From Prauserella marina (lineage in GTDB: Bacteria; Actinomycetota; Actinomycetes; Mycobacteriales; Pseudonocardiaceae): a stretch of 64,000 nucleotides of DNA. The translations under genes were made by a program, and so were the position numbers. The DNA is taken from contig NZ_CP016353.1 of NCBI RefSeq assembly GCF_002240355.1, forward strand, positions 1,786,501-1,850,500. Reading direction: 5' to 3'. A model generated the notes under the pieces. The model searched no databases, was not told the DNA's origin, and worked only from the letters and a program-made list of their open reading frames with translations. Every line of letters begins with the position of its first letter. The stretch's first letter is position 1. Shown here piece by piece: positions 1 to 64,000 of the stretch.

Positions 1-75
1 CAGCACTTCCACGATGCGCCGCCGGGTCGGGTCGCCGAGTGCGTCCATGACGTCCACGCCCAGAGCGTAAGTCAT
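1..75 (-). CDS. ArsR-family transcriptional regulator, N-terminus only (runs off window)
   Basis: Only the first 25 codons are present, reading leftward from an ATG at 75 and continuing beyond the window edge. They include the string ALGDPTRRRIVEVL, which is the usual opening of an ArsR/SmtB winged-helix repressor just before the DNA-binding helices. It is divergent from the ABC transporter operon that starts at 294, so it is a good candidate for that operon's regulator. A perfect 10-bp palindrome lies 2 nt upstream of its start codon. The effector cannot be guessed because the sensing part is missing. Confidence 0.7.
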   Translation of the reverse strand, partial: MTYALGVDVMDALGDPTRRRIVEVL

Positions 76-77
76 TC

Positions 78-87
78 CTTACGTAAG
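78..87. promoter_or_regulatory. Candidate ArsR operator (perfect palindrome CTTACGTAAG)
   Basis: CTTACGTAAG is a perfect inverted repeat immediately upstream of the truncated ArsR gene. A second site with the same TACGTA core (CTACGTAG, near 195-204) lies further into the divergent intergenic region, in front of the ABC operon promoter. Two similar palindromes between divergent genes fit an autoregulated repressor. This is inference from position and symmetry. Confidence 0.45.
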
Positions 88-235
88 CGAAAGCTTAAAG
101 AAGCACGCCAGCGACCTCGGGGGCCGGTGATTCGCGAGTGGTGACAGACTGAACGACGGGCGCTACTACTCCATTTGCGCCGCTCAGGGCCTTGCTACTA
201 CGTAGCGTAATTTTTTACTCGCGGGAAACTTCATC

Positions 236-264
236 TTGACGGGTGTCATGCGTCACTCTACTTT
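236..264 (+). promoter_or_regulatory. Predicted promoter of the sugar ABC operon
   Basis: TTGACG at 236-241 and TACTTT at 259-264 are separated by 17 bp, a good match to a vegetative actinobacterial promoter. Transcription would start near 271, about 23 nt before the GTG at 294. The sites around 78 and 195 lie upstream of it. Confidence 0.45.
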
Positions 265-293
265 TGCATGTCACAGGATGAAGTGGGGCTGAT

Positions 294-1838
294 GTGGATA
301 TAAGTCTGCATGCGGCGAGCGCTGACGAGGCTGGCGGACCCCTGCTCGCGATGCGGGGAATCGTCAAGCTCTTCCCCGGCGTTCGCGCGCTCGACGGCGT
401 CGACCTCGACGTGCGCGCCGGGGAGGTGCACTGCCTGCTCGGGCAGAACGGCGCGGGGAAATCGACGCTGATCAAGACTTTGGCCGGTGCGCACCAGCCC
501 GACGCGGGCGACATCGTGTGGCAGGGCCGGTCCGTGTCGCTCAGCTCGCCCGTCGCCGCGCTCAAACGCGGTATCGCCACCATGTACCAGGAACTCGACC
601 TGATCCCGACCCTTTCGGTCGCGGAGAACATCTTCCTCGGTCACGAGCACTCCCGGTTCGGCTTCACCAGGCCCGCGGCGACGCGCGCCCGCGCCGCCGC
701 CCTGCTCGACCGGCTCGGCCACGCGGAGATCTCCGCCGACACCGAGGTCGGCAAGCTCTCGGCGGCGGGCCAGCAGCTCGTCTCGATGGCGAGAGCGCTG
801 GCCCACGACGCGAAGCTCATCGTCGCCGACGAACCGACGGCCGCGCTCGCGAGCGACGAGGTCGACAACCTGTTCCGCATCATCGGCGAACTGACCGACG
901 AGGGTGTCGCCGTCGTCTACATCTCCCACCGGCTCGAAGAGATCCGCCGCATCGGGCACCGCGTCACCGTCATCAAGGACGGCCGCACCGTCGCGGCGAA
1001 CCTCGACGCGGCAGGCAGTCCCACCTCCGATCTCGTCGACCTCATGGCCGGCCGCAAGGTGCAGACCGCGTTCCGCGAGGCGGGCGAGGCCAAGGTCGAG
1101 TTCGGCGACGTCGTGCTCGACGTGCAAGGGCTCGGCAGGCGCGACGAGTTCTCCGACGTCACCTTCTCGGTGAGGGCGGGGGAGATCGTCGGGCTCGCCG
1201 GGCTCGTCGGGGCAGGCCGCAGCGAGGTACTGGAAACGGTGTTCGGCGCGCGCAAGGCCGACGCGGGAACGGTGACGGTCGGCGGAAAGACGCTACGTGC
1301 GGGAAGCGTGTCCTCCGCCGTCAAGGCAGGGGTCGGGCTCGCCCCCGAGGAACGCAAGAGCCAGGGCCTGTTGCTTGACATGTCCGTGACTCACAACGTG
1401 ACGCTGGCCAGTCTCGGCGAGTACAGCACCGCGGGTTTCTCGCAGCGGGGAAGGGAGGTCCGCGACTCACGATCCACTTTGGAGCGACTTGACCTTCGTC
1501 CTGCCGACCCCCGGCGCATCGTGCGCACGCTCTCCGGTGGCAACCAGCAGAAAGCCGTCGTCGCCCGCTGGCTCGTGCACGGCTGCAAGGTGCTGTTGCT
1601 CGACGAACCGACGCGTGGCGTCGACGTCGGCGCGAGGGCGGAACTGTACCGGCTGATTCACGAACTGGCCGAAAGCGGTGTCGCCATCGTGCTCGTATCA
1701 AGCGAAATTCCCGAGGTGCTCGGTCTCTCCGACCGCGTGCTCGTGCTCAGGGACGGCAAGGTACTGGCCGACCGCCGCGCGAGCGAGCTGAGCGAGGCAG
1801 GCGTACTCGACATGGTTATGGAAGGAAGTGCGGCGTGA
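294..1838 (+). CDS. Sugar ABC transporter ATP-binding protein (RbsA/MglA type, two ABC domains)
   Basis: This is the cytoplasmic ATPase of a carbohydrate importer, 514 residues, which is normal for the RbsA/MglA/XylG family of fused double-ABC proteins. The first Walker A is GQNGAGKST near residues 50-58, with Walker B-like LIVADEPTAAL. The second half carries the signature LSGGNQQK and LLLDEPTRGVDVGA. The first-half signature LSAAGQQL is degenerate, as is common in this family. The GTG start at 294 is used because an ATG two bases earlier hits a stop at once. It overlaps the permease start by 4 nt. The substrate is not evident from sequence; a sugar or cyclitol fits the context. Confidence 0.93.
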   Translation: MDISLHAASADEAGGPLLAMRGIVKLFPGVRALDGVDLDVRAGEVHCLLGQNGAGKSTLIKTLAGAHQPDAGDIVWQGRSVSLSSPVAALKRGIATMYQELDLIPTLSVAENIFLGHEHSRFGFTRPAATRARAAALLDRLGHAEISADTEVGKLSAAGQQLVSMARALAHDAKLIVADEPTAALASDEVDNLFRIIGELTDEGVAVVYISHRLEEIRRIGHRVTVIKDGRTVAANLDAAGSPTSDLVDLMAGRKVQTAFREAGEAKVEFGDVVLDVQGLGRRDEFSDVTFSVRAGEIVGLAGLVGAGRSEVLETVFGARKADAGTVTVGGKTLRAGSVSSAVKAGVGLAPEERKSQGLLLDMSVTHNVTLASLGEYSTAGFSQRGREVRDSRSTLERLDLRPADPRRIVRTLSGGNQQKAVVARWLVHGCKVLLLDEPTRGVDVGARAELYRLIHELAESGVAIVLVSSEIPEVLGLSDRVLVLRDGKVLADRRASELSEAGVLDMVMEGSAA

Positions 1839-2881
1839 CCAAGGCTCTCGACCGGTCGCCGGTGAGCCCGGCCGAGGAGGGAGGGAAGCGCCGTTCGTTC
1901 CCCGTCGACGTGCGCTTGCTCGGCCTCGGCGGGGTGCTGCTTTTGCTGTGCCTCATCGGTTTCATCACCCAGCCCGACACGTTTTTGACGCAGGAGAACA
2001 TCTCCACGATGTTGCGGCTGGCCGCCGCCATCGGCGTCGTCAGCGTCGGCATGACCTTCGTCATCATCGCGGGCGGTATCGACCTTTCCGTCGGCTCCAT
2101 GGTCGCGCTTTCCAGCGTGTGGATGACGACACTCGCGACCCAGTCCTACGGCCCGGTCGTCATGGTGCTGTGCGCGCTGCTCGTCGGGCTCGGCTGCGGG
2201 CTCGTCAACGGCGTGCTCGTCTCCTACGGCAAGGTCGTGCCCTTCATCATGACGCTGGCGATGATGGCCTCTGCCAAGGGACTCGCGGAACGGCTGAGCG
2301 GCAGGCGCACCCAGGTGGTGACCGAGAGCGGGTTCACGAGCTTCTTCCGCGCCTCGTTCCTCGGTATCCCGGTGCTGGTGATCATGCTGGCAATGGTGTT
2401 CGTCGTGGGCTGGATCGTGCTCAACCGCACCACGTTCGGCAGGCGGACCTACGCGATCGGCGGCAACAGCGAGGCCGCGCGGCTTTCCGGCATCAACGTC
2501 AAGCTGCACACCGCGCTCGTGTACGGCATCAGCGGCCTGTGCTGCGGCATCGCGGCCACGATGGTCGTCGCGCGCACCACGTCGGGCGCCTCGACGAACG
2601 GTCTCTTCTACGAACTCGACGCGATCGCGGCCGTCGTCATCGGAGGAACCCTGCTGTCAGGGGGAAGGGGCAGCCTCATCGGCACGCTCATCGGCGTGCT
2701 GATCTTCACCGTTTTGAACAGCATCTTCACCCAGAACAACCTCGACACCGACATCCAGAACATCGCCAAGGGCGCGATCATCGTAGGTGCCGTGCTGTTG
2801 CAGCACACGGCGCGGCAGCGCAAGGGAAAGCCGAGAGCACCGTCCGAACCCGACACCCAACCGACCGGGAGCCAGTCATGA
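1835..2881 (+). CDS. Sugar ABC transporter permease (RbsC family)
   Basis: A 348-residue integral membrane protein with about ten hydrophobic segments and the family-typical stretches VGMTFVIIAGGIDLSVGSMVAL and AIGGNSEAARLSGINV, as in RbsC/XylH permeases. It forms the membrane channel for the ATPase encoded just upstream, with which it overlaps by GTGA, and its stop overlaps the ATG of the binding protein. The short charged N-terminus before the first membrane segment and the proline-rich tail are unremarkable. The start at the overlapping GTG is the only one consistent with coupling. Confidence 0.92.
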   Translation: MTKALDRSPVSPAEEGGKRRSFPVDVRLLGLGGVLLLLCLIGFITQPDTFLTQENISTMLRLAAAIGVVSVGMTFVIIAGGIDLSVGSMVALSSVWMTTLATQSYGPVVMVLCALLVGLGCGLVNGVLVSYGKVVPFIMTLAMMASAKGLAERLSGRRTQVVTESGFTSFFRASFLGIPVLVIMLAMVFVVGWIVLNRTTFGRRTYAIGGNSEAARLSGINVKLHTALVYGISGLCCGIAATMVVARTTSGASTNGLFYELDAIAAVVIGGTLLSGGRGSLIGTLIGVLIFTVLNSIFTQNNLDTDIQNIAKGAIIVGAVLLQHTARQRKGKPRAPSEPDTQPTGSQS

Positions 2882-3933
2882 CGAGAACCAATTTAGCCCG
2901 ACGTGGATTCCTCTTCGGCGCGGCAGGGCTCGGCGCGGGTGCCGTGCTCGTCGGCTGTACGTCCAACGAACCGGAAGCACAGAACACGCCGCAGCAGGCA
3001 GGCAACGGGCAGGGCGCCAACTCGGAACCGGGGCAGCCGGTGACCATCGGCTTCTCGGCACCGGCGGCCGACCACGGCTGGATGGCGGCCATGACCATCA
3101 ACGCCAGGGCTTCGGCGGAGCAGTTCTCCGACGTCACGCTGAACGCGACGGAGGGAACCAACGACGTCAACCAGCAGATCGCGCAGGTGGAACAGCTCAT
3201 CAACGCCGGTGTCGACGTGCTGGTGATCCTGCCGTTCGACGGCAAGGCACTGACGTCGGCCGGCAGGCAGGCCATGGACGCCGGTATTCCCGTGGTCAAC
3301 GTCGACCGCGTTTTCGACACGCCGCTGGCCTACCGGACCTGGATCGGCGGTGACAACTACCGTATGGGCGTCAACGCGGGCAACTACATCGCCACCGAGC
3401 TGAAACGGCAGAACGTGAACAATCCCGTCATCGGTGAGGTCGCCGGGATCGACTCGCTGCCGTTGACCCAGGAACGCAGTCAGGGATTCAAGGACGCGCT
3501 GGAACAACAAGGCTTCAGCGTGGGCCCGAGGGTCGCCGCGGAGTTCACCCCGGAATCGGGAGAGCGGCAGACCTCGAACCTGTTGCAGGGCGCGCAAAAC
3601 CTGCACGCGCTGTGGAACCACGACGACGACCAGGGCGTCGGGGTCGTCGCGGCGATCGAGAGTTCCGGCCGCAGCGATTTCTTCATGGTCGGCGGTGCCG
3701 GTTCGCGCAACATGATGACACTGATCAAAGAGGACTCCGGCCCGGTGAAGGCGACCGTGCTCTACAGCCCTTCGATGGCCTCCTCCGCCATCGCGATGGC
3801 CAGGCTGCTCGGCCAGGACAAGGGACTCGCCGATCTCGCGGAACACGAAATCCCGGCCGAGGTCACGACCTACTCGGCCGTGGTGACGAAGGAGAATGTG
3901 GATTCCTATATGGACGTCGGGTTCGACTCGTGA
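2878..3933 (+). CDS. Sugar-binding lipoprotein of the ABC importer (periplasmic-binding-protein-like, type I)
   Basis: A 351-residue extracellular solute-binding protein. The N-terminus contains a twin-arginine motif (ARRGFLFG) followed by a lipobox LVGC, so it is probably a Tat-exported lipoprotein anchored outside the membrane. The mature part has the ribose/galactose-binding hallmark NAGVDVLVILPFDGKAL and GIPVVNVDR. The ATG at 2878 overlaps the permease stop. Codon 6 is the rare leucine codon TTA (2893-2895). The ligand is unknown; the family binds free monosaccharides and cyclitols, which suits the downstream sugar-modifying enzymes. Confidence 0.92.
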   Translation: MTRTNLARRGFLFGAAGLGAGAVLVGCTSNEPEAQNTPQQAGNGQGANSEPGQPVTIGFSAPAADHGWMAAMTINARASAEQFSDVTLNATEGTNDVNQQIAQVEQLINAGVDVLVILPFDGKALTSAGRQAMDAGIPVVNVDRVFDTPLAYRTWIGGDNYRMGVNAGNYIATELKRQNVNNPVIGEVAGIDSLPLTQERSQGFKDALEQQGFSVGPRVAAEFTPESGERQTSNLLQGAQNLHALWNHDDDQGVGVVAAIESSGRSDFFMVGGAGSRNMMTLIKEDSGPVKATVLYSPSMASSAIAMARLLGQDKGLADLAEHEIPAEVTTYSAVVTKENVDSYMDVGFDS

Positions 3934-5111
3934 CGGAAGGCACTTCGAACGAACATCAGGTCCAGCCGCCTTCCGGGCTGGGCGTTGCCATGGTCGGGCA
4001 CGCGTTCATGGGAGCCGTGCACTCGCAGGCGTGGCGTAACGTGCACCGTTTCTTCGATCTCCCGCTCACCCCGCGCATGGTGGCACTCGGCGGCCGTGAC
4101 GCGCAGCGGGTGAAGGAGGCGGCGGGCCGGTTCGGCTGGTCGTCGGTGGAGACCGACTGGCGGGCACTGATCGAGCGCGACGACGTCGACCTCGTCGACA
4201 TCTGCACGCCCGGCGACACCCATGCCGAGATCGCCATCGCCGCGCTGAACGCGGGAAAGCATGTGCTGTGCGAGAAACCGCTCGCCAACACGGTCGCCGA
4301 GGCCGAGCGCATGACGGAGGCGGCAGAGCGCGCGCGGGCGAACGGCGTCTACTCCATGGTCGCCTTCAACTACCGGAGGGTGCCCGCGCTGGCACTGGCG
4401 AGGAAACTCGTCGAGGAGGGCAGGATCGGCGAGGTGCGGCACGTGCGCGCGGTGTACCTCCAGGACTGGCTCGCCGACGAGGACGCTCCGATGACCTGGC
4501 GGCTTCGCAAGGAACAGGCGGGTTCGGGCGCGCTCGGCGACATCGGCGCGCACATCGTCGACGCTACCCAGTTCGTCACCGGTGACGTGCTCACCGGTGT
4601 CGCGGGCTTCACGCACACCTTCGTGCCGAGGCGGCCGGGCCCCGGCGGTACCGAGGAGCCGGTGACCGTCGACGACTGCGCAGTGTTCACCGGCCGGTTC
4701 GCCTCCGGCGCGGTGGCGACCTTCGAAGCCACCCGTTACGCGCTGGGCAGGAAGAACGCCATGCGCATCGAGATCAACGGATCGCGAGGAAGCCTTTCCT
4801 TCGATTTCGAGGCCATGAACGACCTGTGGTTCTACGACGCGGAAGAACCCGGTGCCACGGCGGGATTCCGGCGCATCGTCGTCACCGAGGCCGACCACCC
4901 CTACCTCAAGGCGTGGTGGCCGCCTGGACATCTGCTGGGTTATGAGCACACCTTCACCCACGAGATCGCCGATCTGCTGACGGCGATCGGCACGAAAACC
5001 GCACCACAACCGAGTTTCGCCGACGGACTGCGCGTGCAGCGCGTGCTGGCGGCGGTCGAGCGCAGCGCTGCCGAGGGTACGCGCTGGGAGCAGGTGGACA
5101 GCACGACCTAA
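3930..5111 (+). CDS. Gfo/Idh/MocA family oxidoreductase
   Basis: A 393-residue NAD(P)-dependent dehydrogenase. The N-terminal Rossmann region reads GVAMVGHAFMG, followed by the family marker EKPLANTVAEAE and the substrate-binding half with the GDIGAHIVD motif. Members oxidise sugars or inositols, often at C3 of a glycoside. The GTG at 3930 overlaps the binding-protein stop, placing it in the same operon, and an inframe start further upstream would run through the preceding gene. With the ThuA/DUF1080 protein next door it could supply a 3-keto sugar step; the exact substrate is unproven. Confidence 0.9.
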   Translation: MTEGTSNEHQVQPPSGLGVAMVGHAFMGAVHSQAWRNVHRFFDLPLTPRMVALGGRDAQRVKEAAGRFGWSSVETDWRALIERDDVDLVDICTPGDTHAEIAIAALNAGKHVLCEKPLANTVAEAERMTEAAERARANGVYSMVAFNYRRVPALALARKLVEEGRIGEVRHVRAVYLQDWLADEDAPMTWRLRKEQAGSGALGDIGAHIVDATQFVTGDVLTGVAGFTHTFVPRRPGPGGTEEPVTVDDCAVFTGRFASGAVATFEATRYALGRKNAMRIEINGSRGSLSFDFEAMNDLWFYDAEEPGATAGFRRIVVTEADHPYLKAWWPPGHLLGYEHTFTHEIADLLTAIGTKTAPQPSFADGLRVQRVLAAVERSAAEGTRWEQVDSTT

Positions 5112-5144
5112 TTCCCCACCGGTCGAACAAGGAGAAAGGTACCA

Positions 5145-8100
5145 GTGCGACGAAGCAGTAGTACCACACCACGGAAAAGCTCTCCTCGATATCGATGGCG
5201 TTTAGGCGCGGCGGCGTTGGCACTGTGCACCGGTTTCGGTGGTGCCGGTGTCAGCGCCGCCGCGCAGCAGAAGCAAGCACCGGAAACCCAACCAGAGCAA
5301 GAAGAAGCCGCCGTCTTGGTGTTCTCCAAGACCGCGGGTTTCCGGCATGATTCGATACCAGCGGGTATCGAGGCGATTACGCAACTGGGGGCCGAAGGCG
5401 GATTCACCGTCGAGGCAACCGAAGACGCGACGGCGTTCACCGACGACAACCTCGCCCGCTTCGACGCGGTGGTGTGGTTGTCCACGACTGGGGACGTGCT
5501 CGATGACGAGCAGCAAGGCGCTTTCGAACGCTATGTCGCCGGGGGTGGCGGCTACGCCGGGGTGCACGCGGCTTCGGACACCGAATACGAATGGCCGTGG
5601 TACGGCGATCTCGTGGGTGCCTATTTCGATTCTCACCCGCACATCCAAGAGGCGACCGTCGCCGTCGAGGACGGCGAGCATCCCTCGACGCAGGGGCTTC
5701 CGCAGGAGTGGACCCGCACCGACGAGTGGTACAACTACCGCGACAACCCGCGCCAGGACGTGCACGTGCTCGCGTCTCTCGACGAAGCGAGCTACGACCC
5801 CGGAAACGGCGCGATGGGCGACCATCCGATCGCCTGGTGTCACGAGAACAGCGGTGGCAGGGCCTGGTACACCGGTGGCGGGCACACCGTCGAATCCTTC
5901 GCCGAAACCGAGTTCCTGCAACACCTTTCCGGCGGGATCCGGTACGCGGCCGGACTGGCCGACGGAGATTGCCAGCCGCCCGACGACAACGGCGGCGTGC
6001 CTTCCGATGACGACTTCGACCAGATCACCCTCGCCAAGGGCGAGCAGGTCACCGGGGAGCCGATCGCGATCGCCGTACTGCCGGACCGCAGGGTGCTGCA
6101 CACCTCCCGCGACGGAAGGGTGTTCCTGACGACTCCCGAGGCGACGACGACGGTCGCCGCGACGATCCCGGTGTACAACCACGACGAGGACGGGTTGCAG
6201 GGAATCGCGGTCGACCCCGGCTTCGAAGACAACAGGTGGGTCTACCTCTACTACGCGCCCCCGCTCGACACCCCGCAGGGAGACGCGCCGGAGAACGGAA
6301 CCGAGGCGGATTTCGCGCCGTTCAAGGGATACAACCAGCTCTCCAGGTACCAGCTGACCGAAGAGGGCACGCTCGACCTCGACAGTGAACAGCAGATCAT
6401 GCGGGTCGACGCGGAGAGGGGGATCTGCTGCCACGCCGGTGGCGAGATCGACTTCGACGCCGAAGGAAACCTGTTGCTGTCCACAGGGGACGACACGAAC
6501 CCCTTCGCCTCCGACGGGTACACGCCCATCGACGAGCGAGCCGACCGCAACCCGGTCTTCGACGGGCAGCGCAGTTCCGCCAACACCAACGACCTGCGCG
6601 GAAAGTTGTTGCGCATCAAGGTCGGCGAGGACGGCGGTTACACGATCCCCGAGGGAAACCTCTTCGCGGAGGGAACGGACAAGACGAGGCCGGAGATCTA
6701 CGCGATGGGCTTCCGGAACCCGTTCCGGTTCGCCGTCGACAAGGAGACCGGCTGGATCTACCTCGGTGACTACGGTCCGGATGCCGGCTCGGCCAACCCG
6801 AACAGGGGGCCTGGCGGCATGGTCGAGTTCAACCTGATCAAGGAGCCGGGCAACTTCGGCTGGCCGTACTGTGTCGGCGACAACGTGGCGTACAACGACT
6901 ACGACTTCGCGACCGGCGCCTCGGGCGAGTTGTTCGACTGCGCGGCACCGAAGAACGAGAGCCCGCACAACACCGGGCTCGTCGACCTTCCGCCCGCGCA
7001 ACCGGCGTGGATTCCCTACGACGGCGGTTCGGTGCCCGAGTTCGGAACCGGTGGCGAGTCGCCCATGGGCGGCCCCGTCTACCGGTTCGATCCCGAACTC
7101 GACTCGCTGACGAAGTTCCCCGAGTACTACGACGGCAAGAACTTCGCCTACGAGTGGGATCGCGGCTGGATCAAGGAGATCACCGTCGGTCCTGACGGCG
7201 AACGGGGCGACATCGCGCCGTTCTTCGACTCGATGACCCTGACCAGGCCGATGAACATCGAGTTCGGTCCGGACGGTTCGCTCTACGTGCTGGACTACGG
7301 CAGCGGGTACTTCGGAGGCGCGGCCGACTCGGCCGTCTACCGCATCGACTACACCAAGGGTAACCGGACTCCGCAGGTGCAGCTCAGCGCCGACACGACG
7401 TCGGGGCCCGGTCCGCTTGAGGTCACCTTCGATCCCTCGGGTACCACCGATCCCGACGGGGACGAGCTGAGCTACGAGTGGGACTTCGACGGTGACGGGA
7501 CGACCGACTCCACCGAAGCGGGGCCCGTGACCCACACCTACGGTGAGAACGGCCAGTATCAGGCCAGGCTCGCCGTGACAGACGAAACCGGGCTCACCGG
7601 CGCGGCGAGCGTGACGATCACCGTCGGCAACACCGAACCGGCCGTGACACTGGAAACTCCGGTCAACGGCGGCTTCTTCGGTTTCGGTGACTCGGTGCCC
7701 TTCAAGGTCACCGTAACCGATCCGGAAGACGGTGAGATCGACTGTTCCAAGGTGACGGTCGAGTACATCCTCGGTCACGACAACCACGGTCACCCGCTGT
7801 CGAGGGCGACCGGCTGTGAGGGAGTCATCAGCACTCCCGCCGACGAGGGACACGGTCTCGACGCCGACATCTTCGGCATCATCGACGCCAGCTACACCGA
7901 CAACGGTGCCGAGGGTGTTCCCGCGCTGACCGGCTCGGACCAGAACATCCTGCAACCCAAGCTGAAGCAGGCCGAGTTCTTCAGCGACCACAATGGAGTT
8001 CAGGTGGTCGAAGGGGACGGCGCGAGCGGAGGCAAGCGCGTCGGCTACATCGACGACGGTGACTGGATCGAGTTCGATCCGGCCAACCTCAGCGGAATCG

Positions 8101-9752
8101 AGGCCGTCGGCTACCGGGTGTCCTCCGGTGGCGCGGGAGGCCAGATCGAGTTGCGTTCCGGCGCTCCCGACGGTCCGGTACTGCACACGGTCGACGTCGC
8201 CAACACCGGAAGCTTCGACGACTATGTCGACCTCGATCCGGTTGCGGTGACCGATCCCGGCGGCACGCAGCCGTTGTACCTGGTGTTCAAGGGAACCGGT
8301 GTCGGTGGTCTGTTCGATGTGGACGCGGTGAACTTCGCGGGCAGCGGGGTCGCCGAGCCGGGGACGCCACCGTCGTGCGAGCCAGGGCAGCCGCAGGAGG
8401 GCTACTCCATGCTCTTCGACGGCACCGAGGACAGCATGGCGAGCTGGAACCAGGCGGGCCCTGGCTCCTTCGAGTTCCAGGACGACTGCACCATCCGCTC
8501 TACCGGGGGGATGGGGCTGTACTGGTTCGAGCAGGAGTTCTCCGCCTACAGTCTCAAGCTGGACTGGAAGATGGCCGGAGACGACAACTCCGGTGTGTTC
8601 GTCGGGTTCCCCGATCCCGGTGACGATCCGTGGGTCGCGGTGAACGAGGGCTACGAGATCCAGATCGACGCCACCGACGCCGACGACCGCACGACCGGCT
8701 CGATCTACACCTTCCAGTCGGCCGACATCGAGGCGAGGGACGCCGCGCTCAACCCGCCGGGAGAGTGGAACGCCTACGAGATCGTGGTACAGGGCCAGAC
8801 CATCAAGGTCTACCTCAACGACGTGCTGATCAACGACTTCGTCAGCACCGACCCCGCGAGGGACCTCACCAACGGTTTCGTCGGTATCCAGAACCACGGC
8901 GATGGTGACGACGTGTCGTTCAGGAACATCCAGATCAAGGAACTGGATGTGACGCCGCCGGTCACCGAGGCTTCGTTCAGCGAGCCGGGAACCGGTGGCT
9001 GGCACCAGGGCGAGGTCCCGGTGACGCTGGAGGCCACCGACGAGGGCTCCGGTGTCGAGCGGATCGAATGGCGGCTTGGGGACGGCGAGTGGACGACCTA
9101 CTCGGAGCCGGTGGTGATCAGCGGCGACGGTGAGCACAGCCTGCTCTACCGGGCGGTCGACGTCGCGGGCAACGTGGAGGCCGACAAGGCAGCCACCGTC
9201 AGCATCGACGGCACGAAGCCGACGGTGATGGTGGCCGGTGTCGCCGAGGGCAGGGTGTACGGCGACGCGAGCGACCTCGTCGTGTCGTGGCTGGCAGGTG
9301 ACGCGACCTCGGGGATCGCGCGACAGTCAGCATCGCTCGACGGTGAACCGGTCGCCTCGGGCACGGTGGTGCCGCTGCACCAGCTGCCGCTCGGGTTGCA
9401 CTCGCTGAACGTCACCGCGACCGACAACGCGGGCAACACCGCCGAGCAGACGGTGGCGTTCGCGTCCACGACGTCGTTGCGGGACATCGGTCAGCTCGTC
9501 GACCGGTTCAGGGCGAGCAACCGGCTCTCGCTGCCCGACTACGTTTCGTTGTCCTCGCAGGTCGCCAAGATTCGCAAGGCGGAGGCGAACGGCAACGACG
9601 TCAAGGCGGTGAAGGAGCTCAGGAAGTTCGCCGACGCGGCGGGCGAGATCAGCGATCAGGGCGTCGCGAGCACCCTCGTGCGCGACGCGCGGGCCGTGAT
9701 CGAACACATCGAAGGGGTGGCGCCGCTACGGTTGGCGTCCAACGGGAGTTAG
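5145..9752 (+). CDS. Secreted multidomain ThuA / GSDH-like / PKD / CBM6 / DUF1080 / FIMAH protein
   Basis: A 1535-residue exported protein. A basic N-terminus and hydrophobic stretch end in SAAA near residue 40, a Sec-type signal. Then follow: a ThuA-like domain (about 50-265; VLVFSKTAGFRHDSI, GGGYAGVHAASD), a sorbosone/glucose-dehydrogenase-like propeller (about 290-735), a PKD domain (about 740-830), a CBM6-like domain (about 930-1070), a DUF1080/3-keto-disaccharide-hydrolase-like domain (about 1085-1265; SMLFDGTEDSMASWNQ), Ig-like segments with GSGVERIEW, and a C-terminal FIMAH helical domain (about 1445-1530). The GTG at 5145 has the ribosome site AAGGAG at 5129. Codon 20 is TTA. It probably binds and processes an oxidised glycan outside the cell. 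Domain borders are estimates. Confidence 0.85.
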   Translation: MRRSSSTTPRKSSPRYRWRLGAAALALCTGFGGAGVSAAAQQKQAPETQPEQEEAAVLVFSKTAGFRHDSIPAGIEAITQLGAEGGFTVEATEDATAFTDDNLARFDAVVWLSTTGDVLDDEQQGAFERYVAGGGGYAGVHAASDTEYEWPWYGDLVGAYFDSHPHIQEATVAVEDGEHPSTQGLPQEWTRTDEWYNYRDNPRQDVHVLASLDEASYDPGNGAMGDHPIAWCHENSGGRAWYTGGGHTVESFAETEFLQHLSGGIRYAAGLADGDCQPPDDNGGVPSDDDFDQITLAKGEQVTGEPIAIAVLPDRRVLHTSRDGRVFLTTPEATTTVAATIPVYNHDEDGLQGIAVDPGFEDNRWVYLYYAPPLDTPQGDAPENGTEADFAPFKGYNQLSRYQLTEEGTLDLDSEQQIMRVDAERGICCHAGGEIDFDAEGNLLLSTGDDTNPFASDGYTPIDERADRNPVFDGQRSSANTNDLRGKLLRIKVGEDGGYTIPEGNLFAEGTDKTRPEIYAMGFRNPFRFAVDKETGWIYLGDYGPDAGSANPNRGPGGMVEFNLIKEPGNFGWPYCVGDNVAYNDYDFATGASGELFDCAAPKNESPHNTGLVDLPPAQPAWIPYDGGSVPEFGTGGESPMGGPVYRFDPELDSLTKFPEYYDGKNFAYEWDRGWIKEITVGPDGERGDIAPFFDSMTLTRPMNIEFGPDGSLYVLDYGSGYFGGAADSAVYRIDYTKGNRTPQVQLSADTTSGPGPLEVTFDPSGTTDPDGDELSYEWDFDGDGTTDSTEAGPVTHTYGENGQYQARLAVTDETGLTGAASVTITVGNTEPAVTLETPVNGGFFGFGDSVPFKVTVTDPEDGEIDCSKVTVEYILGHDNHGHPLSRATGCEGVISTPADEGHGLDADIFGIIDASYTDNGAEGVPALTGSDQNILQPKLKQAEFFSDHNGVQVVEGDGASGGKRVGYIDDGDWIEFDPANLSGIEAVGYRVSSGGAGGQIELRSGAPDGPVLHTVDVANTGSFDDYVDLDPVAVTDPGGTQPLYLVFKGTGVGGLFDVDAVNFAGSGVAEPGTPPSCEPGQPQEGYSMLFDGTEDSMASWNQAGPGSFEFQDDCTIRSTGGMGLYWFEQEFSAYSLKLDWKMAGDDNSGVFVGFPDPGDDPWVAVNEGYEIQIDATDADDRTTGSIYTFQSADIEARDAALNPPGEWNAYEIVVQGQTIKVYLNDVLINDFVSTDPARDLTNGFVGIQNHGDGDDVSFRNIQIKELDVTPPVTEASFSEPGTGGWHQGEVPVTLEATDEGSGVERIEWRLGDGEWTTYSEPVVISGDGEHSLLYRAVDVAGNVEADKAATVSIDGTKPTVMVAGVAEGRVYGDASDLVVSWLAGDATSGIARQSASLDGEPVASGTVVPLHQLPLGLHSLNVTATDNAGNTAEQTVAFASTTSLRDIGQLVDRFRASNRLSLPDYVSLSSQVAKIRKAEANGNDVKAVKELRKFADAAGEISDQGVASTLVRDARAVIEHIEGVAPLRLASNGS

Positions 9753-9755
9753 GAC

Positions 9756-9793
9756 CCGAGGGGGCGGTGCCCATCGTGGCGTCGCCCCCTCGG
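9756..9793 (+). terminator. Hairpin between the multidomain gene and the ebo cluster
   Basis: Perfect 11-bp arms CCGAGGGGGCG (9756-9766) and CGCCCCCTCGG (9783-9793) with a 16-nt loop, directly after the stop at 9752. No U-tract follows, as usual in high-GC actinobacteria. It may end or attenuate transcription before the ebo genes that start 38 nt later. Confidence 0.6.
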
Positions 9794-9830
9794 CTCGTCC
9801 GCCCCATCCCCGGTACAGAAGGTGACAGGT

Positions 9831-10979
9831 ATGGTATCCATCGGGTTGTGGTTGGTCGGCGCGCGAGGTTCGGTTGCCACTACGGCGATCGCGGGACTGC
9901 TCGCGTTGCGGGACAGGATCGTCCAGCCGGAGGGCTGCGTCAGCGCGCTTCCCCAGTTCGAGGGCTCCGGTCTGCCCACGTGGGACGAGATCAGGGTCGG
10001 CGGGCACGACATCGCCGAAACCGCGCTCGACAAACGTGCGGAACTGCTCACCGATTCGGGTGTGATCCCGCACCGGGTGCTCGACGCGGTCCGTTCCGGA
10101 CTGTCCGAGGTGGACGGTGATATTCGAGGTGGTTACCACCCGGCGACGCATTCCGGCTCCCAGGCCGACGCGGCGAGGCGGCTCGCCGACGACATCGGCG
10201 AGTTCTCCTCGCGGCACGGCCTCGACAGGGTCGTCGTCGTCAACGTGTCCTCGACCGAACCGGTGTTTCCCTCGCTACCGGAACATCGCACGCTGGAAGC
10301 GCTCGAAGCTGCCATGGCCGTGCCGGGAAGAACGGTGCTGCCGCCGAGTTCGGTCGCCGCCTACGCCGCCATACGTGCGGGTTGTCCCTTTGTCGACTTC
10401 ACGCCATCGACCGGTATCCGGTTGCCCGCGCTGACCGAACTCGCCCGCAGGCAGGCGATCCCGTACGCGGGTTCGGACGGCAAGACCGGCGAGACGCTCG
10501 TGCGCAGCACGCTCGCTCCCATGTTCGCGGCAAGAGCGCTGTCAGTGCGGTCCTGGTCGGGCACGAATCTGCTCGGCGGGGGCGACGGGCTCACCCTCGC
10601 CGACGCCGAGCACGCGGGCAGCAAGCTCGCCTCGAAGGGAAGGGGCCTCGCCACACTGCTCGGCTCCGAGGTCACCGCCCCACTGCACATCGACAACGTG
10701 CCCGATCTCGGCGAGCAGAAGATCGCGTGGGATCACGTGTCGTTCTCCGGTTTCCTCGGGGTGCGGATGAGCGTGCAGTTCACCTGGAGCGGATACGATT
10801 CGGCGCTCGCGGCCCCGCTGGTACTCGATCTCGCCAGGTTCACCTCGGCGGCGCACGCGGCTGGAAAGGCCGGTCCGCTCGGCGCGCTCGGTTTCTTCTT
10901 CAAGGACCCTGTCGGCACCGACGAGCACCGGCTCGCCGAGCAGTTCGCCGCGCTCGTGTCGTGGGCCGGTGAGCTGTGA
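9831..10979 (+). CDS. Inositol-3-phosphate-synthase-family protein, first gene of the ebo cluster
   Basis: A 382-residue homologue of myo-inositol-1-phosphate synthase, the NAD-dependent cyclase that turns glucose 6-phosphate into an inositol phosphate. It shows the nucleotide-binding start GLWLVGARGSVATTAIAG and the later motifs GSDGKTGET, NLLGGGDG and YDSALAAPLVLDLAR seen in this family. An in-frame GTG at 9822 lies within the Shine-Dalgarno AGAAGG (9817-9822), so ATG 9831 with an 8-nt gap is preferred. Its stop overlaps the next gene. In canonical ebo clusters the sugar-phosphate cyclase is EboD, a dehydroquinate-synthase relative, which is absent here; this protein may fill that role. Confidence 0.85.
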   Translation: MVSIGLWLVGARGSVATTAIAGLLALRDRIVQPEGCVSALPQFEGSGLPTWDEIRVGGHDIAETALDKRAELLTDSGVIPHRVLDAVRSGLSEVDGDIRGGYHPATHSGSQADAARRLADDIGEFSSRHGLDRVVVVNVSSTEPVFPSLPEHRTLEALEAAMAVPGRTVLPPSSVAAYAAIRAGCPFVDFTPSTGIRLPALTELARRQAIPYAGSDGKTGETLVRSTLAPMFAARALSVRSWSGTNLLGGGDGLTLADAEHAGSKLASKGRGLATLLGSEVTAPLHIDNVPDLGEQKIAWDHVSFSGFLGVRMSVQFTWSGYDSALAAPLVLDLARFTSAAHAAGKAGPLGALGFFFKDPVGTDEHRLAEQFAALVSWAGEL

Positions 10980-11845
10980 CGGCACGGCTTCGGTCCTATG
11001 TGGACCTGGTGAGGGCGCCCGCCGCACTGACCGTCGTCGGCGACACCGTCGCGGGAGCCGCGGCGGCTGGAATGCCGCTGCGGGGCAGGCAGTGGGCGCT
11101 GCCACTGTCTTCCGTCGCGCTGTACTGGGCGGGCATGGCCCTCAACGACTGGGCGGACCGGAAGCTCGACGCGGTCGAACGACCCGAGCGGCCGATCCCT
11201 TCCGGGCGAGTGACACCGGGCGCGGCACTCGTCACTGGGGGTGCGCTGACCGCCGCCGGGCTCGGCCTCGCCGGGTTCGGGGGTGGTCAGCGCGCGGCCC
11301 GCACCGCGGCGGTTCTCGCGGCGGCGGTGTGGACCTACGACACCAGGCTCAAGGGCACGGCACTAGGGCCGGTGGGTATGTCGGTGTGCAGGGCACTCGA
11401 CGTCCTGCTCGGTGCCGGAGGCCGGTGGCGGCCGGCGGCACCGGCCGCCTGCGCGCTCGCCGTGCACACGCTCGGCGTCACCGCCCTGTCCGGCGGCGAG
11501 GTGCACGGCGGCTCGGTCACCACGGCGGGTGCGGCACTGGCCGGAACAACGGCGGCGACGGGAATCGCGGTCGCCGGTCGCGGGGGAGCGAACGGCGGGG
11601 CGAGCAGGATCGCGGCACTGGGCTTCGGCGCGGGATATGCCTTCACCGTGGGAGCCGCGCAACTCGGCGCGGCGCGGCGCCCCACGGCGGCCAGCGTCAG
11701 GACGGCCACGGCTGCCGGAATCCACGGCATGGTCCCGTTGCAGGCCAGTCTCGCCGCCCGCAACGGCGCGGTGCGCACGGCCGCCGTGCTCGCCGCGGCG
11801 CTGCCGCTGGCCAGGAAGCTGGCGAGGAAGGTGAGCCCGACATGA
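10976..11845 (+). CDS. eboC: UbiA-family prenyltransferase-like membrane protein EboC
   Basis: A 289-residue polytopic protein. The Asp-rich motif NDWADRKLD followed by ERPERPIPSGR is the diagnostic UbiA diphosphate/Mg-binding site, and a second region with YDTRLKG matches the other conserved loop. UbiA enzymes move a prenyl chain from its diphosphate onto an aromatic or sugar acceptor in the membrane. The start is a GTG overlapping the previous stop by 4 nt, and its own end overlaps the next ATG. Between the cyclase and EboA/EboB/EboE/EboF it is recognisable as EboC. Which acceptor it prenylates is unknown. Confidence 0.85.
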   Translation: MTARLRSYVDLVRAPAALTVVGDTVAGAAAAGMPLRGRQWALPLSSVALYWAGMALNDWADRKLDAVERPERPIPSGRVTPGAALVTGGALTAAGLGLAGFGGGQRAARTAAVLAAAVWTYDTRLKGTALGPVGMSVCRALDVLLGAGGRWRPAAPAACALAVHTLGVTALSGGEVHGGSVTTAGAALAGTTAATGIAVAGRGGANGGASRIAALGFGAGYAFTVGAAQLGAARRPTAASVRTATAAGIHGMVPLQASLAARNGAVRTAAVLAAALPLARKLARKVSPT

Positions 11846-13230
11846 CCCTGCGATTCGGCTACGGCACCAACGGTTTCGCCAACCACCGGCTGGACGAGGC
11901 GCTGCGGATCATCGCCGATCTCGGCTACACCGGTGTCGCGCTGACCCTCGACCACGCACACCTCGATCCCTTCGCCGACGACGTGGCAGCCGAGACCAGC
12001 AGGGTGGCGGGCCTGCTCGACCGGCTGGGGCTGAGTGTCGTCGTCGAGACCGGCGCGCGGTTCCTGCTCGATCCCCTGCGCAAACACCAGCCGACGCTCG
12101 TGTCGGCCGATCCGGCTGCCCGGATCGACTTCCTGCTGCGCGCGGGCCGGATCGCGGCCGAACTCGGCGCCGACTGCGTGTCGTTCTGGTCCGGCGTCGC
12201 ACCATCCGATGTGGACGAACCGGTGGCGTGGTCCCGGCTCGCCGAAGGTGTCGAGGCCGTGCTGTCGGACGGTGGCCTCGCCGAGGCGGGAGTCCGCTAC
12301 GCGCTCGAACCCGAGCCAGGTCACTTCGTACAGCACGTCGAGCAGGCGCTGGAACTGAGGCACACGCTCGGCTCGCCGGAGCGGCTCGGCATCACCCTCG
12401 ACGTGGGGCACTGCGTCGCGGTCGAGCCGGTGTCGGCCGCCGAATGCGTGCGCCAGGTGGGCGGGTTGCTGTTCAACGTGCAACTGGACGACATGCTGCC
12501 CGGCGTCCACGAACACCTCGAATTCGGGGAGGGCGGGCTCGATCTGGTCGAGACCGTCGCCGCGCTCGCCGAGGTGGGCTATCCGGGCCTCGCGGCCATC
12601 GAATTGCCCCGGCACAGCCACGCCGCTCCCGACGTCGCGCGCCGGGGCATCGAGGCGCTGCGGGCCGCGGAGTGGATTTCCTCGGCACGGCGCGACATCG
12701 CCGCCGATCCGGTGAAGATCCGGACCCTGTTCCCCTCGGTGGGCCGCATGGCGGGAAGGTCGGCGCCGGAGGGTTCCGGGCTGATCGAGGGAACGGTGGA
12801 CGACAAGGCGAGGGTGAATCTGCTCGCCGCGTTGCCGCCAGCCGATCTCGCCGCCGAGATCACCGCGCTCTACCGTTACGGCGACGGGGCAGAACGCAGA
12901 GGAGTGCTACGCGGACTGCACCTGCTTCCCGAGGACGCGATCGAGGCGGGGCTGCGGCTGGTCGAGGATGCGTTGCGCGCCAACGACACCGGCCTTGTCG
13001 CGGCGGCGCTCGGTCCGTTCGCCGCCAGGCATCTCGACGCGCACACCTGGCGGCACGGCGTGCTCAAGTGCCTGTTCACCGGTGTTCCGCTCGCCGCGGT
13101 CAGCGGGCTCGCCGAACGGGCCGACGAAGAGCTGGTGCGGATGGTCGCCGATTTCGCGGCCGAACGCAGAGCGGCGGGCAGGGCGGTCCCCGGCGACGCC
13201 GAAGCGATCATCAAGGAGGCCACGGCATGA
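11842..13230 (+). CDS. eboA: TIM-barrel sugar isomerase-like domain fused to EboA
   Basis: A 462-residue two-part protein. Residues 1 to about 285 form a xylose-isomerase-like TIM barrel (FGYGTNGFANHRLDEALRIIADLGYTG, with metal-ligand-like EPEPGH, TLDVGHC, IELPRHSH). Residues about 290-462 match the EboA domain, with the typical block HTWRHGVLKCLFTGVPL and RADEELVRMVADFAAERR. Canonical EboA is a stand-alone protein of about 200 residues, so the fusion links it to a sugar-modifying enzyme. The ATG at 11842 overlaps the eboC stop, and its stop overlaps eboB. The role of EboA is not established. Confidence 0.85.
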   Translation: MTLRFGYGTNGFANHRLDEALRIIADLGYTGVALTLDHAHLDPFADDVAAETSRVAGLLDRLGLSVVVETGARFLLDPLRKHQPTLVSADPAARIDFLLRAGRIAAELGADCVSFWSGVAPSDVDEPVAWSRLAEGVEAVLSDGGLAEAGVRYALEPEPGHFVQHVEQALELRHTLGSPERLGITLDVGHCVAVEPVSAAECVRQVGGLLFNVQLDDMLPGVHEHLEFGEGGLDLVETVAALAEVGYPGLAAIELPRHSHAAPDVARRGIEALRAAEWISSARRDIAADPVKIRTLFPSVGRMAGRSAPEGSGLIEGTVDDKARVNLLAALPPADLAAEITALYRYGDGAERRGVLRGLHLLPEDAIEAGLRLVEDALRANDTGLVAAALGPFAARHLDAHTWRHGVLKCLFTGVPLAAVSGLAERADEELVRMVADFAAERRAAGRAVPGDAEAIIKEATA

Positions 13231-14090
13231 GAATCTTCGATCCGCACATCCACATGACCTCCCGTACCACCGGCGACTACGAGGCGATGTACGCGGCTGG
13301 GGTTCGCGCGCTCGTCGAGCCTGCGTTCTGGCTCGGCCAGCCCCGAACCAGCGTCGGTTCCTTCGTCGACTACTTCGACGGGCTCATCGGCTGGGAACGG
13401 TTCCGCGCCGCGCAGTTCGGCATCCGGCACCACTGCACGATCGCGCTGAATCCCAAGGAGGCCAACGATCCGCGTTGCGCCGAAGTGCTCGACCTGTTGC
13501 CGCGCTACCTCGCCAAGGACGGCGTCGTCGCGGTCGGCGAGGTCGGCTACGACTCGATGACCGATGCCGAGGAGAAGGCGTTCACCCGGCAGCTCGCACT
13601 CGCCGTCGAACACGATCTCCCCGTGCTCGTGCACACCCCGCACAGGGACAAACTCGCCGGGACCAAACGCACGCTGGACGTGGTCGCCGATTCGGGTATC
13701 GCGCCGGACCGGGTCGTCGTAGATCACCTCAACGAGCTGACCGTCGGGGTCGTCGCCGATTCCGGTTGCTGGATGGGTTTTTCCATCTACCCCGACACCA
13801 AAATGGACGAACAGCGCATGGTGGCGATCCTGCGCGAGTACGGTACCGACCGCATGCTCGTCAACTCGGCTGCCGACTGGGGACGTTCCGATCCGCTCAA
13901 GACGCAGGCCACCGGTACGGCCATGCTCGAAGCCGGGTTCACCGAGTCCGCCGTGGACACGGTGCTGTGGTCGAACCCGGTTGCTTTCTACGGCAAGAGC
14001 GGCAAACTCATGCTCGATCCGTTTCCCAGCGACGAGGGGAGCGCGGCGACGTTCGAGGGCAACTCGGTGCTGCGCGGGGCGAGGGCGTAA
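13227..14090 (+). CDS. eboB: TatD-family metal-dependent hydrolase EboB
   Basis: A 287-residue amidohydrolase-fold protein with the metal-binding start FDPHIHMTSRT (HxH), a mid-protein GEVGYDSMT, VLVHTPHRD, VVDHLNE and a late NSAADWGRSDPL that supplies the catalytic aspartate. This arrangement is the EboB subgroup of TatD-like hydrolases. The ATG at 13227 overlaps the previous stop and has AAGGAGG at 13213, so the start is firm. The stop TAA overlaps the ATG of eboE. TatD proteins act on nucleic acids or small lactone/phosphate substrates; the substrate here is unknown. Confidence 0.88.
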   Translation: MRIFDPHIHMTSRTTGDYEAMYAAGVRALVEPAFWLGQPRTSVGSFVDYFDGLIGWERFRAAQFGIRHHCTIALNPKEANDPRCAEVLDLLPRYLAKDGVVAVGEVGYDSMTDAEEKAFTRQLALAVEHDLPVLVHTPHRDKLAGTKRTLDVVADSGIAPDRVVVDHLNELTVGVVADSGCWMGFSIYPDTKMDEQRMVAILREYGTDRMLVNSAADWGRSDPLKTQATGTAMLEAGFTESAVDTVLWSNPVAFYGKSGKLMLDPFPSDEGSAATFEGNSVLRGARA

Positions 14091-15193
14091 TGCTGCTGTC
14101 CTACTGCACCAACGTGCACCCCGCCGAGGACCTGGAAGGGATACTACGGCAGCTCGACACCTATGCCGTTCCCGTCGCGGAACATCTCGGCGCCGACCGG
14201 CTCGGGATCGGATTGTGGCTCGCCGCCGGTGTCGCGTCGGGGCTGGCCACCGACCGTAGCGCCAGGAAGCGGCTCGCGGCCGAACTGAGCGCGCGAGGGC
14301 TCGCCGTCCGGACGATGAACGCCTTCCCCTACGGTGGTTTTCACGACGATGTCGTCAAGCACTCGGTCTACCTGCCGACCTGGACCGACCCGAGACGGTT
14401 ACGGTACACATTGGACTGTGTGACCGTGCTGGCCGATCTGCTCGATCCCGAAGCGAGCTACGGAAGCATCTCGACATTGCCGCTCGCGTGGCGGACGCCG
14501 TGGAGCACTTCACACGACGTGCGATCCGCGATCGCCTTCGACGAGGTCGCCAGGGTGCTGCGCACTTCGCTGGCCCGCAACGAGCGGCCGATCCGCATCG
14601 CGGTCGAGCCCGAACCGGGGTGCGTGCTCGACACCGTTGCCGACGCGGTGCGCTGGCTTTCCGGAAGGGTCGACCCCGAGCACATCGGACTGTGCCTCGA
14701 CACCTGCCATCTCGCGGTGTCGTTCGCCGATCCCGCCGCCACGGTCAAAACCATTGCCGAGTCAGGGCTGAAAGTGGTGAAGGTGCAGGCTTCGGCCGCG
14801 CTGCATGTCGAGAACCCCGCCGATCCGGCGGCAATGGCGGCGCTTGCCGAGTTCTCCGAGCCCCGCTATCTGCACCAGGTGCGCGAACTGTCGGCTTCGG
14901 GAGCGGTGCTCGCCGCCGACGATCTTCCGGCCGCGATGGACGAACTGCCCGCGACGGGACCGTGGCGCGTGCACTTCCACGTCCCGCTGCACGCGCGGCC
15001 GAGCGCGCCGCTGAGTTCGACGACCTCGGTGCTCACCGAGACGATCGGGGCGCTCGGCGCTCTCGGTGGCGAGCTGCCGCATGTCGAGGTGGAGACCTAC
15101 ACCTGGAACGTGCTGCCGCCCGCGCAGCGCCAGGATCTCGCTTCCGGAATCGCAGAGGAACTGAACTGGGCTCGCGCGGAGGTGCTGCCGTGA
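14090..15193 (+). CDS. eboE: Metabolite traffic protein EboE (xylose-isomerase-like TIM barrel)
   Basis: A 367-residue TIM barrel of the EboE type: it begins LLSYCTNVHPAEDLEGI, contains the family-typical RTMNAFPYGGFH and KHSVYLPTW, then VEPEPGCVLDT, LCLDTCHLAV and HFHVPLH, which provide the probable metal ligands. EboE is a core member of ebo clusters in cyanobacteria, algae and other bacteria. The ATG at 14090 overlaps the eboB stop (TAATG). A rare TTA codon occurs at 14399-14401. Its reaction is not known; an isomerase or epimerase of a sugar-like intermediate is plausible from fold. Confidence 0.88.
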   Translation: MLLSYCTNVHPAEDLEGILRQLDTYAVPVAEHLGADRLGIGLWLAAGVASGLATDRSARKRLAAELSARGLAVRTMNAFPYGGFHDDVVKHSVYLPTWTDPRRLRYTLDCVTVLADLLDPEASYGSISTLPLAWRTPWSTSHDVRSAIAFDEVARVLRTSLARNERPIRIAVEPEPGCVLDTVADAVRWLSGRVDPEHIGLCLDTCHLAVSFADPAATVKTIAESGLKVVKVQASAALHVENPADPAAMAALAEFSEPRYLHQVRELSASGAVLAADDLPAAMDELPATGPWRVHFHVPLHARPSAPLSSTTSVLTETIGALGALGGELPHVEVETYTWNVLPPAQRQDLASGIAEELNWARAEVLP

Positions 15194-16590
15194 AGAAACT
15201 GCTGCTGCTCGACATCGTCGGCATGACCCCTTCGCTGTTGCGGCACATGCCCAACCTCACCGCGATGGCGACGAGGGGCTGGCAGGCGCAGCTCGGCACG
15301 GTGCTTCCCGCCGTCACGTGCAGCGCGCAGTCGACGTTCCTGACCGGGACGATGCCCGCTCAGCACGGCATCGTCGGCAACGGCTGGTACTTCCGCGAGC
15401 TCGGCGAGGTCCACCTGTGGCGCCAGCACAACCGGCTCGTGCGGGGACCGAAGCTGTGGGAGACGGCGAGGGAAACAGCGCCGGAGTACACCGCGGCCAA
15501 CATCTGCTGGTGGTACGCGATGGGTGCGAGTACCGACTTCACCGTCACGCCACGGCCCATCTACCACGCCGACGGCCGCAAGTCCCCCGACTGTTACGCG
15601 CGGCCACCGGCGCTGCACGACGAGCTGACCGAAGCGCTCGGCCCGTTTCCGCTCTTCCAGTACTGGGGCCCCACCGCCTCGATCGCCTCCACCCGGTGGA
15701 TCGTCGGCGCCTCGCGCAGGCTGCTGCGCACCCAGCGGCCCGACCTCGTGCTCACCTACCTGCCACACCTCGACTACGACCTGCAACGCTACGGCCCCGG
15801 TTCGGCCAAGGCCGCCGAGGCGGCCCGCGCCGTCGACACCGAGGTGGCCGCGCTGTTGACCGACGCGCGGGAGGCGGGCTACGTGGTGGTCGCGCTCTCG
15901 GAGTACGGCATCACGGAGGCCGACACCCCCGTCGACATCAACAGGGCGCTGCGCAGGGCCGGGTTGCTTGAGGTGTACACACAGGACGGTATGGAGTACC
16001 TCGATCCGTGGGCCTCCAGCGCGTTCGCCGTCGCCGACCACCAGGTCGCCCACGTGTATGTGCGCGACGAAGCCGACCAGCCGAGGGTGCGGGCGATCGT
16101 GGCGGAGCTGACCGGGGTCGACGAAGTGCTCGACCGGCAGGCCCAGGCCCGCTACGGCATCGACCACGAACGCGCGGGCGAGTTCGTCGCCGTCGCCGAG
16201 CCGCGCGCGTGGTTCACCTACTACTACTGGCTTGACGACGACCGCAAACCGGATTTCGCGCGGGGAGTGGAGATCCACCGCAAACCGGGTTACGACCCGG
16301 CCGAGTTGTTCTTCGACCCCGGCGACAAACTGGTGAAGGTCAAGGCGGCGGCCAATCTGGTGCGCAAGAAGGCCGGTCTCCGGTACGCGATGAACGTCGT
16401 CCCCACAGATCCGGCCCCGGTGCGGGGCTCGCACGGCAGGCTGCCCGACTCAGCGGCCGATGGGCCGGTGCTGTTGTGTTCCGATCCCGCGATACCGGCC
16501 ACTGTGGAGAGTTCCGGTCGTCTCGCCGGAACCGATGTGCGTGATCTGTTGCTGCATCTGCAAGGAATCCGAGAGGAAGTGTTCCGATGA
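15190..16590 (+). CDS. eboF: Alkaline-phosphatase-superfamily phosphodiesterase EboF
   Basis: A 466-residue nucleotide pyrophosphatase/phosphodiesterase-like protein. Motifs in order: [14 protein letters not shown] (metal site Asp), [25 protein letters not shown] (the Thr/Ser nucleophile region), [14 protein letters not shown] (metal site), and [17 protein letters not shown]. These match the EboF branch of type I phosphodiesterases. No signal peptide is visible, so it acts in the cytoplasm. The GTG start overlaps eboE by 4 nt, and the stop overlaps the next ATG. It could release a phosphorylated or nucleotide-linked precursor; this is inference. Confidence 0.88.
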
Positions 16591-17594
16591 GCCGTCCCGT
16601 CACACTGTTCACGGGCCAGTGGGCCGACCTTCCGTTCGACGAGGTGTGTCGGCTGGCCGCCGAATGGGGCTACGACGGCCTTGAGATCGCGTGCTCGGGT
16701 GATCATTTCGAGGTCGACCGTGCACTGTCCGAAGAGGACTACGTCGAGAACAGGCTGAAACTGCTCGAATCGCACGGACTGAAAGTGTGGGCCATTTCCA
16801 ACCACCTCGTCGGCCAGGCGGTGTGCGACGACCCGATCGACGAGCGGCACCGCAACATCCTGCCCGCCAGGATCTGGGGCGACGGTGAGCCGGAGGGCGT
16901 GCGGCAGCGCGCGGCGGCCGAGCTGGCCGACACCGCGAGGGCCGCGGCGAAGCTGGGCGTGGACACCGTCATCGGCTTCACCGGTTCCAAGATCTGGAAG
17001 TACGTCGCTATGTTCCCCCCTGTCGGGCAGGACACCATCGACGACGGCTACGCCGACTTCGCGGCCCGCTGGAACCCCATTCTCGACGTGTTCGACGAGG
17101 TCGGTGTCCGGTTCGCGCACGAGGTACATCCCAGTGAGATCGCCTACGACTACTGGACGACCCAGCGCACGCTGGAGGCGGTGGGCCACCGGCCCGCGTT
17201 CGGCCTCAACTGGGATCCCTCGCACTTCGTGTGGCAGGACCTCGATCCGGTCGGTTTCATCCTCGATTTCGCCGACCGGATCTACCACGTGGACTGCAAG
17301 GACACCAAGAAGCGGTTCGACGGCCGCAACGGGCGGCTCGGCTCGCACCTCGCGTGGGCCGATCCCCGTCGTGGCTGGGATTTCGTGTCGACGGGACACG
17401 GCGACGTCGACTGGGAGAGCGCGTTTCGGGCGCTCAACTCCATCGGTTACACCGGCCCTATTTCGGTCGAGTGGGAGGACGCTGGCATGGACCGGCTCAG
17501 GGGTGCCGCCGAAGCCGTTCACTACATCAGGAATCTCAACTTCGACAAGCCGGCGGCAGCCTTCGACGCCGCCTTCAGTGCCGAGAGGAACTGA
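16587..17594 (+). CDS. Cytoplasmic sugar phosphate isomerase/epimerase-like TIM barrel
   Basis: A 335-residue xylose-isomerase-fold protein: [25 protein letters not shown] at the start, [35 protein letters not shown] and [11 protein letters not shown] supply the usual Glu/Asp/His/Glu metal ligands. It has no export signal. ATGA overlap with eboF places it in the ebo operon, and such a gene is a plausible extra tailoring enzyme. The family includes inosose isomerases and keto-sugar epimerases, which fits the inositol-phosphate-synthase-like first gene. The true substrate is unknown. Confidence 0.87.
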
Positions 17595-17600
17595 TCGATC

Positions 17601-18461
17601 ATGACGGATACGAGGTTGTCCCGTCGCGCGATGCTGCGTACCGCCGGGGTCGCCACGGCTGCGGCTGGGCTCGCCGTCGCCGCGCCGGGGGTGGCGACGG
17701 CGGGCTGGGGGCATGGCTGGGGAAGGCGGATTCCCAAGGACCGCATCGGAATTCAGCTCTACACGTTGCGCGACGCCTTCGAAGCGGATCTCGAAGGAAC
17801 CATGGAGGCGCTTGCCGACATCGGTTACCGCTCGGTGGAACTGGCCGGAACCTACGGTCGTTCAGCGAAGGAGTTCCGGCGCGTACTCGACAGGTACCGG
17901 CTGCGGGCGATCTCGGCACACGTCGACTTCAACGGAGCCGACGTCGATCAACTCATCGACGACGCGAAAACCATCGGCTACCGCACCGCCGACTGTGCCT
18001 ACGCCAACTACGGCACCATCGCGGAGTGGACCGACTTCGCCAAGCGGCTCGACAAGGCGGGCAAGGCGTTCCGCAAGGCGGGGATCAAGTACGGCTACCA
18101 CAACCACGCCCACGAGTTTCAGGCCATCGACGGCGTCCGGCCCATCGACGTCATAGCGCGGCACACCTCGCGGCACAACATCCACTTCGAACACGACCTG
18201 TACTGGATCGTCAGCGGAGGCGCCGATCCGGTGCGCGAGTTCTACCGCTACTTCGGCAGGGTCACCCAGTTTCACGTCAAGGACAGGGCGGAGGACGGAA
18301 GCTTCGCCGACCTCGGCACTGGGACGATCGACTTCCGGCGGCTGTTCAGGGACACCTGGGTCGGTCAGCTGAAGGACTACATCGTCGAGCACGACGCGCC
18401 GACCGACCCGGTGAACACCGCCGCCGTCGGTTACCGCTATCTGGCGAACCTCCGGTTCTGA
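17601..18461 (+). CDS. Tat-exported sugar isomerase/epimerase-like TIM barrel
   Basis: A 286-residue xylose-isomerase-like barrel with a clear twin-arginine signal at the start (LSRRAMLRTAGVATAAAG and cleavage near ATAG, about residue 35). The mature domain shows GIQLYTLRDAFEADLEGT, GYRSVELAG, GYHNHAHEF, FEHDLYWIV and HVKDR, the metal-site segments of this fold. Export is unusual for an isomerase but is seen in extracellular keto-sugar processing systems. It starts 6 nt after the previous gene and closes the plus-strand run. It could act on products of the secreted DUF1080 protein at 5145. Confidence 0.87.
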   Translation: MTDTRLSRRAMLRTAGVATAAAGLAVAAPGVATAGWGHGWGRRIPKDRIGIQLYTLRDAFEADLEGTMEALADIGYRSVELAGTYGRSAKEFRRVLDRYRLRAISAHVDFNGADVDQLIDDAKTIGYRTADCAYANYGTIAEWTDFAKRLDKAGKAFRKAGIKYGYHNHAHEFQAIDGVRPIDVIARHTSRHNIHFEHDLYWIVSGGADPVREFYRYFGRVTQFHVKDRAEDGSFADLGTGTIDFRRLFRDTWVGQLKDYIVEHDAPTDPVNTAAVGYRYLANLRF

Positions 18462-18462
18462 G

Positions 18463-19353
18463 TCAGCCGACGCCGTTGGCGCGCAGGACCGACACGGCGC
18501 TCACCGTCGCGTAGCCCCGCCATTCCAGCGAAGCGGCGGGGGAGTAGCTGGCGAAGTCGACCGGCCAGCCGCCGTCGGCCTGTTGCCGCCCCGCGAGGCG
18601 GCGCAGGTCGGCGGCGATCGCGTCGGCGGAGAACAACCGGCGCGCGTCGTCACCGGGCATGGGCGCGAAGTCGAGCGGGCGCAGGTACTCCTCAGCCGAG
18701 CCGCCCTCCACGAGCAGGTGGCCGTCCTCGGGCAGAAACGTGCCGAGGCCGTCGAGCAGCACACGGGCTTCGGGCACCGTCGCCGAGGCCGCGCCGAGGA
18801 ACCGGATCGCGAAGGCGAGTACGAGCGCGTGCGGCCGTTCGGTCAGCGCCCTGATCGCCGACACGCAGTAGCCGGTGACGGTGTCCAGCCACGGGTGGTT
18901 CGCTACGGCGGGATCGCGGGCGGCGACGCGGTGCGCGTTCGCCGCGACGATCGCCGAAATCTGCAACGAGGACGCGGTCGAGTCGGCGTCGGCCCAGAAC
19001 GGCGCGCATCCGGCGCGGCTGGTCACCGGCAGCGCGAAGGGCAACCCGCCGTCGCGCAGGGTGACCGAGGAAAGCCACTCGCACAGTCGCTCCGCGTGCG
19101 GGCTCGTGGCCGGTGCGATGTCCCCGAACACCTCGAAAGCGTGCAGCGCGGGCCCCGGCTGGCTCTCCGCGGAGCGCAGGTCGGGCTCCAGTCCCCAGCC
19201 GTAGCCGCCGTCGGGATTGCGGTATGCCTCCAGCGCGGCCAGTGTCGCGGCGCGGTTGTCGTGGTCGTCGAGCGTGTGCCGGAACCGGTGCCGGTCGAGC
19301 GTCCTCGCGCGCGTCGCCATGAAGTCCGTCGCCGCGCAAAGGTCAGGTTTCAT
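18463..19353 (-). CDS. Prenyltransferase/squalene-oxidase-repeat-like protein
   Basis: A 296-residue alpha/alpha-barrel-like protein with QW-like repeats: NPDGGYGWGLEPDLRS near residue 50 and QQADGGWPVDF near residue 255. Such repeats occur in terpene cyclases and prenyltransferase beta subunits, but the catalytic DxDD motif is not visible, so enzymatic function is uncertain. The ATG at 19353 is chosen because GAGG lies 9 nt before it; an upstream in-frame ATG at 19362 has no spacing for a ribosome site. Its stop is one base from the stop of the convergent plus-strand gene. Function unknown. Confidence 0.75.
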   Translation of the reverse strand: MKPDLCAATDFMATRARTLDRHRFRHTLDDHDNRAATLAALEAYRNPDGGYGWGLEPDLRSAESQPGPALHAFEVFGDIAPATSPHAERLCEWLSSVTLRDGGLPFALPVTSRAGCAPFWADADSTASSLQISAIVAANAHRVAARDPAVANHPWLDTVTGYCVSAIRALTERPHALVLAFAIRFLGAASATVPEARVLLDGLGTFLPEDGHLLVEGGSAEEYLRPLDFAPMPGDDARRLFSADAIAADLRRLAGRQQADGGWPVDFASYSPAASLEWRGYATVSAVSVLRANGVG

Positions 19354-19410
19354 GGGAGCCATCCTCGGCCGTGGCGCGCCGGAGGTCTTGAACGGATCGG
19401 ACGCGATCAC

Positions 19411-19782
19411 TCAGCCCGGGGACCCGAGCGCGGACTCCACCGTGGGGTGCAGCGACAGCGTCGTGCGCAGGCCCACCGCCTCGACCGGGCGCCGGATGGC
19501 CCGCTGCGCGGCGACGATGCGTAACGGCGTTCCTCGCCGCTGCGCCGCCTCGTGCGTGTGCAGCAGCAGGGCCAGCCCTGAGGAGCCGAGGAAATCGACG
19601 CCGCTGAGGTCCACGACGAGCGGGTTCGGTGAGCGCAGCGATTCGAGTGCGCCGCGAAGGTGCTGTTCGAGGGGAGGGCCCGTGCTCAGGTCGATCTCGC
19701 CGTGCACTCGCACGATCAGGCTGTCGCCGCGCCGCTCGTCGCTGATGTCCAGCAGTGGGCTGTGAGGGGGTAGCTCGGGCAT
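19411..19782 (-). CDS. STAS-domain anti-sigma factor antagonist
   Basis: A 123-residue SpoIIAA/RsbV-like protein. The phosphorylation loop DLSGVDFLGSSGLALL contains the serine pair that partner-switching kinases target, and the strand/helix order fits the STAS fold. It would bind an anti-sigma kinase and free a stress sigma factor. GGAGGTGAC sits just before the ATG at 19782. No kinase or sigma gene is adjacent; an UsfX-like anti-sigma gene lies 7.2 kb away at 26987, so a partnership is possible but not shown. Confidence 0.88.
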   Translation of the reverse strand: MPELPPHSPLLDISDERRGDSLIVRVHGEIDLSTGPPLEQHLRGALESLRSPNPLVVDLSGVDFLGSSGLALLLHTHEAAQRRGTPLRIVAAQRAIRRPVEAVGLRTTLSLHPTVESALGSPG

Positions 19783-19932
19783 GTCACCTCCAGCGGCATC
19801 CAGCGCCGTGATTCCGTTCGCCGGAACCAGCGTGACTCAGCAGCCTAACCCGGCGGAGGGTCGGTGCAAAGCACCCGTCTCCGGGTAGCCGGGTGGGGTG
19901 AACGGTTCGAAACGGAAAGGAGCTGACCGACG

Positions 19933-20361
19933 ATGACCCACGTCAGCGAGATCATGACCAGCAATCCTCATTACGTCGACACGAGCGACAACGTGGTGAG
20001 CGCCGCCCGTGTCATGGCGGCGGGCGACATCGGGGCGGTGCCTGTCATGGGCGAGGACAAGCGGCTCAAAGGCATGCTCACCGACAGGGACATCGTGGTG
20101 CGGGTGCTCGCGGAAGGCAAAGACCCGATGGCGGTACACGCCGGTGAGGTCGTGCGCGGGCCCGTGGTGACGGTGCGTCCCGATGACGACGCCGCCGACG
20201 CGCTGCGCGCGATGGCCGATCATCAGGTACGCAGGCTGCCCGTCAGCGAGGACGGTGCCGGGCTGGTGGGCATCGTGTCGCAGGCCGACGTGGCGCGGGT
20301 ACTTCCCGAGTCCGACGTCGGCGGGGTGGTCGGCCTGATTTCGGAGCGGAACGAGCGGTAA
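19933..20361 (+). CDS. CBS-domain protein (two CBS motifs)
   Basis: A 142-residue protein made of two CBS motifs (about 1-60 and 72-130; SEIMTSNPHYVDTSDNVVSAARVM, IGAVPVMGEDKRLKGMLTDRDIVV, RRLPVSEDGAGLVGIVSQAD). Stand-alone CBS pairs bind adenine nucleotides and often act in stress or redox response. AAAGGAG at 19916 precedes the ATG with good spacing. It is divergent from the STAS gene and convergent with the glycosyltransferase gene. The partner is unknown. Confidence 0.9.
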   Translation: MTHVSEIMTSNPHYVDTSDNVVSAARVMAAGDIGAVPVMGEDKRLKGMLTDRDIVVRVLAEGKDPMAVHAGEVVRGPVVTVRPDDDAADALRAMADHQVRRLPVSEDGAGLVGIVSQADVARVLPESDVGGVVGLISERNER

Positions 20362-20375
20362 CGGCGTTCAAGGGC

Positions 20376-21857
20376 CTACAGGACGTCCATGGCGACCCGG
20401 ACCGCTTCGGCGACGTTTCGTGCCACTCGCGCCTGCGCGCGGGCGCGGGTGACGTCGTCGGAACGGGTGCGCTCCGAGGGCACCAGCACCCCCAGCGCAC
20501 CGGCGGCCCTCGCCGCGTCGACGTCGGCACCCGTGTCACCCACGACGACGCACCGCCGCACGTCGACCCCCAGCGCGTCGGCCGCCCGCAGTACGAGACC
20601 GGGTTTCGGCCTCCGGCACGGGCAGGCGTCGGCGGGCCGGTGCGGGCACACCTGCCAGGTCTGGAATGGGCCGAGCAGTTCGTCGACCCTCGCGTCGACC
20701 GCGTGCCGCGCCCCGTTGCCTTGGGACATCCCCGACTGGTTGCTGACCACGCCGAGCAGCACACCGGCGTCGCGGAGCGAGCGCAGCGCCGCCGCCACGC
20801 CGGGCAGCGGGCGGACTCGTTCGGGGTCGGTGAGCGAGGGAACCGTCTCGATCAGCGTGTCGTCCCTGTCGAACAGCACGGCGGCCGGTTCGCGGATCCG
20901 TAGTTCCCCCGCCAGCCGGTAGGCGCACGCGGCAGGTGGAATCAGTGGGCTCGTCGTCAGCATGCGGGCCAGCTCGCCCGGTGACGCGGGCCCAGACCGG
21001 ATGCGCTTGGCCGCCAGTTCGGCGGTCAGCCCCGCCCACATACCGCCGGCGAGCGCGGTGGCCAGCCGGTTGCGGGAGGCGAGCGCGCCGAGCGTGGCGA
21101 ATCCGGCGAGGGTGGTGACCGCGTGCCTGCCCAGCCTGCCAGGGGTGTCGCCGGTCAGCGATCGCCAGTGCCTGCCGTGCTTGGCGCGCATCAACGCGTC
21201 GTCGGCATTGTGCCGCTGCCGTCGCACGCTCGCCAGGAAACCCTCGTTGTGCACGGGATGGGTCGTCACCCTCCGGCCCTCGGCGATCCGGTAACCCGCC
21301 TTGCACACCCGCAAGGCGAGGTCGGCGTCCTCCCTGAACGCGCGGGGGAACCGCTCGTCGAAGCCGCCGACCTCGATCAGCGCCGCGCGCCGGTAAGCGA
21401 CGTCCGCCGCCGTCCACTTCGTACCGCTGAGCCGAAGCACGTCGCGTTCCTGATCGGTGGGGCGGCGGTCTTCCGGTACGGCGGCGGCGATCCTGGCGAC
21501 CGAGGCGGCGACCCCTTGAGGCAACCCGTCGAGGTCTTCGGAAAGACGTTGCGTCCAGTCCACATCGGTCACGACGTCGTCGTCGAGGAAGGCGATCCAC
21601 TCGGTGGTCGCGGCTCGCCAGCCGACGTTGCGCGCCGCGGCGGGGCCGCGACTCGCCGACCTCAGCTGCCGCAAGGGAAACCGGATGCGCGGTAGCGTCA
21701 GAGGCGCGTCGAGTGTACTGCCGTCCGCGTTCCTGACGCGCCGGTCGTCGACGACGATGACCTCGGCCGGATGTGGCCCCCTTGAGCTGCCCAGTGCGCG
21801 CAGGAGCGCCACGAGACTCGCCCTGCCCGTGGTCGGGATGACGACGCTGTAGTCCAT
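20376..21857 (-). CDS. Glycosyltransferase family 2 fused to HAD-IIIA phosphatase
   Basis: A 493-residue bifunctional protein. The N-terminus is a GT2 domain (YSVVIPTTGRASLV; EVIVVDDRR; WIAFLDDDVVTD as the DxD region; GGFDERFPRAFREDADLALR). A linker region (about 255-320) is alanine-rich. From about residue 325 there is a HAD phosphatase with FDRDDTLIE, VVSNQSG, the Cys/His zinc loop CPHRPADACPC and VVGDTGADVDAA, as in GmhB-type heptose-bisphosphate phosphatases. The ATG at 21857 follows TGGAGG closely. It may make and transfer a sugar in cell-envelope glycan assembly. The upstream region is the odd A-poor and repeat-rich interval. Confidence 0.87.
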   Translation of the reverse strand: MDYSVVIPTTGRASLVALLRALGSSRGPHPAEVIVVDDRRVRNADGSTLDAPLTLPRIRFPLRQLRSASRGPAAARNVGWRAATTEWIAFLDDDVVTDVDWTQRLSEDLDGLPQGVAASVARIAAAVPEDRRPTDQERDVLRLSGTKWTAADVAYRRAALIEVGGFDERFPRAFREDADLALRVCKAGYRIAEGRRVTTHPVHNEGFLASVRRQRHNADDALMRAKHGRHWRSLTGDTPGRLGRHAVTTLAGFATLGALASRNRLATALAGGMWAGLTAELAAKRIRSGPASPGELARMLTTSPLIPPAACAYRLAGELRIREPAAVLFDRDDTLIETVPSLTDPERVRPLPGVAAALRSLRDAGVLLGVVSNQSGMSQGNGARHAVDARVDELLGPFQTWQVCPHRPADACPCRRPKPGLVLRAADALGVDVRRCVVVGDTGADVDAARAAGALGVLVPSERTRSDDVTRARAQARVARNVAEAVRVAMDVL

Positions 21858-22712
21858 CTTTGCCTCCACACGGCGGACGGACCTCGCGTGCGTCCATCCG
21901 CCGCCGGTGTGTGCGGTTGTGGGTTTTCGGTGGTTCCCGGCGGGTTGTGCGTGGCCGGTGTGCCTCACCGGCCGGACCGCGGTCTCGTGGCTGGGTTGTG
22001 GTCGTATCCGTTGGCGGGCCGTGTGCTGCCGTGGTGTCGCGGTGTGCGTCTGTGCTGGTTCCCTGGTGTGGCCCTGATGCGTCTGTGGTGCGGGGGTGGT
22101 GCGGATGTGGCGGCCTTGGTATGGGCTGTGGTGCTGCTCTGCTGGGCACTGGTTCGTCTGTGCTGTAGCCGTGGGGGCGCGGTGCTCGGGGTGCCGTTGA
22201 TTGGGGTCTGGCGTGGACGTTTTCGACTCTCAATCGCTACCCGTTGTGCCTGGAATCAAACCGTTTGTCGCGGGCATCCCCCACACGAGCCCCAAACCTC
22301 GCGAGTCCCCCGTCCAGGCCGCCGAGATCCGCGTTCGGGACGGTGAGATCCCCGTCAGGGGCCGCGAGTTCTGCATTCGAGTCGCCGAGATACACATCCG
22401 GCTACCCACCCCACCGCGGTCTCGCCCGCCTGGCGCCAGAACTCGCACGCGGCGGGGCGCGGATCTCACTTACCAGCACGCACGGCTCGCCTCCCGAGTG
22501 CGGATCTCGCCCGCGCGAGCGCGGGTCTCGCTGTCCGGAGTGCGGATCTCGACGGTTTGAACGCAGATCTCGGCGGCCTGAGTGCGGATCTCGCGCGCCG
22601 GAGCGCGGGCTCGCGGGGCTGCCTGGCACCCGACAGGCTCGGCGGGGATTGGCCCGCCTCCCGGGTGGGTAGCACTTTCCGGGAGTACCCGCGTGCAGAG
22701 GGAGGGTCGTCC
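21858..22712. other. Gene-free interval of 855 bp with A-poor stretch and 21-bp repeat array
   Basis: No credible gene is seen between the GT2-HAD gene (minus) and the ClpC-like gene (plus). The left part, 21901-22200, has only 9 A residues in 300 nt on the plus strand and is rich in G and T. The right part, 22302-22620, holds the 21-bp repeat array described separately. Open frames here are by-products of composition: they carry no recognisable domain and simply translate the repeats. Confidence 0.7.
22302..22620. repeat. 21-bp tandem repeat array A (5 forward units, about 8 inverted units)
   Basis: Forward units beginning CGAG/TGAG start at 22302, 22323, 22344, 22365 and 22386, exactly 21 bp apart. 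After a spacer, units in the opposite orientation show the complementary core CTCG or CTCA at 22465, 22486, 22506, 22527, 22548, 22569, 22590 and 22610, spaced 20 or 21 bp. The core of each unit reads CGAGATCCGC or a close variant. The two halves could pair as a long imperfect hairpin. Confidence 0.85.
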
Positions 22713-25244
22713 ATGACCGGCTTCTTTGGTTCGGACTCCGGTCCGAGCGCCTTCGACCAGTTTCTCGCCCAGTTCTTCGGCAACGCCACACCGGGCCGCC
22801 CGCCCCAGGCCGTGGGCATCACCCGGCTGATGAGCGAGCAAGCGCTGGCGCTGGTCTCCGAAGCCGTCGAGAAGTCACGCGAATGGGGTGGAAACGAGCT
22901 CGACTCGCTGCATCTGCTGTGGGCCGCGACGCGATCGCCCGGCAGTCGAGAACTGATCCAGCGCGCGGGCGCCGACCCCGACGCCGTCGCGGCGCGCGTG
23001 GAGCGCGAGGCACCCCACGGCTCCCAGCGCACCGGCACCCCGGCACTCACGCCGGGAGCCAAGCGCACCCTGCTCGACGCACACCAGATCTCCAGGGGAC
23101 TCGGGTCGAGCTACATCGGCCCGGAACACCTGCTGCTCGCCATGGTCGCCGGTCAGGATTCCGGCGCGGGCAGGGCGCTCGGCGAGTTCGGCGTCACCCC
23201 CGACACGATGCGCAGGGTCATCCAGGGCCAGGATCCAGGCACGGCAACCGGCACCGGCAGGGGCAGGCACGCCCCGCCGAGCGAGACCGAGACGCTGGAC
23301 ACCTACGGCCGCGACCTCACGGCGATGGCCCGCGACGGTCAGGTGGATCCCGTCGTCGGCAGGGACGACGAGATCGAGCAGACCATCGAGGTGCTGTCCC
23401 GGCGAACCAAGAACAACCCGGTACTGATCGGTGAGGCCGGGGTCGGCAAGACCGCCATCGTCGAAGGTCTCGCGCAGCGCATCGTCGACGGTCAGGTGCC
23501 GGACACGCTCATCGACCGCAGGGTCGTGCAGCTCGACGTGACCTCCATGGTCGCGGGCACCCGTTACCGGGGCGACTTCGAGGAGCGGATGACGAAGCTG
23601 CTCGACGAGATCCGCGGTCACCGCGACGAGCTGATCGTGTTCATCGACGAGCTGCACACCGTGGTCGGCGCCGGTTCCTCGGAAGGGTCGATGGGGGCGG
23701 GGAACATGCTCAAACCACCGCTTGCCAGGGGTGAGCTGCACATCGTCGGAGCGACCACATTGGACGAATATCGCACCAATGTGGAGACCGACCCCGCCTT
23801 CGAGCGCAGGTTCCAGCCGATTCTGGTCCCCGAGCCGAGTGTCGACGACACGATCCTGATCCTGCACGGGTTGCGCGATCAGTACGAGGCTCACCACCAG
23901 GTCCGGTTCACCGACGAGGCGCTGGACGCCGCGGCGACGATGTCGGATCGCTACGTCAACGACCGGCATCTTCCCGACAAGGCGATCGACCTGATCGACC
24001 AGGCCGGGGCACGCGTCAGGATGCGCTCGCGAAGGCGGCCGGAAGAACTGCGGGACCTGGAGTCGCGGCTGGAACAGCTCACCCGCGACCGCGATCAGGC
24101 GGTGAGCGAGGAGCACTACGAGCGGGCCTCCTCGCTGCGCGACGAGATCAAGGAACTGCGGGGACGGATCGAGGAGGTGGCAAAGGGGGAGCGGCCCGCC
24201 GACGTTCCCGAGGTGGCCACGGTCGACATCGCCGAGGTCGTCGCCAGGCAGACCGGCATCCCGATCAGCCAGCTGACCGAGGAGGAACGCGACCGGCTGC
24301 TGCACCTTGAGGATCATCTGCACGGCAGGGTCGTCGGCCAGGACGAGGCCGTGCAGGCCGTCGCGGAGGCGGTCCGCAGGACCCGCGCCGGTCTCGCGGA
24401 ACCCAACCGGCCCTCGGGAAGTTTCCTGTTCCTCGGGCCAACAGGTGTTGGCAAGACCGAGCTGGCGAGAGCGCTGGCCGAGGTGCTTTTCGGTGGCGAG
24501 GACAGGATGATCCGGCTCGACATGTCGGAATACGGGGAGCGGCACACGGTGTCGCGGCTGATCGGAGCGCCGCCAGGCTACGTCGGCTACGACGAGGCCG
24601 GCCAGCTCACCGAGGCGGTGCGCAGGCACCCGTATTCGGTGGTGCTGCTCGACGAGATCGAGAAGGCCCACCCCGACGTGTTCAACATTCTGTTGCAGGT
24701 GCTCGACGACGGCAGGCTCACCGACGGTCGCGGTAGGACGGTCGACTTCACCAACACCGTGCTGATCATGACCAGCAACATCGGTTCCGAGCTGGTGCTG
24801 AGCAGCACGCAGGGCGCGCTCGGGTTCTCGGCCGGTGTGGAAGGTGATTCCGACGAGCCGCTGAGGGAACGGCTCATGCGCAGGCTCAGGGAGAGCTTCC
24901 GCCCCGAATTCCTCAACCGCATCGACGAGATCATCGTGTTCCGCAAGCTGTCGCCGGAGCAGCTTGAGCAGGTGACGTCGCTGTTGCTGAGCGAGACCAA
25001 GCGCAAGGCGAAGGCACAGGACGTGGGTGTCGAGATCGAACCGGAGGCGGTGCGCTGGCTTTCCGAGGCCGGGTACCAGCCCGAGTACGGCGCGAGGCCG
25101 CTGCGGCGCACCATTCAGCGCGAGGTGGACAACGTGTTGTCGGGGATGCTGTTGCGCGGCGACGTCGGCGCGGGCGGTCACGTCACGGTGAGCGTGCGCA
25201 ACGGCAGGCTGTCGTTCGCGGTCACCCAGCCGGCCGCCGTGTGA
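22713..25244 (+). CDS. ClpC-like ATP-dependent Clp protease ATP-binding subunit
   Basis: An 843-residue Hsp100 chaperone. N-domain repeats (about 30-170), first AAA module with Walker [10 protein letters not shown] and Walker [16 protein letters not shown], a UVR motif ([17 protein letters not shown]) in the middle region typical of ClpC rather than ClpB, and second AAA module [13 protein letters not shown] with [14 protein letters not shown]. The glycine/phenylalanine-containing loop near ALGFSAG may dock ClpP. The longer open frame upstream reads through the repeat array, so the ATG at 22713 with AGGGAGGG before it is preferred. It unfolds substrates for ClpP under stress. Confidence 0.9.
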
Positions 25245-25245
25245 C

Positions 25246-26412
25246 TCACTCCGGCTGGAGCGCGGGGCGCGCCGGTTCGGGGAGGACGTGTTCGTAGGCC
25301 CTGAACGTGTCTGCGGCGACCCTGTCCCACGAGTAGCGGCAGCGGGCTCGGTCACTGCCCGCGATGCCGTATGCCTCGCGCAAGGCGTTGTCCAGCAACA
25401 GCTCCCTGACCGCCTCGGCGACGTTGTCCGGCCGGTCGGCTGGCACGAGTGTCCCGGTGACGCCGTCCACCACCGTGTCGGTGAGGTCTCCGACACCGGC
25501 GGCGACGACCGGGACGCCGCAGGCCATGGCCTCCACCGGCGTGCCGCCCGCCGCTTTCGCGCGCGGGGTGCACACCACGACGTCGGCGGAGCGCAGCAGC
25601 GCGGGAAGGTCGGTGTCGGGCACGTCGCCGATCAGGCTCACCCTGTCGGCGACCCCGTGCCGCGCGGCATGTTCCAGCAGGGCAGCGGAGATGGTGTCGC
25701 GGGTACCGGCTCTGCCCGCGATCACCAGTTCGGTGTCCGGCAGCGCGCGCAGTGCCGTGATGGTGATGTCGAAACCCGAGTCCTCGCACAGCTCACCCGC
25801 CGAGACGAGCCGGTACCCTCTGGCGCGAGGCTGAGTGACGCCGGTCGCCGTGAACACGGCGAGGTCGACCCCGCCGGGTACCACGGATATCCGGGCCCTC
25901 GGCACGCCGAGTCTTGCCAGTTCATCGGCCTCCACTGTGGACATCGCGACGATTCTGGCTACGTTGCGGCCGACGAGCCGTTCCAGCCGGACACGTTCGG
26001 CCGTCGCGGCGTCCGTCCTGCCCTCCGCGGCGAGGGTGTGGAAGGTCTGGGTGATGGGGATGCCCATGGCTTTCGCCGCGGTCACCGCGGTGATGCCGGA
26101 CATCCAGAAGTGCGCGTGTACGAGGTCGGGCGGCTCGGCCGACCACGCGTCGTCGAGGAAAGCCGCGAACGTGCCGAGGTGCGGGAGGACGTCTTCGGTT
26201 TCAAGCGGCCGAGCCGGACCCGCCGGAATGGGCACGATCCGGTAGCCGTCCTCGGTCGGTCCCGATCGCCTCCCGGGAGCGTCGCGTCGCGTGTAGACGG
26301 TGATGTCGTGGCCAGCCCTCGTCAGAGCGGCGGAAAGTTCCGCGACGTGCCTGCTCTGATCGCCGAGGGAGGCCGAGGGACTGGCCCGCTCGGAGACCAT
26401 GGCGATTTTCAT
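25246..26412 (-). CDS. Glycosyltransferase family 4
   Basis: A 388-residue GT-B glycosyltransferase: MKIAMVSERASP and HVAELSAALTRAGHDITVYTRR at the N-terminus, the PGGVDLAVF loop, ELVIAGRAG, SLIGDVPDTDLPALLRSADVVVCTPR and GTPVEAMACGVPVVA with the GT4 E-x7-E region. It uses a nucleotide sugar, probably for a glycolipid or cell-wall glycan. It overlaps the DUF4383 gene upstream by 4 nt (ATGA). Its 3' end is one base from the clp gene stop, so the two are convergent. Confidence 0.87.
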   Translation of the reverse strand: MKIAMVSERASPSASLGDQSRHVAELSAALTRAGHDITVYTRRDAPGRRSGPTEDGYRIVPIPAGPARPLETEDVLPHLGTFAAFLDDAWSAEPPDLVHAHFWMSGITAVTAAKAMGIPITQTFHTLAAEGRTDAATAERVRLERLVGRNVARIVAMSTVEADELARLGVPRARISVVPGGVDLAVFTATGVTQPRARGYRLVSAGELCEDSGFDITITALRALPDTELVIAGRAGTRDTISAALLEHAARHGVADRVSLIGDVPDTDLPALLRSADVVVCTPRAKAAGGTPVEAMACGVPVVAAGVGDLTDTVVDGVTGTLVPADRPDNVAEAVRELLLDNALREAYGIAGSDRARCRYSWDRVAADTFRAYEHVLPEPARPALQPE

Positions 26413-26837
26413 CGCTGTGGCCGGTGTTCGGGAAGCAGCGCGATGACGAGCCCGGCCGCGCAGCTCAGCCCGTAGAGGAAGGCGTTGGCGGCGTTGACGT
26501 TCACGATGTCACCGGGACCGCCGATGACGGTCGCGAAGATCGTGTACGCGGTGAGTCCCGCGAAGGCGAAGAAGAGCAGCCAGCCGTAAACCCTCGTTGT
26601 GGCCGATTTGCGGGCGGCGAGCAGGCCGAGCACGCCCGCGGCGATGTGGACGATGTTGAGCAGCCCGCTCACGCCGAAACCGAGGACGGTCCGGCTGTGG
26701 TCGACGCCCGCCGCGTCACCATGCGTGACGAATCCGGCGATGCCCAGCGCGAGGAATATCGCGCCGATGACCAATACGACGAATCTCGGCCAGGACACCT
26801 GGGGCACGGTGGCCGGTGTCGACGCTGAACTGGTCAT
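26409..26837 (-). CDS. DUF4383 membrane protein
   Basis: A 142-residue protein with four hydrophobic segments: VVLVIGAIFLALGIAGFVTHG, LLNIVHIAAGVLGLLAA, YGWLLFFAFAGLTAYTIF and AFLYGLSCAAGLVIALL. The second, with N-x-x-H-x-x-x-G, matches the DUF4383 family common in actinobacteria. The start MTSSASTPATV at 26837 is preferred; the open frame extends 84 nt further without a membrane-protein-like leader. It is translationally coupled to the glycosyltransferase. Function unknown. Confidence 0.82.
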   Translation of the reverse strand: MTSSASTPATVPQVSWPRFVVLVIGAIFLALGIAGFVTHGDAAGVDHSRTVLGFGVSGLLNIVHIAAGVLGLLAARKSATTRVYGWLLFFAFAGLTAYTIFATVIGGPGDIVNVNAANAFLYGLSCAAGLVIALLPEHRPQR

Positions 26838-26986
26838 GACGGCCACCGCGACGAGTTGAACTCTGGCAGGTACCGCATCGGTTGTCCTTTCCGTCCGGCA
26901 GGCGCGGCCCCGACGGTCCACGTGCGACTCCCGAGGCGCGGACCGGACGCCTGCCCACTCGGTGCGACCGAGCGCGCTCCACTCGG

Positions 26987-27430
26987 CTACCCGCGCCGGT
27001 GCGGCGCAAACTGCTTGGTGAAATCGATGTGCACGAGCTGCCTTGTCGGCTGGTGCAGGCCGGTTTCACAGCGCCAAGCCGACAGCGAGTCGGTGACGAC
27101 GCCGAGTACCCGCCAGCCGAACGTGTCGTTCTGGGGGAGACCACCGTGCGTGGTCGTCGTGGAGATCGCCACCCGCAGCGTTCCGAAGGTGACCGAGTAG
27201 CGGCAGTTCAGCATCGCGCCTGGGGTGGAGCGGCGGATCAGGCAGGTACACGCCTCGTCGACCGCGATCGTCACGTCCGCGGCCTCGTCGGGGCCGAAAC
27301 CCTCGTGGGCCGCCAGATGCCTGGCGAGCGCCCGCAGCGTGGCGAGGTTGCGGAACTCGGCGGGCACGGTCAGCTCGAAAGGACCGGCGCAGCCCGGCCC
27401 CCTCCACTCCTCAAGCTCGCGACAACGCAT
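26987..27430 (-). CDS. Anti-sigma factor of the RsbW/UsfX type (HATPase domain)
   Basis: A 147-residue GHKL-type ATPase protein. The pattern TIAVDEACTCLIRRSTPG with a later FGWRVLGVVTDSL resembles the mycobacterial RsbW/UsfX anti-SigF family, in which the usual N-box asparagine is also not conserved. It would bind and inhibit a stress sigma factor. An in-frame TTG exists at 27436, but the ATG at 27430 sits a few bases after the predicted start point of a SigF/SigB-type promoter, so ATG is chosen. No sigma factor gene is adjacent, so it is an orphan here. Confidence 0.75.
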   Translation of the reverse strand: MRCRELEEWRGPGCAGPFELTVPAEFRNLATLRALARHLAAHEGFGPDEAADVTIAVDEACTCLIRRSTPGAMLNCRYSVTFGTLRVAISTTTTHGGLPQNDTFGWRVLGVVTDSLSAWRCETGLHQPTRQLVHIDFTKQFAPHRRG

Positions 27431-27442
27431 GGTCAAAGTGGG

Positions 27443-27466
27443 GTACCCGGCGAGGCGGTGCGAAAC
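27443..27466 (-). promoter_or_regulatory. SigB/SigF-type promoter in front of the UsfX-like gene
   Basis: On the minus strand GTTT (27466-27463) and GGGTAC (27448-27443) are separated by 14 bp, matching the actinobacterial GNNT-N14-16-GGGTAY stress-sigma consensus. The start codon follows about 12 nt later. An anti-sigma gene under its own sigma factor is a known arrangement. Confidence 0.5.
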
Positions 27467-27481
27467 GCGAGCTGATCGTGG

Positions 27482-28717
27482 TCAGCGCAGCGGGTGCAGC
27501 GGCGCCAGTTCGACGGGCGCGGCTCCCGTGACGATCGTGTCGGCCAGCAGCTTGCCGCTCACCGGCCCGTGGGTCATGCCCCACATGCCGTGTCCTCCCG
27601 CGACGTAGACGTGGGAGGACAGCGTCGGCCCGATGAGCGGGAGCCCGTCGGTGGTGCACGGCCGGGCACCGACCCACTCGTCGGAGCGCGTATCCCAGTC
27701 GACATCGCGTACGAAGAGCCTCGCCGCGCTCAGGACACTCGTGATGCGCCGGGGGTCGAGCGGGGCGTCGGCCGGCCGGAACTCCATCATTCCGGAGACT
27801 CTGAGCCGGTCACCCAGCGGAGTGCACACGACTTTCTCGGCGGGAAAGTAGACCGGGCCGGAGGGCATGACACGGGGAATCACGCTGAAGCTGTAGCCCC
27901 GGCCCGCGCGCACGTGCCTGCGCACCCCGAATCCGTGCGCGAGGCGGTCGAGCAGCGCGCCGTTGGCCAGTACGACGGCGTCGGGTTCGTGGACCGCTCC
28001 TGCGGCGGTGTGGACGCGCGCGCCGCGTTCGGTGGCCTCGACCGAGGTCACCTCCGCGCCTTCCTCGATGTGGACGCCTTTCTCACTGACGGCGGCGGCG
28101 AGTGCCCGTACATAGCTCACCGGGTCGACGCAGCGCTGCCCGTGAAGCCGCAGCGCGCTGCCGATCCGGGAGGACAGCGTCGGTTCCAGTTCCCGCGCCC
28201 GCACGCCGGTCAGCAGTTCGAACTCCACGTGCTGGCCAGCGGCCCTCACCCGCTCCAGTTCGGTGACGATCACCTGGCGTTGCTGATGGTTCCGGGTCGC
28301 GATGAGACACGGCGCCAGTGTCTCGGTCACGGCCGATGGCAACTCGTCGTGCGCGGCCAGCGCCTTGTTGTTCAGCGGAGCCAGCGCGGCCATGCCGCTG
28401 TTCCAGCGCCGCGACGTGCTGTTGCGGGCGAGTGAGAGCAAGAACGGCGCGAGCCGGGGATCGGCGGGAACGTAGAGCGGAGCCGACGGCGAGAGGAAAC
28501 CCGAAAGCCCTGCCCGCAGCGTCGCCGGTTCCGGCAGCGGAACCGCGAGCGCTGGGGAGAGCCAGCCCGCGTTGCCCCACGAGGCGCCCTCGCCCGTTCT
28601 GCCCCGCTCCAGCACGGTGACCTCGACGCCGTAGCGGCGCAGGAACCACGCGGTGCACAGGCCGACGAAGCCCGCGCCGACAACCACAACGTGCCCTGGC
28701 TCACGCCTGCTGATCAT
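27482..28717 (-). CDS. FAD-dependent amine/D-amino-acid oxidoreductase (DadA-like)
   Basis: A 411-residue flavoprotein of the DAO fold. The N-terminal dinucleotide site reads VVVVGAGFVGLCTAWFL, followed by VLERGRTGEGASWGNAG, as in D-amino-acid dehydrogenases, and the C-terminal FAD contact is YVAGGHGMWGMTHGP. It probably oxidises an amine or D-amino acid and passes electrons onward. The ATG at 28717 (MISRREPGH) starts just before the Rossmann motif; the open frame extends upstream into the sigma-factor promoter region and is not used. Divergent from the SigJ-like gene. Confidence 0.85.
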   Translation of the reverse strand: MISRREPGHVVVVGAGFVGLCTAWFLRRYGVEVTVLERGRTGEGASWGNAGWLSPALAVPLPEPATLRAGLSGFLSPSAPLYVPADPRLAPFLLSLARNSTSRRWNSGMAALAPLNNKALAAHDELPSAVTETLAPCLIATRNHQQRQVIVTELERVRAAGQHVEFELLTGVRARELEPTLSSRIGSALRLHGQRCVDPVSYVRALAAAVSEKGVHIEEGAEVTSVEATERGARVHTAAGAVHEPDAVVLANGALLDRLAHGFGVRRHVRAGRGYSFSVIPRVMPSGPVYFPAEKVVCTPLGDRLRVSGMMEFRPADAPLDPRRITSVLSAARLFVRDVDWDTRSDEWVGARPCTTDGLPLIGPTLSSHVYVAGGHGMWGMTHGPVSGKLLADTIVTGAAPVELAPLHPLR

Positions 28718-28781
28718 GTTGATCCAGCCTAGCCGCGCTGACGGCGGCGAGAAACACTCACCAGGGTCGTATGCTCGCGGA

Positions 28782-29693
28782 ATGTCTGTCGTGGCACAGG
28801 GCATGGAAGACGGCAAGGACGGGAAAGACTTCGAGGCCGCGCGTCCCAGGCTGTTCGCCATCGCCTACCGCATGCTGGGCTCCGCCGCCGAGGCCGAGGA
28901 CGCCGTGCAGGACACGTTTCTGCGCTGGACCGCGGCGGACCGCTCCGACATCGAGGTCCCGGTGGCGTGGCTGACGAAGGTGCTCGGCAACCTGTGCCTC
29001 ACGCGGCTCGGCTCGGCCCGCGCGCGCAGGGAAAGCTACGTCGGACCGTGGCTGCCCGAGCCGGTGGCGACCGAGGACTCGGCGCTGGGCCCGCTCGACA
29101 CGGCCGAGCAGCGCGACTCGGTGTCGATGGCCTTTCTCCTGCTGCTGGAACGGCTCAATCCGGCCGAACGGGCGGTGTTCGTGCTCAGGGAGGCATTCGA
29201 GTACGCGCACAGGGAGATCGCGGAAATCCTCGATCTGACCGAGGCCAACAGTCAGCAGCTCTACCACCGCGCGCGGCGGCGCGTCGCGGAGGAACGTGCC
29301 CGGTTCCCCTCTGCACCGCGGCGGGGAAAGGAGATGGCGCAACGGTTTCTGTCCGCGGCGAGAGGCGGGGACCTCGAAGGGCTGAGGGAACTGCTCGCCG
29401 CCGATGTCGTCTCGTGGGCTGACGGCGGCGGCAAGACTCACGCGGCGAGGAAACCGGTGCGCGGACTGGACAAGGTCGTGCGGTATCTGGGTTGGATGAG
29501 CACCGAGGTGCCGGGTCTGGCCGTGACGGTGCTGGAACTCAACGGCCAGCCCGGCCTGCTGGCGACCGTGGGGGAGCAGCCGCTGCTCGCCGTCGTCCTC
29601 GACATCGCCGACGGCAAGATCACCACCATTCGGATAGTCAACAACCCCGACAAACTCGTGTTCCTGAATACGCAGGTGCGCCGGAACGGGTGA
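28782..29693 (+). CDS. ECF sigma factor of the SigJ/ECF41 type
   Basis: A 303-residue sigma factor. Region 2 spans about residues 20-80 (RLFAIAYRMLGSAAEAEDAVQDTFLRW), region 4 about 115-170 (LNPAERAVFVLREAFEYAHREIAEILDLTEANSQQLYHRARRRV). A C-terminal SnoaL-like extension (about 180-300) contains the ECF41-type sensor segment and replaces a separate anti-sigma factor. The ATG at 28782 is used; an alternative ATG lies seven codons on. It is divergent from the DadA-like gene, which resembles the oxidoreductases often linked to ECF41 factors. Confidence 0.88.
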   Translation: MSVVAQGMEDGKDGKDFEAARPRLFAIAYRMLGSAAEAEDAVQDTFLRWTAADRSDIEVPVAWLTKVLGNLCLTRLGSARARRESYVGPWLPEPVATEDSALGPLDTAEQRDSVSMAFLLLLERLNPAERAVFVLREAFEYAHREIAEILDLTEANSQQLYHRARRRVAEERARFPSAPRRGKEMAQRFLSAARGGDLEGLRELLAADVVSWADGGGKTHAARKPVRGLDKVVRYLGWMSTEVPGLAVTVLELNGQPGLLATVGEQPLLAVVLDIADGKITTIRIVNNPDKLVFLNTQVRRNG

Positions 29694-29756
29694 AGGGGTC
29701 CCGTTCCGGCGATAGGGTGCCGTCAGGGCATCCACCGACCGGAGGTGCGCGGGCGC

Positions 29757-31307
29757 ATGGGCAGCCGGGGCAGGGACACCGTCGACGCCGTCGTCGTCGG
29801 GGCGGGAATCAACGGTCTCGTCGCCGCGGCCGAACTCGGCAAGGCCGGCTGGTCGGTCGCACTGGTCGAGGCAGGCGAGCGTCTCGGAGGTTTCGTCGAC
29901 TCGGGGCAGCGGACCCTTCCCGGCTACGTGCACGACACGTACTCCTCGTGGCATCCGCTGTTCGTGTCGGGACCGGCCTACGGCACGCTCGGCGACGATC
30001 TGCACCGGCACGGCCTCAGGTACCGCAACACCGAAGGGGTACTCACCGCGAGTGTCGCCCGCGGCGGAAGGACCGTGCTGGCCCACCGTGACCCGGAAGC
30101 GACGACGGAAGGTTTCGAGTACCCCGCCGACAGAGCGAGGTACCTGCGCATGCTCGCCGACGTCGACCCTTCCGTGCTGGCGGTCGTGCTCTCCGGCGAG
30201 CCACGAGGCACAAGCGCGCTGACCGGCATGGCTTCGCTGGCGCTGCGCGGGCGGCTGCCCGGCATCCGCTCGCTGACAAGGGACGTGGTGACCAGCGGGC
30301 GCGGCTATGTGCGCAGGGAATTCGACGGCTGGGAAGTCGATCAGCTCTGGACACCGTGGTTGTTGCACGCCGGGCTCGCGCCCGATCAGGCGACGGGCGG
30401 GTTTCTGCTTCCCGTCCTCGCCGCGACGTTGCACGGCGCCGGGCTTCCCGTCGTCGAGGGTGGTGCGCGGCGGTTCGTCGCGGCCTTCGAATCGCTGCTG
30501 GCGACGCTGCCGGTCGAAGTAAGGCTCGGCAGCGCCGTCGAGAAGGTCGTCGTCGAGGACGGAAAGGCGGCAGGCGTCGTCGCGGGAGGGACCACGGTGC
30601 GGGCCAGAAGGGCCGTACTCGCCTCCGTCGCGCCCGACGTGCTCTACGAGGAGCTGCTGGGCGGGGCACGTAAGCCCTATCCCCGGTTCCGGCAGGGACG
30701 TGCCGCGATGCAGATTCACGTCGCGCTCGCCGCTCCGCCGAACTGGCGCGACCCGCGACTCGCCGGGGTGCCGCTGATCCATCTCAGCGACGGCGCCGGC
30801 AGCACCGGCATCGCCTGCGCCGAGGCGGAAGCGGGTCTGCTTCCCCGCGACCCGACCGTCGTCGTCGGCCAGCAGCACGTGCTCGACCCGGCGAGGGTGC
30901 CCGATGGCGCCGCGAGCCTGTGGATCCAGTTGCAGGAGGTGCCGTTCGCGCCGAAAGGTGACGCCGCAAGGGAATTGGACACCTCGGGCGGCTGGGCCGG
31001 TTCGCTTGGCCGCGCGTTCACCAATCGCGTGCTCGCCCGGATCACGGAACAGGCACCGGGACTGTCCGCGCTGGTGCGGCACGTCGACGTGCTCACCCCG
31101 GCCGATCTCGCCTCGGCCAACCCCAACGCGGTCGCCGGTGACCCCTACGGCGGTTCCGCCGAGCTGGACCAGAGCCTGTGGTGGCGGCCACCACACAGGA
31201 CACCGGTGCCGAAACTGTGGCACATTGGCGCCTCGACCCATCCCGGTGCCGGGCTCGGCGGCGGTTCGGGGCATCTCGTGGCCACCGCGCTGACCCGCCG
31301 CCGTTGA
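29757..31307 (+). CDS. Phytoene-desaturase-like FAD oxidoreductase
   Basis: A 516-residue flavoprotein. The start has the FAD site DAVVVGAGINGLVAAAELGKAGWSV and ALVEAGERLGG, and the end has WHIGASTHPGAGLGGGSGHLV, typical of CrtI-like/NAD(P)-binding amine-oxidase-fold enzymes. No isoprenoid genes are nearby, so carotenoid function is unlikely. GGAGG at 29741 serves the ATG at 29757; an in-frame GTG at 29745 lies inside that ribosome site. It heads an operon with a cyclase-type hydrolase (31 nt later) and a ThDP enzyme, suggesting a small catabolic pathway. Confidence 0.85.
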   Translation: MGSRGRDTVDAVVVGAGINGLVAAAELGKAGWSVALVEAGERLGGFVDSGQRTLPGYVHDTYSSWHPLFVSGPAYGTLGDDLHRHGLRYRNTEGVLTASVARGGRTVLAHRDPEATTEGFEYPADRARYLRMLADVDPSVLAVVLSGEPRGTSALTGMASLALRGRLPGIRSLTRDVVTSGRGYVRREFDGWEVDQLWTPWLLHAGLAPDQATGGFLLPVLAATLHGAGLPVVEGGARRFVAAFESLLATLPVEVRLGSAVEKVVVEDGKAAGVVAGGTTVRARRAVLASVAPDVLYEELLGGARKPYPRFRQGRAAMQIHVALAAPPNWRDPRLAGVPLIHLSDGAGSTGIACAEAEAGLLPRDPTVVVGQQHVLDPARVPDGAASLWIQLQEVPFAPKGDAARELDTSGGWAGSLGRAFTNRVLARITEQAPGLSALVRHVDVLTPADLASANPNAVAGDPYGGSAELDQSLWWRPPHRTPVPKLWHIGASTHPGAGLGGGSGHLVATALTRRR

Positions 31308-31337
31308 CGGCCGTGCCGCTGTGACGAGAGGGAAGCC

Positions 31338-32111
31338 ATGCCGCTGCTCACGGATCTGCTCGAAGCGATAGGCGACAAGCGGATCGAGGTCGTCGACCTG
31401 ACCGCGCCGCTCACCGAGAACACCCCGGTCCTGCGTCTTCCCGAGCCGTTCGCCAACACGATCGGTTTCTCGCTCGAACAGATCAGCCGCTACGACGAGG
31501 CCGGGCCTGGCTGGTACTGGAACAACATCCACACCGGCGAGCACACCGGTACTCATCTCGACGCGCCGGTGCACTGGCTCAGCGGCAAGGACGGGCTCGA
31601 CGTGTCGCGGATCCCGTTGAGCACTCTCGTCGCGCCCGCCGTCGTGCTCGACGTCTCGGAGCGGGTCGAGGGCAACCCCGACTTCCTGCTGGAGGTCGCC
31701 GACGTGCGGGCATGGGAAGCCGAGCACGGCCCGCTCCCCTCGGGCGGCTGGTTGCTGTTGCGGACCGGCTGGGACGAGCATTCCACCGACGAGGAACGGT
31801 TCCTCAACACCGACGACACCGGATCGCACACGCCGGGAGTGTCGGCCGAGTGCGCGCGGTGGCTCGCCGAGGAAACCCCGGTCGCCGGTCTGGGCGTCGA
31901 GACGGTCGGTACCGACGCTGGTTGCGCGCCCGCGCTGGAACCCGCTTTCCCTTGCCACCACTACTTTCTCGGCGCCGGGAAGTCCGGGCTGACGCAGTTG
32001 CGCAACCTCGCGACGCTACCGGCGACCGGTGCGGTGCTGGTGATCTCGCCGCTGCCCATCGTCGGCGGATCGGGCAGCCCGGCACGCGTGTACGCGCTGG
32101 TGGAGCGGTGA
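31338..32111 (+). CDS. Cyclase-family metal hydrolase (kynurenine-formamidase-like)
   Basis: A 257-residue protein of the cyclase/KynB family. The signature HTGEHTGTHLDAPVHW carries the metal-binding His/Asp residues, and LLLRTGWDEHST and GVETVGTDAG are the other conserved blocks. Members hydrolyse formamides, lactams or related C-N or C-O bonds. The stop overlaps the next GTG by 4 nt. In the operon it sits between an FAD enzyme and a ThDP enzyme, so it may open a ring or amide to feed the carboligase/decarboxylase. Substrate unknown. Confidence 0.88.
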   Translation: MPLLTDLLEAIGDKRIEVVDLTAPLTENTPVLRLPEPFANTIGFSLEQISRYDEAGPGWYWNNIHTGEHTGTHLDAPVHWLSGKDGLDVSRIPLSTLVAPAVVLDVSERVEGNPDFLLEVADVRAWEAEHGPLPSGGWLLLRTGWDEHSTDEERFLNTDDTGSHTPGVSAECARWLAEETPVAGLGVETVGTDAGCAPALEPAFPCHHYFLGAGKSGLTQLRNLATLPATGAVLVISPLPIVGGSGSPARVYALVER

Positions 32112-33736
32112 ACGTAGCGCGGCTCGTCGGCACGACGCTCGCCGGGCTCGGTGCCGAAGCGGTCTTCGGCGTCGTCGGCAGCGGGAACTTCGAGGTGACC
32201 AACGCGTTGCGCTCGGCGGGGGTCGCGTTCACGGCGGCGAGGCACGAAGGCGGAGCCGCGACCATGGCCGACGCCTACGCCAGGGTCAGCGGCAAGCTCG
32301 CGTTGGTGAGCGTGCACCAGGGCTGTGGCCTCACCAACGCGCTCACCGGTATCGGGGAAGCGGCAAAGAGCAGGACACCGTTGCTGGTGCTCGCGGCCGA
32401 CACGGCAGGATCGGCCGTCCGGTCCAACTTCCGCGTCGACCAGGACGCCGCCGTGACCGCCGTCGGCGCCGTCGCCGAACGTGTGCACTCGGCCGAAAGC
32501 GCGTCAGCCGACATCCTGCGCGCCTACCGCAAGGCCGTGCACGAGCGAAGGACCGTGGTGCTCAACCTTCCACTCGACGTGCAGGCACAGCAGGTCGTCG
32601 AGGAGCACGAGGTCACGCGCCCGGTGCCGCCGTTGCCCGTTCGCCCGCATCCCTCGGCCGTCGCCGAACTCGCCGGTGTGCTCGCGGAAGCGGAGCGGCC
32701 GGTGTTCGTCGCGGGGAGAGGAGCGCTCGCCGCGGGCGGTGAACTCGCCGGACTCGCTGCCAAGTGCGGCGCGCTCCTCGCCACCTCGGCCGTCGCGAAT
32801 GGACTGTTCACTGAGGACCCGTGGTCGCTGGGGATCTCGGGAGGATTCGCCTCCCCGCTCGCCGTCGAGCTGATCTCCGGCGCCGACCTCGTCGTCGGCT
32901 GGGGATGCGCGCTCAACATGTGGACCATGCGCCAGGGCTCGCTCATCGGTTCCGGCACGAAGGTCGCCCAGATCGATGACGACGCCTCGGCGCTCGGCGC
33001 GCACCGGCCCGTCGATCTGGGTGTCGTGGGAGACGTAGCGCTGACCGCGCGCGATGTCGCGGCCGGAGCACGGGAGCGCGCCGGATACCGCGAACCCTGG
33101 ATCGCGCGGCGGATCGCCGAGCACGGCAGATGGCGCACGGAGTCCTATGTGGATCTTTCGAGCGATGAAAGGATCGACCCGAGGACGCTGAGTATCGCGC
33201 TTGACGACCTGCTCCCCTCCGAGCGGCTCGTCGCTGTCGACTCCGGCAACTTCATGGGTTACCCCAGCGCCTATCTTTCCGTTCCCGACGAGGCCGGATT
33301 CTGTTTCACGCAGGCGTTCCAGTCGATCGGGCTCGGGCTCGCGACGGCCATCGGGGCCGCGCTGGCACGACCGGATCGGCTGCCCGTCGCCGCGCTCGGC
33401 GACGGCGGAGCGCTCATGGCCGCGGCCGAACTGGAAACCGTGGCCCGGCTGGGACTGCCCATGGTGCTCGTCGTCTACAACGACGCGGCCTACGGTGCCG
33501 AAGTCCACCACTTCGGTGAGGGTGCCGATCTCGGCGCCGTGCGGTTCCCCGACACGGATTTGGCTGCCGTGGCAAGGGGATACGGGCTTTCCGGGATCAC
33601 GGTCAGGTCGGTCGCCGACCTCGCCGGGCTACGGGACTGGCTCGATGGCGCACGCGATCGCGCGCTGCTCGTCGACGCCAAAATCGCCTCGGACGGCGGT
33701 TCCTGGTGGCTGGCCGAGGCGTTCAAGGGGCATTAG
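32108..33736 (+). CDS. Thiamine-diphosphate-dependent enzyme (acetolactate synthase/benzoylformate decarboxylase-like)
   Basis: A 542-residue ThDP enzyme. The N-terminal PYR domain includes ARHEGGAATMADAYAR with the catalytic glutamate region, and the C-terminal PP domain has the ThDP/Mg site GDGGALMAAAELETVARLGLPMVLVVYNDAAYGAE. It belongs to the acetolactate synthase/decarboxylase superfamily but lacks any partner regulatory subunit, so amino-acid biosynthesis is unlikely. The GTG overlaps the cyclase stop. It probably cleaves or decarboxylates a 2-oxo acid made by the two upstream enzymes. Confidence 0.88.
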   Translation: MNVARLVGTTLAGLGAEAVFGVVGSGNFEVTNALRSAGVAFTAARHEGGAATMADAYARVSGKLALVSVHQGCGLTNALTGIGEAAKSRTPLLVLAADTAGSAVRSNFRVDQDAAVTAVGAVAERVHSAESASADILRAYRKAVHERRTVVLNLPLDVQAQQVVEEHEVTRPVPPLPVRPHPSAVAELAGVLAEAERPVFVAGRGALAAGGELAGLAAKCGALLATSAVANGLFTEDPWSLGISGGFASPLAVELISGADLVVGWGCALNMWTMRQGSLIGSGTKVAQIDDDASALGAHRPVDLGVVGDVALTARDVAAGARERAGYREPWIARRIAEHGRWRTESYVDLSSDERIDPRTLSIALDDLLPSERLVAVDSGNFMGYPSAYLSVPDEAGFCFTQAFQSIGLGLATAIGAALARPDRLPVAALGDGGALMAAAELETVARLGLPMVLVVYNDAAYGAEVHHFGEGADLGAVRFPDTDLAAVARGYGLSGITVRSVADLAGLRDWLDGARDRALLVDAKIASDGGSWWLAEAFKGH

Positions 33737-33743
33737 CTCGTGC

Positions 33744-34265
33744 TCAGCAGAAGATCCAGAACCAGCAGTCGTCGTCGGGTGGTTCCGTCGTCGTGGTGGT
33801 CGCGGGGGGCGGCGTCGGCGGATCGGGCTCCTCGTCGGGCGGGTCCTCCGGCGACGTCGTGTCGTCGGGGTCGTCGGTGGTCGGTTCCGTCGTCGTCGGC
33901 GGTGGCCGCGTGGTGGACGGCGGCGCTTCGGTGGTCGTGGTGACCGGCGGCTCGCTCGTGCTGACCGGTACGACCGTCGAGGTCACCGGGTGGTCGACCG
34001 GCATGGCGGATGTCGATGGCGGCGCGGTCACCGTCGATGTCCGCTCCGGCGGGAAGATCACCGTGCGGTCGTCGGGTTCGGCGTTGATCCGGTCGGGTTC
34101 CGAGTCCAAGCCACCCGCGCCGACGAGGAAGGCCGCGACGAGACAGCCGACGATGACGGCGCCCATCACCGAGAGAACCCTGACGCGTGTTCGGGGACCT
34201 GGCGGGACTCTGTCATTCCACGGCTCGTCGTCGGCGAGCCGGGTCACCGACACATCGTCGTCCAC
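33744..34265 (-). CDS. Single-pass membrane protein with Pro/Thr-rich domain and CWFWIFC tail
   Basis: A 173-residue protein without a known domain. A charged cytoplasmic stretch (1-30) precedes one membrane segment (about 31-50, VLSVMGAVIVGCLVAAFLVG). The outside part (about 75-165) is dominated by Thr, Pro, Ser, Glu and Asp, probably a rigid, O-mannosylated stalk. It ends in DDDCWFWIFC, two cysteines bracketing aromatic residues, which could form a disulfide or a membrane-touching tip. Convergent with the ThDP gene. Function unknown. Confidence 0.7.
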   Translation of the reverse strand: MDDDVSVTRLADDEPWNDRVPPGPRTRVRVLSVMGAVIVGCLVAAFLVGAGGLDSEPDRINAEPDDRTVIFPPERTSTVTAPPSTSAMPVDHPVTSTVVPVSTSEPPVTTTTEAPPSTTRPPPTTTEPTTDDPDDTTSPEDPPDEEPDPPTPPPATTTTTEPPDDDCWFWIFC

Positions 34266-34357
34266 CGGAGGAAGCCTTTCGGGCTGAGCAAGGCAACGGA
34301 GCTTCCATACCGTAGAACATCACCCAATGGAGGGACTGGCGACCCTATTGGTCACGG

Positions 34358-35161
34358 TCAGCGACCGATGTGCGTGTGGAGAAACGCCTCCAGCACCCCG
34401 GTGAACTCGGCGGGTCGCTCCAGGTTGGGCAGATGAGCGGTGTCCTCGATGACCGACAGCACCGAGCCGGGAATGCGCTCGTGCATGAACTCGGCGACGG
34501 AGACCGGGGTGAACTCGTCGTCGCCGCCCACGACCACAAGCGTGGGCACGTCGATGCCGGTGAGCAGTTCGGTGTAGTCGGGCCGCCGTGCTCTCCCTCG
34601 CAGCGCTGCCGCCGCGCCTTCCGGTGAAGTGCCGCGCATCATGCCGGACACGTGTGCCGCGACTTCCGGTGCCGATGCGATGGTCGCCGGGGCGATCATC
34701 TTCGACAGTACCTCGCGCGCGTAGCCGTCCATTCCCTCCCGGACGAGCCGGTCGGCCATCGTGTCGCGGGCGGTCCTGCCCTCCTCGGTTTCCGCCTGCG
34801 GCGCGGTGTCGGCCAGTACCAGCGCGCGAATCCGGTGCGGCGCCACGCGGTAGGTCTCCATGACGATCTGACCGCCCATGGACAGGCCGCCGAGTACGAA
34901 CCGGTCGATGCCGAGCCGGTCGGCCAGCCCGATGAGGTCGGCGGCGAAAACCGAAAGCGGCGTGACCTCTTGGCCGACCGAACTCTCCCCGTAGCCGCGC
35001 AGATCCGGGGTCAGCACGCGGTAACCGGCGGCTGCGAGGTGGAGTGCCTGGGGCCGCCACATCGTGCGATCGAAGGGGTGGCCGTGGACGAGCAGCACCG
35101 GCTCGCCCGCTCCGAGATCGTCGTAGCCGATGGTGACGTCGTCGAACGAAATCCTGCTCAC
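34358..35161 (-). CDS. Alpha/beta hydrolase
   Basis: A 267-residue alpha/beta hydrolase: oxyanion-region HGHPFDRTMW, nucleophile elbow GLSMGGQ (serine), acid region VVGGDDEFTP and a late histidine in IEDTAHLPNLERP complete the triad. It may act on an ester or enol-lactone; 3-oxoadipate enol-lactonase-like enzymes have this layout. The GTG at 35161 is chosen because a predicted promoter (TTGCTC, 17 bp, TAGCGT) ends 7 nt before it, giving a leaderless message. It is divergent from the MocR-type regulator. Confidence 0.87.
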   Translation of the reverse strand: MSRISFDDVTIGYDDLGAGEPVLLVHGHPFDRTMWRPQALHLAAAGYRVLTPDLRGYGESSVGQEVTPLSVFAADLIGLADRLGIDRFVLGGLSMGGQIVMETYRVAPHRIRALVLADTAPQAETEEGRTARDTMADRLVREGMDGYAREVLSKMIAPATIASAPEVAAHVSGMMRGTSPEGAAAALRGRARRPDYTELLTGIDVPTLVVVGGDDEFTPVSVAEFMHERIPGSVLSVIEDTAHLPNLERPAEFTGVLEAFLHTHIGR

Positions 35162-35191
35162 GTGACCGACGCTAGTCAGCGCGCTACGTCG

Positions 35192-35233
35192 GAGCAATGA
35201 AAACATTGACCTCGGTGCAATGTTCGCTACCGT
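35192..35233. promoter_or_regulatory. Divergent promoters and MocR-type operator between hydrolase and regulator
   Basis: Minus-strand promoter: TTGCTC (35197-35192), 17 bp, TAGCGT (35174-35169). Plus-strand promoter: TTGACC (35206-35211), 16 bp, TACCGT (35228-35233). Between the two -35 boxes lies CAATG-aaaa-CATTG (35195-35208), with a further CAATG at 35218. This placement suits a regulator bound between face-away promoters. The operator is inferred from symmetry and position. Confidence 0.55.
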
Positions 35234-35240
35234 GTGCGCG

Positions 35241-36563
35241 ATGGAGGACTTTCGGGCGATCGCGGATTCGGTCGCCGAGGACATCGCGCGGGGCAGGCTC
35301 CGGGCGGGCGAGCGGTTGCCGCCACAGCGCCGGTTCGCGCGGCAGCGGGGCATCGCGGGCTCCACCGCGGCGCGGGTCTACGGCGAGCTCGCCGTCAGGG
35401 GACTCGTCGTCGGTGAGGTGGGGAGGGGAACGTTCGTGCGCGCTGGCAGACTTCCCCCGGCCCCCGCGCTCTCCGAGCCCGCGACGGCGGCCGTGGACCT
35501 CGAACTGAACTTCCCTGTCCTTCCGGGAAACGCCGATCTACTGGCACCGGGATTGCGCGCGTTGTCGCGCCCCGGCGCGCTCGCGGTCGCGGCACGGCCC
35601 GCGACCGTGGCGGGAACCCCGAGAGCGAGGGCGGCGGCTGCCGGACTGCTCGCCCGCGCGGGCTGGCGGCCGGAACCGGACCGGATCATGTTCGCGGGCA
35701 ACGGAAGGCAAGCCATCGCCGCGGCGATCGGTGCCCTCCTGCCCCGGGGAGGGAAGCTCGGTGTCGAACCGTTCACGTACCCGCTCGTGCGCGGTATCGC
35801 GGCGAGATTCGGGGTGACGCTCGTCCCGCTCGACATGGACGACGACGGCCTCGTCCCCGATGGCATTCGCGGGGCGCGGCCGCATGCGGTCTACCTTCAG
35901 CCGACACTGCACAATCCGCTCGGCGGCACGATGCCTGCGGCGCGGCGCCATGAGGTGGCGACGGTGTTGCGGGACAACGACATTCCCGCCATCGAAGACA
36001 CCATCTACGCGTTCCTGCGTGCCGAACCTCCGCTCGCCGCGTACGCCCCCGAGCACACCGTGCTCGTCGACAGTCTCTCGAAACGGCTGCTGCCGGGATT
36101 GACCGTCGGTTTCGCGGTGGCGCCGCCACGGTGGTACGAGGCCGTCGCGTCGTCGCTGCGCGCGGGAGCCTTCGCCGCGCAGACGTTCGCGCTGGAGGTG
36201 GCGACGGGATGGATGGAGGACGGGAGCGCCGACGCCGTCCAGCGCACGAAACCGGACGACGCCGCGCGCAGGCAACGGATCGCGGCCGAGCGGCTTTCCG
36301 GGTTCGACGTTCACGCCGATCCCGCCGCCTATCACCTGTGGTGGCGGCTTCCCCCGTCGTGGCGAGCCGAGACGTTCGTCGCGGCGGCCGCCCGGCGCGG
36401 CATCGCGGTGAGCCCCGGCGCCGCGTTCGTTGCGGGAACGGCACAATCGCCGGACGCCGTGCGCCTCGCGCTCGCCGCGCCGCCGGAACCGACGCTCGCC
36501 GCCGCGCTGGACGTGCTCGCGGGGATCGCGAGATCGGTGCCGGAGCACGAACTGTCCGGTTGA
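35241..36563 (+). CDS. MocR-type PLP-dependent transcriptional regulator (GntR HTH fused to aminotransferase fold)
   Basis: A 440-residue fusion of a short GntR winged helix (about 5-70: IADSVAEDIARGRLRAGERLPPQRRFARQRGI, VRGLVVGEVGRGTFVR) and a fold-type I aminotransferase domain. The PLP lysine is in LVDSLSKRLLPGL. Such proteins sense PLP or amino compounds. An upstream ATG at 35220 is possible, but the predicted promoter places the transcription start at about 35240, so ATG 35241 gives a leaderless message. It likely controls the divergent hydrolase and itself through the CAATG sites. Confidence 0.87.
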   Translation: MEDFRAIADSVAEDIARGRLRAGERLPPQRRFARQRGIAGSTAARVYGELAVRGLVVGEVGRGTFVRAGRLPPAPALSEPATAAVDLELNFPVLPGNADLLAPGLRALSRPGALAVAARPATVAGTPRARAAAAGLLARAGWRPEPDRIMFAGNGRQAIAAAIGALLPRGGKLGVEPFTYPLVRGIAARFGVTLVPLDMDDDGLVPDGIRGARPHAVYLQPTLHNPLGGTMPAARRHEVATVLRDNDIPAIEDTIYAFLRAEPPLAAYAPEHTVLVDSLSKRLLPGLTVGFAVAPPRWYEAVASSLRAGAFAAQTFALEVATGWMEDGSADAVQRTKPDDAARRQRIAAERLSGFDVHADPAAYHLWWRLPPSWRAETFVAAAARRGIAVSPGAAFVAGTAQSPDAVRLALAAPPEPTLAAALDVLAGIARSVPEHELSG

Positions 36564-36761
36564 CAGTCGGATCAGCGAAACGAGGCCCCCTGCCTGTGCG
36601 GCAAGGAGTTTGAGGCAGGCCCGGTCGTGTGCGGCAGGAACGTCGTCGTGCGGTGGTAGTGCCTGGTCACGCGCGGATACCAGGCTCTGGCGGGCTTTCC
36701 GGATCCGCGACGGAGCTCGCGAAACCGGCCCTTTTCCATGTCGTACCGCCGTTCACGGAGA

Positions 36762-36785
36762 GTTTGTGATCCGGTGACCGGGGTA
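36762..36785 (+). promoter_or_regulatory. SigF/SigB-type promoter before the 127-residue protein
   Basis: GTTT (36762-36765) and GGGTA (36781-36785) are 15 bp apart, matching the stress-sigma consensus of actinobacteria. The start codon of the small protein is 43 nt downstream. The last base of the -10 box is G, a slight deviation. Confidence 0.4.
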
Positions 36786-36827
36786 GCCCTTTCCCGCAGA
36801 ATGTGTTGTCACGAAGGGCATTCCGCC

Positions 36828-37211
36828 ATGACCACACCAGGAGCACAGTCGTCCGCGCCGCCGCCCGCGGCGCTGGCAGCGGTCGCGGAAGAGGCGTTGC
36901 GCGCACTGTTTCGCAGGGTGGCGGGTGCCGTCGACGTCGAAAGCGTGGAGGACACGGACGAACTCCACGCGGTGCTGGGATCGCTGACCCTGGTCGTGGA
37001 ACACCTCGCCAGGTGTCTTCCCGAGTTGAGCGACTGGATGGAACAGCAACTGTGGTCGGGCCGGCTCGGCTCGCCCGATTGCTTCGAGGACGTGACGAAG
37101 TCGACGTTCGAGGTCTCGGCCGCATTGGCGCGAGCGAACCGGCTGAGCACTCAGCTCAGCAGGGAACTGCGGCTGGCGCAGACGGCGACAGGGGACCCGG
37201 CCCCGCAGTGA
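36828..37211 (+). CDS. Hypothetical 127-residue protein
   Basis: No domain recognised. After a Pro/Ala/Ser-rich start, residues about 15-120 look all-helical, with acidic and leucine-rich stretches (LAAVAEEALRALFRRVAG, LHAVLGSLTLVVEHLARCLPELSDWMEQQLWSG). The aromatic cluster LSDWMEQQLW suggests a conserved small actinobacterial family rather than noise. The ATG at 36828 has CGAAGGG upstream; in-frame codons before it lack a ribosome site. A SigF-like promoter precedes it, so it may belong to a stress response. Confidence 0.6.
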   Translation: MTTPGAQSSAPPPAALAAVAEEALRALFRRVAGAVDVESVEDTDELHAVLGSLTLVVEHLARCLPELSDWMEQQLWSGRLGSPDCFEDVTKSTFEVSAALARANRLSTQLSRELRLAQTATGDPAPQ

Positions 37212-37236
37212 GCCGTGCGCGAGTTTCGCGGCGGCC

Positions 37237-37413
37237 TCAGCCCGCGGTGAGGTCGCCGCGTTCCCTGGCGGGAAGCAGCGCGTTGGTTTCCTGCTGTTGT
37301 TCGATGGCTTCGATGAGTTCCTGCACGCTCATGTGCGCGACGAAGGCGATACCCGCTCGGTGTGCCTCCTCGGTGAGCTCGCCCATCGTCATGTCCTGTA
37401 GTTCCAGCTTCAT
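37237..37413 (-). CDS. Small Rho-N-like/SAP-like protein (58 residues)
   Basis: Residues 1-42 (LQDMTMGELTEEAHRAGIAFVAHMSVQELIEAI) follow the helix-extended-helix pattern of the Rho transcription-termination N-terminal domain, found also in small actinobacterial proteins. It ends with a short charged tail. GAGGAGATC lies before the ATG at 37413, and a longer frame would only translate the repeat array upstream. It may bind single-stranded nucleic acid. It shares the region with repeat array B and is convergent with the 127-residue gene. Confidence 0.6.
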   Translation of the reverse strand: MKLELQDMTMGELTEEAHRAGIAFVAHMSVQELIEAIEQQQETNALLPARERGDLTAG

Positions 37414-37494
37414 TCGGGGTGATCTCCTCGCGGCAGGTGTTCGGTTGCCCTCCCGCGCGGCATACCCGCTCGCCGTCGGCTTAAGCCGGGACCG

Positions 37495-37746
37495 CGAGTC
37501 CCGCGTCCAGCCCGTCGAGATCCGCACTCAGGTCGCCGAGTTCCGCGTCCAGGTCGTCGAGATCCGCACCTGGGACGGTGAGTTCCGCGTCCAAGCACGC
37601 GAGATGCGCGTTCGGCGCCCCGGCTCCGGATACGGATCTCACGTGCCCGAGCGCGGATCTCGTTGACCGGAGCGCGGATCTCGCCAGCCCAAGTGCGGAT
37701 GTCGCGTGCCTGGGCGCGGATCTCGCCAGCCTGGGCGCGGATGTCG
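37495..37746. repeat. 21-bp tandem repeat array B (6 forward, 6 inverted units)
   Basis: Forward units start at 37495, 37516, 37537, 37558, 37579 and 37600. The inverted half shows CTCA, CTCG or GTCG cores at 37638, 37659, 37680, 37701, 37722 and 37743. Spacing is exactly 21 bp in both halves. The forward core is CGAGATCCGC or CGAGTTCCGC. The 418-bp gene-free interval 37414-37831 otherwise holds only the hsp20 terminator. Confidence 0.88.
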
Positions 37747-37767
37747 CGGCCCGAACACGCTGACAGC

Positions 37768-37801
37768 GCACGGTGCCCCGCGTGTTCGCGGGGCACCGTG
37801 C
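37768..37801 (-). terminator. Terminator hairpin downstream of hsp20
   Basis: Perfect 14-bp arms GCACGGTGCCCCGC (37768-37781) and its complement (37788-37801) around a 6-nt loop, 30 nt past the hsp20 stop in the direction of its transcription. There is no U-tract, which is usual for high-GC hosts. Confidence 0.75.
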
Positions 37802-37831
37802 GTCCGGGGACCGGGGTGGGGTCGCGGGGCG

Positions 37832-38266
37832 TCAGCTTCCGCTGACGGTGATCTTGCGCGGCTTCGCGGACGCGCTCTTCGGGACGGTGACGGTCAGCAC
37901 CCCGTCCGCGAGCGCGGCTTCGATGTTGTCGGAATCGACATTGCGTGGCAGCGCGACGCGGTAGGAGAACCGGCCAGTGCGGCGTGCGCGCCGGAGCGGC
38001 GTTCCCTCGCGCTCCTTCTCCTTCGCCTCACCGGTGATGGTGAGCCGGTTGCCGGTCAGGTCGACATCGATGTCGTCCTTCTTCACCCCGGGCAGTTCCA
38101 CCTCGACCGAGTAGCCCTCCTCGGTCTCGGTGACGTCGGCAGCCGGCGACCAGGTGCCGTCGCGCTCGGGCCTGGCCGCACCGAACACGCGGTAGAGGTT
38201 GTCGAATTCCCGGAACGGATCCCAGGTGCCCATCGGACGAGAGGTCCGGACGGCAGGCAGCGACAT
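37832..38266 (-). CDS. Small heat-shock protein Hsp20 (alpha-crystallin family)
   Basis: A 144-residue holdase. The N-terminus has WDPFREFDNLYRVFG, the alpha-crystallin domain runs from about residue 45 to 135 (DVTETEEGYSVEVELPGVKKDDIDVDL; FSYRVALPRNVD; ADGVLTVTVPK), and a short KITVSGS tail ends it. AGGAGGTCACC precedes the ATG at 38266. A long perfect inverted repeat of HspR-operator type lies about 80 nt upstream, so heat and protein-damage control is likely. It binds unfolding proteins for refolding by other chaperones. Confidence 0.92.
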   Translation of the reverse strand: MSLPAVRTSRPMGTWDPFREFDNLYRVFGAARPERDGTWSPAADVTETEEGYSVEVELPGVKKDDIDVDLTGNRLTITGEAKEKEREGTPLRRARRTGRFSYRVALPRNVDSDNIEAALADGVLTVTVPKSASAKPRKITVSGS

Positions 38267-38344
38267 GGCGGTGACCTCCTGAATCTCGTGGCCCCGTGCG
38301 GGCCGTTCACCGCGTTCAACGAGATTGAGTCGACGTTTGTTCCC

Positions 38345-38373
38345 TAAGTTGAGCGTCAAGCGCTCAACTTAGG
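38345..38373 (-). promoter_or_regulatory. HspR/HAIR-type operator of hsp20
   Basis: A perfect 12-bp inverted repeat (CTAAGTTGAGCG, 5-nt spacer, complement). Its inner part reads GTTGAGC-N7-GCTCAAC, close to the HAIR consensus CTTGAGT-N7-ACTCAAG bound by HspR. A TTGACG -35-like box falls in its centre on the minus strand. No hspR gene is in the window. Confidence 0.65.
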
Positions 38374-38375
38374 AG

Positions 38376-39590
38376 TCACGCCGCGGCCTGATTGGTCACG
38401 TGGCCGGTGACCGGCGAGTCCCAGTCGAGCCGGTAGTCGTGCACCCAGTCCTTGGTCGCCCTGTTGGCGGCCTTCGCGACGAGCGGCATGATGATCTTGT
38501 CGCGGATGAGCCTGCTGAACGCGTTCGGGATCTTGTGGTCACTCGTGCGCTTCGCCTGCGCGATGAGCTTTTCCACCCTGGTACGGCGGGCCTGCTCGAA
38601 CGCGGCGAACGCGGCGGGCACGCTCGGCGTGTCCCTCAGGCACTTGGCAAGCACGATGCCGTCCTCGATGGCGAGCGAGGCACCCTGGCCGGAGGTCGGC
38701 GAGATGGCGTGCGCGGCGTCGCCGATCAGGATGATCGAGCCACGGTGCCAGGTGGGCACCTTCGGCATGTCGCACGTGTTCCACGGCGGCGCGATGTCCT
38801 CGGTGTGCGCGATGATGTCGAGCGCGGGGATGTCGTCGTCGGCGAAGAGCCGGTTCAGTTCCTCGCGCCAGCGCGGCGCCAGTTCCGCGAGTTCGGCGTC
38901 GGTGGCCTGCTCGGCCTTCGGCACGTTGGCGAACCACCACACCTCGCCCGGCCCGCGCTTGACGTAGGCGAAGAAGGCGCGCTTGCCGAAGACCATCCGG
39001 AAGACGCCCTGTTCACCGTCGACGTCGATGCCGTGGGCATAGCCGCCGGTGTTGAGCAGTCCCGTGTAGCGAGGTGCAGGGCAGTCCTCGTTGATGAGTG
39101 CCCTCGTCGGTGAGTTCAGCCCGTCCGCGCCGATCAGCAGATCGCCCTCGGCGATGGTGCCGTCGGTGAACTCGGCGACCACGGTGCCGTCGGCCCGGGT
39201 GGTGGCCTTCGCCAGCCGCTTTCCCCACTGGATGTCGATACCGCGCCTGGTCGCCTCGTCGCGCAGCCCGACGTAGAGGTCCGAGCGCATGATGGTCTGG
39301 CTGACGAGCCCGTCTTCCGTCGCCCTGCCGATGGGCAGCCTGGCGAGCGGTTTGCCCTTGGCGTCGCACAGTTCCAGGTGCGGTGTGTCGAAGCCGCCGA
39401 GACTGCTGGGGTCGATGTCGAGGACCTGTAGCGCGGCGAGCCCGTTGACCGCCACGTTCAGGTAGGCGCCGACGCCGTCGGCCGTGCGGTCGTAGGCCTC
39501 GTAGACGGTCGCGTCGATGCCTGCCTTCTGGAGGGCCATGGCGGTCACGGGTCCGGTGATTCCCGCTCCGATGATCAGTGCTCGTGTCAT
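38376..39590 (-). CDS. FAD-dependent aromatic-type monooxygenase
   Basis: A 404-residue class A flavin monooxygenase: ALIIGAGITGPVTAMALQKAG (FAD site), DLLIGADGLNSPTR (DG motif) and SIILIGDAAHAISPTSGQGASLAIEDG (GD motif). It probably hydroxylates or inactivates a small aromatic or polyketide compound with NAD(P)H. The ATG at 39590 is 3 nt outside a perfectly symmetric promoter/operator shared with padR, which implies a leaderless message and PadR control. Its 3' end is next to the hsp20 operator. Confidence 0.9.
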   Translation of the reverse strand: MTRALIIGAGITGPVTAMALQKAGIDATVYEAYDRTADGVGAYLNVAVNGLAALQVLDIDPSSLGGFDTPHLELCDAKGKPLARLPIGRATEDGLVSQTIMRSDLYVGLRDEATRRGIDIQWGKRLAKATTRADGTVVAEFTDGTIAEGDLLIGADGLNSPTRALINEDCPAPRYTGLLNTGGYAHGIDVDGEQGVFRMVFGKRAFFAYVKRGPGEVWWFANVPKAEQATDAELAELAPRWREELNRLFADDDIPALDIIAHTEDIAPPWNTCDMPKVPTWHRGSIILIGDAAHAISPTSGQGASLAIEDGIVLAKCLRDTPSVPAAFAAFEQARRTRVEKLIAQAKRTSDHKIPNAFSRLIRDKIIMPLVAKAANRATKDWVHDYRLDWDSPVTGHVTNQAAA

Positions 39591-39593
39591 GCA

Positions 39594-39627
39594 TTGACCA
39601 TAATATGGTTAGCCATATTATGGTCAA
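39594..39627. promoter_or_regulatory. Symmetric divergent promoter/operator of padR and the monooxygenase
   Basis: Two perfect 15-bp arms (TTGACCATAATATGG and complement) around the spacer TTAG. Because the element is palindromic, it contains the same promoter, TTGACC-N16-TATTAT, on each strand. The two start codons lie exactly 3 nt beyond its ends (39590 and 39631). A regulator bound here would block both genes. Confidence 0.75.
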
Positions 39628-39630
39628 CGG

Positions 39631-40278
39631 GTGGGCGTGAACTATCGTGAGGTCGTGAGTGAACGAGCCCGGCCAAGGTCACCGCTGGCGATGGTGGTGC
39701 TGGTGCTGCTGTCGGAAGATCCGATGCACCCCTACCGGATGCAGCAGTTGATCAAATCCCGCCGCAAGGACGACGTCGTCAACGTCGCGCGCAGCAACAG
39801 CATCTACCAGACGATCGACCGGCTGCTCCGCGACGGCCTGATCGAGGTGCAGGAAAAGCGCATGGCCGACCTCGGCCCAGGCCGCATCGTCTACGGGCTG
39901 ACCGAAGAGGGAAAACGCACGGTCGAACGATGGATCAACACCATGCTGGCGAGCCCGGCGAGGGAGTTCCCCGAATTCAGGGCGGTACTGGCGATGGTGG
40001 CCGGGACCGATTCGGGGGTCGTGCGCGAACAGCTCGAACGGCGCGCGGCGGCGCTGACCGCGACACTGGCGCAACTGGATGAGGAAATGCGGCAGGCCGA
40101 GCAGTTTGGCCTGCCGAGGGTGCTCGTGCTGGAGAACGAGTACGCGATCGCGGTCACCAGGGCCGAGCTGCGGTGGGTCGAGACGGTGGCCGCCGACATC
40201 GGTTCCGGCGAATTGGCGTGGTCGGTCGACCAGCTCGACGAGCTGCGCAGGAAACACGAACCGAACCTGGATGCCTAG
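39631..40278 (+). CDS. PadR-family transcriptional regulator
   Basis: A 215-residue PadR protein. The winged helix occupies about residues 15-95 (LAMVVLVLLSEDPMHPYRMQQLIKSRRKDDVVNVARSNSIYQTIDRLLRDGLIEVQ; RIVYGLTEEGKRTVERWI), the rest is the helical dimerisation region. PadR proteins usually repress a neighbouring detoxification or degradation gene, here the divergent monooxygenase. The GTG at 39631 matches the transcription start of the symmetric promoter; GTG at 39637 and 39655 are alternatives. Ends before repeat array C and a strong hairpin. Confidence 0.9.
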   Translation: MGVNYREVVSERARPRSPLAMVVLVLLSEDPMHPYRMQQLIKSRRKDDVVNVARSNSIYQTIDRLLRDGLIEVQEKRMADLGPGRIVYGLTEEGKRTVERWINTMLASPAREFPEFRAVLAMVAGTDSGVVREQLERRAAALTATLAQLDEEMRQAEQFGLPRVLVLENEYAIAVTRAELRWVETVAADIGSGELAWSVDQLDELRRKHEPNLDA

Positions 40279-40293
40279 CGTGGGTCATGCGCG

Positions 40294-40356
40294 CGAGTCC
40301 CCCGCCCAAGACGGCGAGATCCGCGCTCAGGTCGGCGAGTTCCGCGCTCGTGCGTG
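40294..40356. repeat. 21-bp tandem repeat array C (3 units)
   Basis: Units with the CGAG start at 40294, 40315 and 40336, each 21 bp, in forward orientation only. The middle unit core is CGAGATCCGCGCTCAG. It lies directly after the padR stop and is followed within 3 nt by the long hairpin at 40359. Confidence 0.8.
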
Positions 40357-40358
40357 AC

Positions 40359-40406
40359 GTGGGCGGGGTGGTTTGCCGGAGCACACCGGCAAACCACCCC
40401 GCCCAC
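40359..40406. terminator. Bidirectional terminator, 21-bp perfect stem
   Basis: Arms at 40359-40379 and 40386-40406 are perfect complements of 21 bp around a 6-nt loop (AGCACA). It lies between the convergent padR and binding-protein genes, so it can end transcription from both sides. The stem length is unusual. Confidence 0.75.
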
Positions 40407-40492
40407 GAGGAGCCGAGACCACAGCCCGGCACCAATCGGCACTGACACCAATCGGCCCGGCCCCGACCGGCCCGGCGCTGGCCGATCCGGCC

Positions 40493-41455
40493 TCACTGAT
40501 ACAGGGTCGCCTTGATCTTCGGGTCGTCGATGTTGGTCTTGTCGTACCAGTAGAAGTTGGTGTCGATGGTCTTGGGAAGCTGCTCGCCGTCGATCGCCTT
40601 GATGGCCGCGTCGACGAGTTGCCTTCCCATGTCGATGGGATCCTGCGTCACGGCACCGGCCATGGTCCCGTTGTTGATGGCGTCGATCTGTGCCTTGCCC
40701 GAGTCGAAGCCGACCGTGGTGATGCCCTGTTTCCCGCTTTCCTGAACGCCTTTGATGACGCCGATCGCCGAGCCTTCGTTGGAGGCGTAGACACCGGCGA
40801 GGTCGGGGTTCGCCGAGATGATCGACTTCGTGATGTTGGCCGATTCGAGCTGGTCGCCGCCGCCGTACTGAGGATCGAGCACGGTGATGCCCGGCGCGTT
40901 CTGCCGCATCCACTCGCGGAACCCGTCCCTGCGGTCGGTTCCCGATTTGCTGGTCTGGTCGTGAACGACCATCGCGACCTTGCCCTTGCCACCGAGCTTT
41001 TCCGCCATGTGCTTGGCGGCCTCGGCCGCCGCGGCCTTGTTGTCGGTGGCAACCGTCGTCACCGGAATGTCACTGTCCACTCCGGAGTCGAAGGCGACGA
41101 CGGGGATGTTCTGTCCCTTCGCCTGTTGCAGCAGGGGAGCGGCGGCCCGCGAGTCCAGCGCGGCGAATCCGATGGCCTGCGGTTGTTTCGCCATCTCGTT
41201 GGTGAGCATGTTGAGCTGGTCCTCGACGTCCTGTTCGGTCGGCGGCCCGACGAAGGTCACTCTCGCGCCGCGCGCGGCGGCCTCCTCCTCGGCGCCTTTC
41301 TTCACGGCCTGCCAGAACTGGTGCTGAAAGCCTTTCGAGACGATCGCGATGAACGGACCGTCGCCACCACCGGATCCGTTGCCGGAACCACACGCGGCGA
41401 GTGTCAGCGCCATGGCCGCACCCGCGACCACCGCAAGGGCCTTCCGCATTCTCAT
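40493..41455 (-). CDS. Sugar-binding lipoprotein of the L-fucose-type ABC importer
   Basis: A 320-residue type I periplasmic-binding protein. Signal peptide with lipobox LAAC near residue 21, then GPFIAIVSKGFQHQFWQAVKKGAEEEAAA, IPVVAFDSGVDSD and GVYASNEGSAIGVIKG, typical of ribose/rhamnose-type binding proteins. The ATG at 41455 has AAAGGAG 8 nt ahead. It is the last gene of a six-gene minus-strand run with fucose-pathway enzymes, so the likely ligand is L-fucose or a related aldose. That ligand is inferred from the enzymes only. Confidence 0.9.
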   Translation of the reverse strand: MRMRKALAVVAGAAMALTLAACGSGNGSGGGDGPFIAIVSKGFQHQFWQAVKKGAEEEAAARGARVTFVGPPTEQDVEDQLNMLTNEMAKQPQAIGFAALDSRAAAPLLQQAKGQNIPVVAFDSGVDSDIPVTTVATDNKAAAAEAAKHMAEKLGGKGKVAMVVHDQTSKSGTDRRDGFREWMRQNAPGITVLDPQYGGGDQLESANITKSIISANPDLAGVYASNEGSAIGVIKGVQESGKQGITTVGFDSGKAQIDAINNGTMAGAVTQDPIDMGRQLVDAAIKAIDGEQLPKTIDTNFYWYDKTNIDDPKIKATLYQ

Positions 41456-41507
41456 CACCAGATCTCCTTTGTTCTGGTTGGGCTTCGCGGCGTGCACGCC
41501 GGTGCGT

Positions 41508-42494
41508 TCACGCTTCTTTCTTCCTGATCCGATCGGTGTAGACGGCGACGAGAATGACGCACCCGAGGATGACGTTCTGCCATTCCTGTGGAATCGACAT
41601 GATCTGCAATCCGTTGTTGAGCACCGAGATGATCAACGCGCCGATCAAGGTCCCCACGATCGAGCCCTTGCCGCCGGAAAGCGACGTGCCCCCGATGACG
41701 ACGGCGGCGATGGCCTGCAACTCGTAGCCCATGCCGGTCGCGGGCTGCGCCGAGCCGAGCCTCGCCGAGATCATCACTCCGGCCAGCCCGATGAAAAGCC
41801 CGGCGAACGCGTAGATCGCGATCTTCCACTTGCGCACGTTGATGCCGGAAAGGGCGGTCGCTTCCTCGTTGCTGCCGATCGAATAGGTGTAGCGGCCGAG
41901 CACGCTCTTGGTCAGCAGTCCGCCCGCGATGAGCGCGATGACGAGCAGCACCAGCACCGCGTTGGGGAAGTTCACGCCGGGGACGAGGTTGCCGGTGGAG
42001 ATCTCGACGTAACCGGGAACGTCGTTGAAGTAGATCGGCGTGCTGTCGGAAAGGACGAGTGCCAGTCCTTCGGCGACGAGCATCATCGCCAGCGTCGCGA
42101 TGAACGGCGGAATCTTGAGCAGTGCCACGTTGATGCCGTTGATGAGCCCGATGAGCCCGCCGAACAGGATGGCCGCCGGAACGCCAACGGCGAGCGGAAG
42201 ACCCAGCTTGACGAGGAAGACGCCCGACATGACGGCACACAAGGCCATGCCGGTTCCGATGGAGAGGTCGATGCCACCGGCGATGATGACGAACGTGGTG
42301 CCGATCGCGAGCGTTCCGATGACCACCGCGGAGAACAGAATCGCGGTGAAGTTGCCGTAGGTGAAGAAGAACGGGCTCGCGAAGGAGAAGAACGCGTAGA
42401 TGACGATCAGGCTCGCGAAGGCGAGCAACTGCTGGAGCCTGCTCTTCACCACTCCGGAGAAGCCGCTTTCACCGGCCGTCTTCACCACTGTCAT
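41508..42494 (-). CDS. Sugar ABC transporter permease (RbsC family)
   Basis: A 328-residue polytopic permease with GTTFVIIAGGIDLSIGTGMALCAV and SIGSNEEATALSGINVRKWK, the same family as the permease at 1835 but clearly a paralogue. It forms the transmembrane pore with the ATPase upstream, whose stop overlaps its ATG by 4 nt. The 52-nt gap to the binding protein holds its ribosome site. The C-terminus RIRKKEA is cytoplasmic. Confidence 0.92.
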   Translation of the reverse strand: MTVVKTAGESGFSGVVKSRLQQLLAFASLIVIYAFFSFASPFFFTYGNFTAILFSAVVIGTLAIGTTFVIIAGGIDLSIGTGMALCAVMSGVFLVKLGLPLAVGVPAAILFGGLIGLINGINVALLKIPPFIATLAMMLVAEGLALVLSDSTPIYFNDVPGYVEISTGNLVPGVNFPNAVLVLLVIALIAGGLLTKSVLGRYTYSIGSNEEATALSGINVRKWKIAIYAFAGLFIGLAGVMISARLGSAQPATGMGYELQAIAAVVIGGTSLSGGKGSIVGTLIGALIISVLNNGLQIMSIPQEWQNVILGCVILVAVYTDRIRKKEA

Positions 42495-44065
42495 GGCTGG
42501 CCCGCTTTCCTCGAATGTCCGGTGTGGACGTCAGTGATGCCGAGTTCGGCCGCGTCCTCGGCGTTCTTGTCGGGACGCAGAGTCGCGTAGTGCATGATGT
42601 TTTCCTGGGTCGCCTGGCTGCCGCCGAGTATCCGGGTGACCCTGCCCTCGCTCATCACGACGACCCGGTGTGACATGCGAAGGATCTCGGGAAGCTCCGA
42701 GGAGATCATGATGATCGACTTCCCCCGCGCGGCCAGTTCGTTCAGCAGCTGATAGATCTCTTCCTTGGCGCCGACGTCGATCCCGCGCGTCGGTTCGTCG
42801 AAGATGAGGATGTCGCAGTCCTTCGCGAGCCATTTCGCGATGACCACCTTCTGTTGATTGCCGCCGGAGAGGTGTTTGGTGATCTGGTCGAGCGAGGGTG
42901 TCTTGATGCGCAATGTCGCAAGGTATTCCTGGGCTTTCGCCCTCGCGGCGCCGTCGTTGACGAACCCGGCCGTCGCGAACTGGTCGCGCAGGCAGGCGAG
43001 GGTGATGTTGGCTTTGACGTCCTGTTCCAGCAGCAGGCCGAAGCGTTTCCGGTCCTCGGAGAGATAACCGATGCCGTGCCTGGCCGCCGCCGAGGGGTTG
43101 GCGATGCGCACCGGTTCGCCGTGCAAGACGACGCTGCCCGAGGTGAGCGGATCCGCGCCGACGAGCGCGCGGGCCACCTCGGTTCGGCCCGCTCCCATGA
43201 GCCCCGCGAACCCGAGAATTTCGCCGTGCCGCAGGTCGAAGCCGACGTCGGTCAGCAACGTGGCGGTGGAGAGTCCGCGTGCTTCGAGAACGACGGCCCT
43301 GTCCGCGCGCACGTTCGACGGCTGGGCCGTGGTGTCGATGGCCCTGCCGACCATCAGCGAGATGATCCGGTCCGTCGACGCGGAGGAGACTCGCAGCGTG
43401 TCCATGTACTCGCCGTCGCGGATTACGGTGACCCTGTCGGCGATGCGCCGGATTTCCTCCATCCGGTGGGAAATGTAGATCGCGCCGGTGCCGTGGCCGA
43501 CGAACCTGCGGATGAGGCCGTGCAGCGTCTCGACCTCGGCGTCGTTGAGTGCGGCCGTCGGCTCGTCCATGATCAGCACGACCGGGTCGTGGGCGAGTGC
43601 CTTGGCGATCTCGGTCATCTGCTGGTTGGCGACGGTCAGCGTGCCGACGACGGCCTTCGGGTCGAGTGGAAGACGCAGCCGGTCCAGCAGTTCGCCCGCC
43701 TCGGCGTTGAGCCGCCGCTCGTCGAGCAGTAGTTTCCATCTGCGCGGTTCCCTGCCGATGAAGATGTTCTGTGCCACCGTGAGGTGGGGCACGAGGTTGA
43801 ATTCCTGGTGGATGATGCTGATGCCGAGTTCGAGCGCCTGCCTCGGCCCGCTGACCGAAAGCGGTTCTCCGCGCAGCCGGAATTCGCCCGCGTCCGCGGA
43901 ATGAATGCCCGACAACAGTTTCATCAGGGTCGACTTGCCCGCACCGTTCTCGCCGACAAGCGCGAGCACTTCTCCCGATCGCAGGTCGAGTCGCATGTCG
44001 TGCAGCGCGCGTACCCCGGGGAAGCTCTTGTCGACGCCGGTGACCTCCAGCAGCGGTTCGCTCAT
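42491..44065 (-). CDS. Sugar ABC transporter ATP-binding protein (double ABC)
   Basis: A 524-residue RbsA/XylG-type ATPase. First half: GENGAGKSTLMK, LIMDEPTAAL; second half: GLMGAGRTEVARALVG in place of a standard P-loop, LSGGNQQKVVIAKWL and ILIFDEPTRGIDVG. The ATG at 44065 is preceded by GAGAGGAG; the longer frame upstream runs into the amidohydrolase gene and is not used. It overlaps both neighbours, so the whole importer is translated together with the fucose enzymes. Confidence 0.92.
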   Translation of the reverse strand: MSEPLLEVTGVDKSFPGVRALHDMRLDLRSGEVLALVGENGAGKSTLMKLLSGIHSADAGEFRLRGEPLSVSGPRQALELGISIIHQEFNLVPHLTVAQNIFIGREPRRWKLLLDERRLNAEAGELLDRLRLPLDPKAVVGTLTVANQQMTEIAKALAHDPVVLIMDEPTAALNDAEVETLHGLIRRFVGHGTGAIYISHRMEEIRRIADRVTVIRDGEYMDTLRVSSASTDRIISLMVGRAIDTTAQPSNVRADRAVVLEARGLSTATLLTDVGFDLRHGEILGFAGLMGAGRTEVARALVGADPLTSGSVVLHGEPVRIANPSAAARHGIGYLSEDRKRFGLLLEQDVKANITLACLRDQFATAGFVNDGAARAKAQEYLATLRIKTPSLDQITKHLSGGNQQKVVIAKWLAKDCDILIFDEPTRGIDVGAKEEIYQLLNELAARGKSIIMISSELPEILRMSHRVVVMSEGRVTRILGGSQATQENIMHYATLRPDKNAEDAAELGITDVHTGHSRKAGQP

Positions 44066-44916
44066 GGTGGCTCCTCTCCGCGGTGCTCGCCAAGCCCGTA
44101 CACCGTCCGCGCGGTGCCGGACAGCACCCGCTCGCGTTCGGCCGCGGACAGCGGGGCAAGCAACTCGGTGGTGATCTGCCACGCTCGCTGGTAGCCGCCG
44201 AAGGGAAGCGTCATCGGCCAGTCACCGCCGTACATGAGCCGTTCCGGGCCGTACACCTCCAGTGCGAGCCCGGCCGAGGCAAACACCGCGGACGTGGTAA
44301 ACGGCTTGCCAGGCAGTTGCAGGCCGGACAGCTTGGCGAGCGTGTTGGGCTGCGCGGCGACCGCGCGCAGCGCCTCGGCCCAGTGATCGTGCGCGGGCCG
44401 CTGCCTCGGCGGCTTACCGAGGTGGTCGACGACGATGGTCAGTTCGGGCAGCGCTGAGGCGAGTTCGGCGACGGAGGCGAGGTGCCGGGGCCACGCGTCG
44501 GGAACGTCGAACGGTATCCCGCGCTCCGCGAGCAGCGTCAGCGAGCGGCGAACTCCGGGCAGGGCAAGGAAATCCGGCCTGGGATCATCGTGCACGAGGT
44601 GCCGGACGCCGACGAAGGCCGGGTCGGCTTGCCACCGGTCGAGCTGTCGTCGCGCCGTGGCCGGCTCGTCGAGGCGCACCCAGCCGACGACACCGGCGAT
44701 CCAGTCGTGTTCGCGCGCGGTGGCAAGCAGAAACTCGGTGTCCGATTCGGAATCTTCCGCCTGTACGAGTATCGCGGCACCGACCCCAGCCGCGCGCAGT
44801 TCGGCGTGGGCCTGCCGCGCGGTGAAGGTGTCGTGCAGCACGGTTTCCCGTGGCAGCCAAGCATAATCGCTGACCGTCAGGTCCCACAGATGCAGGTGGG
44901 TGTCGATGGTCAGCAC
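44062..44916 (-). CDS. Amidohydrolase, probable L-fucono-lactonase
   Basis: A 284-residue amidohydrolase-2 TIM barrel. Metal-site strings: [11 protein letters not shown] (HxH), VGVRHLVHDD, IVVDHLGKPP and a late MYGGDWPMTLPFGGY with the catalytic aspartate. COG3618-type lactonases with this pattern open aldonolactones, and next to a fuconate dehydratase the natural assignment is L-fuconolactone to L-fuconate. The GTG at 44916 overlaps the aldo/keto reductase stop by 7 nt and gives the conserved [11 protein letters not shown] start. Confidence 0.85.
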   Translation of the reverse strand: MLTIDTHLHLWDLTVSDYAWLPRETVLHDTFTARQAHAELRAAGVGAAILVQAEDSESDTEFLLATAREHDWIAGVVGWVRLDEPATARRQLDRWQADPAFVGVRHLVHDDPRPDFLALPGVRRSLTLLAERGIPFDVPDAWPRHLASVAELASALPELTIVVDHLGKPPRQRPAHDHWAEALRAVAAQPNTLAKLSGLQLPGKPFTTSAVFASAGLALEVYGPERLMYGGDWPMTLPFGGYQRAWQITTELLAPLSAAERERVLSGTARTVYGLGEHRGEEPP

Positions 44917-45866
44917 GACGTCAGCCCCTTGTCCCGCAAGGCTTTCCACAGCTCTTCGGGCACCGGTTCCGCCATGCGCCGCACGTTCTGCCTGAGCTGA
45001 GCCGCCGACGCGGCCCCGGTGACCACCGTGCGCACCGAAGGTTCCCTCGCGGCGAACCGCAGTGCCGCCGTGGGCAGGTCGACGCCGAACTCCGCGCAGA
45101 CCGCCGCGATCGCGCGCACCTTCGTCAGCACCCCGGCAGGCACGGTCGCGTACTCGTATTTGCCGTCCTCCGCGGGAAAGGGCGTGGCGAGCAGGCCCGA
45201 GTTGAACACTCCGGCGCAGGCGACGCCGACGCCGTGCTCGCGACAGTAGGGGAGCAGTTCCTCCGCGGCAGGCTGTTCGGCGAGGGTGAAGCGGCCGGCC
45301 ACCATGAGCAGGTCGAGGATTCCCGAACGCGCGCCGGCCAGCAGCGCTTTCGTGGACTTCGACCCGATACCGGCCGCGCCGATGACGCCCTGTTCCCTCA
45401 GCGCGGCGACGGCGTCGAGGCCGGTGGCGAGCGCGAGGTCCAATTCGTACTCGTCGGGGTCGTGCAGGTAGACGATGTCGACGTCGGCGATGCCCATTCT
45501 GGACAGTGATGCGTCGAGACTGCGGCGGATGCCGTCGGCCGAGAAGTCCCACACCCTCTTGCGATCGGCGGGAACCACGTAGTGGTTGGCCGTGTCGAGT
45601 GTCCGCGCGCCGCCGGGGTCGGGAACGAGCCTGCGCCCCACCTTGGTGGACACCACGTACTCGTCGCGCGGCTTCGTCGCGAGAAAGGCTCCGAGTCGTC
45701 GCTCGGCGAGGCCGAGCCCGTAGTGCGGGGCGGTGTCGAAGTACCGGATTCCGCAGTCCCAGGCCGCTTCCAGTACCAAGGCGGCCTGCTCGTCGGTGAC
45801 CGGTTCGTAGAGGTTGCCCAGCGCGGCCGTGCCGTAGCCGAGAACGCCGAGCCCCCGGCTAACCAT
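44910..45866 (-). CDS. Aldo/keto reductase, probable L-fucose dehydrogenase
   Basis: A 318-residue AKR-fold enzyme of the D-threo-aldose/L-fucose dehydrogenase type: [24 protein letters not shown] at the start, [19 protein letters not shown] with the catalytic Asp/Tyr, [10 protein letters not shown] with the lysine and YLHDPDEYE with the histidine. It would oxidise the sugar's anomeric carbon to the lactone with NAD(P). It overlaps the dehydratase gene by 8 nt (ATGGTTAG) and feeds the lactonase encoded downstream. Confidence 0.87.
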
Positions 45867-47136
45867 GCGAGTAATCCACAATGGATGATCGGTGCATCTC
45901 GGTTCCGGCCCCAGTGGCCTTCGGGGCGTGGTACCGGCCCGCTCGGACGTCGACGGGCGTGACGAAGTGCTCGTGAAGATGGTCGACGAATTCGATGGTC
46001 CGGTTCTCGGCGGTGCCCGACACCGCGACGAAGTCGAACATCGCCAGATGCTGCACGGCCTCGCACAGGCCGACGCCTCCGGCGTGCGGGCACACGGGAA
46101 CGCCGAACTTGGCCGCGAGCAACAGGATCGCGATGTTCTCGTTGACACCGGCGACCCTCGTCGCGTCGAGTTGCAGGATCTGAAGCGCTCCCGCCTGGAG
46201 GAACTGCTTGAAGACGACCCTGTTGGCGATGTGCTCGCCGGTGGCGACGGGCACGGGGGCGATGGCCTTGGCGATGGCGGCGTGCCCGAGCACGTCGTCG
46301 GGGCTCGTCGGCTCCTCGACCCAGGCGAGATCGAATTCGCCCAGCGCGGCAATCCAGGCGATGGCCTCGTCGACGTCCCAGCGCTGGTTGGCGTCGACGG
46401 CGATGGGGAAGCCGGGACCGCAGGTCTGCCGTGCGATCGTGAGCCTGCGGATGTCGTCGGCGAGGTCGGCGCCGACCTTGAGCTTGATGCGGCCGAATCC
46501 CTCGTCGACGGCCTGAGCGCAGAGCCTGCGCAGTTTGTCGTCGTCGTAGCCGAGCCAGCCCGGTGTCGTGGAGTAGGCCGGATATCCCTCGCGCAGCAAC
46601 GTGGCCTCGCGTTCGGCTCTGCCCCGCTCGGCCCCGCGCAGGATCGCGAGTGCCTCGTCGCGGGTCAGCGCGTCGGTGAGGTACCGGAAGTCGACCAGGT
46701 CGACGATCTGCTCGGGAGTCAGCGAGGACAGCAGTAGCCACAACGGTTTTCCCTCGCGCTTGGCCCTCAGATCCCACAGCGCGTTGACGACGGCCCCGAC
46801 CGCCATGTGCATGATGCCCTTCTCGGGGCCGAGCCAGCGCAACTGGGAATCGTGGACGAGTTCGCGCCACAGTCCGCCGAGGTCCGCGAGCGTGCCGTCG
46901 ACGTCCCTGCCGGTGAGGTGACTTTCCAGCGCGCGCAGTGCCGCGACCTGCACGTCGTTGCCTCTGCCGATGGTGAAGACGAATCCGTGGCCTTCGTGTC
47001 CGTCGGCCGCGTCGGTGAGGACGCGGACGTAGGCGGCCGAATAGTCGGGGTCGGGGTTCATGGCGTCGGAACCGTCGAGCGTGAGCGAGGTGGGAAACCG
47101 CACGTCATGCGTACGCAGGGCAACGATGCGAGCCAC
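45859..47136 (-). CDS. L-fuconate dehydratase (enolase superfamily)
   Basis: A 425-residue member of the enolase superfamily, FucD type. Active-site strings: RIKLKVGAD (KxK), AVDANQRWD (Asp), [10 protein letters not shown] (Glu), [11 protein letters not shown] (Glu), and [11 protein letters not shown] with the catalytic His/Asp region. It removes water from L-fuconate to give 2-keto-3-deoxy-L-fuconate. The GTG at 47136 follows AGGAG at a good distance. First gene of the six-gene minus-strand operon and divergent from the two other pathway genes, with a candidate operator between them. Confidence 0.92.
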
Positions 47137-47186
47137 GAGCCATCTCCTGTCGGTATGGTCTACGTCACTGCTGTGCGGAACCATAG

Positions 47187-47200
47187 ACATCCGATGTATT
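47187..47200. promoter_or_regulatory. Candidate FadR-type operator in the divergent fucose promoter
   Basis: ACATCCGATGT (47187-47197) is a near-perfect palindrome. The 12-mer ATCCGATGTATT (47189-47200) occurs once more, in reverse orientation, at 49623-49634 in the promoter of the local GntR/FadR-type regulator. Sharing between structural-gene and regulator promoters supports an operator. Confidence 0.6.
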
Positions 47201-47255
47201 TGCCGTCAAGGTGGTGCGCGGACGCACTGACCGCCTGCTCGACGAAGAGGAGCGC

Positions 47256-48143
47256 ATGGTGAAGCTCGCCAGGTTCGGCCCCATTGGAGCCGAACGGCCC
47301 GCGGTCTTCGCGGGGGAAACGGCCTATGACCTCGGCGGGCTCACCGCCGACATCGACGGCGCCTTTCTGGCTGAGGGAGGGATTTCGGCGGCCAGAACCG
47401 CGCTGGAGAACGGTGAGCTGCCCGAACTGGACACCGGCGCCAGGACCGGTTCCCCCATCGCGCGGCCGAGCGCGGTGGTGTGCGTCGGCATGAACTACGC
47501 GGCCCACGCGGCCGAATCCGGTTCGGAGCCGCCCGAGGTCCCGATCCTTTTCCTCAAGACCCCCAACACCGTGGTGGGTCCCGACGACGACGTCACCATC
47601 CCGCCGGGAAGTGAGCGCACCGACTGGGAGGTGGAACTCGGCATCGTCATCGGCAGGCGCACCGCCTACCTCGGCTCGCCCGCCGAGGCGATGAACAGCG
47701 TCGCGGGGTTCGTCGTCGGCAACGACGTCTCGGAGCGGCGATTCCAGCTCGCCGACTCGGGAGGCCAGTGGAGCAAGGGAAAATGTGCCCCCGGCTTCAA
47801 CCCGCTCGGCCCGTGGCTGGTGACGCCGGACGAGGTCGACCACACCGGTCTGCGCTTGCGGAGCTGGGTCAACGGGCAGCCGCGGCAGGATTCGAGCACG
47901 GCCGACCTCGTCTTCGGGGTCGAATACCTGCTGTGGCACATCAGTCAGTACCTGACGCTCGAACCGGGCGACCTCGTCATGACCGGCACCCCGCAGGGGG
48001 TGGCGTTGTCCGGCAGGTTCCCCTATCTCGCCCCAGGCGACGTCGTCGAGCTGGAGATCGAGGGACTCGGCAGGCAGCGGCAGACGTTCGTCGAGTACTC
48101 GCCGGACGCGGTTTTCCGTGCGGAGGAAGGACATCATGGCTGA
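47256..48143 (+). CDS. Fumarylacetoacetate-hydrolase-family enzyme, probable 2,4-diketo-3-deoxy-L-fuconate hydrolase
   Basis: A 295-residue FAH-family protein: CVGMNYAAHAAESGSEPPEVPILFLKTPNTVVGP, DWEVELGIVIGR (metal glutamates), GFVVGNDVSERRFQ and GDLVMTGTPQGVA. In this pathway it splits the diketo acid into pyruvate and L-lactate. The ATG at 47256 follows GAAGAGGAG; the longer frame begins in the promoter. Divergent from the dehydratase and overlapping the next gene by 8 nt. Confidence 0.88.
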   Translation: MVKLARFGPIGAERPAVFAGETAYDLGGLTADIDGAFLAEGGISAARTALENGELPELDTGARTGSPIARPSAVVCVGMNYAAHAAESGSEPPEVPILFLKTPNTVVGPDDDVTIPPGSERTDWEVELGIVIGRRTAYLGSPAEAMNSVAGFVVGNDVSERRFQLADSGGQWSKGKCAPGFNPLGPWLVTPDEVDHTGLRLRSWVNGQPRQDSSTADLVFGVEYLLWHISQYLTLEPGDLVMTGTPQGVALSGRFPYLAPGDVVELEIEGLGRQRQTFVEYSPDAVFRAEEGHHG

Positions 48144-48885
48144 GTTCGACGGACTCACCGCCGCGGTCACCGGTGGCGCGTCGGGAATCGGCGCCGCCGT
48201 CGTCGCCGCGCTGCGGGAACGGGGCGCTTCCGTCGCCGCGATCGACCGGAGTGACTTCACCGCGGCCGACGGGGTGCTCGCCGTGCCGGCCGACGTCACC
48301 GACGACGGGTCCGTGCGCCGTGCCGTCGGAAACATCGCGGAGCGATTCGGCGGACTGGACATTCTCGTCAACAACGCCGGCATCGGCGCGCAGGGCACGG
48401 TCGCCGACAACGACGACGAGGAGTGGTGGCGGGTACTGGACGTCAACGTACTCGGCATGGTGCGCATGAGCAGGGCCGCGCTGCCCTACCTGCGTGAGTC
48501 GTCTTCGGCCGCGATCGTGAACGTCGGTTCTATCGTCGCCACGGCCGGACTTCCGCGGCGGGCCCTCTACAGCGCGTCGAAAGGGGCCGTGCTCGCGTTG
48601 TCGAGAGCCATGGCCGCCGATCATCTGCGCGAGGGCATCAGGGTCAACTGCGTCAATCCCGGCACCGCCGACACCCCGTGGATCGGCAGACTGCTCGACT
48701 CGGCTGAGGATCCGGAGGCGGAGCGGGCGGCGCTGTGCGCGCGGCAACCGCACGGAAGGCTGGTGTCGCCGGGCGAGGTCGCGCACGCCGTCGTGTATCT
48801 CGCGAGTCCCTTGGCCGCCTCGACGAGCGGGGTCGGCATCGCGATCGACGGTGGCATGCAGGATCTGCGGTTGCGGCCCGCCTGA
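48136..48885 (+). CDS. Short-chain dehydrogenase, probable 2-keto-3-deoxy-L-fuconate dehydrogenase
   Basis: A 249-residue classical SDR: cofactor site TGGASGIGAAVV, NNAGIGAQG, catalytic YSASK (Tyr/Lys) with Ser in NVGSIVA, and CVNPGTADTPWIGRLL. The last string is close to that of known 2-keto-3-deoxy-L-fuconate dehydrogenases and human-type DHRS relatives. It would oxidise the C4 hydroxyl before the FAH enzyme cleaves the product. The ATG at 48136 follows GGAAGGAC and overlaps the FAH stop. Confidence 0.87.
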   Translation: MAEFDGLTAAVTGGASGIGAAVVAALRERGASVAAIDRSDFTAADGVLAVPADVTDDGSVRRAVGNIAERFGGLDILVNNAGIGAQGTVADNDDEEWWRVLDVNVLGMVRMSRAALPYLRESSSAAIVNVGSIVATAGLPRRALYSASKGAVLALSRAMAADHLREGIRVNCVNPGTADTPWIGRLLDSAEDPEAERAALCARQPHGRLVSPGEVAHAVVYLASPLAASTSGVGIAIDGGMQDLRLRPA

Positions 48886-48891
48886 CTACGG

Positions 48892-49629
48892 TCAGGATTC
48901 GACGAGTGTCTGCCGGATCCACTGTTCGACGCCCGCGATGTGGACCGTCGCCCATGCTCCCGCGACCTCGGCCTGTCGCGCGGCGAGCGCTTGCTGGATG
49001 GCCCTGTGCTCGGCGAGGGTTCGCTCGACGGCCGCTTCCTGGGTGATGCCCCGCCAGGTGCGGGCCCGCTGGGTGCGGCCGGACACGCTTTCCACGAGCG
49101 AGGACAACACCTGGTTGCCGGAACCGGCCGCGATCCGCCGGTGGAATTCGAGATCGTTGGCGACGAGCTGCTCGACGGAGGGGGAGGTGCCGAGCGCGTC
49201 GATCAGGTCGGCGAGCCCTTCGACCTCCTCTTCGGACATGTTCACGGCGGCCATCGCGGTGGCGGCCGGTTCGATGATCCGGCGCGCTTCGAGGAACTGG
49301 AGCACCGTGTCGTCGCGGTGGAAGTCGACGACGAATCCCATGGCGTCCATGAGCAGTGACGGTTCGAGGCTCGTGACGTAGGTGCCATCGCCCCTGCGCA
49401 CGTCGAGCACGTGGATCAGCGACAGCGCCCTGACCGCCTCGCGAAGGGAACTGCGGGAGAGCCCCAGCCGCTCGGCGAGGTCGGGTTCGCGAGGGAGCCG
49501 GTCGCCTGGCCGCAACTCCCCGTCGACGATCATCTGCTTGATCGCCTCGATGGCGTCGTCGGTGACGGACATGGTGCTCCTCGTGCTCCCGGTGCGGGAC
49601 TCGCGGATCTGGACGGGCTCAGAATACAT
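48892..49629 (-). CDS. FadR-subfamily GntR transcriptional regulator of the fucose genes
   Basis: A 245-residue GntR protein. Winged helix about 20-90 (IKQMIVDGELRPGDRLPREPDLAERLGLSRSSLREAVRALSLIHVLDVRRGDGTYV), then an FCD effector domain (about 105-235; the metal/effector residues include DLEFHRRIA and H in LAEHRAI). It probably releases DNA when a pathway sugar acid binds. The ATG at 49629 has AAGGAG 10 nt ahead and lies inside the candidate operator, which would give autorepression; ATG at 49572 is an alternative. Convergent with the SDR gene. Confidence 0.88.
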   Translation of the reverse strand: MYSEPVQIRESRTGSTRSTMSVTDDAIEAIKQMIVDGELRPGDRLPREPDLAERLGLSRSSLREAVRALSLIHVLDVRRGDGTYVTSLEPSLLMDAMGFVVDFHRDDTVLQFLEARRIIEPAATAMAAVNMSEEEVEGLADLIDALGTSPSVEQLVANDLEFHRRIAAGSGNQVLSSLVESVSGRTQRARTWRGITQEAAVERTLAEHRAIQQALAARQAEVAGAWATVHIAGVEQWIRQTLVES

Positions 49630-49636
49630 CGGATCT
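49623..49636. promoter_or_regulatory. Candidate FadR-type operator overlapping the regulator start codon
   Basis: AATACATCGGAT (49623-49634) is the exact reverse complement of the 12-mer at 47189-47200 in the divergent fucose promoter. It covers the start codon of the FadR-type gene, so binding would block its own expression. Confidence 0.6.
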
Positions 49637-49708
49637 TTGCTCCTTCTCGGTGATGTCGCTCGCTCACCGTGGGGGCGATGGCTGCTCGACTCGATCGCCT
49701 GAATCCGC

Positions 49709-49737
49709 TTGACGCAACTACCCCCCAGGGGTACAAC
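49709..49737 (+). promoter_or_regulatory. Copper-regulated promoter with CsoR operator
   Basis: TTGACG (49709-49714) and TACAAC (49732-49737) are 17 bp apart. The perfect palindrome TACCCC-CCA-GGGGTA (49719-49733) occupies the spacer and touches the -10 box. This is the known form of CsoR operators, so apo-CsoR would block RNA polymerase until Cu(I) binds. Confidence 0.75.
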
Positions 49738-49802
49738 TGTGTCAGCCGGATACGGGTGGGGGGTAAGCTGAACCCCATTCGGAATCAGTGAGGAGAAGGA
49801 CG

Positions 49803-50084
49803 ATGCGGGGATACACCGGAGATAAGGACAGCTACCTCAAGCGACTGCGGCGGGTCGAGGGGCAGATCCGGGGCTTGCAGCGGATGGTCGAGAACGACGA
49901 GTACTGCATCGACGTGCTCACCCAGATCTCGGCCGCGACCAAGGCATTGCAGGCGGTGTCTCTGGGGCTGATGGACGAGCACCTCAAGCACTGTGTCGCT
50001 GAGGCCATCGCCGAGGGCGGCGAGACCGCGGAGGAAAAGGTTCGCGAGGCAAGTGAGGCCATCGCCCGCCTCGTCCGCTCCTGA
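49803..50084 (+). CDS. csoR: Copper-sensing transcriptional repressor CsoR
   Basis: A 93-residue all-helical repressor. It has the CsoR copper fingerprint: Cys in NDEYCIDVL, His and Cys in DEHLKHC four residues apart, and RRVEGQIRGLQRMV at the N-terminus for DNA contact. GGAGAAGG precedes the ATG at 49803; an in-frame GTG at 49788 lies upstream of this ribosome site. Followed by copZ and copA, so it controls copper efflux and itself through the palindrome at 49719. Confidence 0.92.
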   Translation: MRGYTGDKDSYLKRLRRVEGQIRGLQRMVENDEYCIDVLTQISAATKALQAVSLGLMDEHLKHCVAEAIAEGGETAEEKVREASEAIARLVRS

Positions 50085-50135
50085 CTCGACGGCGCGGGAA
50101 ACACCAACCGGAACACATTCATGGAGGACATGGCG

Positions 50136-50342
50136 ATGACTGAGACGACCTACACGGTGACCGGGATGACCTGCGGGCACTGCGCCGCCTCGGTGACGGA
50201 GGAGGTCGAGGCCATCGACGGCGTCACCGGCGTCGCCGTCGACCTGCCGACCGGAGCGGTCACCGTCAGCAGCGAGAAGGAACTCGGGCTCGACGACGTC
50301 AAGGCGGCCGTCGAGGAAGCCGGATACACACTGAACACCTAG
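50136..50342 (+). CDS. copZ: Copper chaperone CopZ (heavy-metal-associated domain)
   Basis: A 68-residue single HMA domain with the metal-binding loop MTCGHC, as in CopZ. It carries Cu(I) to CopA or CsoR in the cytoplasm. ATGs at 50121 and 50130 are in frame, but GGAGG at 50123-50127 sits 8 nt before ATG 50136, so the latter is preferred. A 240-bp gap with a structured element separates it from the next gene of the copper cluster. Confidence 0.9.
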   Translation: MTETTYTVTGMTCGHCAASVTEEVEAIDGVTGVAVDLPTGAVTVSSEKELGLDDVKAAVEEAGYTLNT

Positions 50343-50536
50343 AGATTGTTTCGTGGGTGGTTTGAGTGGCGGTGCGGGTGGCGGAACCTGAGGTGGCTCC
50401 TCGCCGCGGGATCGTCTCCTCATGTATTCCGATACACCACGTTGACGCTGTCCTCGCGATGGAACCACCTCAGAACCCGCCGCGGTGCCGGTTGCTTGCC
50501 CACTCCAACCGGCTTCGCCGCTTATTGAACACCTAG
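50332..50536. repeat. Structured element flanked by 11-bp direct repeats (MITE-like candidate)
   Basis: TGAACACCTAG occurs at 50332-50342 (including the copZ stop codon) and again at 50526-50536. The 183 bp between contain an imperfect 21-bp inverted repeat (50380-50400 and 50461-50481, 17 of 21 matching) and an 8-bp hairpin GCCGGTTG/CAACCGGC (50487-50494, 50506-50513). No coding capacity. Insertion with target duplication or a conserved RNA/REP-like element are both possible. Confidence 0.55.
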
Positions 50537-50582
50537 GCGGTTCACGTGGGCTCACCACGGGAACAGGACTTCGAGGACTGAC

Positions 50583-51461
50583 ATGAACACAGCAGCGAAG
50601 CTTTCCGCCTACGGAGTAACCCTCGCCATCGTCGCCGCGGGCGCGTGGATGATCGGGAACGCTGTCGGTCCCCCTGTCGGCAATGCCGGCGCACCCGCCG
50701 AAGAGGACGGCGGGCACGGGGACGGTCACGGCGGCTCCGTCGCGGAAGCCGAGCAAATCGACCAGCCCGAGGGGCTGGCGTCGTCCAGGGGCGGTTACAC
50801 CCTCACGCCCACCAGCACGACGCTCGCCACAGGGACCGAAGGCGACTTCTCGTTCCGGATCATCGGGCCGCACGGCGATCCGGTCACCAGGTTCGAGACG
50901 GAGCACGAGAAGAAGATGCACCTCATCGTGGTGCGCGGGGACACGTCCGGATTCCAGCACGTGCATCCGACGATGGACGCCGAAGGCACCTGGACCGTCC
51001 CGCTGAACATCGAGGACGCCGGTGGATATCGCGCCTTCGCCGACTTCGTCCCGGAAGGAGGCGAGTCGATGACACTCGGCGTCGACCTCGCCGCGGCCGG
51101 TGACTTCCAGCCTCGCGACTATCAGCCGAGCCGGGTGGCGAAGGTGGATGGATACGAGGTCAGGCTCGACGGCGAACTTATCGCAGGCAAGTCGACGCTG
51201 GTGACGCTGACCGTCAGCAAGGACGGAAGGCCGGTGACCGATCTCCAGCCGTATCTCGGAGCCGACGGGCATCTCGTCGCCTTGCGCGAAGGGGATCTCG
51301 CCTACCTGCACGTCCACCCGGGAGACGACCCGAGGGGCGGCCCCGAGATCACCTTCCACACCGAGGTTCCCTCGGCGGCCACCTACCGGTTATTCCTCGA
51401 CTTCCAGCACGAGGGCACGGTGCGCACTGCCGAGTTCACGGTGGAAGGAGCGCACTCATGA
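50583..51461 (+). CDS. Membrane-anchored accessory protein of the copper cluster
   Basis: A 292-residue exported protein with one N-terminal hydrophobic segment (about 8-28) that acts as signal or anchor. A His/Gly-rich stretch (GGHGDGHGG) follows, and the beta-rich remainder has repeated His pairs: [24 protein letters not shown] and FQHEG. These suggest metal binding outside the membrane. Its TGA overlaps the copA ATG, so it is coupled to the exporter. It carries one TTA codon (51390-51392). The family is unnamed to my knowledge; copper binding is inference. Confidence 0.72.
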
Positions 51462-53737
51462 CCACCGGGCACGCGTCGGCACCGCGGGACACCGCCGGTC
51501 GCGGCGACCGGGATGAGGTCGAGCTGGCGATCACGGGAATGACCTGCGCTTCGTGCGCGGCCCGCATCGAACGCAAGCTCAACAAACTCGACGGCGTCAC
51601 CGCGACGGTCAACTACGCCACCGAGAAGGCGAAGGTCAGCTTCGGTGCGGACGTCCTGCCGGAACAGCTCGTCGAACAGGTCGAGGCCGCCGGTTACTCG
51701 GCCACCCTGCCGAAACCCGAGCGGGACGGCGGCACTGACGAAAGCGGCGAGACCACGGACGGCGACGACGCCGCGACGAGGTCACTGCGGCAGCGGCTGC
51801 TGACCTCGCTCGTGTTGTCGGTTCCGGTCGTGGCCATGGCGATGATCCCCGCGTTGCAATTCACCTACTGGCAGTGGATTTCGCTGGTGCTGGCCGCGCC
51901 AGTGGTGGTGTGGGCGGCGTTGCCGTTCCACAAGGCGGCGTGGGTGAACCTGCGCCACGGCGCGGCGACCATGGACACGCTCATTTCGATGGGCACCATC
52001 GCCGCGCTCGCCTGGTCGCTCTACGCGTTGCTGTTCGGCACCGCGGGTGTGCCCGGCATGGTGCATCCGTTCGAGCTGACCATCGAGCGGATGAGCGGCG
52101 ACGGCAACATCTATCTCGAAGTCGCCGCGGGGGTCACGACGTTCATCCTCGCGGGCCGCTACTTCGAGGCGAGGTCCAAGCGAAGGGCGGGGGCGGCGCT
52201 GCGGGCGCTGCTCGAACTCGGTGCCAAGGACGTCGAGGTCGTGCGGGACGGAAGGCCGCTGCGCATCTCCGTCGACGAACTGGTGGTCGGCGACGAGTTC
52301 GTGGTCAGGCCAGGGGAGAAGATCGCGACCGACGGTGTCGTCGCCGAGGGCAGTTCGGCCGTCGACGCCAGCATGCTCACCGGTGAGTCGGTCCCTGTCG
52401 AGGTCGGTCCGGGCGACCAGGTGGTCGGTGCGACCGTCAACTCGGGCGGCAGGCTGCTGGTGCGGGCGACCAGGATCGGTGCGGACACGCAGCTGTCGCA
52501 GATGGCGAAGCTGGTCGAGCAGGCGCAGACCGGCAAGGCGGCCGTGCAGCGCCTTGCCGACCGGATCTCCGCCGTGTTCGTCCCTATCGTCATCGCGCTC
52601 GCGGTGGGAACGCTCGCGTACTGGCTGGGTACCGGGGGCACGGCGACGGCTGCCTTCACCGCCGCCGTCGCGGTGCTGATCATCGCTTGCCCGTGCGCTC
52701 TCGGTCTCGCCACGCCGACGGCGTTGCTCGTCGGAACGGGCAGGGGTGCCCAGCTCGGCATCCTCATCAAGGGGCCGGAGGTGCTGGAGTCCACGCGCAA
52801 GGTGGACACCGTGGTGCTCGACAAGACCGGGACGGTCACGACGGGCAAGATGGCGCTGGCCGACATCGTCGTTGCCGACGGGGTCGCCGCTGACGACGTG
52901 CTCAGGTTCGCCGGTGCGCTGGAGGACGCCTCCGAGCACCCGATCGCGCGGGCGATCGCGACCGGGGCGCGGGAACGGGTCGGCTCACTGCCTGCCGTCG
53001 AGGAATTCGGCAACGTCGAGGGGCTCGGCGTGCAGGGCATCGTCGAGGGCCACGCGGTGCTCGTCGGCCGGACGGCACTGCTCGAACAGTGGAGTCACCA
53101 CCTGTCCGGCGAGCTGGTCGAGGCGAAAGCCGAGCACGAGCGCAAGGGCGGGACCGCCGTCGTCGTCGGCTGGGACGGTGCGGCACGCGCGGTGCTCGTC
53201 GTGGCCGACACGGTGAAACCGACCTCGGCCGAGGCGATCGGGCAACTGCGCGACCTCGGCCTGAACCCGGTGTTGTTGACAGGGGACAACGAAGCGGTCG
53301 CGCGGACCGTGGCCGCCGAGGTGGGGATCACCGAGGTGATCGCGGAGGTACTGCCCAAGGACAAGGCCGCCGTCGTCAGCAGGTTGCAGGGCGAAGGCAA
53401 GGTCGTGGCCATGGTCGGAGACGGGGTCAACGACGCGGCCGCGCTCGCACAGGCCGACCTCGGGCTCGCGATGGGCACGGGAACCGACGTGGCGATCGAG
53501 GCGAGCGACCTGACGCTCGTTCGCGGGGATCTGCGGACCGCGGCCGACGCGATTCGCCTTTCCCGCAAGACCTTGCGCACCATCAAGGGCAACTTGTTCT
53601 GGGCCTTCGCCTACAACGTCGCGGCGCTGCCGCTCGCCGCGGCCGGCTTGCTGAACCCGATGCTCGCCGGTGCGGCCATGGCGTTCAGTTCCGTGTTCGT
53701 GGTCAGCAACAGCCTGCGGCTGCGGGCATTCCGGTAA
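51458..53737 (+). CDS. copA: Copper-exporting P-type ATPase CopA
   Basis: A 759-residue P1B-ATPase. N-terminal HMA domain with MTCASC (residues 28-33), membrane segments with the CPC motif ([12 protein letters not shown], near residue 410), phosphorylation site DKTGTVTTG (near 452), HP motif [10 protein letters not shown] and hinge [10 protein letters not shown]. It pumps Cu(I) out of the cytoplasm. It is the last gene of the csoR-copZ-exported protein-copA series and overlaps its upstream neighbour. Convergent with the MarR gene. Confidence 0.95.
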
Positions 53738-53747
53738 CCAGGTACGG

Positions 53748-54203
53748 CTACGGCCTGCCGTGGTGGTCGAGAACCTTGGCCAGCAGTGAGACGAGCTGCT
53801 CGCGTTCCTGATCGTTCAGGGGCGCGAGCAGCTTTTCTTGTACCTGCCCGAGAACCGTTTCGAGCTCGTCGAGCCGGGTGCGCCCGCTCGCGGTGACGGT
53901 GATGACGTTGCGCCTGCGGTCGGCGGGATCGGGGCTGCGGTCCACGAATCCCGCTTCGGCGAGTTCGTTGACCGCGGCGACGATGTCGCTGAGGTGGATA
54001 CCCGTTCGCCTGCCGAGGTTCGCCTGGCTCTCGGGTCCGAACTCGGTCAGCGTCGCCAGCAGCCGGTAGTGGTATCCGCGCGCGCCGACGGCGGCGAGGT
54101 TGTCGGCGACGAGCCGGTGCGCGGGCAGCGATGCCTGGGTGAGCAGCCAGCTCGGCAGGGAACGCAGTCTGGCCGGGGCGGCGTGTGGATGGGAGTCGGC
54201 CAT
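53748..54203 (-). CDS. MarR-family transcriptional regulator
   Basis: A 151-residue MarR protein. Winged helix about 45-110: YHYRLLATLTEFGPESQANLGRRTGIHLSDIVAAVNELAEAGFVDRSPDPADRRRNVITVT. The RSPDPADRRR wing is typical. Start ATG at 54203; a near-perfect palindrome AACACC-C-GGTGTT lies 12-24 nt upstream. Its target is not clear; the PrmC-like gene upstream is in the same direction but separated by repeat array D. Confidence 0.9.
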   Translation of the reverse strand: MADSHPHAAPARLRSLPSWLLTQASLPAHRLVADNLAAVGARGYHYRLLATLTEFGPESQANLGRRTGIHLSDIVAAVNELAEAGFVDRSPDPADRRRNVITVTASGRTRLDELETVLGQVQEKLLAPLNDQEREQLVSLLAKVLDHHGRP

Positions 54204-54214
54204 GCGAGGACCCT

Positions 54215-54227
54215 AACACCCGGTGTT
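54215..54227. promoter_or_regulatory. Candidate MarR operator AACACC-C-GGTGTT
   Basis: A perfect 6+1+6 palindrome 12 nt before the marR-type start codon, with related half-sites (AAACACC, AACGTT twice) in the next 40 bp. The position suits autorepression. Inferred from symmetry only. Confidence 0.5.
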
Positions 54228-54266
54228 CGGACAACTAACGTTCGAAACACCAACGTTGCGGCGCCC

Positions 54267-54350
54267 CGAGATCCGCACTCAGCCGCGCGAGTTCCGCACT
54301 CAGGACGCCGAGATCCGCACTCAGGACCGCGAGTTCCGCGCTGGAGCCAG
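54267..54350. repeat. 21-bp tandem repeat array D (4 units)
   Basis: Units start at 54267, 54288, 54309 and 54330. They are the best conserved copies in the window (core CGAGATCCGCACTCAG alternating with CGAGTTCCGCACTCAG). The PrmC-like reading frame ends inside the last two units, so its final residues ARNSRS are encoded by the repeat. Confidence 0.88.
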
Positions 54351-55124
54351 GGTTCCGCTCACGACGGTGGCTCCGAGGTCTTCCGAGTGCGCCACCGTCG
54401 CCGTCAATCCGGCGCGCGTGAGGGCGGCGACCGCGAGTGGGGCCTGGCTTTCGCTTGTCTCGAAGAAGAGGTGCCCTCCCGGCGCGAGCCATTCCGGAGC
54501 CTCGGCGGCCACGCGGCGCAGCAGGTCGAGCCCGTCGGGCCCGCCGTCGAGTGCGCGCGGCGGTTCGTGCTCCCTGGCTTCCCTCGGGAGCAGGCCGACC
54601 TCTCCGCTCGGCACGTAGGGGACGTTGGCCAGTACGACGTCGACCGTGCCGCGCAACGAAGGGGGCAGCGGAGCGTAGAGATCGCCGTGGTAGGCGCTCC
54701 CGCCGAACTCGGCGATGTTGCGCCGGGCGCAGTCCGCGGCGGCGGGGTCGATGTCGGCGGCGAACAACCGCACGTTGCCGAGCACGCGGGCCAGCGCGGC
54801 TCCCAGCGCCCCGGAGCCGCAGCACAGGTCGACGACGATCGGGGCGGGCGGCGCCACGGCGGCGGCCCTGTCGACAAGGAACTCGCTGCGCCTGCGGGGA
54901 ACGAAAACGCCGGGGGCGAGCGTGACCCGGTCGCCGTGAAACCCCGCCCAGCCGAGCAGGTGCTCAAGCGGCGTGCCCTCGGCGCGGCGGCCGACGAGCG
55001 CGGCCAGTTCGGCCTCGCTCGTCGCGGCCTCGATCAGCAGTCGCGCCTCGTCCTCGGCGAACACGCAGCCTGCGGCACGCAGACTGGCGACGACGTCGGA
55101 TCGAGGCAAAGCCGGAACAGGCAT
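54321..55124 (-). CDS. PrmC/HemK-related protein N5-glutamine methyltransferase-like protein
   Basis: A 267-residue class I methyltransferase. SAM motif VVDLCCGSGALGAAL, acidic loop FAADIDPAAADCARRN and the position of the catalytic NPPY motif read NVPYVPSGE. The NVPY variant marks a PrmC-related subgroup, not the ribosome-release-factor enzyme itself, and the target is unknown. The ATG at 55124 is the first methionine consistent with the domain (MPVPALPRSDVVASL). The C-terminus runs into the 21-bp repeats, so the array may have replaced the original end of the gene. Confidence 0.83.
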   Translation of the reverse strand: MPVPALPRSDVVASLRAAGCVFAEDEARLLIEAATSEAELAALVGRRAEGTPLEHLLGWAGFHGDRVTLAPGVFVPRRRSEFLVDRAAAVAPPAPIVVDLCCGSGALGAALARVLGNVRLFAADIDPAAADCARRNIAEFGGSAYHGDLYAPLPPSLRGTVDVVLANVPYVPSGEVGLLPREAREHEPPRALDGGPDGLDLLRRVAAEAPEWLAPGGHLFFETSESQAPLAVAALTRAGLTATVAHSEDLGATVVSGTLAPARNSRS

Positions 55125-55322
55125 GTCAGCAGTCTTCCAGAACCCCGCCGGCCTCCGCGCGTGCGGTACCGAGTCCTCAATAGACAAATAAATGTCCACA
55201 ATGGAAATACGGCTCGGGTGGGTTGCCGCTCTCGCCCGCCTCGCGCGCTCGTGGTCGAATAGGAACGACGACCTGAGGTGGTGACGGCCCGGCCGGATGC
55301 CGGTTGTCGGGGAGGAGACACC

Positions 55323-56360
55323 ATGGAGCTGGGGATCTACAGTTTCGCCGACCGTCATCCCGATCCGGTCGGTGGCGAGCGGGTCTCGGTGGCCGACCGG
55401 CTCGCCGAGACCATCGAGCGGATCAGGCTCGCCGAGGCGGTGGGGCTGCGCTTCTACGGAGTCGGCGAACATCACCTGGCCAACTACGCGGTGTCCAATC
55501 CGGCCACCGTGCTCGCCGCGGCGGCGAGCGTCACCGAGAGCATCACGCTCAGCACCGCCGTCAGTGTGCTCAGCACTGAGGACCCTGTCCGGCTGTACCA
55601 GCAGTTCACCACACTCGACCAGCTCAGCAGGGGCCGCGCCGAACTGCTGGTAGGCAGGGGATCGTTCACCGAGTCGTTCCCGCTGTTCGGCGCCGATCTC
55701 GCCGACTACAACGACCTTTTCGAGGAAAAACTGGCCCTGCTGCTGCGCATCGACAGGGAAGACCCCATCACCTGGTCGGGCCGGTTTCGCCCGGCGCTGG
55801 AGAACGCGCGCATCCATCCGCGTCCCTACGGCAGGCGGTTGCGCGTTTCCGTGGCGACGGGCGGAAACCCGGAATCGTCGATCCGCGCGGGGCTGCTTGG
55901 GCTTCCCGTGGTGTACGCCGTCATCGGAGGACAACCGGAGCGATTCGCGCCGCTGGTCGATCTGTACCGGGAGGCCGGTGCTTCCGGCGGGCACGCGCCG
56001 GGTGACTTGCACGTCACGATGAGCGCGATCGGGCTTGTCGCCCGCGATTCGCGGGAGGCGAAGGAGGCGTTCTACCCGTACTGGATGCAGACCATGAAGT
56101 ACGGGGCCGAGGCGAGGGGCTGGCCGCTGCCGACGCGCGCGCACTACGACGAGTACACGCGCGGGGCGCGATCGGTGTTCGCGGGCAGTCCGCAGGAGGT
56201 CGCTGAGCGGCTGATCGCCGTCGGCAAGCTGACCGGCGCCGACCGGTACGCGATGCAGATGGACTGGTCGGGGGTCCCGCACCGGCAGGTGATGACGGCG
56301 ATCGAGTTGCTGGGTACCGAGGTGCTTCCCGTGGTGCGCAGGGAGTTCGCGGAAACGTGA
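55323..56360 (+). CDS. LLM-class flavin-dependent oxidoreductase
   Basis: A 345-residue luciferase-like monooxygenase fold: MELGIYSFADRHPDP, GLRFYGVGEHHLANYAVSNPATVLAAAAS, TTLDQLSRGRAELLVGRGSF, VSVATGGNPESSI. It probably uses FMNH2 or F420. GGGGAGGAG is just ahead of the ATG at 55323. The 198-bp upstream region has an AT-rich island (TAGACAAATAAATGTCC near 55182) that may include its promoter. Substrate unknown. Confidence 0.87.
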   Translation: MELGIYSFADRHPDPVGGERVSVADRLAETIERIRLAEAVGLRFYGVGEHHLANYAVSNPATVLAAAASVTESITLSTAVSVLSTEDPVRLYQQFTTLDQLSRGRAELLVGRGSFTESFPLFGADLADYNDLFEEKLALLLRIDREDPITWSGRFRPALENARIHPRPYGRRLRVSVATGGNPESSIRAGLLGLPVVYAVIGGQPERFAPLVDLYREAGASGGHAPGDLHVTMSAIGLVARDSREAKEAFYPYWMQTMKYGAEARGWPLPTRAHYDEYTRGARSVFAGSPQEVAERLIAVGKLTGADRYAMQMDWSGVPHRQVMTAIELLGTEVLPVVRREFAET

Positions 56361-56384
56361 GCGATCGGGGAGCGGCTCCGGTGA

Positions 56385-57107
56385 CTATTCCGCTCCCGCT
56401 GTGTCCGAAGTAGACATTCCGATTCGATCCTCGATTCTGCTGATGCGGTCGAGCAGGTGCCGCAGCACGCTCTCGGCTTCGGTGCCGGGCCGCTGGGCGT
56501 TGCCGTGCAGGTACCCGGCGAGCGCCGCGGTGACGGCACCTCGCGTCGCCTTCAGTTCGGCGCCGTGCGCGCGCAGGAGTTGTCCGGCCGTTCCCGACGG
56601 CTCGGCCAGCAGTCCGAGCAGCAGGTGCTCGCAGCCGATGTAGTTGTGCCCCATGGTCAGCGCTTCGGTGGCGGCCAGTTCGAGTGCGGCGGCCGCAAGC
56701 GCGCCGAAGCGCTCGGCGCCCTCGTTCGTTCCGGTACCCGAACCGGCGCGCCGCTCCAGTTCGCGGGTCAGCTTGGTGACCTCGACGTCCAGCGAGCCGA
56801 GCACGCGCAGACCGAGGTTTTCCCCCTCCGCCAGCAGCCCGGCAAGCAGGTGTTCCGTGCCGACCTCGCGGGCGCCCTCGGCCCTTGCCTTGTCGATGCC
56901 GAGGGTGAGCGCGGTCCGGCTTCGCCCGGTGAACTGCGACAGGTCCGCCACGACGCTGGCGGGATCGTCGAGCGCGCGCGCCCTGATCGCGCTGACCCGC
57001 TTCACCGAGTGCTCCAGTGCGCGCTGGCAGATGGCCGACACCGGGATGCCCGCGGTCTTGACCGCGTCGGCGAGTTCGTCCGGCAGATACACGTTGATTT
57101 TCGGCAT
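56385..57107 (-). CDS. RHH-like DNA-binding domain fused to Clp N-terminal repeats
   Basis: A 240-residue protein. Residues 1-45 (MPKINVYLPDELADAVKTAGIPVSAICQRALEHSV) look like a ribbon-helix-helix (CopG-like) domain. Residues about 60-210 contain two ClpA/ClpC N-domain motifs (VGTEHLLAGLLAEGENLG; MGHNYIGCEHLLLGLLAEPSG). There is no AAA ATPase part. It might bind DNA and sense Clp clients or adaptors. GAGAGG lies 8 nt before ATG 57107, favoured over the GTG three codons earlier. A palindrome ATACCCC-N6-GGGGTAT is just upstream. Confidence 0.78.
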   Translation of the reverse strand: MPKINVYLPDELADAVKTAGIPVSAICQRALEHSVKRVSAIRARALDDPASVVADLSQFTGRSRTALTLGIDKARAEGAREVGTEHLLAGLLAEGENLGLRVLGSLDVEVTKLTRELERRAGSGTGTNEGAERFGALAAAALELAATEALTMGHNYIGCEHLLLGLLAEPSGTAGQLLRAHGAELKATRGAVTAALAGYLHGNAQRPGTEAESVLRHLLDRISRIEDRIGMSTSDTAGAE

Positions 57108-57143
57108 CACGACCACCTCTCGGGCTCTGTTATGACCCCATAT

Positions 57144-57163
57144 ATACCCCTGCGACGGGGTAT
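57144..57163. promoter_or_regulatory. Palindrome upstream of the RHH/Clp-N gene (ATACCCC-N6-GGGGTAT)
   Basis: Perfect 7-bp arms 37 nt before the start codon. It is a plausible autoregulatory site for the RHH domain. It also resembles CsoR-family operators such as TACCCC-CCA-GGGGTA at 49719, so cross-control by copper cannot be excluded. Confidence 0.5.
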
Positions 57164-57179
57164 GGGCAAGGTGTCGAGG

Positions 57180-58208
57180 TCAGGTACTCGATCCGTGCAG
57201 CCGGATCCGGACCGCGGAGCCGATCAGGGTGAGTACCAGGCCGCCGAGTCCCCACACCAGCAGCACCAGCAGAGGCCCGTTCATCGCGTTGCCGTCGAAA
57301 TAGGTGGCGTTGCGAATGGCCTCCGTGCCCGCGCCGTTGGGGAGGTAGCCGCCGATGTTCCGCCAGAACTCCGGCAGCAGCGGTCCCTGGAACGCGCCGC
57401 CCGCGCTGGGATTGCCAAGTACGACGAAGATCAACACGGTGAAGCCGATGCCGATGATGCCGAACAGCACTTGCAAGGCGACCGTCACGCTCGCCGCCAC
57501 GAACACGAGCGCGGCCCCCAGCCACCACAAACTGCCGAAGTGACCGGTCAGCGCGCCGAGCCACTGGTCGAGAATGAGGGCGCCGAGCACACCGGAGATC
57601 ACGGAGTAGGGGACCATCGCGCCGAGCCGGATCGCCGCCCTTCGCAGCGTCGCGGGCCGCGCTCCCTTGGCGACGCCGAGCGCCGCGGCGGCGAGATAGC
57701 CGCCGACGAGCCAGCCGATCATCGCGTAGAACCCCGACAGCGCCCTCGCGTCGCCCTGCTGCGGTGGCACGAGATCCTCCGTCGTCAGGTTCCGGCCCTG
57801 CTGGGCCTCGACGCCCGACAACACCTGCTGCGTCGCGGTGGCCAGTGAGGGGCCCGCCGCGGAGGCCACGAGCAGCGTGTCGGTGCCGCCCTGGGGATCG
57901 GGCACGAACGCCGCGTCGGCGGAACGGTCGAGTACCTGGGCACGCGCCTGCGCCTCGTCGGCGACCAGGTGGGCCTCCAGTGGCGTCCCCTCGATCGCGT
58001 TGAGCTGATCCACTGTCGCTTGTGGAGCCACCGTGGCGAGCGTGATCCGGTGCGGATCCGGACCGTGGAACGCACCGACGTAGGAGAGGATGAAGCCGAG
58101 TTGCAGCGCGAGCACGCCGAGCATGAGCAGCAGGGTCCTCGGTTGCACCGCGTCCCAGAGGTCGCGCACCATGCTCCTGCGGACGTTGATCCTGTGCCGT
58201 GTGCTCAT
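57180..58208 (-). CDS. ABC-2/YhgE-like membrane protein
   Basis: A 342-residue membrane protein with one N-terminal segment (about 25-45), an outside domain (about 50-155; TVDQLNAIEGTPLEAHLVADEAQARAQVLDRSADAAFVPD) and about five C-terminal segments (from GFYAMIGWLVGGYLAAAALG). This layout matches ABC-2-type permeases of the DUF3533/YhgE group, which help export or anchor cell-surface components. No ATPase gene is adjacent. The last residues LHGSST are cytoplasmic or outside. Function not determined. Confidence 0.75.
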   Translation of the reverse strand: MSTRHRINVRRSMVRDLWDAVQPRTLLLMLGVLALQLGFILSYVGAFHGPDPHRITLATVAPQATVDQLNAIEGTPLEAHLVADEAQARAQVLDRSADAAFVPDPQGGTDTLLVASAAGPSLATATQQVLSGVEAQQGRNLTTEDLVPPQQGDARALSGFYAMIGWLVGGYLAAAALGVAKGARPATLRRAAIRLGAMVPYSVISGVLGALILDQWLGALTGHFGSLWWLGAALVFVAASVTVALQVLFGIIGIGFTVLIFVVLGNPSAGGAFQGPLLPEFWRNIGGYLPNGAGTEAIRNATYFDGNAMNGPLLVLLVWGLGGLVLTLIGSAVRIRLHGSST

Positions 58209-58397
58209 GGTTCGCGGCCCCTTCCTCTCCCCGGGGAACCGTAAGCCGGGCAGACGCCCCTCGCTCGCTGGAACGCGGGCCGCTCACCCGCGCGGCCGGG
58301 CGCTGTTGCCATAATCGGTCCCGACGATGGACGGCACCCGGGAACCGCTACCACGGCCCGGGGCCCTGTGGTTGTTGTTTCTCCGGAGGGATTTTTC

Positions 58398-60296
58398 GTG
58401 GCTACCCAGACCGAGACGCTGGAGTTCCAGGCAGAGGCGCGTCAGCTGCTGCAATTGATGGTCCACTCGATCTACTCGAACAAGGACATCTTTCTCAGGG
58501 AATTGATCTCCAACGCCTCCGACGCGCTCGACAAGCTGCGCCTTTCCGCGTTCAAGGACAAGGACCTCGACGTCGACGTCAGCGACCTGCGCATCGACAT
58601 CGAGACCGACCCCGAGCGGCGCACGCTGACGGTGCGCGACAACGGTATCGGCATGTCGCGCGACGAGGTCGTCGGCCTCATCGGCACGATCGCCAAGTCG
58701 GGGACCGCGGAATTGCTGCGCACGCTGCGCGAGAGCAAGGACAGCGAAGCGTCCCGCGAGCTGATCGGACAGTTCGGGGTCGGCTTCTACTCCAGCTTCA
58801 TGGTTGCCGACAGGGTGACCCTGCTGACTCGGCGCGCGGGGGAGTCCGATGGCACGCGGTGGGAGTCGCGCGGCGAGGGGACTTACACGATCGACACGGT
58901 GCCCGGCGCGCCTCAGGGAACGGCCGTCACCCTGCACCTCAAGCCGGAGGATGCCGAGGACCAGCTCCACGACTACACCTCGCGGGCGAAGATCAAGGAG
59001 ATCGTCCGCAGGTACTCGGACTTCATCACCTGGCCCATCAGGATGGAAACCGGTGAGGAGGGTGAAGAGGCCGAAATCCTCAACTCCCGCAAGGCGTTGT
59101 GGGCCCGGCCGAAGGACGAGACCACCGAGGAGGAGTACCGCGAGCTGTACAAGCACCTCAGCCACGACTGGGCCGACCCGCTGGAGACCATCCAGTTCAT
59201 GGCAGAGGGCACGTTCGAGTACCAGGCCCTGTTGTTCATTCCGTCTCGTGCGCCGCTCGACCTCTTCATGCGCGACGCGAAACGGGGTGTGCAGCTCTAC
59301 GTCAAGCGCGTGTTCATCATGGACGACTGCGAGGAACTCATGCCCGAGTACCTGCGCTTCGTCAAGGGCGTCGTCGACGCGCAGGACCTCTCGCTCAACG
59401 TCTCAAGGGAGATCCTGCAACAGGACCGGCACATCAGGCTCATGCGCCGGCGCCTCGTCAAGAAGGTGCTGGGCTCGGTGAAGGGCATGCTCACCGACAA
59501 GCCCGAGCAGTACGACACGTTCTGGCGCGAGTTCGGCAAGGCCGTCAAGGAGGGCATCGTCACCGATGCCGACAATCAGGAGGCGATTCTCGACATCGCC
59601 TCCTTCGAGACGACTCACGATCCCGAGCGGCCGACGACGCTGGCGCGGTACGTGGAGCGGATGAAGGAAGGTCAGGAACACATCTACTACCTGACCGGGG
59701 CTTCCCGGTCGGTGATCGAGAAGTCGCCGCACATGGAAGCCTTGCGTGCCAAGGGTTTCGAGGTGCTGCTGCTCACCGACCCCATCGACGAGATGTGGGC
59801 GGGTTCGGTCACCGGGTTCGCCGGCAAGACGTTCCAGTCGATCGCGAAGGGCCAGGTCGATCTGCCGGGCGGCGACGACGAGACCGAGAGCGAATCGGAG
59901 CGCACCGAACAGCGGCGGAATTTCGCGCCACTGCTGGAATGGATGACGACGACCCTGGAAGAGCACATCAAGGAGGTGCGGCTTTCCACCCGGCTGACCT
60001 CGTCGCCCGCGTGCATCGTGGGTGAGACCTACGACATCAGCCCGGCGCTCGCGAAGATGTACGAGGCGGCGGGGCAGGAAGTGCCCTCCGCCAAGCGGAT
60101 CCTGGAACTCAACCCGGATCACCCACTGGTGGCGGGACTGCGCGCCGCGCACGCCGGTGAGACAAAAGACACCGCAGCCCTCGCCGAGACGGTGGAGTTG
60201 TTGTACGGCATGGCATTGCTCGCGGAGGGCAGTGAGCTGCTCGATCCGCAGCGGTTCACGGCTTTGCTCGCGGACAAGCTCACCGGCACGCTCTGA
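58398..60296 (+). CDS. htpG: Chaperone protein HtpG (Hsp90)
   Basis: A 632-residue Hsp90. N-terminal ATPase: EFQAEARQLLQLMVHSIYSNKDIFLRELISNASDALDKLR, RDNGIGMSRDEV, IAKSGT, GQFGVGFYSSFMVAD. The middle domain has the catalytic arginine loop (LSLNVSREILQQ). The C-terminal dimerisation part ends normally. GTG 58398 follows CGGAGGG; the ATG 30 nt upstream would place the ribosome site inside the gene. It is followed by a strong hairpin and a cold-shock gene. No heat-shock operator is obvious. Confidence 0.95.
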   Translation: MATQTETLEFQAEARQLLQLMVHSIYSNKDIFLRELISNASDALDKLRLSAFKDKDLDVDVSDLRIDIETDPERRTLTVRDNGIGMSRDEVVGLIGTIAKSGTAELLRTLRESKDSEASRELIGQFGVGFYSSFMVADRVTLLTRRAGESDGTRWESRGEGTYTIDTVPGAPQGTAVTLHLKPEDAEDQLHDYTSRAKIKEIVRRYSDFITWPIRMETGEEGEEAEILNSRKALWARPKDETTEEEYRELYKHLSHDWADPLETIQFMAEGTFEYQALLFIPSRAPLDLFMRDAKRGVQLYVKRVFIMDDCEELMPEYLRFVKGVVDAQDLSLNVSREILQQDRHIRLMRRRLVKKVLGSVKGMLTDKPEQYDTFWREFGKAVKEGIVTDADNQEAILDIASFETTHDPERPTTLARYVERMKEGQEHIYYLTGASRSVIEKSPHMEALRAKGFEVLLLTDPIDEMWAGSVTGFAGKTFQSIAKGQVDLPGGDDETESESERTEQRRNFAPLLEWMTTTLEEHIKEVRLSTRLTSSPACIVGETYDISPALAKMYEAAGQEVPSAKRILELNPDHPLVAGLRAAHAGETKDTAALAETVELLYGMALLAEGSELLDPQRFTALLADKLTGTL

Positions 60297-60317
60297 ATCC
60301 GGGCGGTCAGGTCGTCG

Positions 60318-60354
60318 CGGCGGTCACGGGCCCTCGTTGTACTCGTGACCGCCG
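60318..60354 (+). terminator. Terminator hairpin after htpG
   Basis: Arms CGGCGGTCACG (60318-60328) and CGTGACCGCCG (60344-60354) are perfect complements (11 bp, 12 with the flanking G-C pair) around a 15-nt loop, 22 nt past the htpG stop. Confidence 0.65.
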
Positions 60355-60423
60355 CCGACTATGGTCGGGTTGCCGTGGCGGTGGTTCGCGGTGTGGTCAC
60401 GATGGTCGTGGATGGGATTCGGT

Positions 60424-60843
60424 GTGGTTGCGGGAAAAGTCGTTCGGTTCGATGAGTTTCGCGGATATGGGTTTGTCGCCCCCGACACGGGTGGTGAGGA
60501 CGTTTTCATCCACGTCAACGATCTCGACTTCGACAAGCGGTTGCTCGGCATGGGGGCGAGGGTCGAGTTCGACATCGAGGACGGTGACAGGGGGCTGAAG
60601 GCCTCCAGGGTCCAGATATTGGAGCAGGCGGTGGCCGAGCCGCAAGCGCGTCAGTTCGCGCATCGTGCCGAGTCCTCTTCCGATGAGGACGGGCTCTGCG
60701 ATGTCCTTTCGGCAAGGGAATACCTGAGCGAACTGACCGAGACGCTGCTGACCGCGGAGCCAACGCTGACGGCGCAGCAGATCGTGCGAATCCGGCAGAA
60801 TCTCACCGAGGTCGCGCGCGGCCACGGCTGGGTTGAGTCCTAG
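60424..60843 (+). CDS. Cold-shock-domain protein with C-terminal extension
   Basis: A 139-residue protein. The cold-shock domain occupies about residues 1-62 with RNP1-like FRGYGFVAP and RNP2-like DVFIHVND. A helical C-terminal part (about 85-139; LSAREYLSELTETLLTAEPTLTAQQIVRIRQNLTEVARGHGW) is an extension seen in some actinobacterial proteins. GTG 60424 is taken because it starts the domain in the usual way; ATG 60412 is an alternative. It probably binds RNA at low temperature. The last four bases CTAG are shared with the stop codon of the convergent regulator. Confidence 0.82.
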   Translation: MVAGKVVRFDEFRGYGFVAPDTGGEDVFIHVNDLDFDKRLLGMGARVEFDIEDGDRGLKASRVQILEQAVAEPQARQFAHRAESSSDEDGLCDVLSAREYLSELTETLLTAEPTLTAQQIVRIRQNLTEVARGHGWVES

Positions 60844-61604
60844 CGAGTGTTTTCCGGCGCTGCGCGGGCTTCCCATTCGGCGCGACGCGCGGTCAGTGCT
60901 GCGATCAGTTCTCTTTCGCGCTCGGCGATCTCGTCGTAGCCGCCCATGATGCCGACGGCGGCCACCGTGGTGCCGTCCTCGACCACGGCGACGGACACGC
61001 CGTCGGCTTCAGTGGAAGCTCGTGGCGCGGCGACGATGCCTTCGCGCTGAATACGCGTGAGCTCGCCGAGAAAACGGTGAACGAGCTCCGACTCCGAGGG
61101 CGGCAGTGCGTTGATCTGTGCCCAGAGATCGCGCTTTTCCATACCCGCCAACAGGATCCAGCCCGTCGACGTGCGGATGAGCGAGCGGCGGACGAAGCTG
61201 TCGGCCAGGTAGGCGTAGCGGGCGTCGGACGAGGCGTAGTCCACGTAGTAGAGGTCGCTGCCGACGACGATCGCCAGCACCGCGGTCAGCCCGGTTTCCG
61301 AGTGCAGCGCGACGAGATCCTCGTGCGTGACGCTGGTGACGGCAGGGCGGCCGGTCAGTCGCGTGAGCAGGAAGGGCGCGGGGCCCAGTGAGTATTTCCG
61401 GTCGCGCTCTTCGAGGTAGCCCGTCGCCACGAGGCCGTTGACGAGGCCCTGTACCGAGCTCAGCGGCGCGTCGAGCGCGCGAGCGAACTCGGTGAGCGTG
61501 ACCCCGTGGGTCGAGCGGGCCGCGAGATCGAGGATGGTCGCCATCCGGTCGACCATGCGATGGCGAGGTCTCGGCCGCCCCTGCGGCGTGGGGTGCGTCG
61601 ACAC
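60840..61604 (-). CDS. IclR-family transcriptional regulator
   Basis: A 254-residue IclR protein. Winged helix about 15-75 (MVDRMATILDLAARSTHGVTLTEFARALDAPLSSVQGLVNGLVATGYLEE), then the effector-binding GAF-like domain (YYVDYASSDARYAYLADSFVRRSLIRTSTGWILLAGM; VAVVEDGTTVAAVGIMG). It is divergent from the CoA-transferase/acyl-CoA-dehydrogenase genes and probably controls them. GTG 61604 is the likely start (VSTHPTPQGR); ATG codons at MVDRMATIL are later options. Its stop codon overlaps that of the cold-shock gene. Confidence 0.88.
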   Translation of the reverse strand: MSTHPTPQGRPRPRHRMVDRMATILDLAARSTHGVTLTEFARALDAPLSSVQGLVNGLVATGYLEERDRKYSLGPAPFLLTRLTGRPAVTSVTHEDLVALHSETGLTAVLAIVVGSDLYYVDYASSDARYAYLADSFVRRSLIRTSTGWILLAGMEKRDLWAQINALPPSESELVHRFLGELTRIQREGIVAAPRASTEADGVSVAVVEDGTTVAAVGIMGGYDEIAERERELIAALTARRAEWEARAAPENTR

Positions 61605-61660
61605 GGTATCGCTGCTTTCTTGATCGGTCTTGCGAGCAGACCCTACACGAACCAAGGTTG

Positions 61661-61670
61661 CGTAAATACG
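61661..61670. promoter_or_regulatory. Candidate IclR operator (CGTAAATACG)
   Basis: A short inverted repeat CGTA-AA-TACG in the 150-bp gap between the IclR gene and the CoA-transferase gene, inside an AT-rich stretch (TGCGTAAATACGTAGTTGG). Low-confidence operator by position only. Confidence 0.3.
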
Positions 61671-61754
61671 TAGTTGGATGCCAGTATGCGTGAAAGTTCG
61701 GGCCGGACAACCGGACCGTGTACTGGACGAAACCCGAAACGAGGTGTCGAACTC

Positions 61755-62930
61755 ATGCGAGCACCGGATTCCGGCGCCGGTGACGTGCGGATGCCGTTGG
61801 CTGGAGTGCTCGTCGCCGACTTCAGCCGCGTGCTCGCGGGCCCGCTCGCCTCGATGACGCTGGCCGACCTCGGCGCGACCGTCATCAAGGTCGAGCGGCC
61901 CGGTACGGGAGACGACACCCGGAGCTGGGGGCCGCCGTGGACGGCCAATTCCAGCGCGTACTTCGAGTGCGCGAACAGGTCGAAGCGATCGGTCGTACTG
62001 GACCTCGACGACGAGAACGACCTCGTCATGGCCCGCACGCTGGCCTCGCGCGCCGACGTCATGGTGGAGAACTTCCCGGCGGGCTCGCTGGCGAGGAGGG
62101 GCCTCGACTACGAATCGGTTCGCGCGCTCAACGAGCGGCTCGTCTACTGCTCGGTGACCGGTTTCGGCAGCGGACAGGGGGCGGCGCTTCCCGGCTACGA
62201 CTTTCTGGTGCAGGCCATGGGCGGGCTCATGAGCATCACCGGCACCCCCGGCGGCGAGCCGGTCAAAGCCGGGGTCGCGCTCGTCGACGTGCTGACGGCG
62301 AAGGACGCCACGGTGGGCGTACTCGCCGCGCTGCGGGCGAGGGAGGTGTCGGGACGAGGGCAGCGCGTCGAGGTCAACCTGCTGTCCAGCCTGCTGGGCT
62401 CGCTCGCCAACCAGACCTCGGGCTACCTCGCCACGGGAAAACCGCCGGGACGCATGGGGAACGAGCATCCTTCCATCGCTCCGTACGAAACGTTGCGGTG
62501 CAAGGATGACGTGCTCGCGCTGGCCTGCGGCAACGACCGGCAGTTCGGCAAACTCGCCGAGGCGCTCGGTGTTCCGGAACTCGCCGGCGACGACCGGTTC
62601 GCCACGAACGAGGCCAGGGTGCGCAACCGGCCCGCGCTCAGGGCGGCGCTTGAGGAGAAGCTGCGGGGGGACACCGTCGAGGCGTGGAGTGCCCGGCTCA
62701 CCTCGGTGGGCGTTCCGGCGGGCAAGGTCGGCGACATCGGCGACGGGATGCGGCTCGCGGAGTCGCTCGGTCTTGCGCCGACCGTCGCGGTCGGCGATGG
62801 CGCCCCGCCACAGGTGCGCCACCCCGTCAGCTTCTCGGAGACACCGGTCACCCACTACACGGCGCCACCGAGACTGGGACAACACGACGACGACATCCGG
62901 CGCTGGCTCGCGGAGAGGACAACACCATGA
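61755..62930 (+). CDS. CaiB/BaiF family type III CoA-transferase
   Basis: A 391-residue CoA-transferase: MPLAGVLVADFSRVLAGPLASMTLADLGATVIKVERPGTGDDTR, FECANRSKRSVVLDLDDEND, NFPAGSLARRGLDY with the aspartate-equivalent region near PGYDFLVQAMGG. It transfers CoA between acyl groups. The ATG at 61755 is used; ATG at codon 13 (MPLAGV) is an alternative. ATGA overlap with an acyl-CoA dehydrogenase suggests activation of a dicarboxylic acid such as glutarate followed by oxidation. Confidence 0.88.
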   Translation: MRAPDSGAGDVRMPLAGVLVADFSRVLAGPLASMTLADLGATVIKVERPGTGDDTRSWGPPWTANSSAYFECANRSKRSVVLDLDDENDLVMARTLASRADVMVENFPAGSLARRGLDYESVRALNERLVYCSVTGFGSGQGAALPGYDFLVQAMGGLMSITGTPGGEPVKAGVALVDVLTAKDATVGVLAALRAREVSGRGQRVEVNLLSSLLGSLANQTSGYLATGKPPGRMGNEHPSIAPYETLRCKDDVLALACGNDRQFGKLAEALGVPELAGDDRFATNEARVRNRPALRAALEEKLRGDTVEAWSARLTSVGVPAGKVGDIGDGMRLAESLGLAPTVAVGDGAPPQVRHPVSFSETPVTHYTAPPRLGQHDDDIRRWLAERTTP

Positions 62931-64000
62931 CGAAGCAGACCAGGTCACCGCGGATCGACCCGCTCGACCCCGCCGGCATCGGCGATCTGCTCACTCCCCA
63001 GGAGAAACAGGTCGCTGAGTCGGTGCGCAGGTTGTGCGAGGACAAGATCGATCCGTTCGTCGCGGACTGGTTCGAAAGGGGAGAACTGCCCGACATCCGC
63101 GGCCTCGCCCAGGAACTGGGCTCGCTCGGCGTGCTCGGCATGCACCTCGAAGGGTATGGCTGCGCGGGAATGTCGGCCACCGAATACGGTCTCGCGTGCA
63201 TGGAACTCGAAGCATCCGACTCCGGCGTGCGGTCACTCGTTTCGGTGCAGGGATCGCTCGCGATGTTCGCGATCTGGCGATGGGGCTCCGAGGAACAGAA
63301 GCAACAGTGGCTGCCGGCCATGGCGGCAGGCAAGGCCATCGGCTGCTTCGGCCTCACGGAGCCCGACATCGGCTCGGATCCTGGCAACATGCGCACCACC
63401 GCGCGCAGGGACGGCACGGACTGGATCGTCGACGGCCGCAAGATGTGGATCACCAACGGCAGTGTCGCCGACGTGGCCGTCGTGTGGGCGCGCACCGACG
63501 AAGGCGTGAGGGGGTTCGTCGTTCCCGCCGGCACGCCGGGTTTCTCGGCGCCCGAGATCACGCACAAGCTGTCTTTGCGGGCTTCGGTGACTAGCGAACT
63601 GGTACTCGACGGGGTGCGGCTTCCCGCGGAGGCGGTGCTTCCGGAGGTCACCGGGCTCAAGGGACCGTTGAGCTGTCTCAACGAGGCGAGGTACGGCATC
63701 GTGTGGGGATCGCTCGGCGCGGCGAGGGCGTGCCTGAACGCCGCGCTGTCCTACGCGGGAGAACGCACCCAGTTCGGAAAGCCGATCGCCGGTTTCCAGC
63801 TGACCCAGCGCAAACTCGTGGACATGACCCTGGAATACACCAAGGGCCTGCTGCTCGCCGTGCACCTCGGAAGAAGGAAGGACGAGGGAACACTGCTGCC
63901 GGAACAGGTCAGTCTCGGCAAGCTGAACAACGTCCGCGAAGCGCTCGACATCTGCCGTGAGGCGCGCACCATCCTCGGCGCCAACGGGATCTCGCTCGAA
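62927..64000 (+). CDS. Acyl-CoA dehydrogenase, glutaryl-CoA-dehydrogenase-like (truncated by window end)
   Basis: The first 358 codons of an acyl-CoA dehydrogenase. FAD/acyl-binding strings: GCFGLTEPDIGSDPGNMRTTARRDG, WIVDGRKMWITNG, and LNEARYGIVWGSLGAARACLNAALSYAGERTQFGKPI. The string FGLTEPDIGSDPGNM is characteristic of glutaryl-CoA dehydrogenases, which decarboxylate to crotonyl-CoA. The start overlaps the CoA-transferase stop. The C-terminal 30-40 residues lie outside the window. Confidence 0.9.
   Translation, partial: MTKQTRSPRIDPLDPAGIGDLLTPQEKQVAESVRRLCEDKIDPFVADWFERGELPDIRGLAQELGSLGVLGMHLEGYGCAGMSATEYGLACMELEASDSGVRSLVSVQGSLAMFAIWRWGSEEQKQQWLPAMAAGKAIGCFGLTEPDIGSDPGNMRTTARRDGTDWIVDGRKMWITNGSVADVAVVWARTDEGVRGFVVPAGTPGFSAPEITHKLSLRASVTSELVLDGVRLPAEAVLPEVTGLKGPLSCLNEARYGIVWGSLGAARACLNAALSYAGERTQFGKPIAGFQLTQRKLVDMTLEYTKGLLLAVHLGRRKDEGTLLPEQVSLGKLNNVREALDICREARTILGANGISLE

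Follow-up and report, generated by a model that had tools for sequence, protein, structure and literature searches.

An ebo Operon with a Myo-Inositol-1-Phosphate Synthase and a TIM Barrel

The window (the whole 64,000-nucleotide stretch of Prauserella marina DNA analyzed here) carries on its forward strand, at 9831-16590, a single coupled operon encoding a myo-inositol-1-phosphate synthase (MIPS), the prenyltransferase EboC, a TIM-barrel protein fused to EboA, and EboB, EboE and EboF (Table 1). Consecutive genes overlap by 4 nt (MIPS/EboC, EboC/TIM-EboA, TIM-EboA/EboB and EboE/EboF) or by 1 nt (EboB/EboE), and the close-packed order with overlaps of 1–4 nt proposed in the first-pass annotation is confirmed from MIPS through EboF. 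EboF overlaps the next gene, TIM7, by 4 nt as well, and TIM8 starts 6 nt past TIM7. The start of MIPS is placed at ATG 9831, GTG 9822 being also open.

Table 1. Genes of the ebo operon and its downstream neighbors in the window.
Gene	Product	Coordinates	Strand	Family match
MIPS	Archaeal-type myo-inositol-1-phosphate synthase, 382 aa, at the place of EboD	9831..10979	+	PF07994/PF01658
EboC	UbiA-type integral membrane prenyltransferase, SCO3242 family, 289 aa	10976..11845	+	NF045897
TIM-EboA	Xylose-isomerase-like TIM barrel with C-terminal EboA domain	11842..13230	+	PF01261, NF035938
EboB	TatD-like metal-dependent hydrolase, 287 aa	13227..14090	+	PF01026
EboE	TIM-barrel protein, 367 aa	14090..15193	+	NF035939
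EboF	Type I phosphodiesterase/alkaline-phosphatase-superfamily hydrolase, 466 aa	15190..16590	+	PF01663
TIM7	Xylose-isomerase-like protein, variable neighbor outside the core ebo set	16587..17594	+	PF01261, 148 bits
TIM8	IolE-like TIM protein, variable neighbor	17601..18461	+	PF01261, 48 bits

Profile searches placed the products of the genes starting at 11842, 14090 and 15190 in Ebo families or their superfamilies, in agreement with the earlier identification of an ebo cluster. EboE matches its family model with 427 bits (cut-off 250); EboB matches the TatD family with 54 bits (cut-off 27) and is 42% identical to EboB of an EboD-type cluster (L029); EboF, assigned without a curated EboF model, matches PF01663 with 212 bits (cut-off 23) and EboF of L029 with 493 bits (phmmer), its closest solved relatives being phosphonoacetate hydrolase and NPP. 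Of the five Ebo proteins named previously, EboA, EboB, EboE and EboF are present and EboC probably so, with two corrections: the gene at 11842 encodes a TIM-EboA fusion and not EboA alone, and the gene ending at 17594 encodes the separate TIM protein TIM7 and not EboF, which ends at 16590. In related loci TIM7 lies right after EboF in some, and was several kb away or not found in others. TIM8 has an N-terminal twin-arginine-like signal (by eye) and scores 54 bits on TIGR04379, under the cut-off of 290.

The operon is preceded by genes for a sugar ABC transporter, a Gfo/Idh protein (both named by eye) and a ThuA/3-keto-disaccharide-hydrolase protein, an arrangement that resembles a keto-sugar island. 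The Gfo/Idh gene upstream of MIPS was rejected as an operon member, as in the window it is apparently part of this island and Gfo/Idh genes are abundant in such genomes.

The operon shares with the canonical ebo operon ABCDEF (Yurchenko 2016, PMC5133447; Klicki 2018, PMC6282210) a coupled set of EboA domain, EboB, a probable EboC, EboE and EboF, but differs in having MIPS and a TIM barrel for EboD, in the fusion of EboA to the TIM barrel, and in an EboC that passes the SCO3242 prenyltransferase model NF045897 (364 bits, cut-off 260) but stays under the cut-off of the equivalog model for EboC (144 bits, cut-off 250).

The Cluster MIPS

Both domains of the enzyme are recognized well above their cut-offs (PF07994, 173 bits vs. 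25; PF01658, 100 bits vs. 27), and its best solved relative is the MIPS of Archaeoglobus fulgidus (1u1i), matched over the full length with 228 bits. The catalytic residues N246, K265, K269, K297 and K358 are intact, the A. fulgidus positions N255, K274, K278, K306 and K367 being all kept, and they do not vary among the cluster-type MIPS rows that remained after thinning (40 of 40). In a quick tree of 37 rows the cluster enzymes are set apart from the A. fulgidus protein (whose row was hand-typed), and those from actinobacteria fall into a single group (SH-aLRT 94, not starred). A housekeeping Ino1 was rejected as the identity of this protein, which scores 26.5 bits on the actinobacterial Ino1 model TIGR03450 (cut-off 638), the host keeping a separate Ino1 besides.

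The TIM-EboA Fusion

The first ~285 residues of the 11842 product form a xylose-isomerase-like TIM barrel (PF01261, 108 bits), and residues 320-456 match the EboA domain NF035938 with 165 bits (cut-off 50); against the full-length EboA family NF035937 the protein scores 58 bits, under the cut-off of 320. The predicted structure has two domains (pLDDT 95.3). By sequence and fold matches the TIM domain is closest to sugar(-phosphate) isomerases and 3-epimerases; UlaE, D-tagatose 3-epimerase and MJ1311 are among its closest solved relatives, the fold matches having 18–21% identity. IolE and IolI also occur among the solved relatives, with 48 and 44 bits, and are outranked by many sugar isomerases. 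For EboA no solved relative was found by sequence (best E-value 1). A tail of 179–260 residues, with room for EboA, follows the barrel in 14 of 82 TIM frames; a profile identifies this tail as EboA in the window, L106 and L164, as does a full-length match for L041.

EboC

EboC shares 31% identity with its counterpart in the EboD-type cluster L029, and its structure is predicted with a pLDDT of 95.5. The digeranylgeranylglyceryl phosphate (DGGGP) synthase 6m31 is its nearest solved relative by profile (50 bits) and its best fold match by E-value (6e-7, TM 0.62), the Aeropyrum UbiA homologue 4od4 reaching TM 0.67. DGGGP synthase prenylates a phosphorylated polyol acceptor. The first Asp motif of this synthase is kept (NDxxDxxxD, in 44 of 44 aligned EboC), but EboC is without an Asp-rich second motif in what we take to be its stretch of the alignment, where E175 is present in 43 of 44 rows. 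Residues ~162-183 differ between MIPS-type and EboD-type proteins: at the second motif most actinobacterial MIPS-type rows have H, and EboD-type rows have Y or some other residue. This position was rejected as an indicator of the cyclase present, since it follows lineage, non-actinobacterial MIPS-type rows having Y too.

Through the SCO3242 family model, EboC is connected by annotation to Streptomyces coelicolor, where SCO3242 is listed as a putative transferase and SCO3243 as a myo-inositol phosphate synthase (PMC3610822); the available text of that study assigns the pair to the CDA antibiotic cluster and makes no link to ebo.

A clustering of the flanks, which is noisy and includes ORFs in wrong frames, gave two observations, both with duplicates kept. 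Genes for type 1 isopentenyl diphosphate (IPP) isomerase adjoin 5 of 105 ebo loci, 3 of them EboD-type and 2 MIPS-type (the copy in L129 being profile-confirmed), which agrees with a prenylated product for both types, and a small ORF flanks 11 EboD-type loci.

Exchange of EboD for MIPS and TIM

Canonical EboD, reported missing in the first-pass annotation, is absent by profile search from the operon and from the entire host genome, in which no second eboC was found either. The possibility of an EboD hidden elsewhere in this genome was rejected: the sole DHQ-synthase match is AroB by context (it adjoins an AroQ-like gene, named by eye) and scores 173 bits on the EboD profile, vs. 580–618 bits for the EboDs that built it. 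In 38 non-EboD-type genomes this profile gave no more than 212 bits in 37 and no match in the remaining one. The 580–618 bits in seven EboD-type genomes are obtained by construction, because each gave the profile a row; some of the genomes searched had likewise supplied sequences to the EboD profile (A4) and the MIPS profile (A3), 11 of the 17 MIPS genomes above 500 bits having given rows to A3. The negatives are informative, as are the six MIPS genomes that contributed no row (G128, G334, G246, G107, G051 and G268).

A total of 90 ebo loci was collected, as a non-random sample that includes no Cyanobacteria or Bacteroidota genome: 61 have MIPS and TIM, 17 have EboD, 9 have TIM only and 3 have none of these. 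EboD was found together with TIM in 0 of 90 loci and together with MIPS in 0 of 90. The order MIPS-C-TIM-A-B-E-F occurs in 45 of the 90, and in 12 further loci without a separate EboA; families with this order include Streptomycetaceae, Micromonosporaceae, Pseudonocardiaceae and Streptosporangiaceae, as well as Solirubrobacter. The MIPS-type ebo operon is a recurrent type. Among 396 genomes of the host phylum, EboE is above its cut-off in 18, of which 17 have cluster-type MIPS and one (G381) has EboD; conversely, cluster-type MIPS (>500 bits) occurs in 17, all 17 with EboE above cut-off. The replacement of EboD by MIPS claimed earlier is a regular pattern across loci, but what replaces EboD is MIPS plus a TIM-barrel isomerase rather than MIPS alone. 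Nor does the description of the cluster as actinobacterial fully apply: apart from the EboD of G381, MIPS-type parts occur in Rokubacteria, Myxococcota and one gammaproteobacterium.

Several loci count against an exchange of EboD for MIPS plus TIM. These are the nine with TIM and neither cyclase (L083, L096 and L142 cut by a contig edge; L130 with a 106-bit partial MIPS match; L026, L113, L115, L119 and L121 uncut), the three with none of EboD, MIPS and TIM (L047, L085 and L150), the gammaproteobacterium, with MIPS ~12 kb from the remaining ebo genes, and Herbidospora, Rokubacteria and Myxococcota, where the cluster is split across contigs. In favor of the exchange, MIPS and TIM lie near each other even in six EboE-less genomes (L169-L174).

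Proposed Pathway and Alternatives

The best explanation, which as a whole we hold to be somewhat probable, is that EboD has been exchanged for MIPS and a TIM isomerase in ebo operons of a second chemical type, which would make a prenylated cyclitol lipid. MIPS would convert glucose 6-phosphate to 1L-myo-inositol 1-phosphate; the TIM protein, held by the helical domain of EboA, may isomerize or otherwise modify the cyclitol; EboC, like the archaeal ether-lipid synthase, would attach a prenyl chain in the membrane; EboF may remove or transfer the phosphate, and EboB and EboE may tailor the headgroup. The resulting prenylated cyclitol lipid would aid the movement of a metabolite across the membrane, as the ebo genes do in Nostoc. 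What is observed are the gene identities and their coupling, the absence of EboD, the exclusion between cyclases in the loci collected, the intact MIPS residues and the EboC fold; all reactions, even that of MIPS, as well as their sequence and the function of the lipid, are inferred, and the cyclitol acceptor of EboC, the TIM reaction and the identity of the product are likewise putative.

The literature offers precedents for such a product. Models foreseeing a prenyl-cyclitol are given in section 3.7 of PMC5133447 and under "A potential mechanism of action" in PMC6282210, which, in the portions available, also describes a role of ebo in metabolite export with Nostoc mutants and mentions EDB work in Pseudomonas. 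Among the literature matches listed, with supplements, preprints and most subscription papers outside the scope, none linked MIPS or inositol to ebo, and the word "inositol" does not occur in the main text of PMC5133447, of PMC6282210 or of PMC9235831. The available text of the last reports that UbiA-297 of Maribacter, an EboC relative, farnesylated quinoline acids in vitro, the 14 acceptors tried being all aromatic; by analogy, this aromatic prenylation would count against the prenyl-cyclitol model.

A cyclitol phosphate as the starting point of the pathway, as proposed earlier, does not follow: the two routes share a cyclitol and not a cyclitol phosphate, because enzymes of the sugar-phosphate cyclase (SPC) superfamily release phosphate (PMC5133447, section 3.7, in the part available) and MIPS retains it. 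MIPS yields C6 phosphates and EboD unphosphorylated compounds that may be C7, so that identical end products are not assured. Convergence of EboD and of MIPS plus TIM on the same or an interchangeable cyclitol (e.g., deoxy-inosose), that is, one compound class reached by two routes, is doubtful. It would agree with the remaining ebo proteins being common to both types, with the IolE and IolI matches of the TIM domain, and with a quick tree of EboC rows only (other UbiA proteins absent), which pairs as sisters the gammaproteobacterial EboC of L157 (TIM, with MIPS 12 kb away) and of L122 (EboD) at SH-aLRT 96; however, the core operon has no dehydrogenase, EboC of the two types differ at ~162-183, albeit by lineage, and EboD is placed near sedoheptulose-7-phosphate cyclases, which form C7 rings (PMC5133447, same limits). 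Equally doubtful is the original model, in which EboC would prenylate a cyclitol phosphate directly to form an inositol-phosphate prenyl ether: the proximity of EboC to DGGGP synthase, with its phosphorylated polyol acceptor, speaks for it, yet EboD-type clusters keep a related EboC and should yield an unphosphorylated cyclitol, judging from the same part of PMC5133447.

It is unlikely that MIPS only provides free inositol for neighboring use (catabolism, compatible solute) and that the substrate of the ebo proteins is an unrelated compound, perhaps an aromatic one. The operon does follow an apparent keto-sugar island, 25 of 61 MIPS-type loci have a Gfo/Idh-like frame no more than 3 kb away vs. 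0 of 17 EboD-type loci (many with short flanks), and the Maribacter enzyme prenylated aromatics in the available text of PMC9235831; against this, the 4-nt MIPS/EboC overlap and the order conserved in half of the loci tie MIPS to the ebo genes, and its exclusion of EboD would not be expected of a mere inositol supply. Ari2, a MIPS orthologue with another product, uses fructose 6-phosphate as substrate. Most improbable is a different cyclitol phosphate made by the cluster MIPS, leading to a prenylated cyclopentitol or other ring, as the existence of Ari2 (PDB 6k96, "Five-membered-cyclitol-phosphate synthase"; PMC11348189, PMC11188666, as far as their available text goes) and the separate actinobacterial group in the tree might suggest, since an Ari2-like identity was rejected at 47 bits to Ari2 vs. 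228 bits to A. fulgidus MIPS, all five positions of which are kept.

Implications

The ebo system itself is known and widespread, and the form with MIPS and TIM is a variant of it. Its product is left open by the 2016, 2018 and 2022 ebo papers, none of which identifies one in the text available. The swapped cyclase hints that this product is a lipid-tailed cyclitol. That two unrelated cyclases take each other's place is independent genetic evidence for a cyclitol in the ebo product, and it names a precursor, inositol, that can be labeled and traced. The TIM protein becomes a further component to explain in ebo systems, and the question now reaches Streptomyces, where deletions and lipidomics are routine. 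In a broader and, with all its parts taken jointly, tentative view, Bacteria may make an undescribed class of isoprenoid-cyclitol membrane lipids, whose head would derive from inositol in Actinomycetota and certain other phyla and whose synthesis would rely on two archaeal-like enzymes, an archaeal-type MIPS and a prenyltransferase resembling DGGGP synthase; the ring of this one lipid class would be formed interchangeably by EboD or by MIPS plus TIM, and the lipid may work as a metabolite carrier.

The ebo operon of Prauserella marina

Six reading frames on the + strand (9831-16590) form a single coupled operon in which successive stop and start codons overlap by 4, 4, 4, 1 and 4 nt. Family scans uphold the protein identities of the first-pass annotation except for the 11842 product, actually a fusion of a xylose-isomerase-like TIM barrel (TIM) N-terminal to an EboA domain; its predicted structure (pLDDT 95.3) shows a barrel and then a helical domain. 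The closest named relatives of the host EboC and myo-inositol-1-phosphate synthase (MIPS) come from Pseudonocardiaceae (quick trees). The region directly upstream (294-9752) codes for a sugar ABC transporter, a Gfo/Idh oxidoreductase (both named by eye) and a secreted-looking protein of 1535 aa whose domains are ThuA, glucose/sorbosone dehydrogenase, CBM6, PKD and 3-keto-disaccharide hydrolase.

Genes of the ebo operon and adjoining TIM-barrel genes in the window
Feature	Position	Strand	Basis
MIPS	9831-10979	+	reading frame, family scan
EboC	10976-11845	+	reading frame, family scan
TIM-EboA fusion	11842-13230	+	reading frame, family scan
EboB	13227-14090	+	reading frame, family scan
EboE	14090-15193	+	reading frame, family scan
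EboF	15190-16590	+	reading frame, family scan
Two additional TIM-barrel genes after EboF	16587-17594 and 17601-18461		

EboD was sought across the whole host genome (6.99 Mb, estimated completeness 99.96%) by a DHQ-synthase search and an EboD profile (A4), and none was found: the best A4 score was 173 bits, and the sole DHQ-synthase match is AroB by context, adjoining a type II dehydroquinase (named by eye). Built from 12 EboD-type loci and searched against 45 genomes, A4 scored 580-618 bits in seven, all of which contributed a profile row and so match by construction. Among the remaining 38, A4 reached at most 212 bits in 37 and had zero matches in G318 (82% complete); 31 of these 38 have MIPS-type ebo genes, some split, and in the other seven (G279, G410, G531, G533, G542, G076, G053) the ebo clusters are broken, TIM-only or absent.

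Distribution of the two cyclases

Within the phylum draw (396 genomes) EboE was detected at E 0.001 in 19 genomes, in 18 of them above cut-off. A MIPS profile (A3) exceeded 500 bits in 17 genomes, all among these 18; 11 of the 17 contributed profile rows, the other six none. G381, the remaining genome of the 18, carries EboD, its genes reading D-B-E-C-F with a type 2 IPP isomerase next in line; in G279, the one genome whose EboE stays below cut-off, the cluster is broken. Seven phylum-draw genomes, including G279, scored 317-333 bits on A3, and the rest of the 79 matching at E 1e-40 fell below 272. Of 14 known genomes used as controls, one, Haloferax volcanii, gave an EboE match, below cut-off; this organism matches below cut-off in the controls of all three draws, and an EboE-like protein may occur in Haloarchaea.

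EboE was above cut-off in 31 of the 150 genomes of the order draw, and none of the 31 fetched stretches contained EboD. Full cluster-type MIPS was present in 26 of them; the remaining five comprise lone EboE-like genes (G410, G418), contig edges (G402, G445) and a partial MIPS match of 106 bits (G493). Five loci of the host's order (L131, L151, L152, L153, L155) carry EboE-like TIM proteins alone, with no other ebo gene in the fetched stretches. The Pseudomonadota draw yielded EboE in 3 of 329 genomes, two of EboD type (L167, L168) and the third, the centre genome, of MIPS/TIM type.

The named-genome set consists of 80 loci, the best 80 of at least 580 confirmed relatives of an EboD-type EboB. 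A pooled set of 90 loci, each scoring above 150 bits for three or more of EboB, EboC, EboE and EboF and leaving out five duplicates (L044, L084, L087, L095, L158), comprised 61 loci with MIPS and TIM, 17 with EboD, nine with TIM only and three with none of these. EboD co-occurred with neither TIM nor MIPS in any of the 90; for TIM and EboD the exclusion gives a Fisher P of 1e-15, a guide only as the loci are related, sampled non-randomly and possibly duplicated across collections. The order MIPS-C-TIM-A-B-E-F was found in 45 of the 90, and in 12 more minus a separate EboA. A post-barrel tail of 179-260 residues occurs in 14 of 82 TIM frames, the window's among them, and is confirmed as EboA in four (window, L106, L164, L041). 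When five EboD-type genomes (leaving out G731 and G675) were screened with PF01658, no MIPS was found in G538, G539 or G541, and G537 and G381 had one each with a hit span as for Ino1, the housekeeping actinobacterial MIPS; A3 had zero matches in G381 at E 1e-40.

Five uncut loci have TIM and no cyclase. Four are from Streptomyces (L113, L115, L119 and L121); the fifth, L026 of G128, has an EboC that the tree places with those of Streptomyces. All five genomes have a MIPS match with an Ino1-like hit span, and four have another cluster-type MIPS elsewhere, lying within another ebo cluster (G128), within a partial one (L164 of G535) or apart (L163 and L165, of G534 and G536). In the Herbidospora loci L111 and L117, MIPS-A-B-E is separate from EboC. 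Split loci fit a modular inositol supply and weaken a strict rule of an obligatory cyclase in the ebo operon. In L026 a FAD oxidoreductase lies upstream of EboC.

MIPS, TIM and EboC

The host has two MIPS genes, that of the cluster and an Ino1-like copy elsewhere (L176). Against the Ino1 model the cluster MIPS scores 26.5 bits, far under the cut-off of 638; among solved structures it matches Archaeoglobus fulgidus MIPS best (228 bits), followed by 7nwr (164 bits), and it scores 47 bits with Ari2, an orthologue making a five-membered cyclitol phosphate, and 35 with 1gr0. The alignment of 81 rows was thinned to 51, including 40 of cluster type, a few of them (e.g., L163) outside ebo loci. Equivalents of A. 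fulgidus N255, K274, K278, K306 and K367, positions taken to be catalytic, are invariant in all 40, as are D216, K218, D252 and D323 (window numbering). The natural reading of the kept residues is that the cluster MIPS is catalytically active, the catalytic role of the conserved positions resting on mutant structures (3qvw, 3qvx, 3qw2) and on PMC11348189.

Among solved structures the TIM profile matches MJ1311 (89 bits), UlaE (77 bits) and then xylose isomerases, and at lower scores IolE (48 bits), D-tagatose 3-epimerase (45) and IolI (44); E156, D187, H190 and E254 are invariant in 12/12 rows. MIPS and TIM lie at most about 6.5 kb apart in six genomes without EboE (L169-L174), which ties TIM to MIPS independently of ebo; this cluster possibly represents a separate inositol-derived pathway. 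In L169, the one scanned for families, MIPS is followed on its strand by an unassigned gene, then by genes for a methyltransferase and a Gfo/Idh oxidoreductase, then by another unassigned gene (MBL-like by eye) and later by TIM.

In the EboC alignment NDxxDxxxD, Y121, M135 and R139 are present in 44/44 sequences and E175 in 43/44. A second Asp-rich motif is absent from the 44 in the stretch where we presume it should lie. By E-value the top fold match of the EboC model (pLDDT 95.5) is the archaeal ether-lipid prenyltransferase DGGGP synthase (6m31; 6e-7, TM 0.62), in agreement with a remark in PMC6282210. IPP isomerases directly adjoin an EboD-type locus (type 2, L029:13122-14159) and a MIPS-type one (type 1, L129:7007-7567).

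Occurrence outside Actinomycetota

In a Rokubacteria genome the genes are split between two contigs, MIPS-EboC (L159) and, at a contig edge, TIM-EboA-EboB-EboE-EboF (L083), and a Myxococcota genome has TIM-MIPS-EboC (L160) with EboA-EboB in another place (L099). The gammaproteobacterial locus L157 reads TIM-EboC-EboA-EboB-EboE-EboF; its MIPS gene has the same orientation and lies some 12 kb upstream. The quick EboC tree gathers the actinobacterial rows of the MIPS/TIM type into a single starred group (40 rows: 35 with MIPS and TIM, four TIM only, one MIPS only) and pairs the MIPS/TIM row from the gammaproteobacterium with a gammaproteobacterial EboD row as sisters (SH-aLRT 96). Because the starred branches require at least three changes of the EboD label, EboD and MIPS/TIM seem to have been exchanged more than once, to be read with caution as this tree has long branches.

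PF00891 O-methyltransferases adjoin non-actinobacterial MIPS/TIM-type ebo genes (L084:13816-14661, L160:6300-7301). The acidobacterial L097 (796-4499) has a TIM-EboB-TIM-EboC group with two more genes downstream, which we take to be sugar-kinase-like and then glycosyltransferase-like. Many planctomycete EboB loci have no other ebo gene nearby. The Planctomycetota genome G542 (L161, L071) has MIPS (452 bits on A3), a weak EboC match (63 bits) and no EboD, and may be relevant to the Planctomycetes that PMC5133447 describes as lacking eboD.

Relation to earlier work and proposed pathway

The ebo cluster itself is known: a survey of 148 taxa in PMC5133447 reported losses of eboD as well as an eboA/eboG alternative, and the word "inositol" does not occur in the main text of that paper. 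Ebo-like neighborhoods in Saccharomonospora were noticed in PMC9235831, in a passage that does not mention inositol, and the SCO3242 family has already been named by NCBI. The operon with MIPS and TIM is an apparently unreported variant, since a literature search (supplements, preprints and most subscription papers being outside its scope) found no paper uniting ebo, inositol/MIPS and the SCO3242 family.

The earlier proposal that both cyclases yield a cyclitol phosphate fails because sugar-phosphate cyclases release the phosphate (PMC5133447, section 3.7). In the most likely pathway MIPS, judging from its residues, would make inositol 1-phosphate, and TIM, joined to EboA, would alter the ring, as suggested by its fold, the fusion and the MIPS-TIM pair. 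EboC would attach a prenyl chain to a putative cyclitol acceptor; prenyl transfer has been shown for Maribacter UbiA-297 with aromatic acceptors (PMC9235831). EboF, EboB and EboE would, from their superfamilies, work on the phosphate and the head group. If all ebo products share one head, EboC would act on a phosphate-free ring, with a phosphatase working after MIPS; otherwise the products differ. The lipid product would serve as an export carrier, following the model of PMC6282210.
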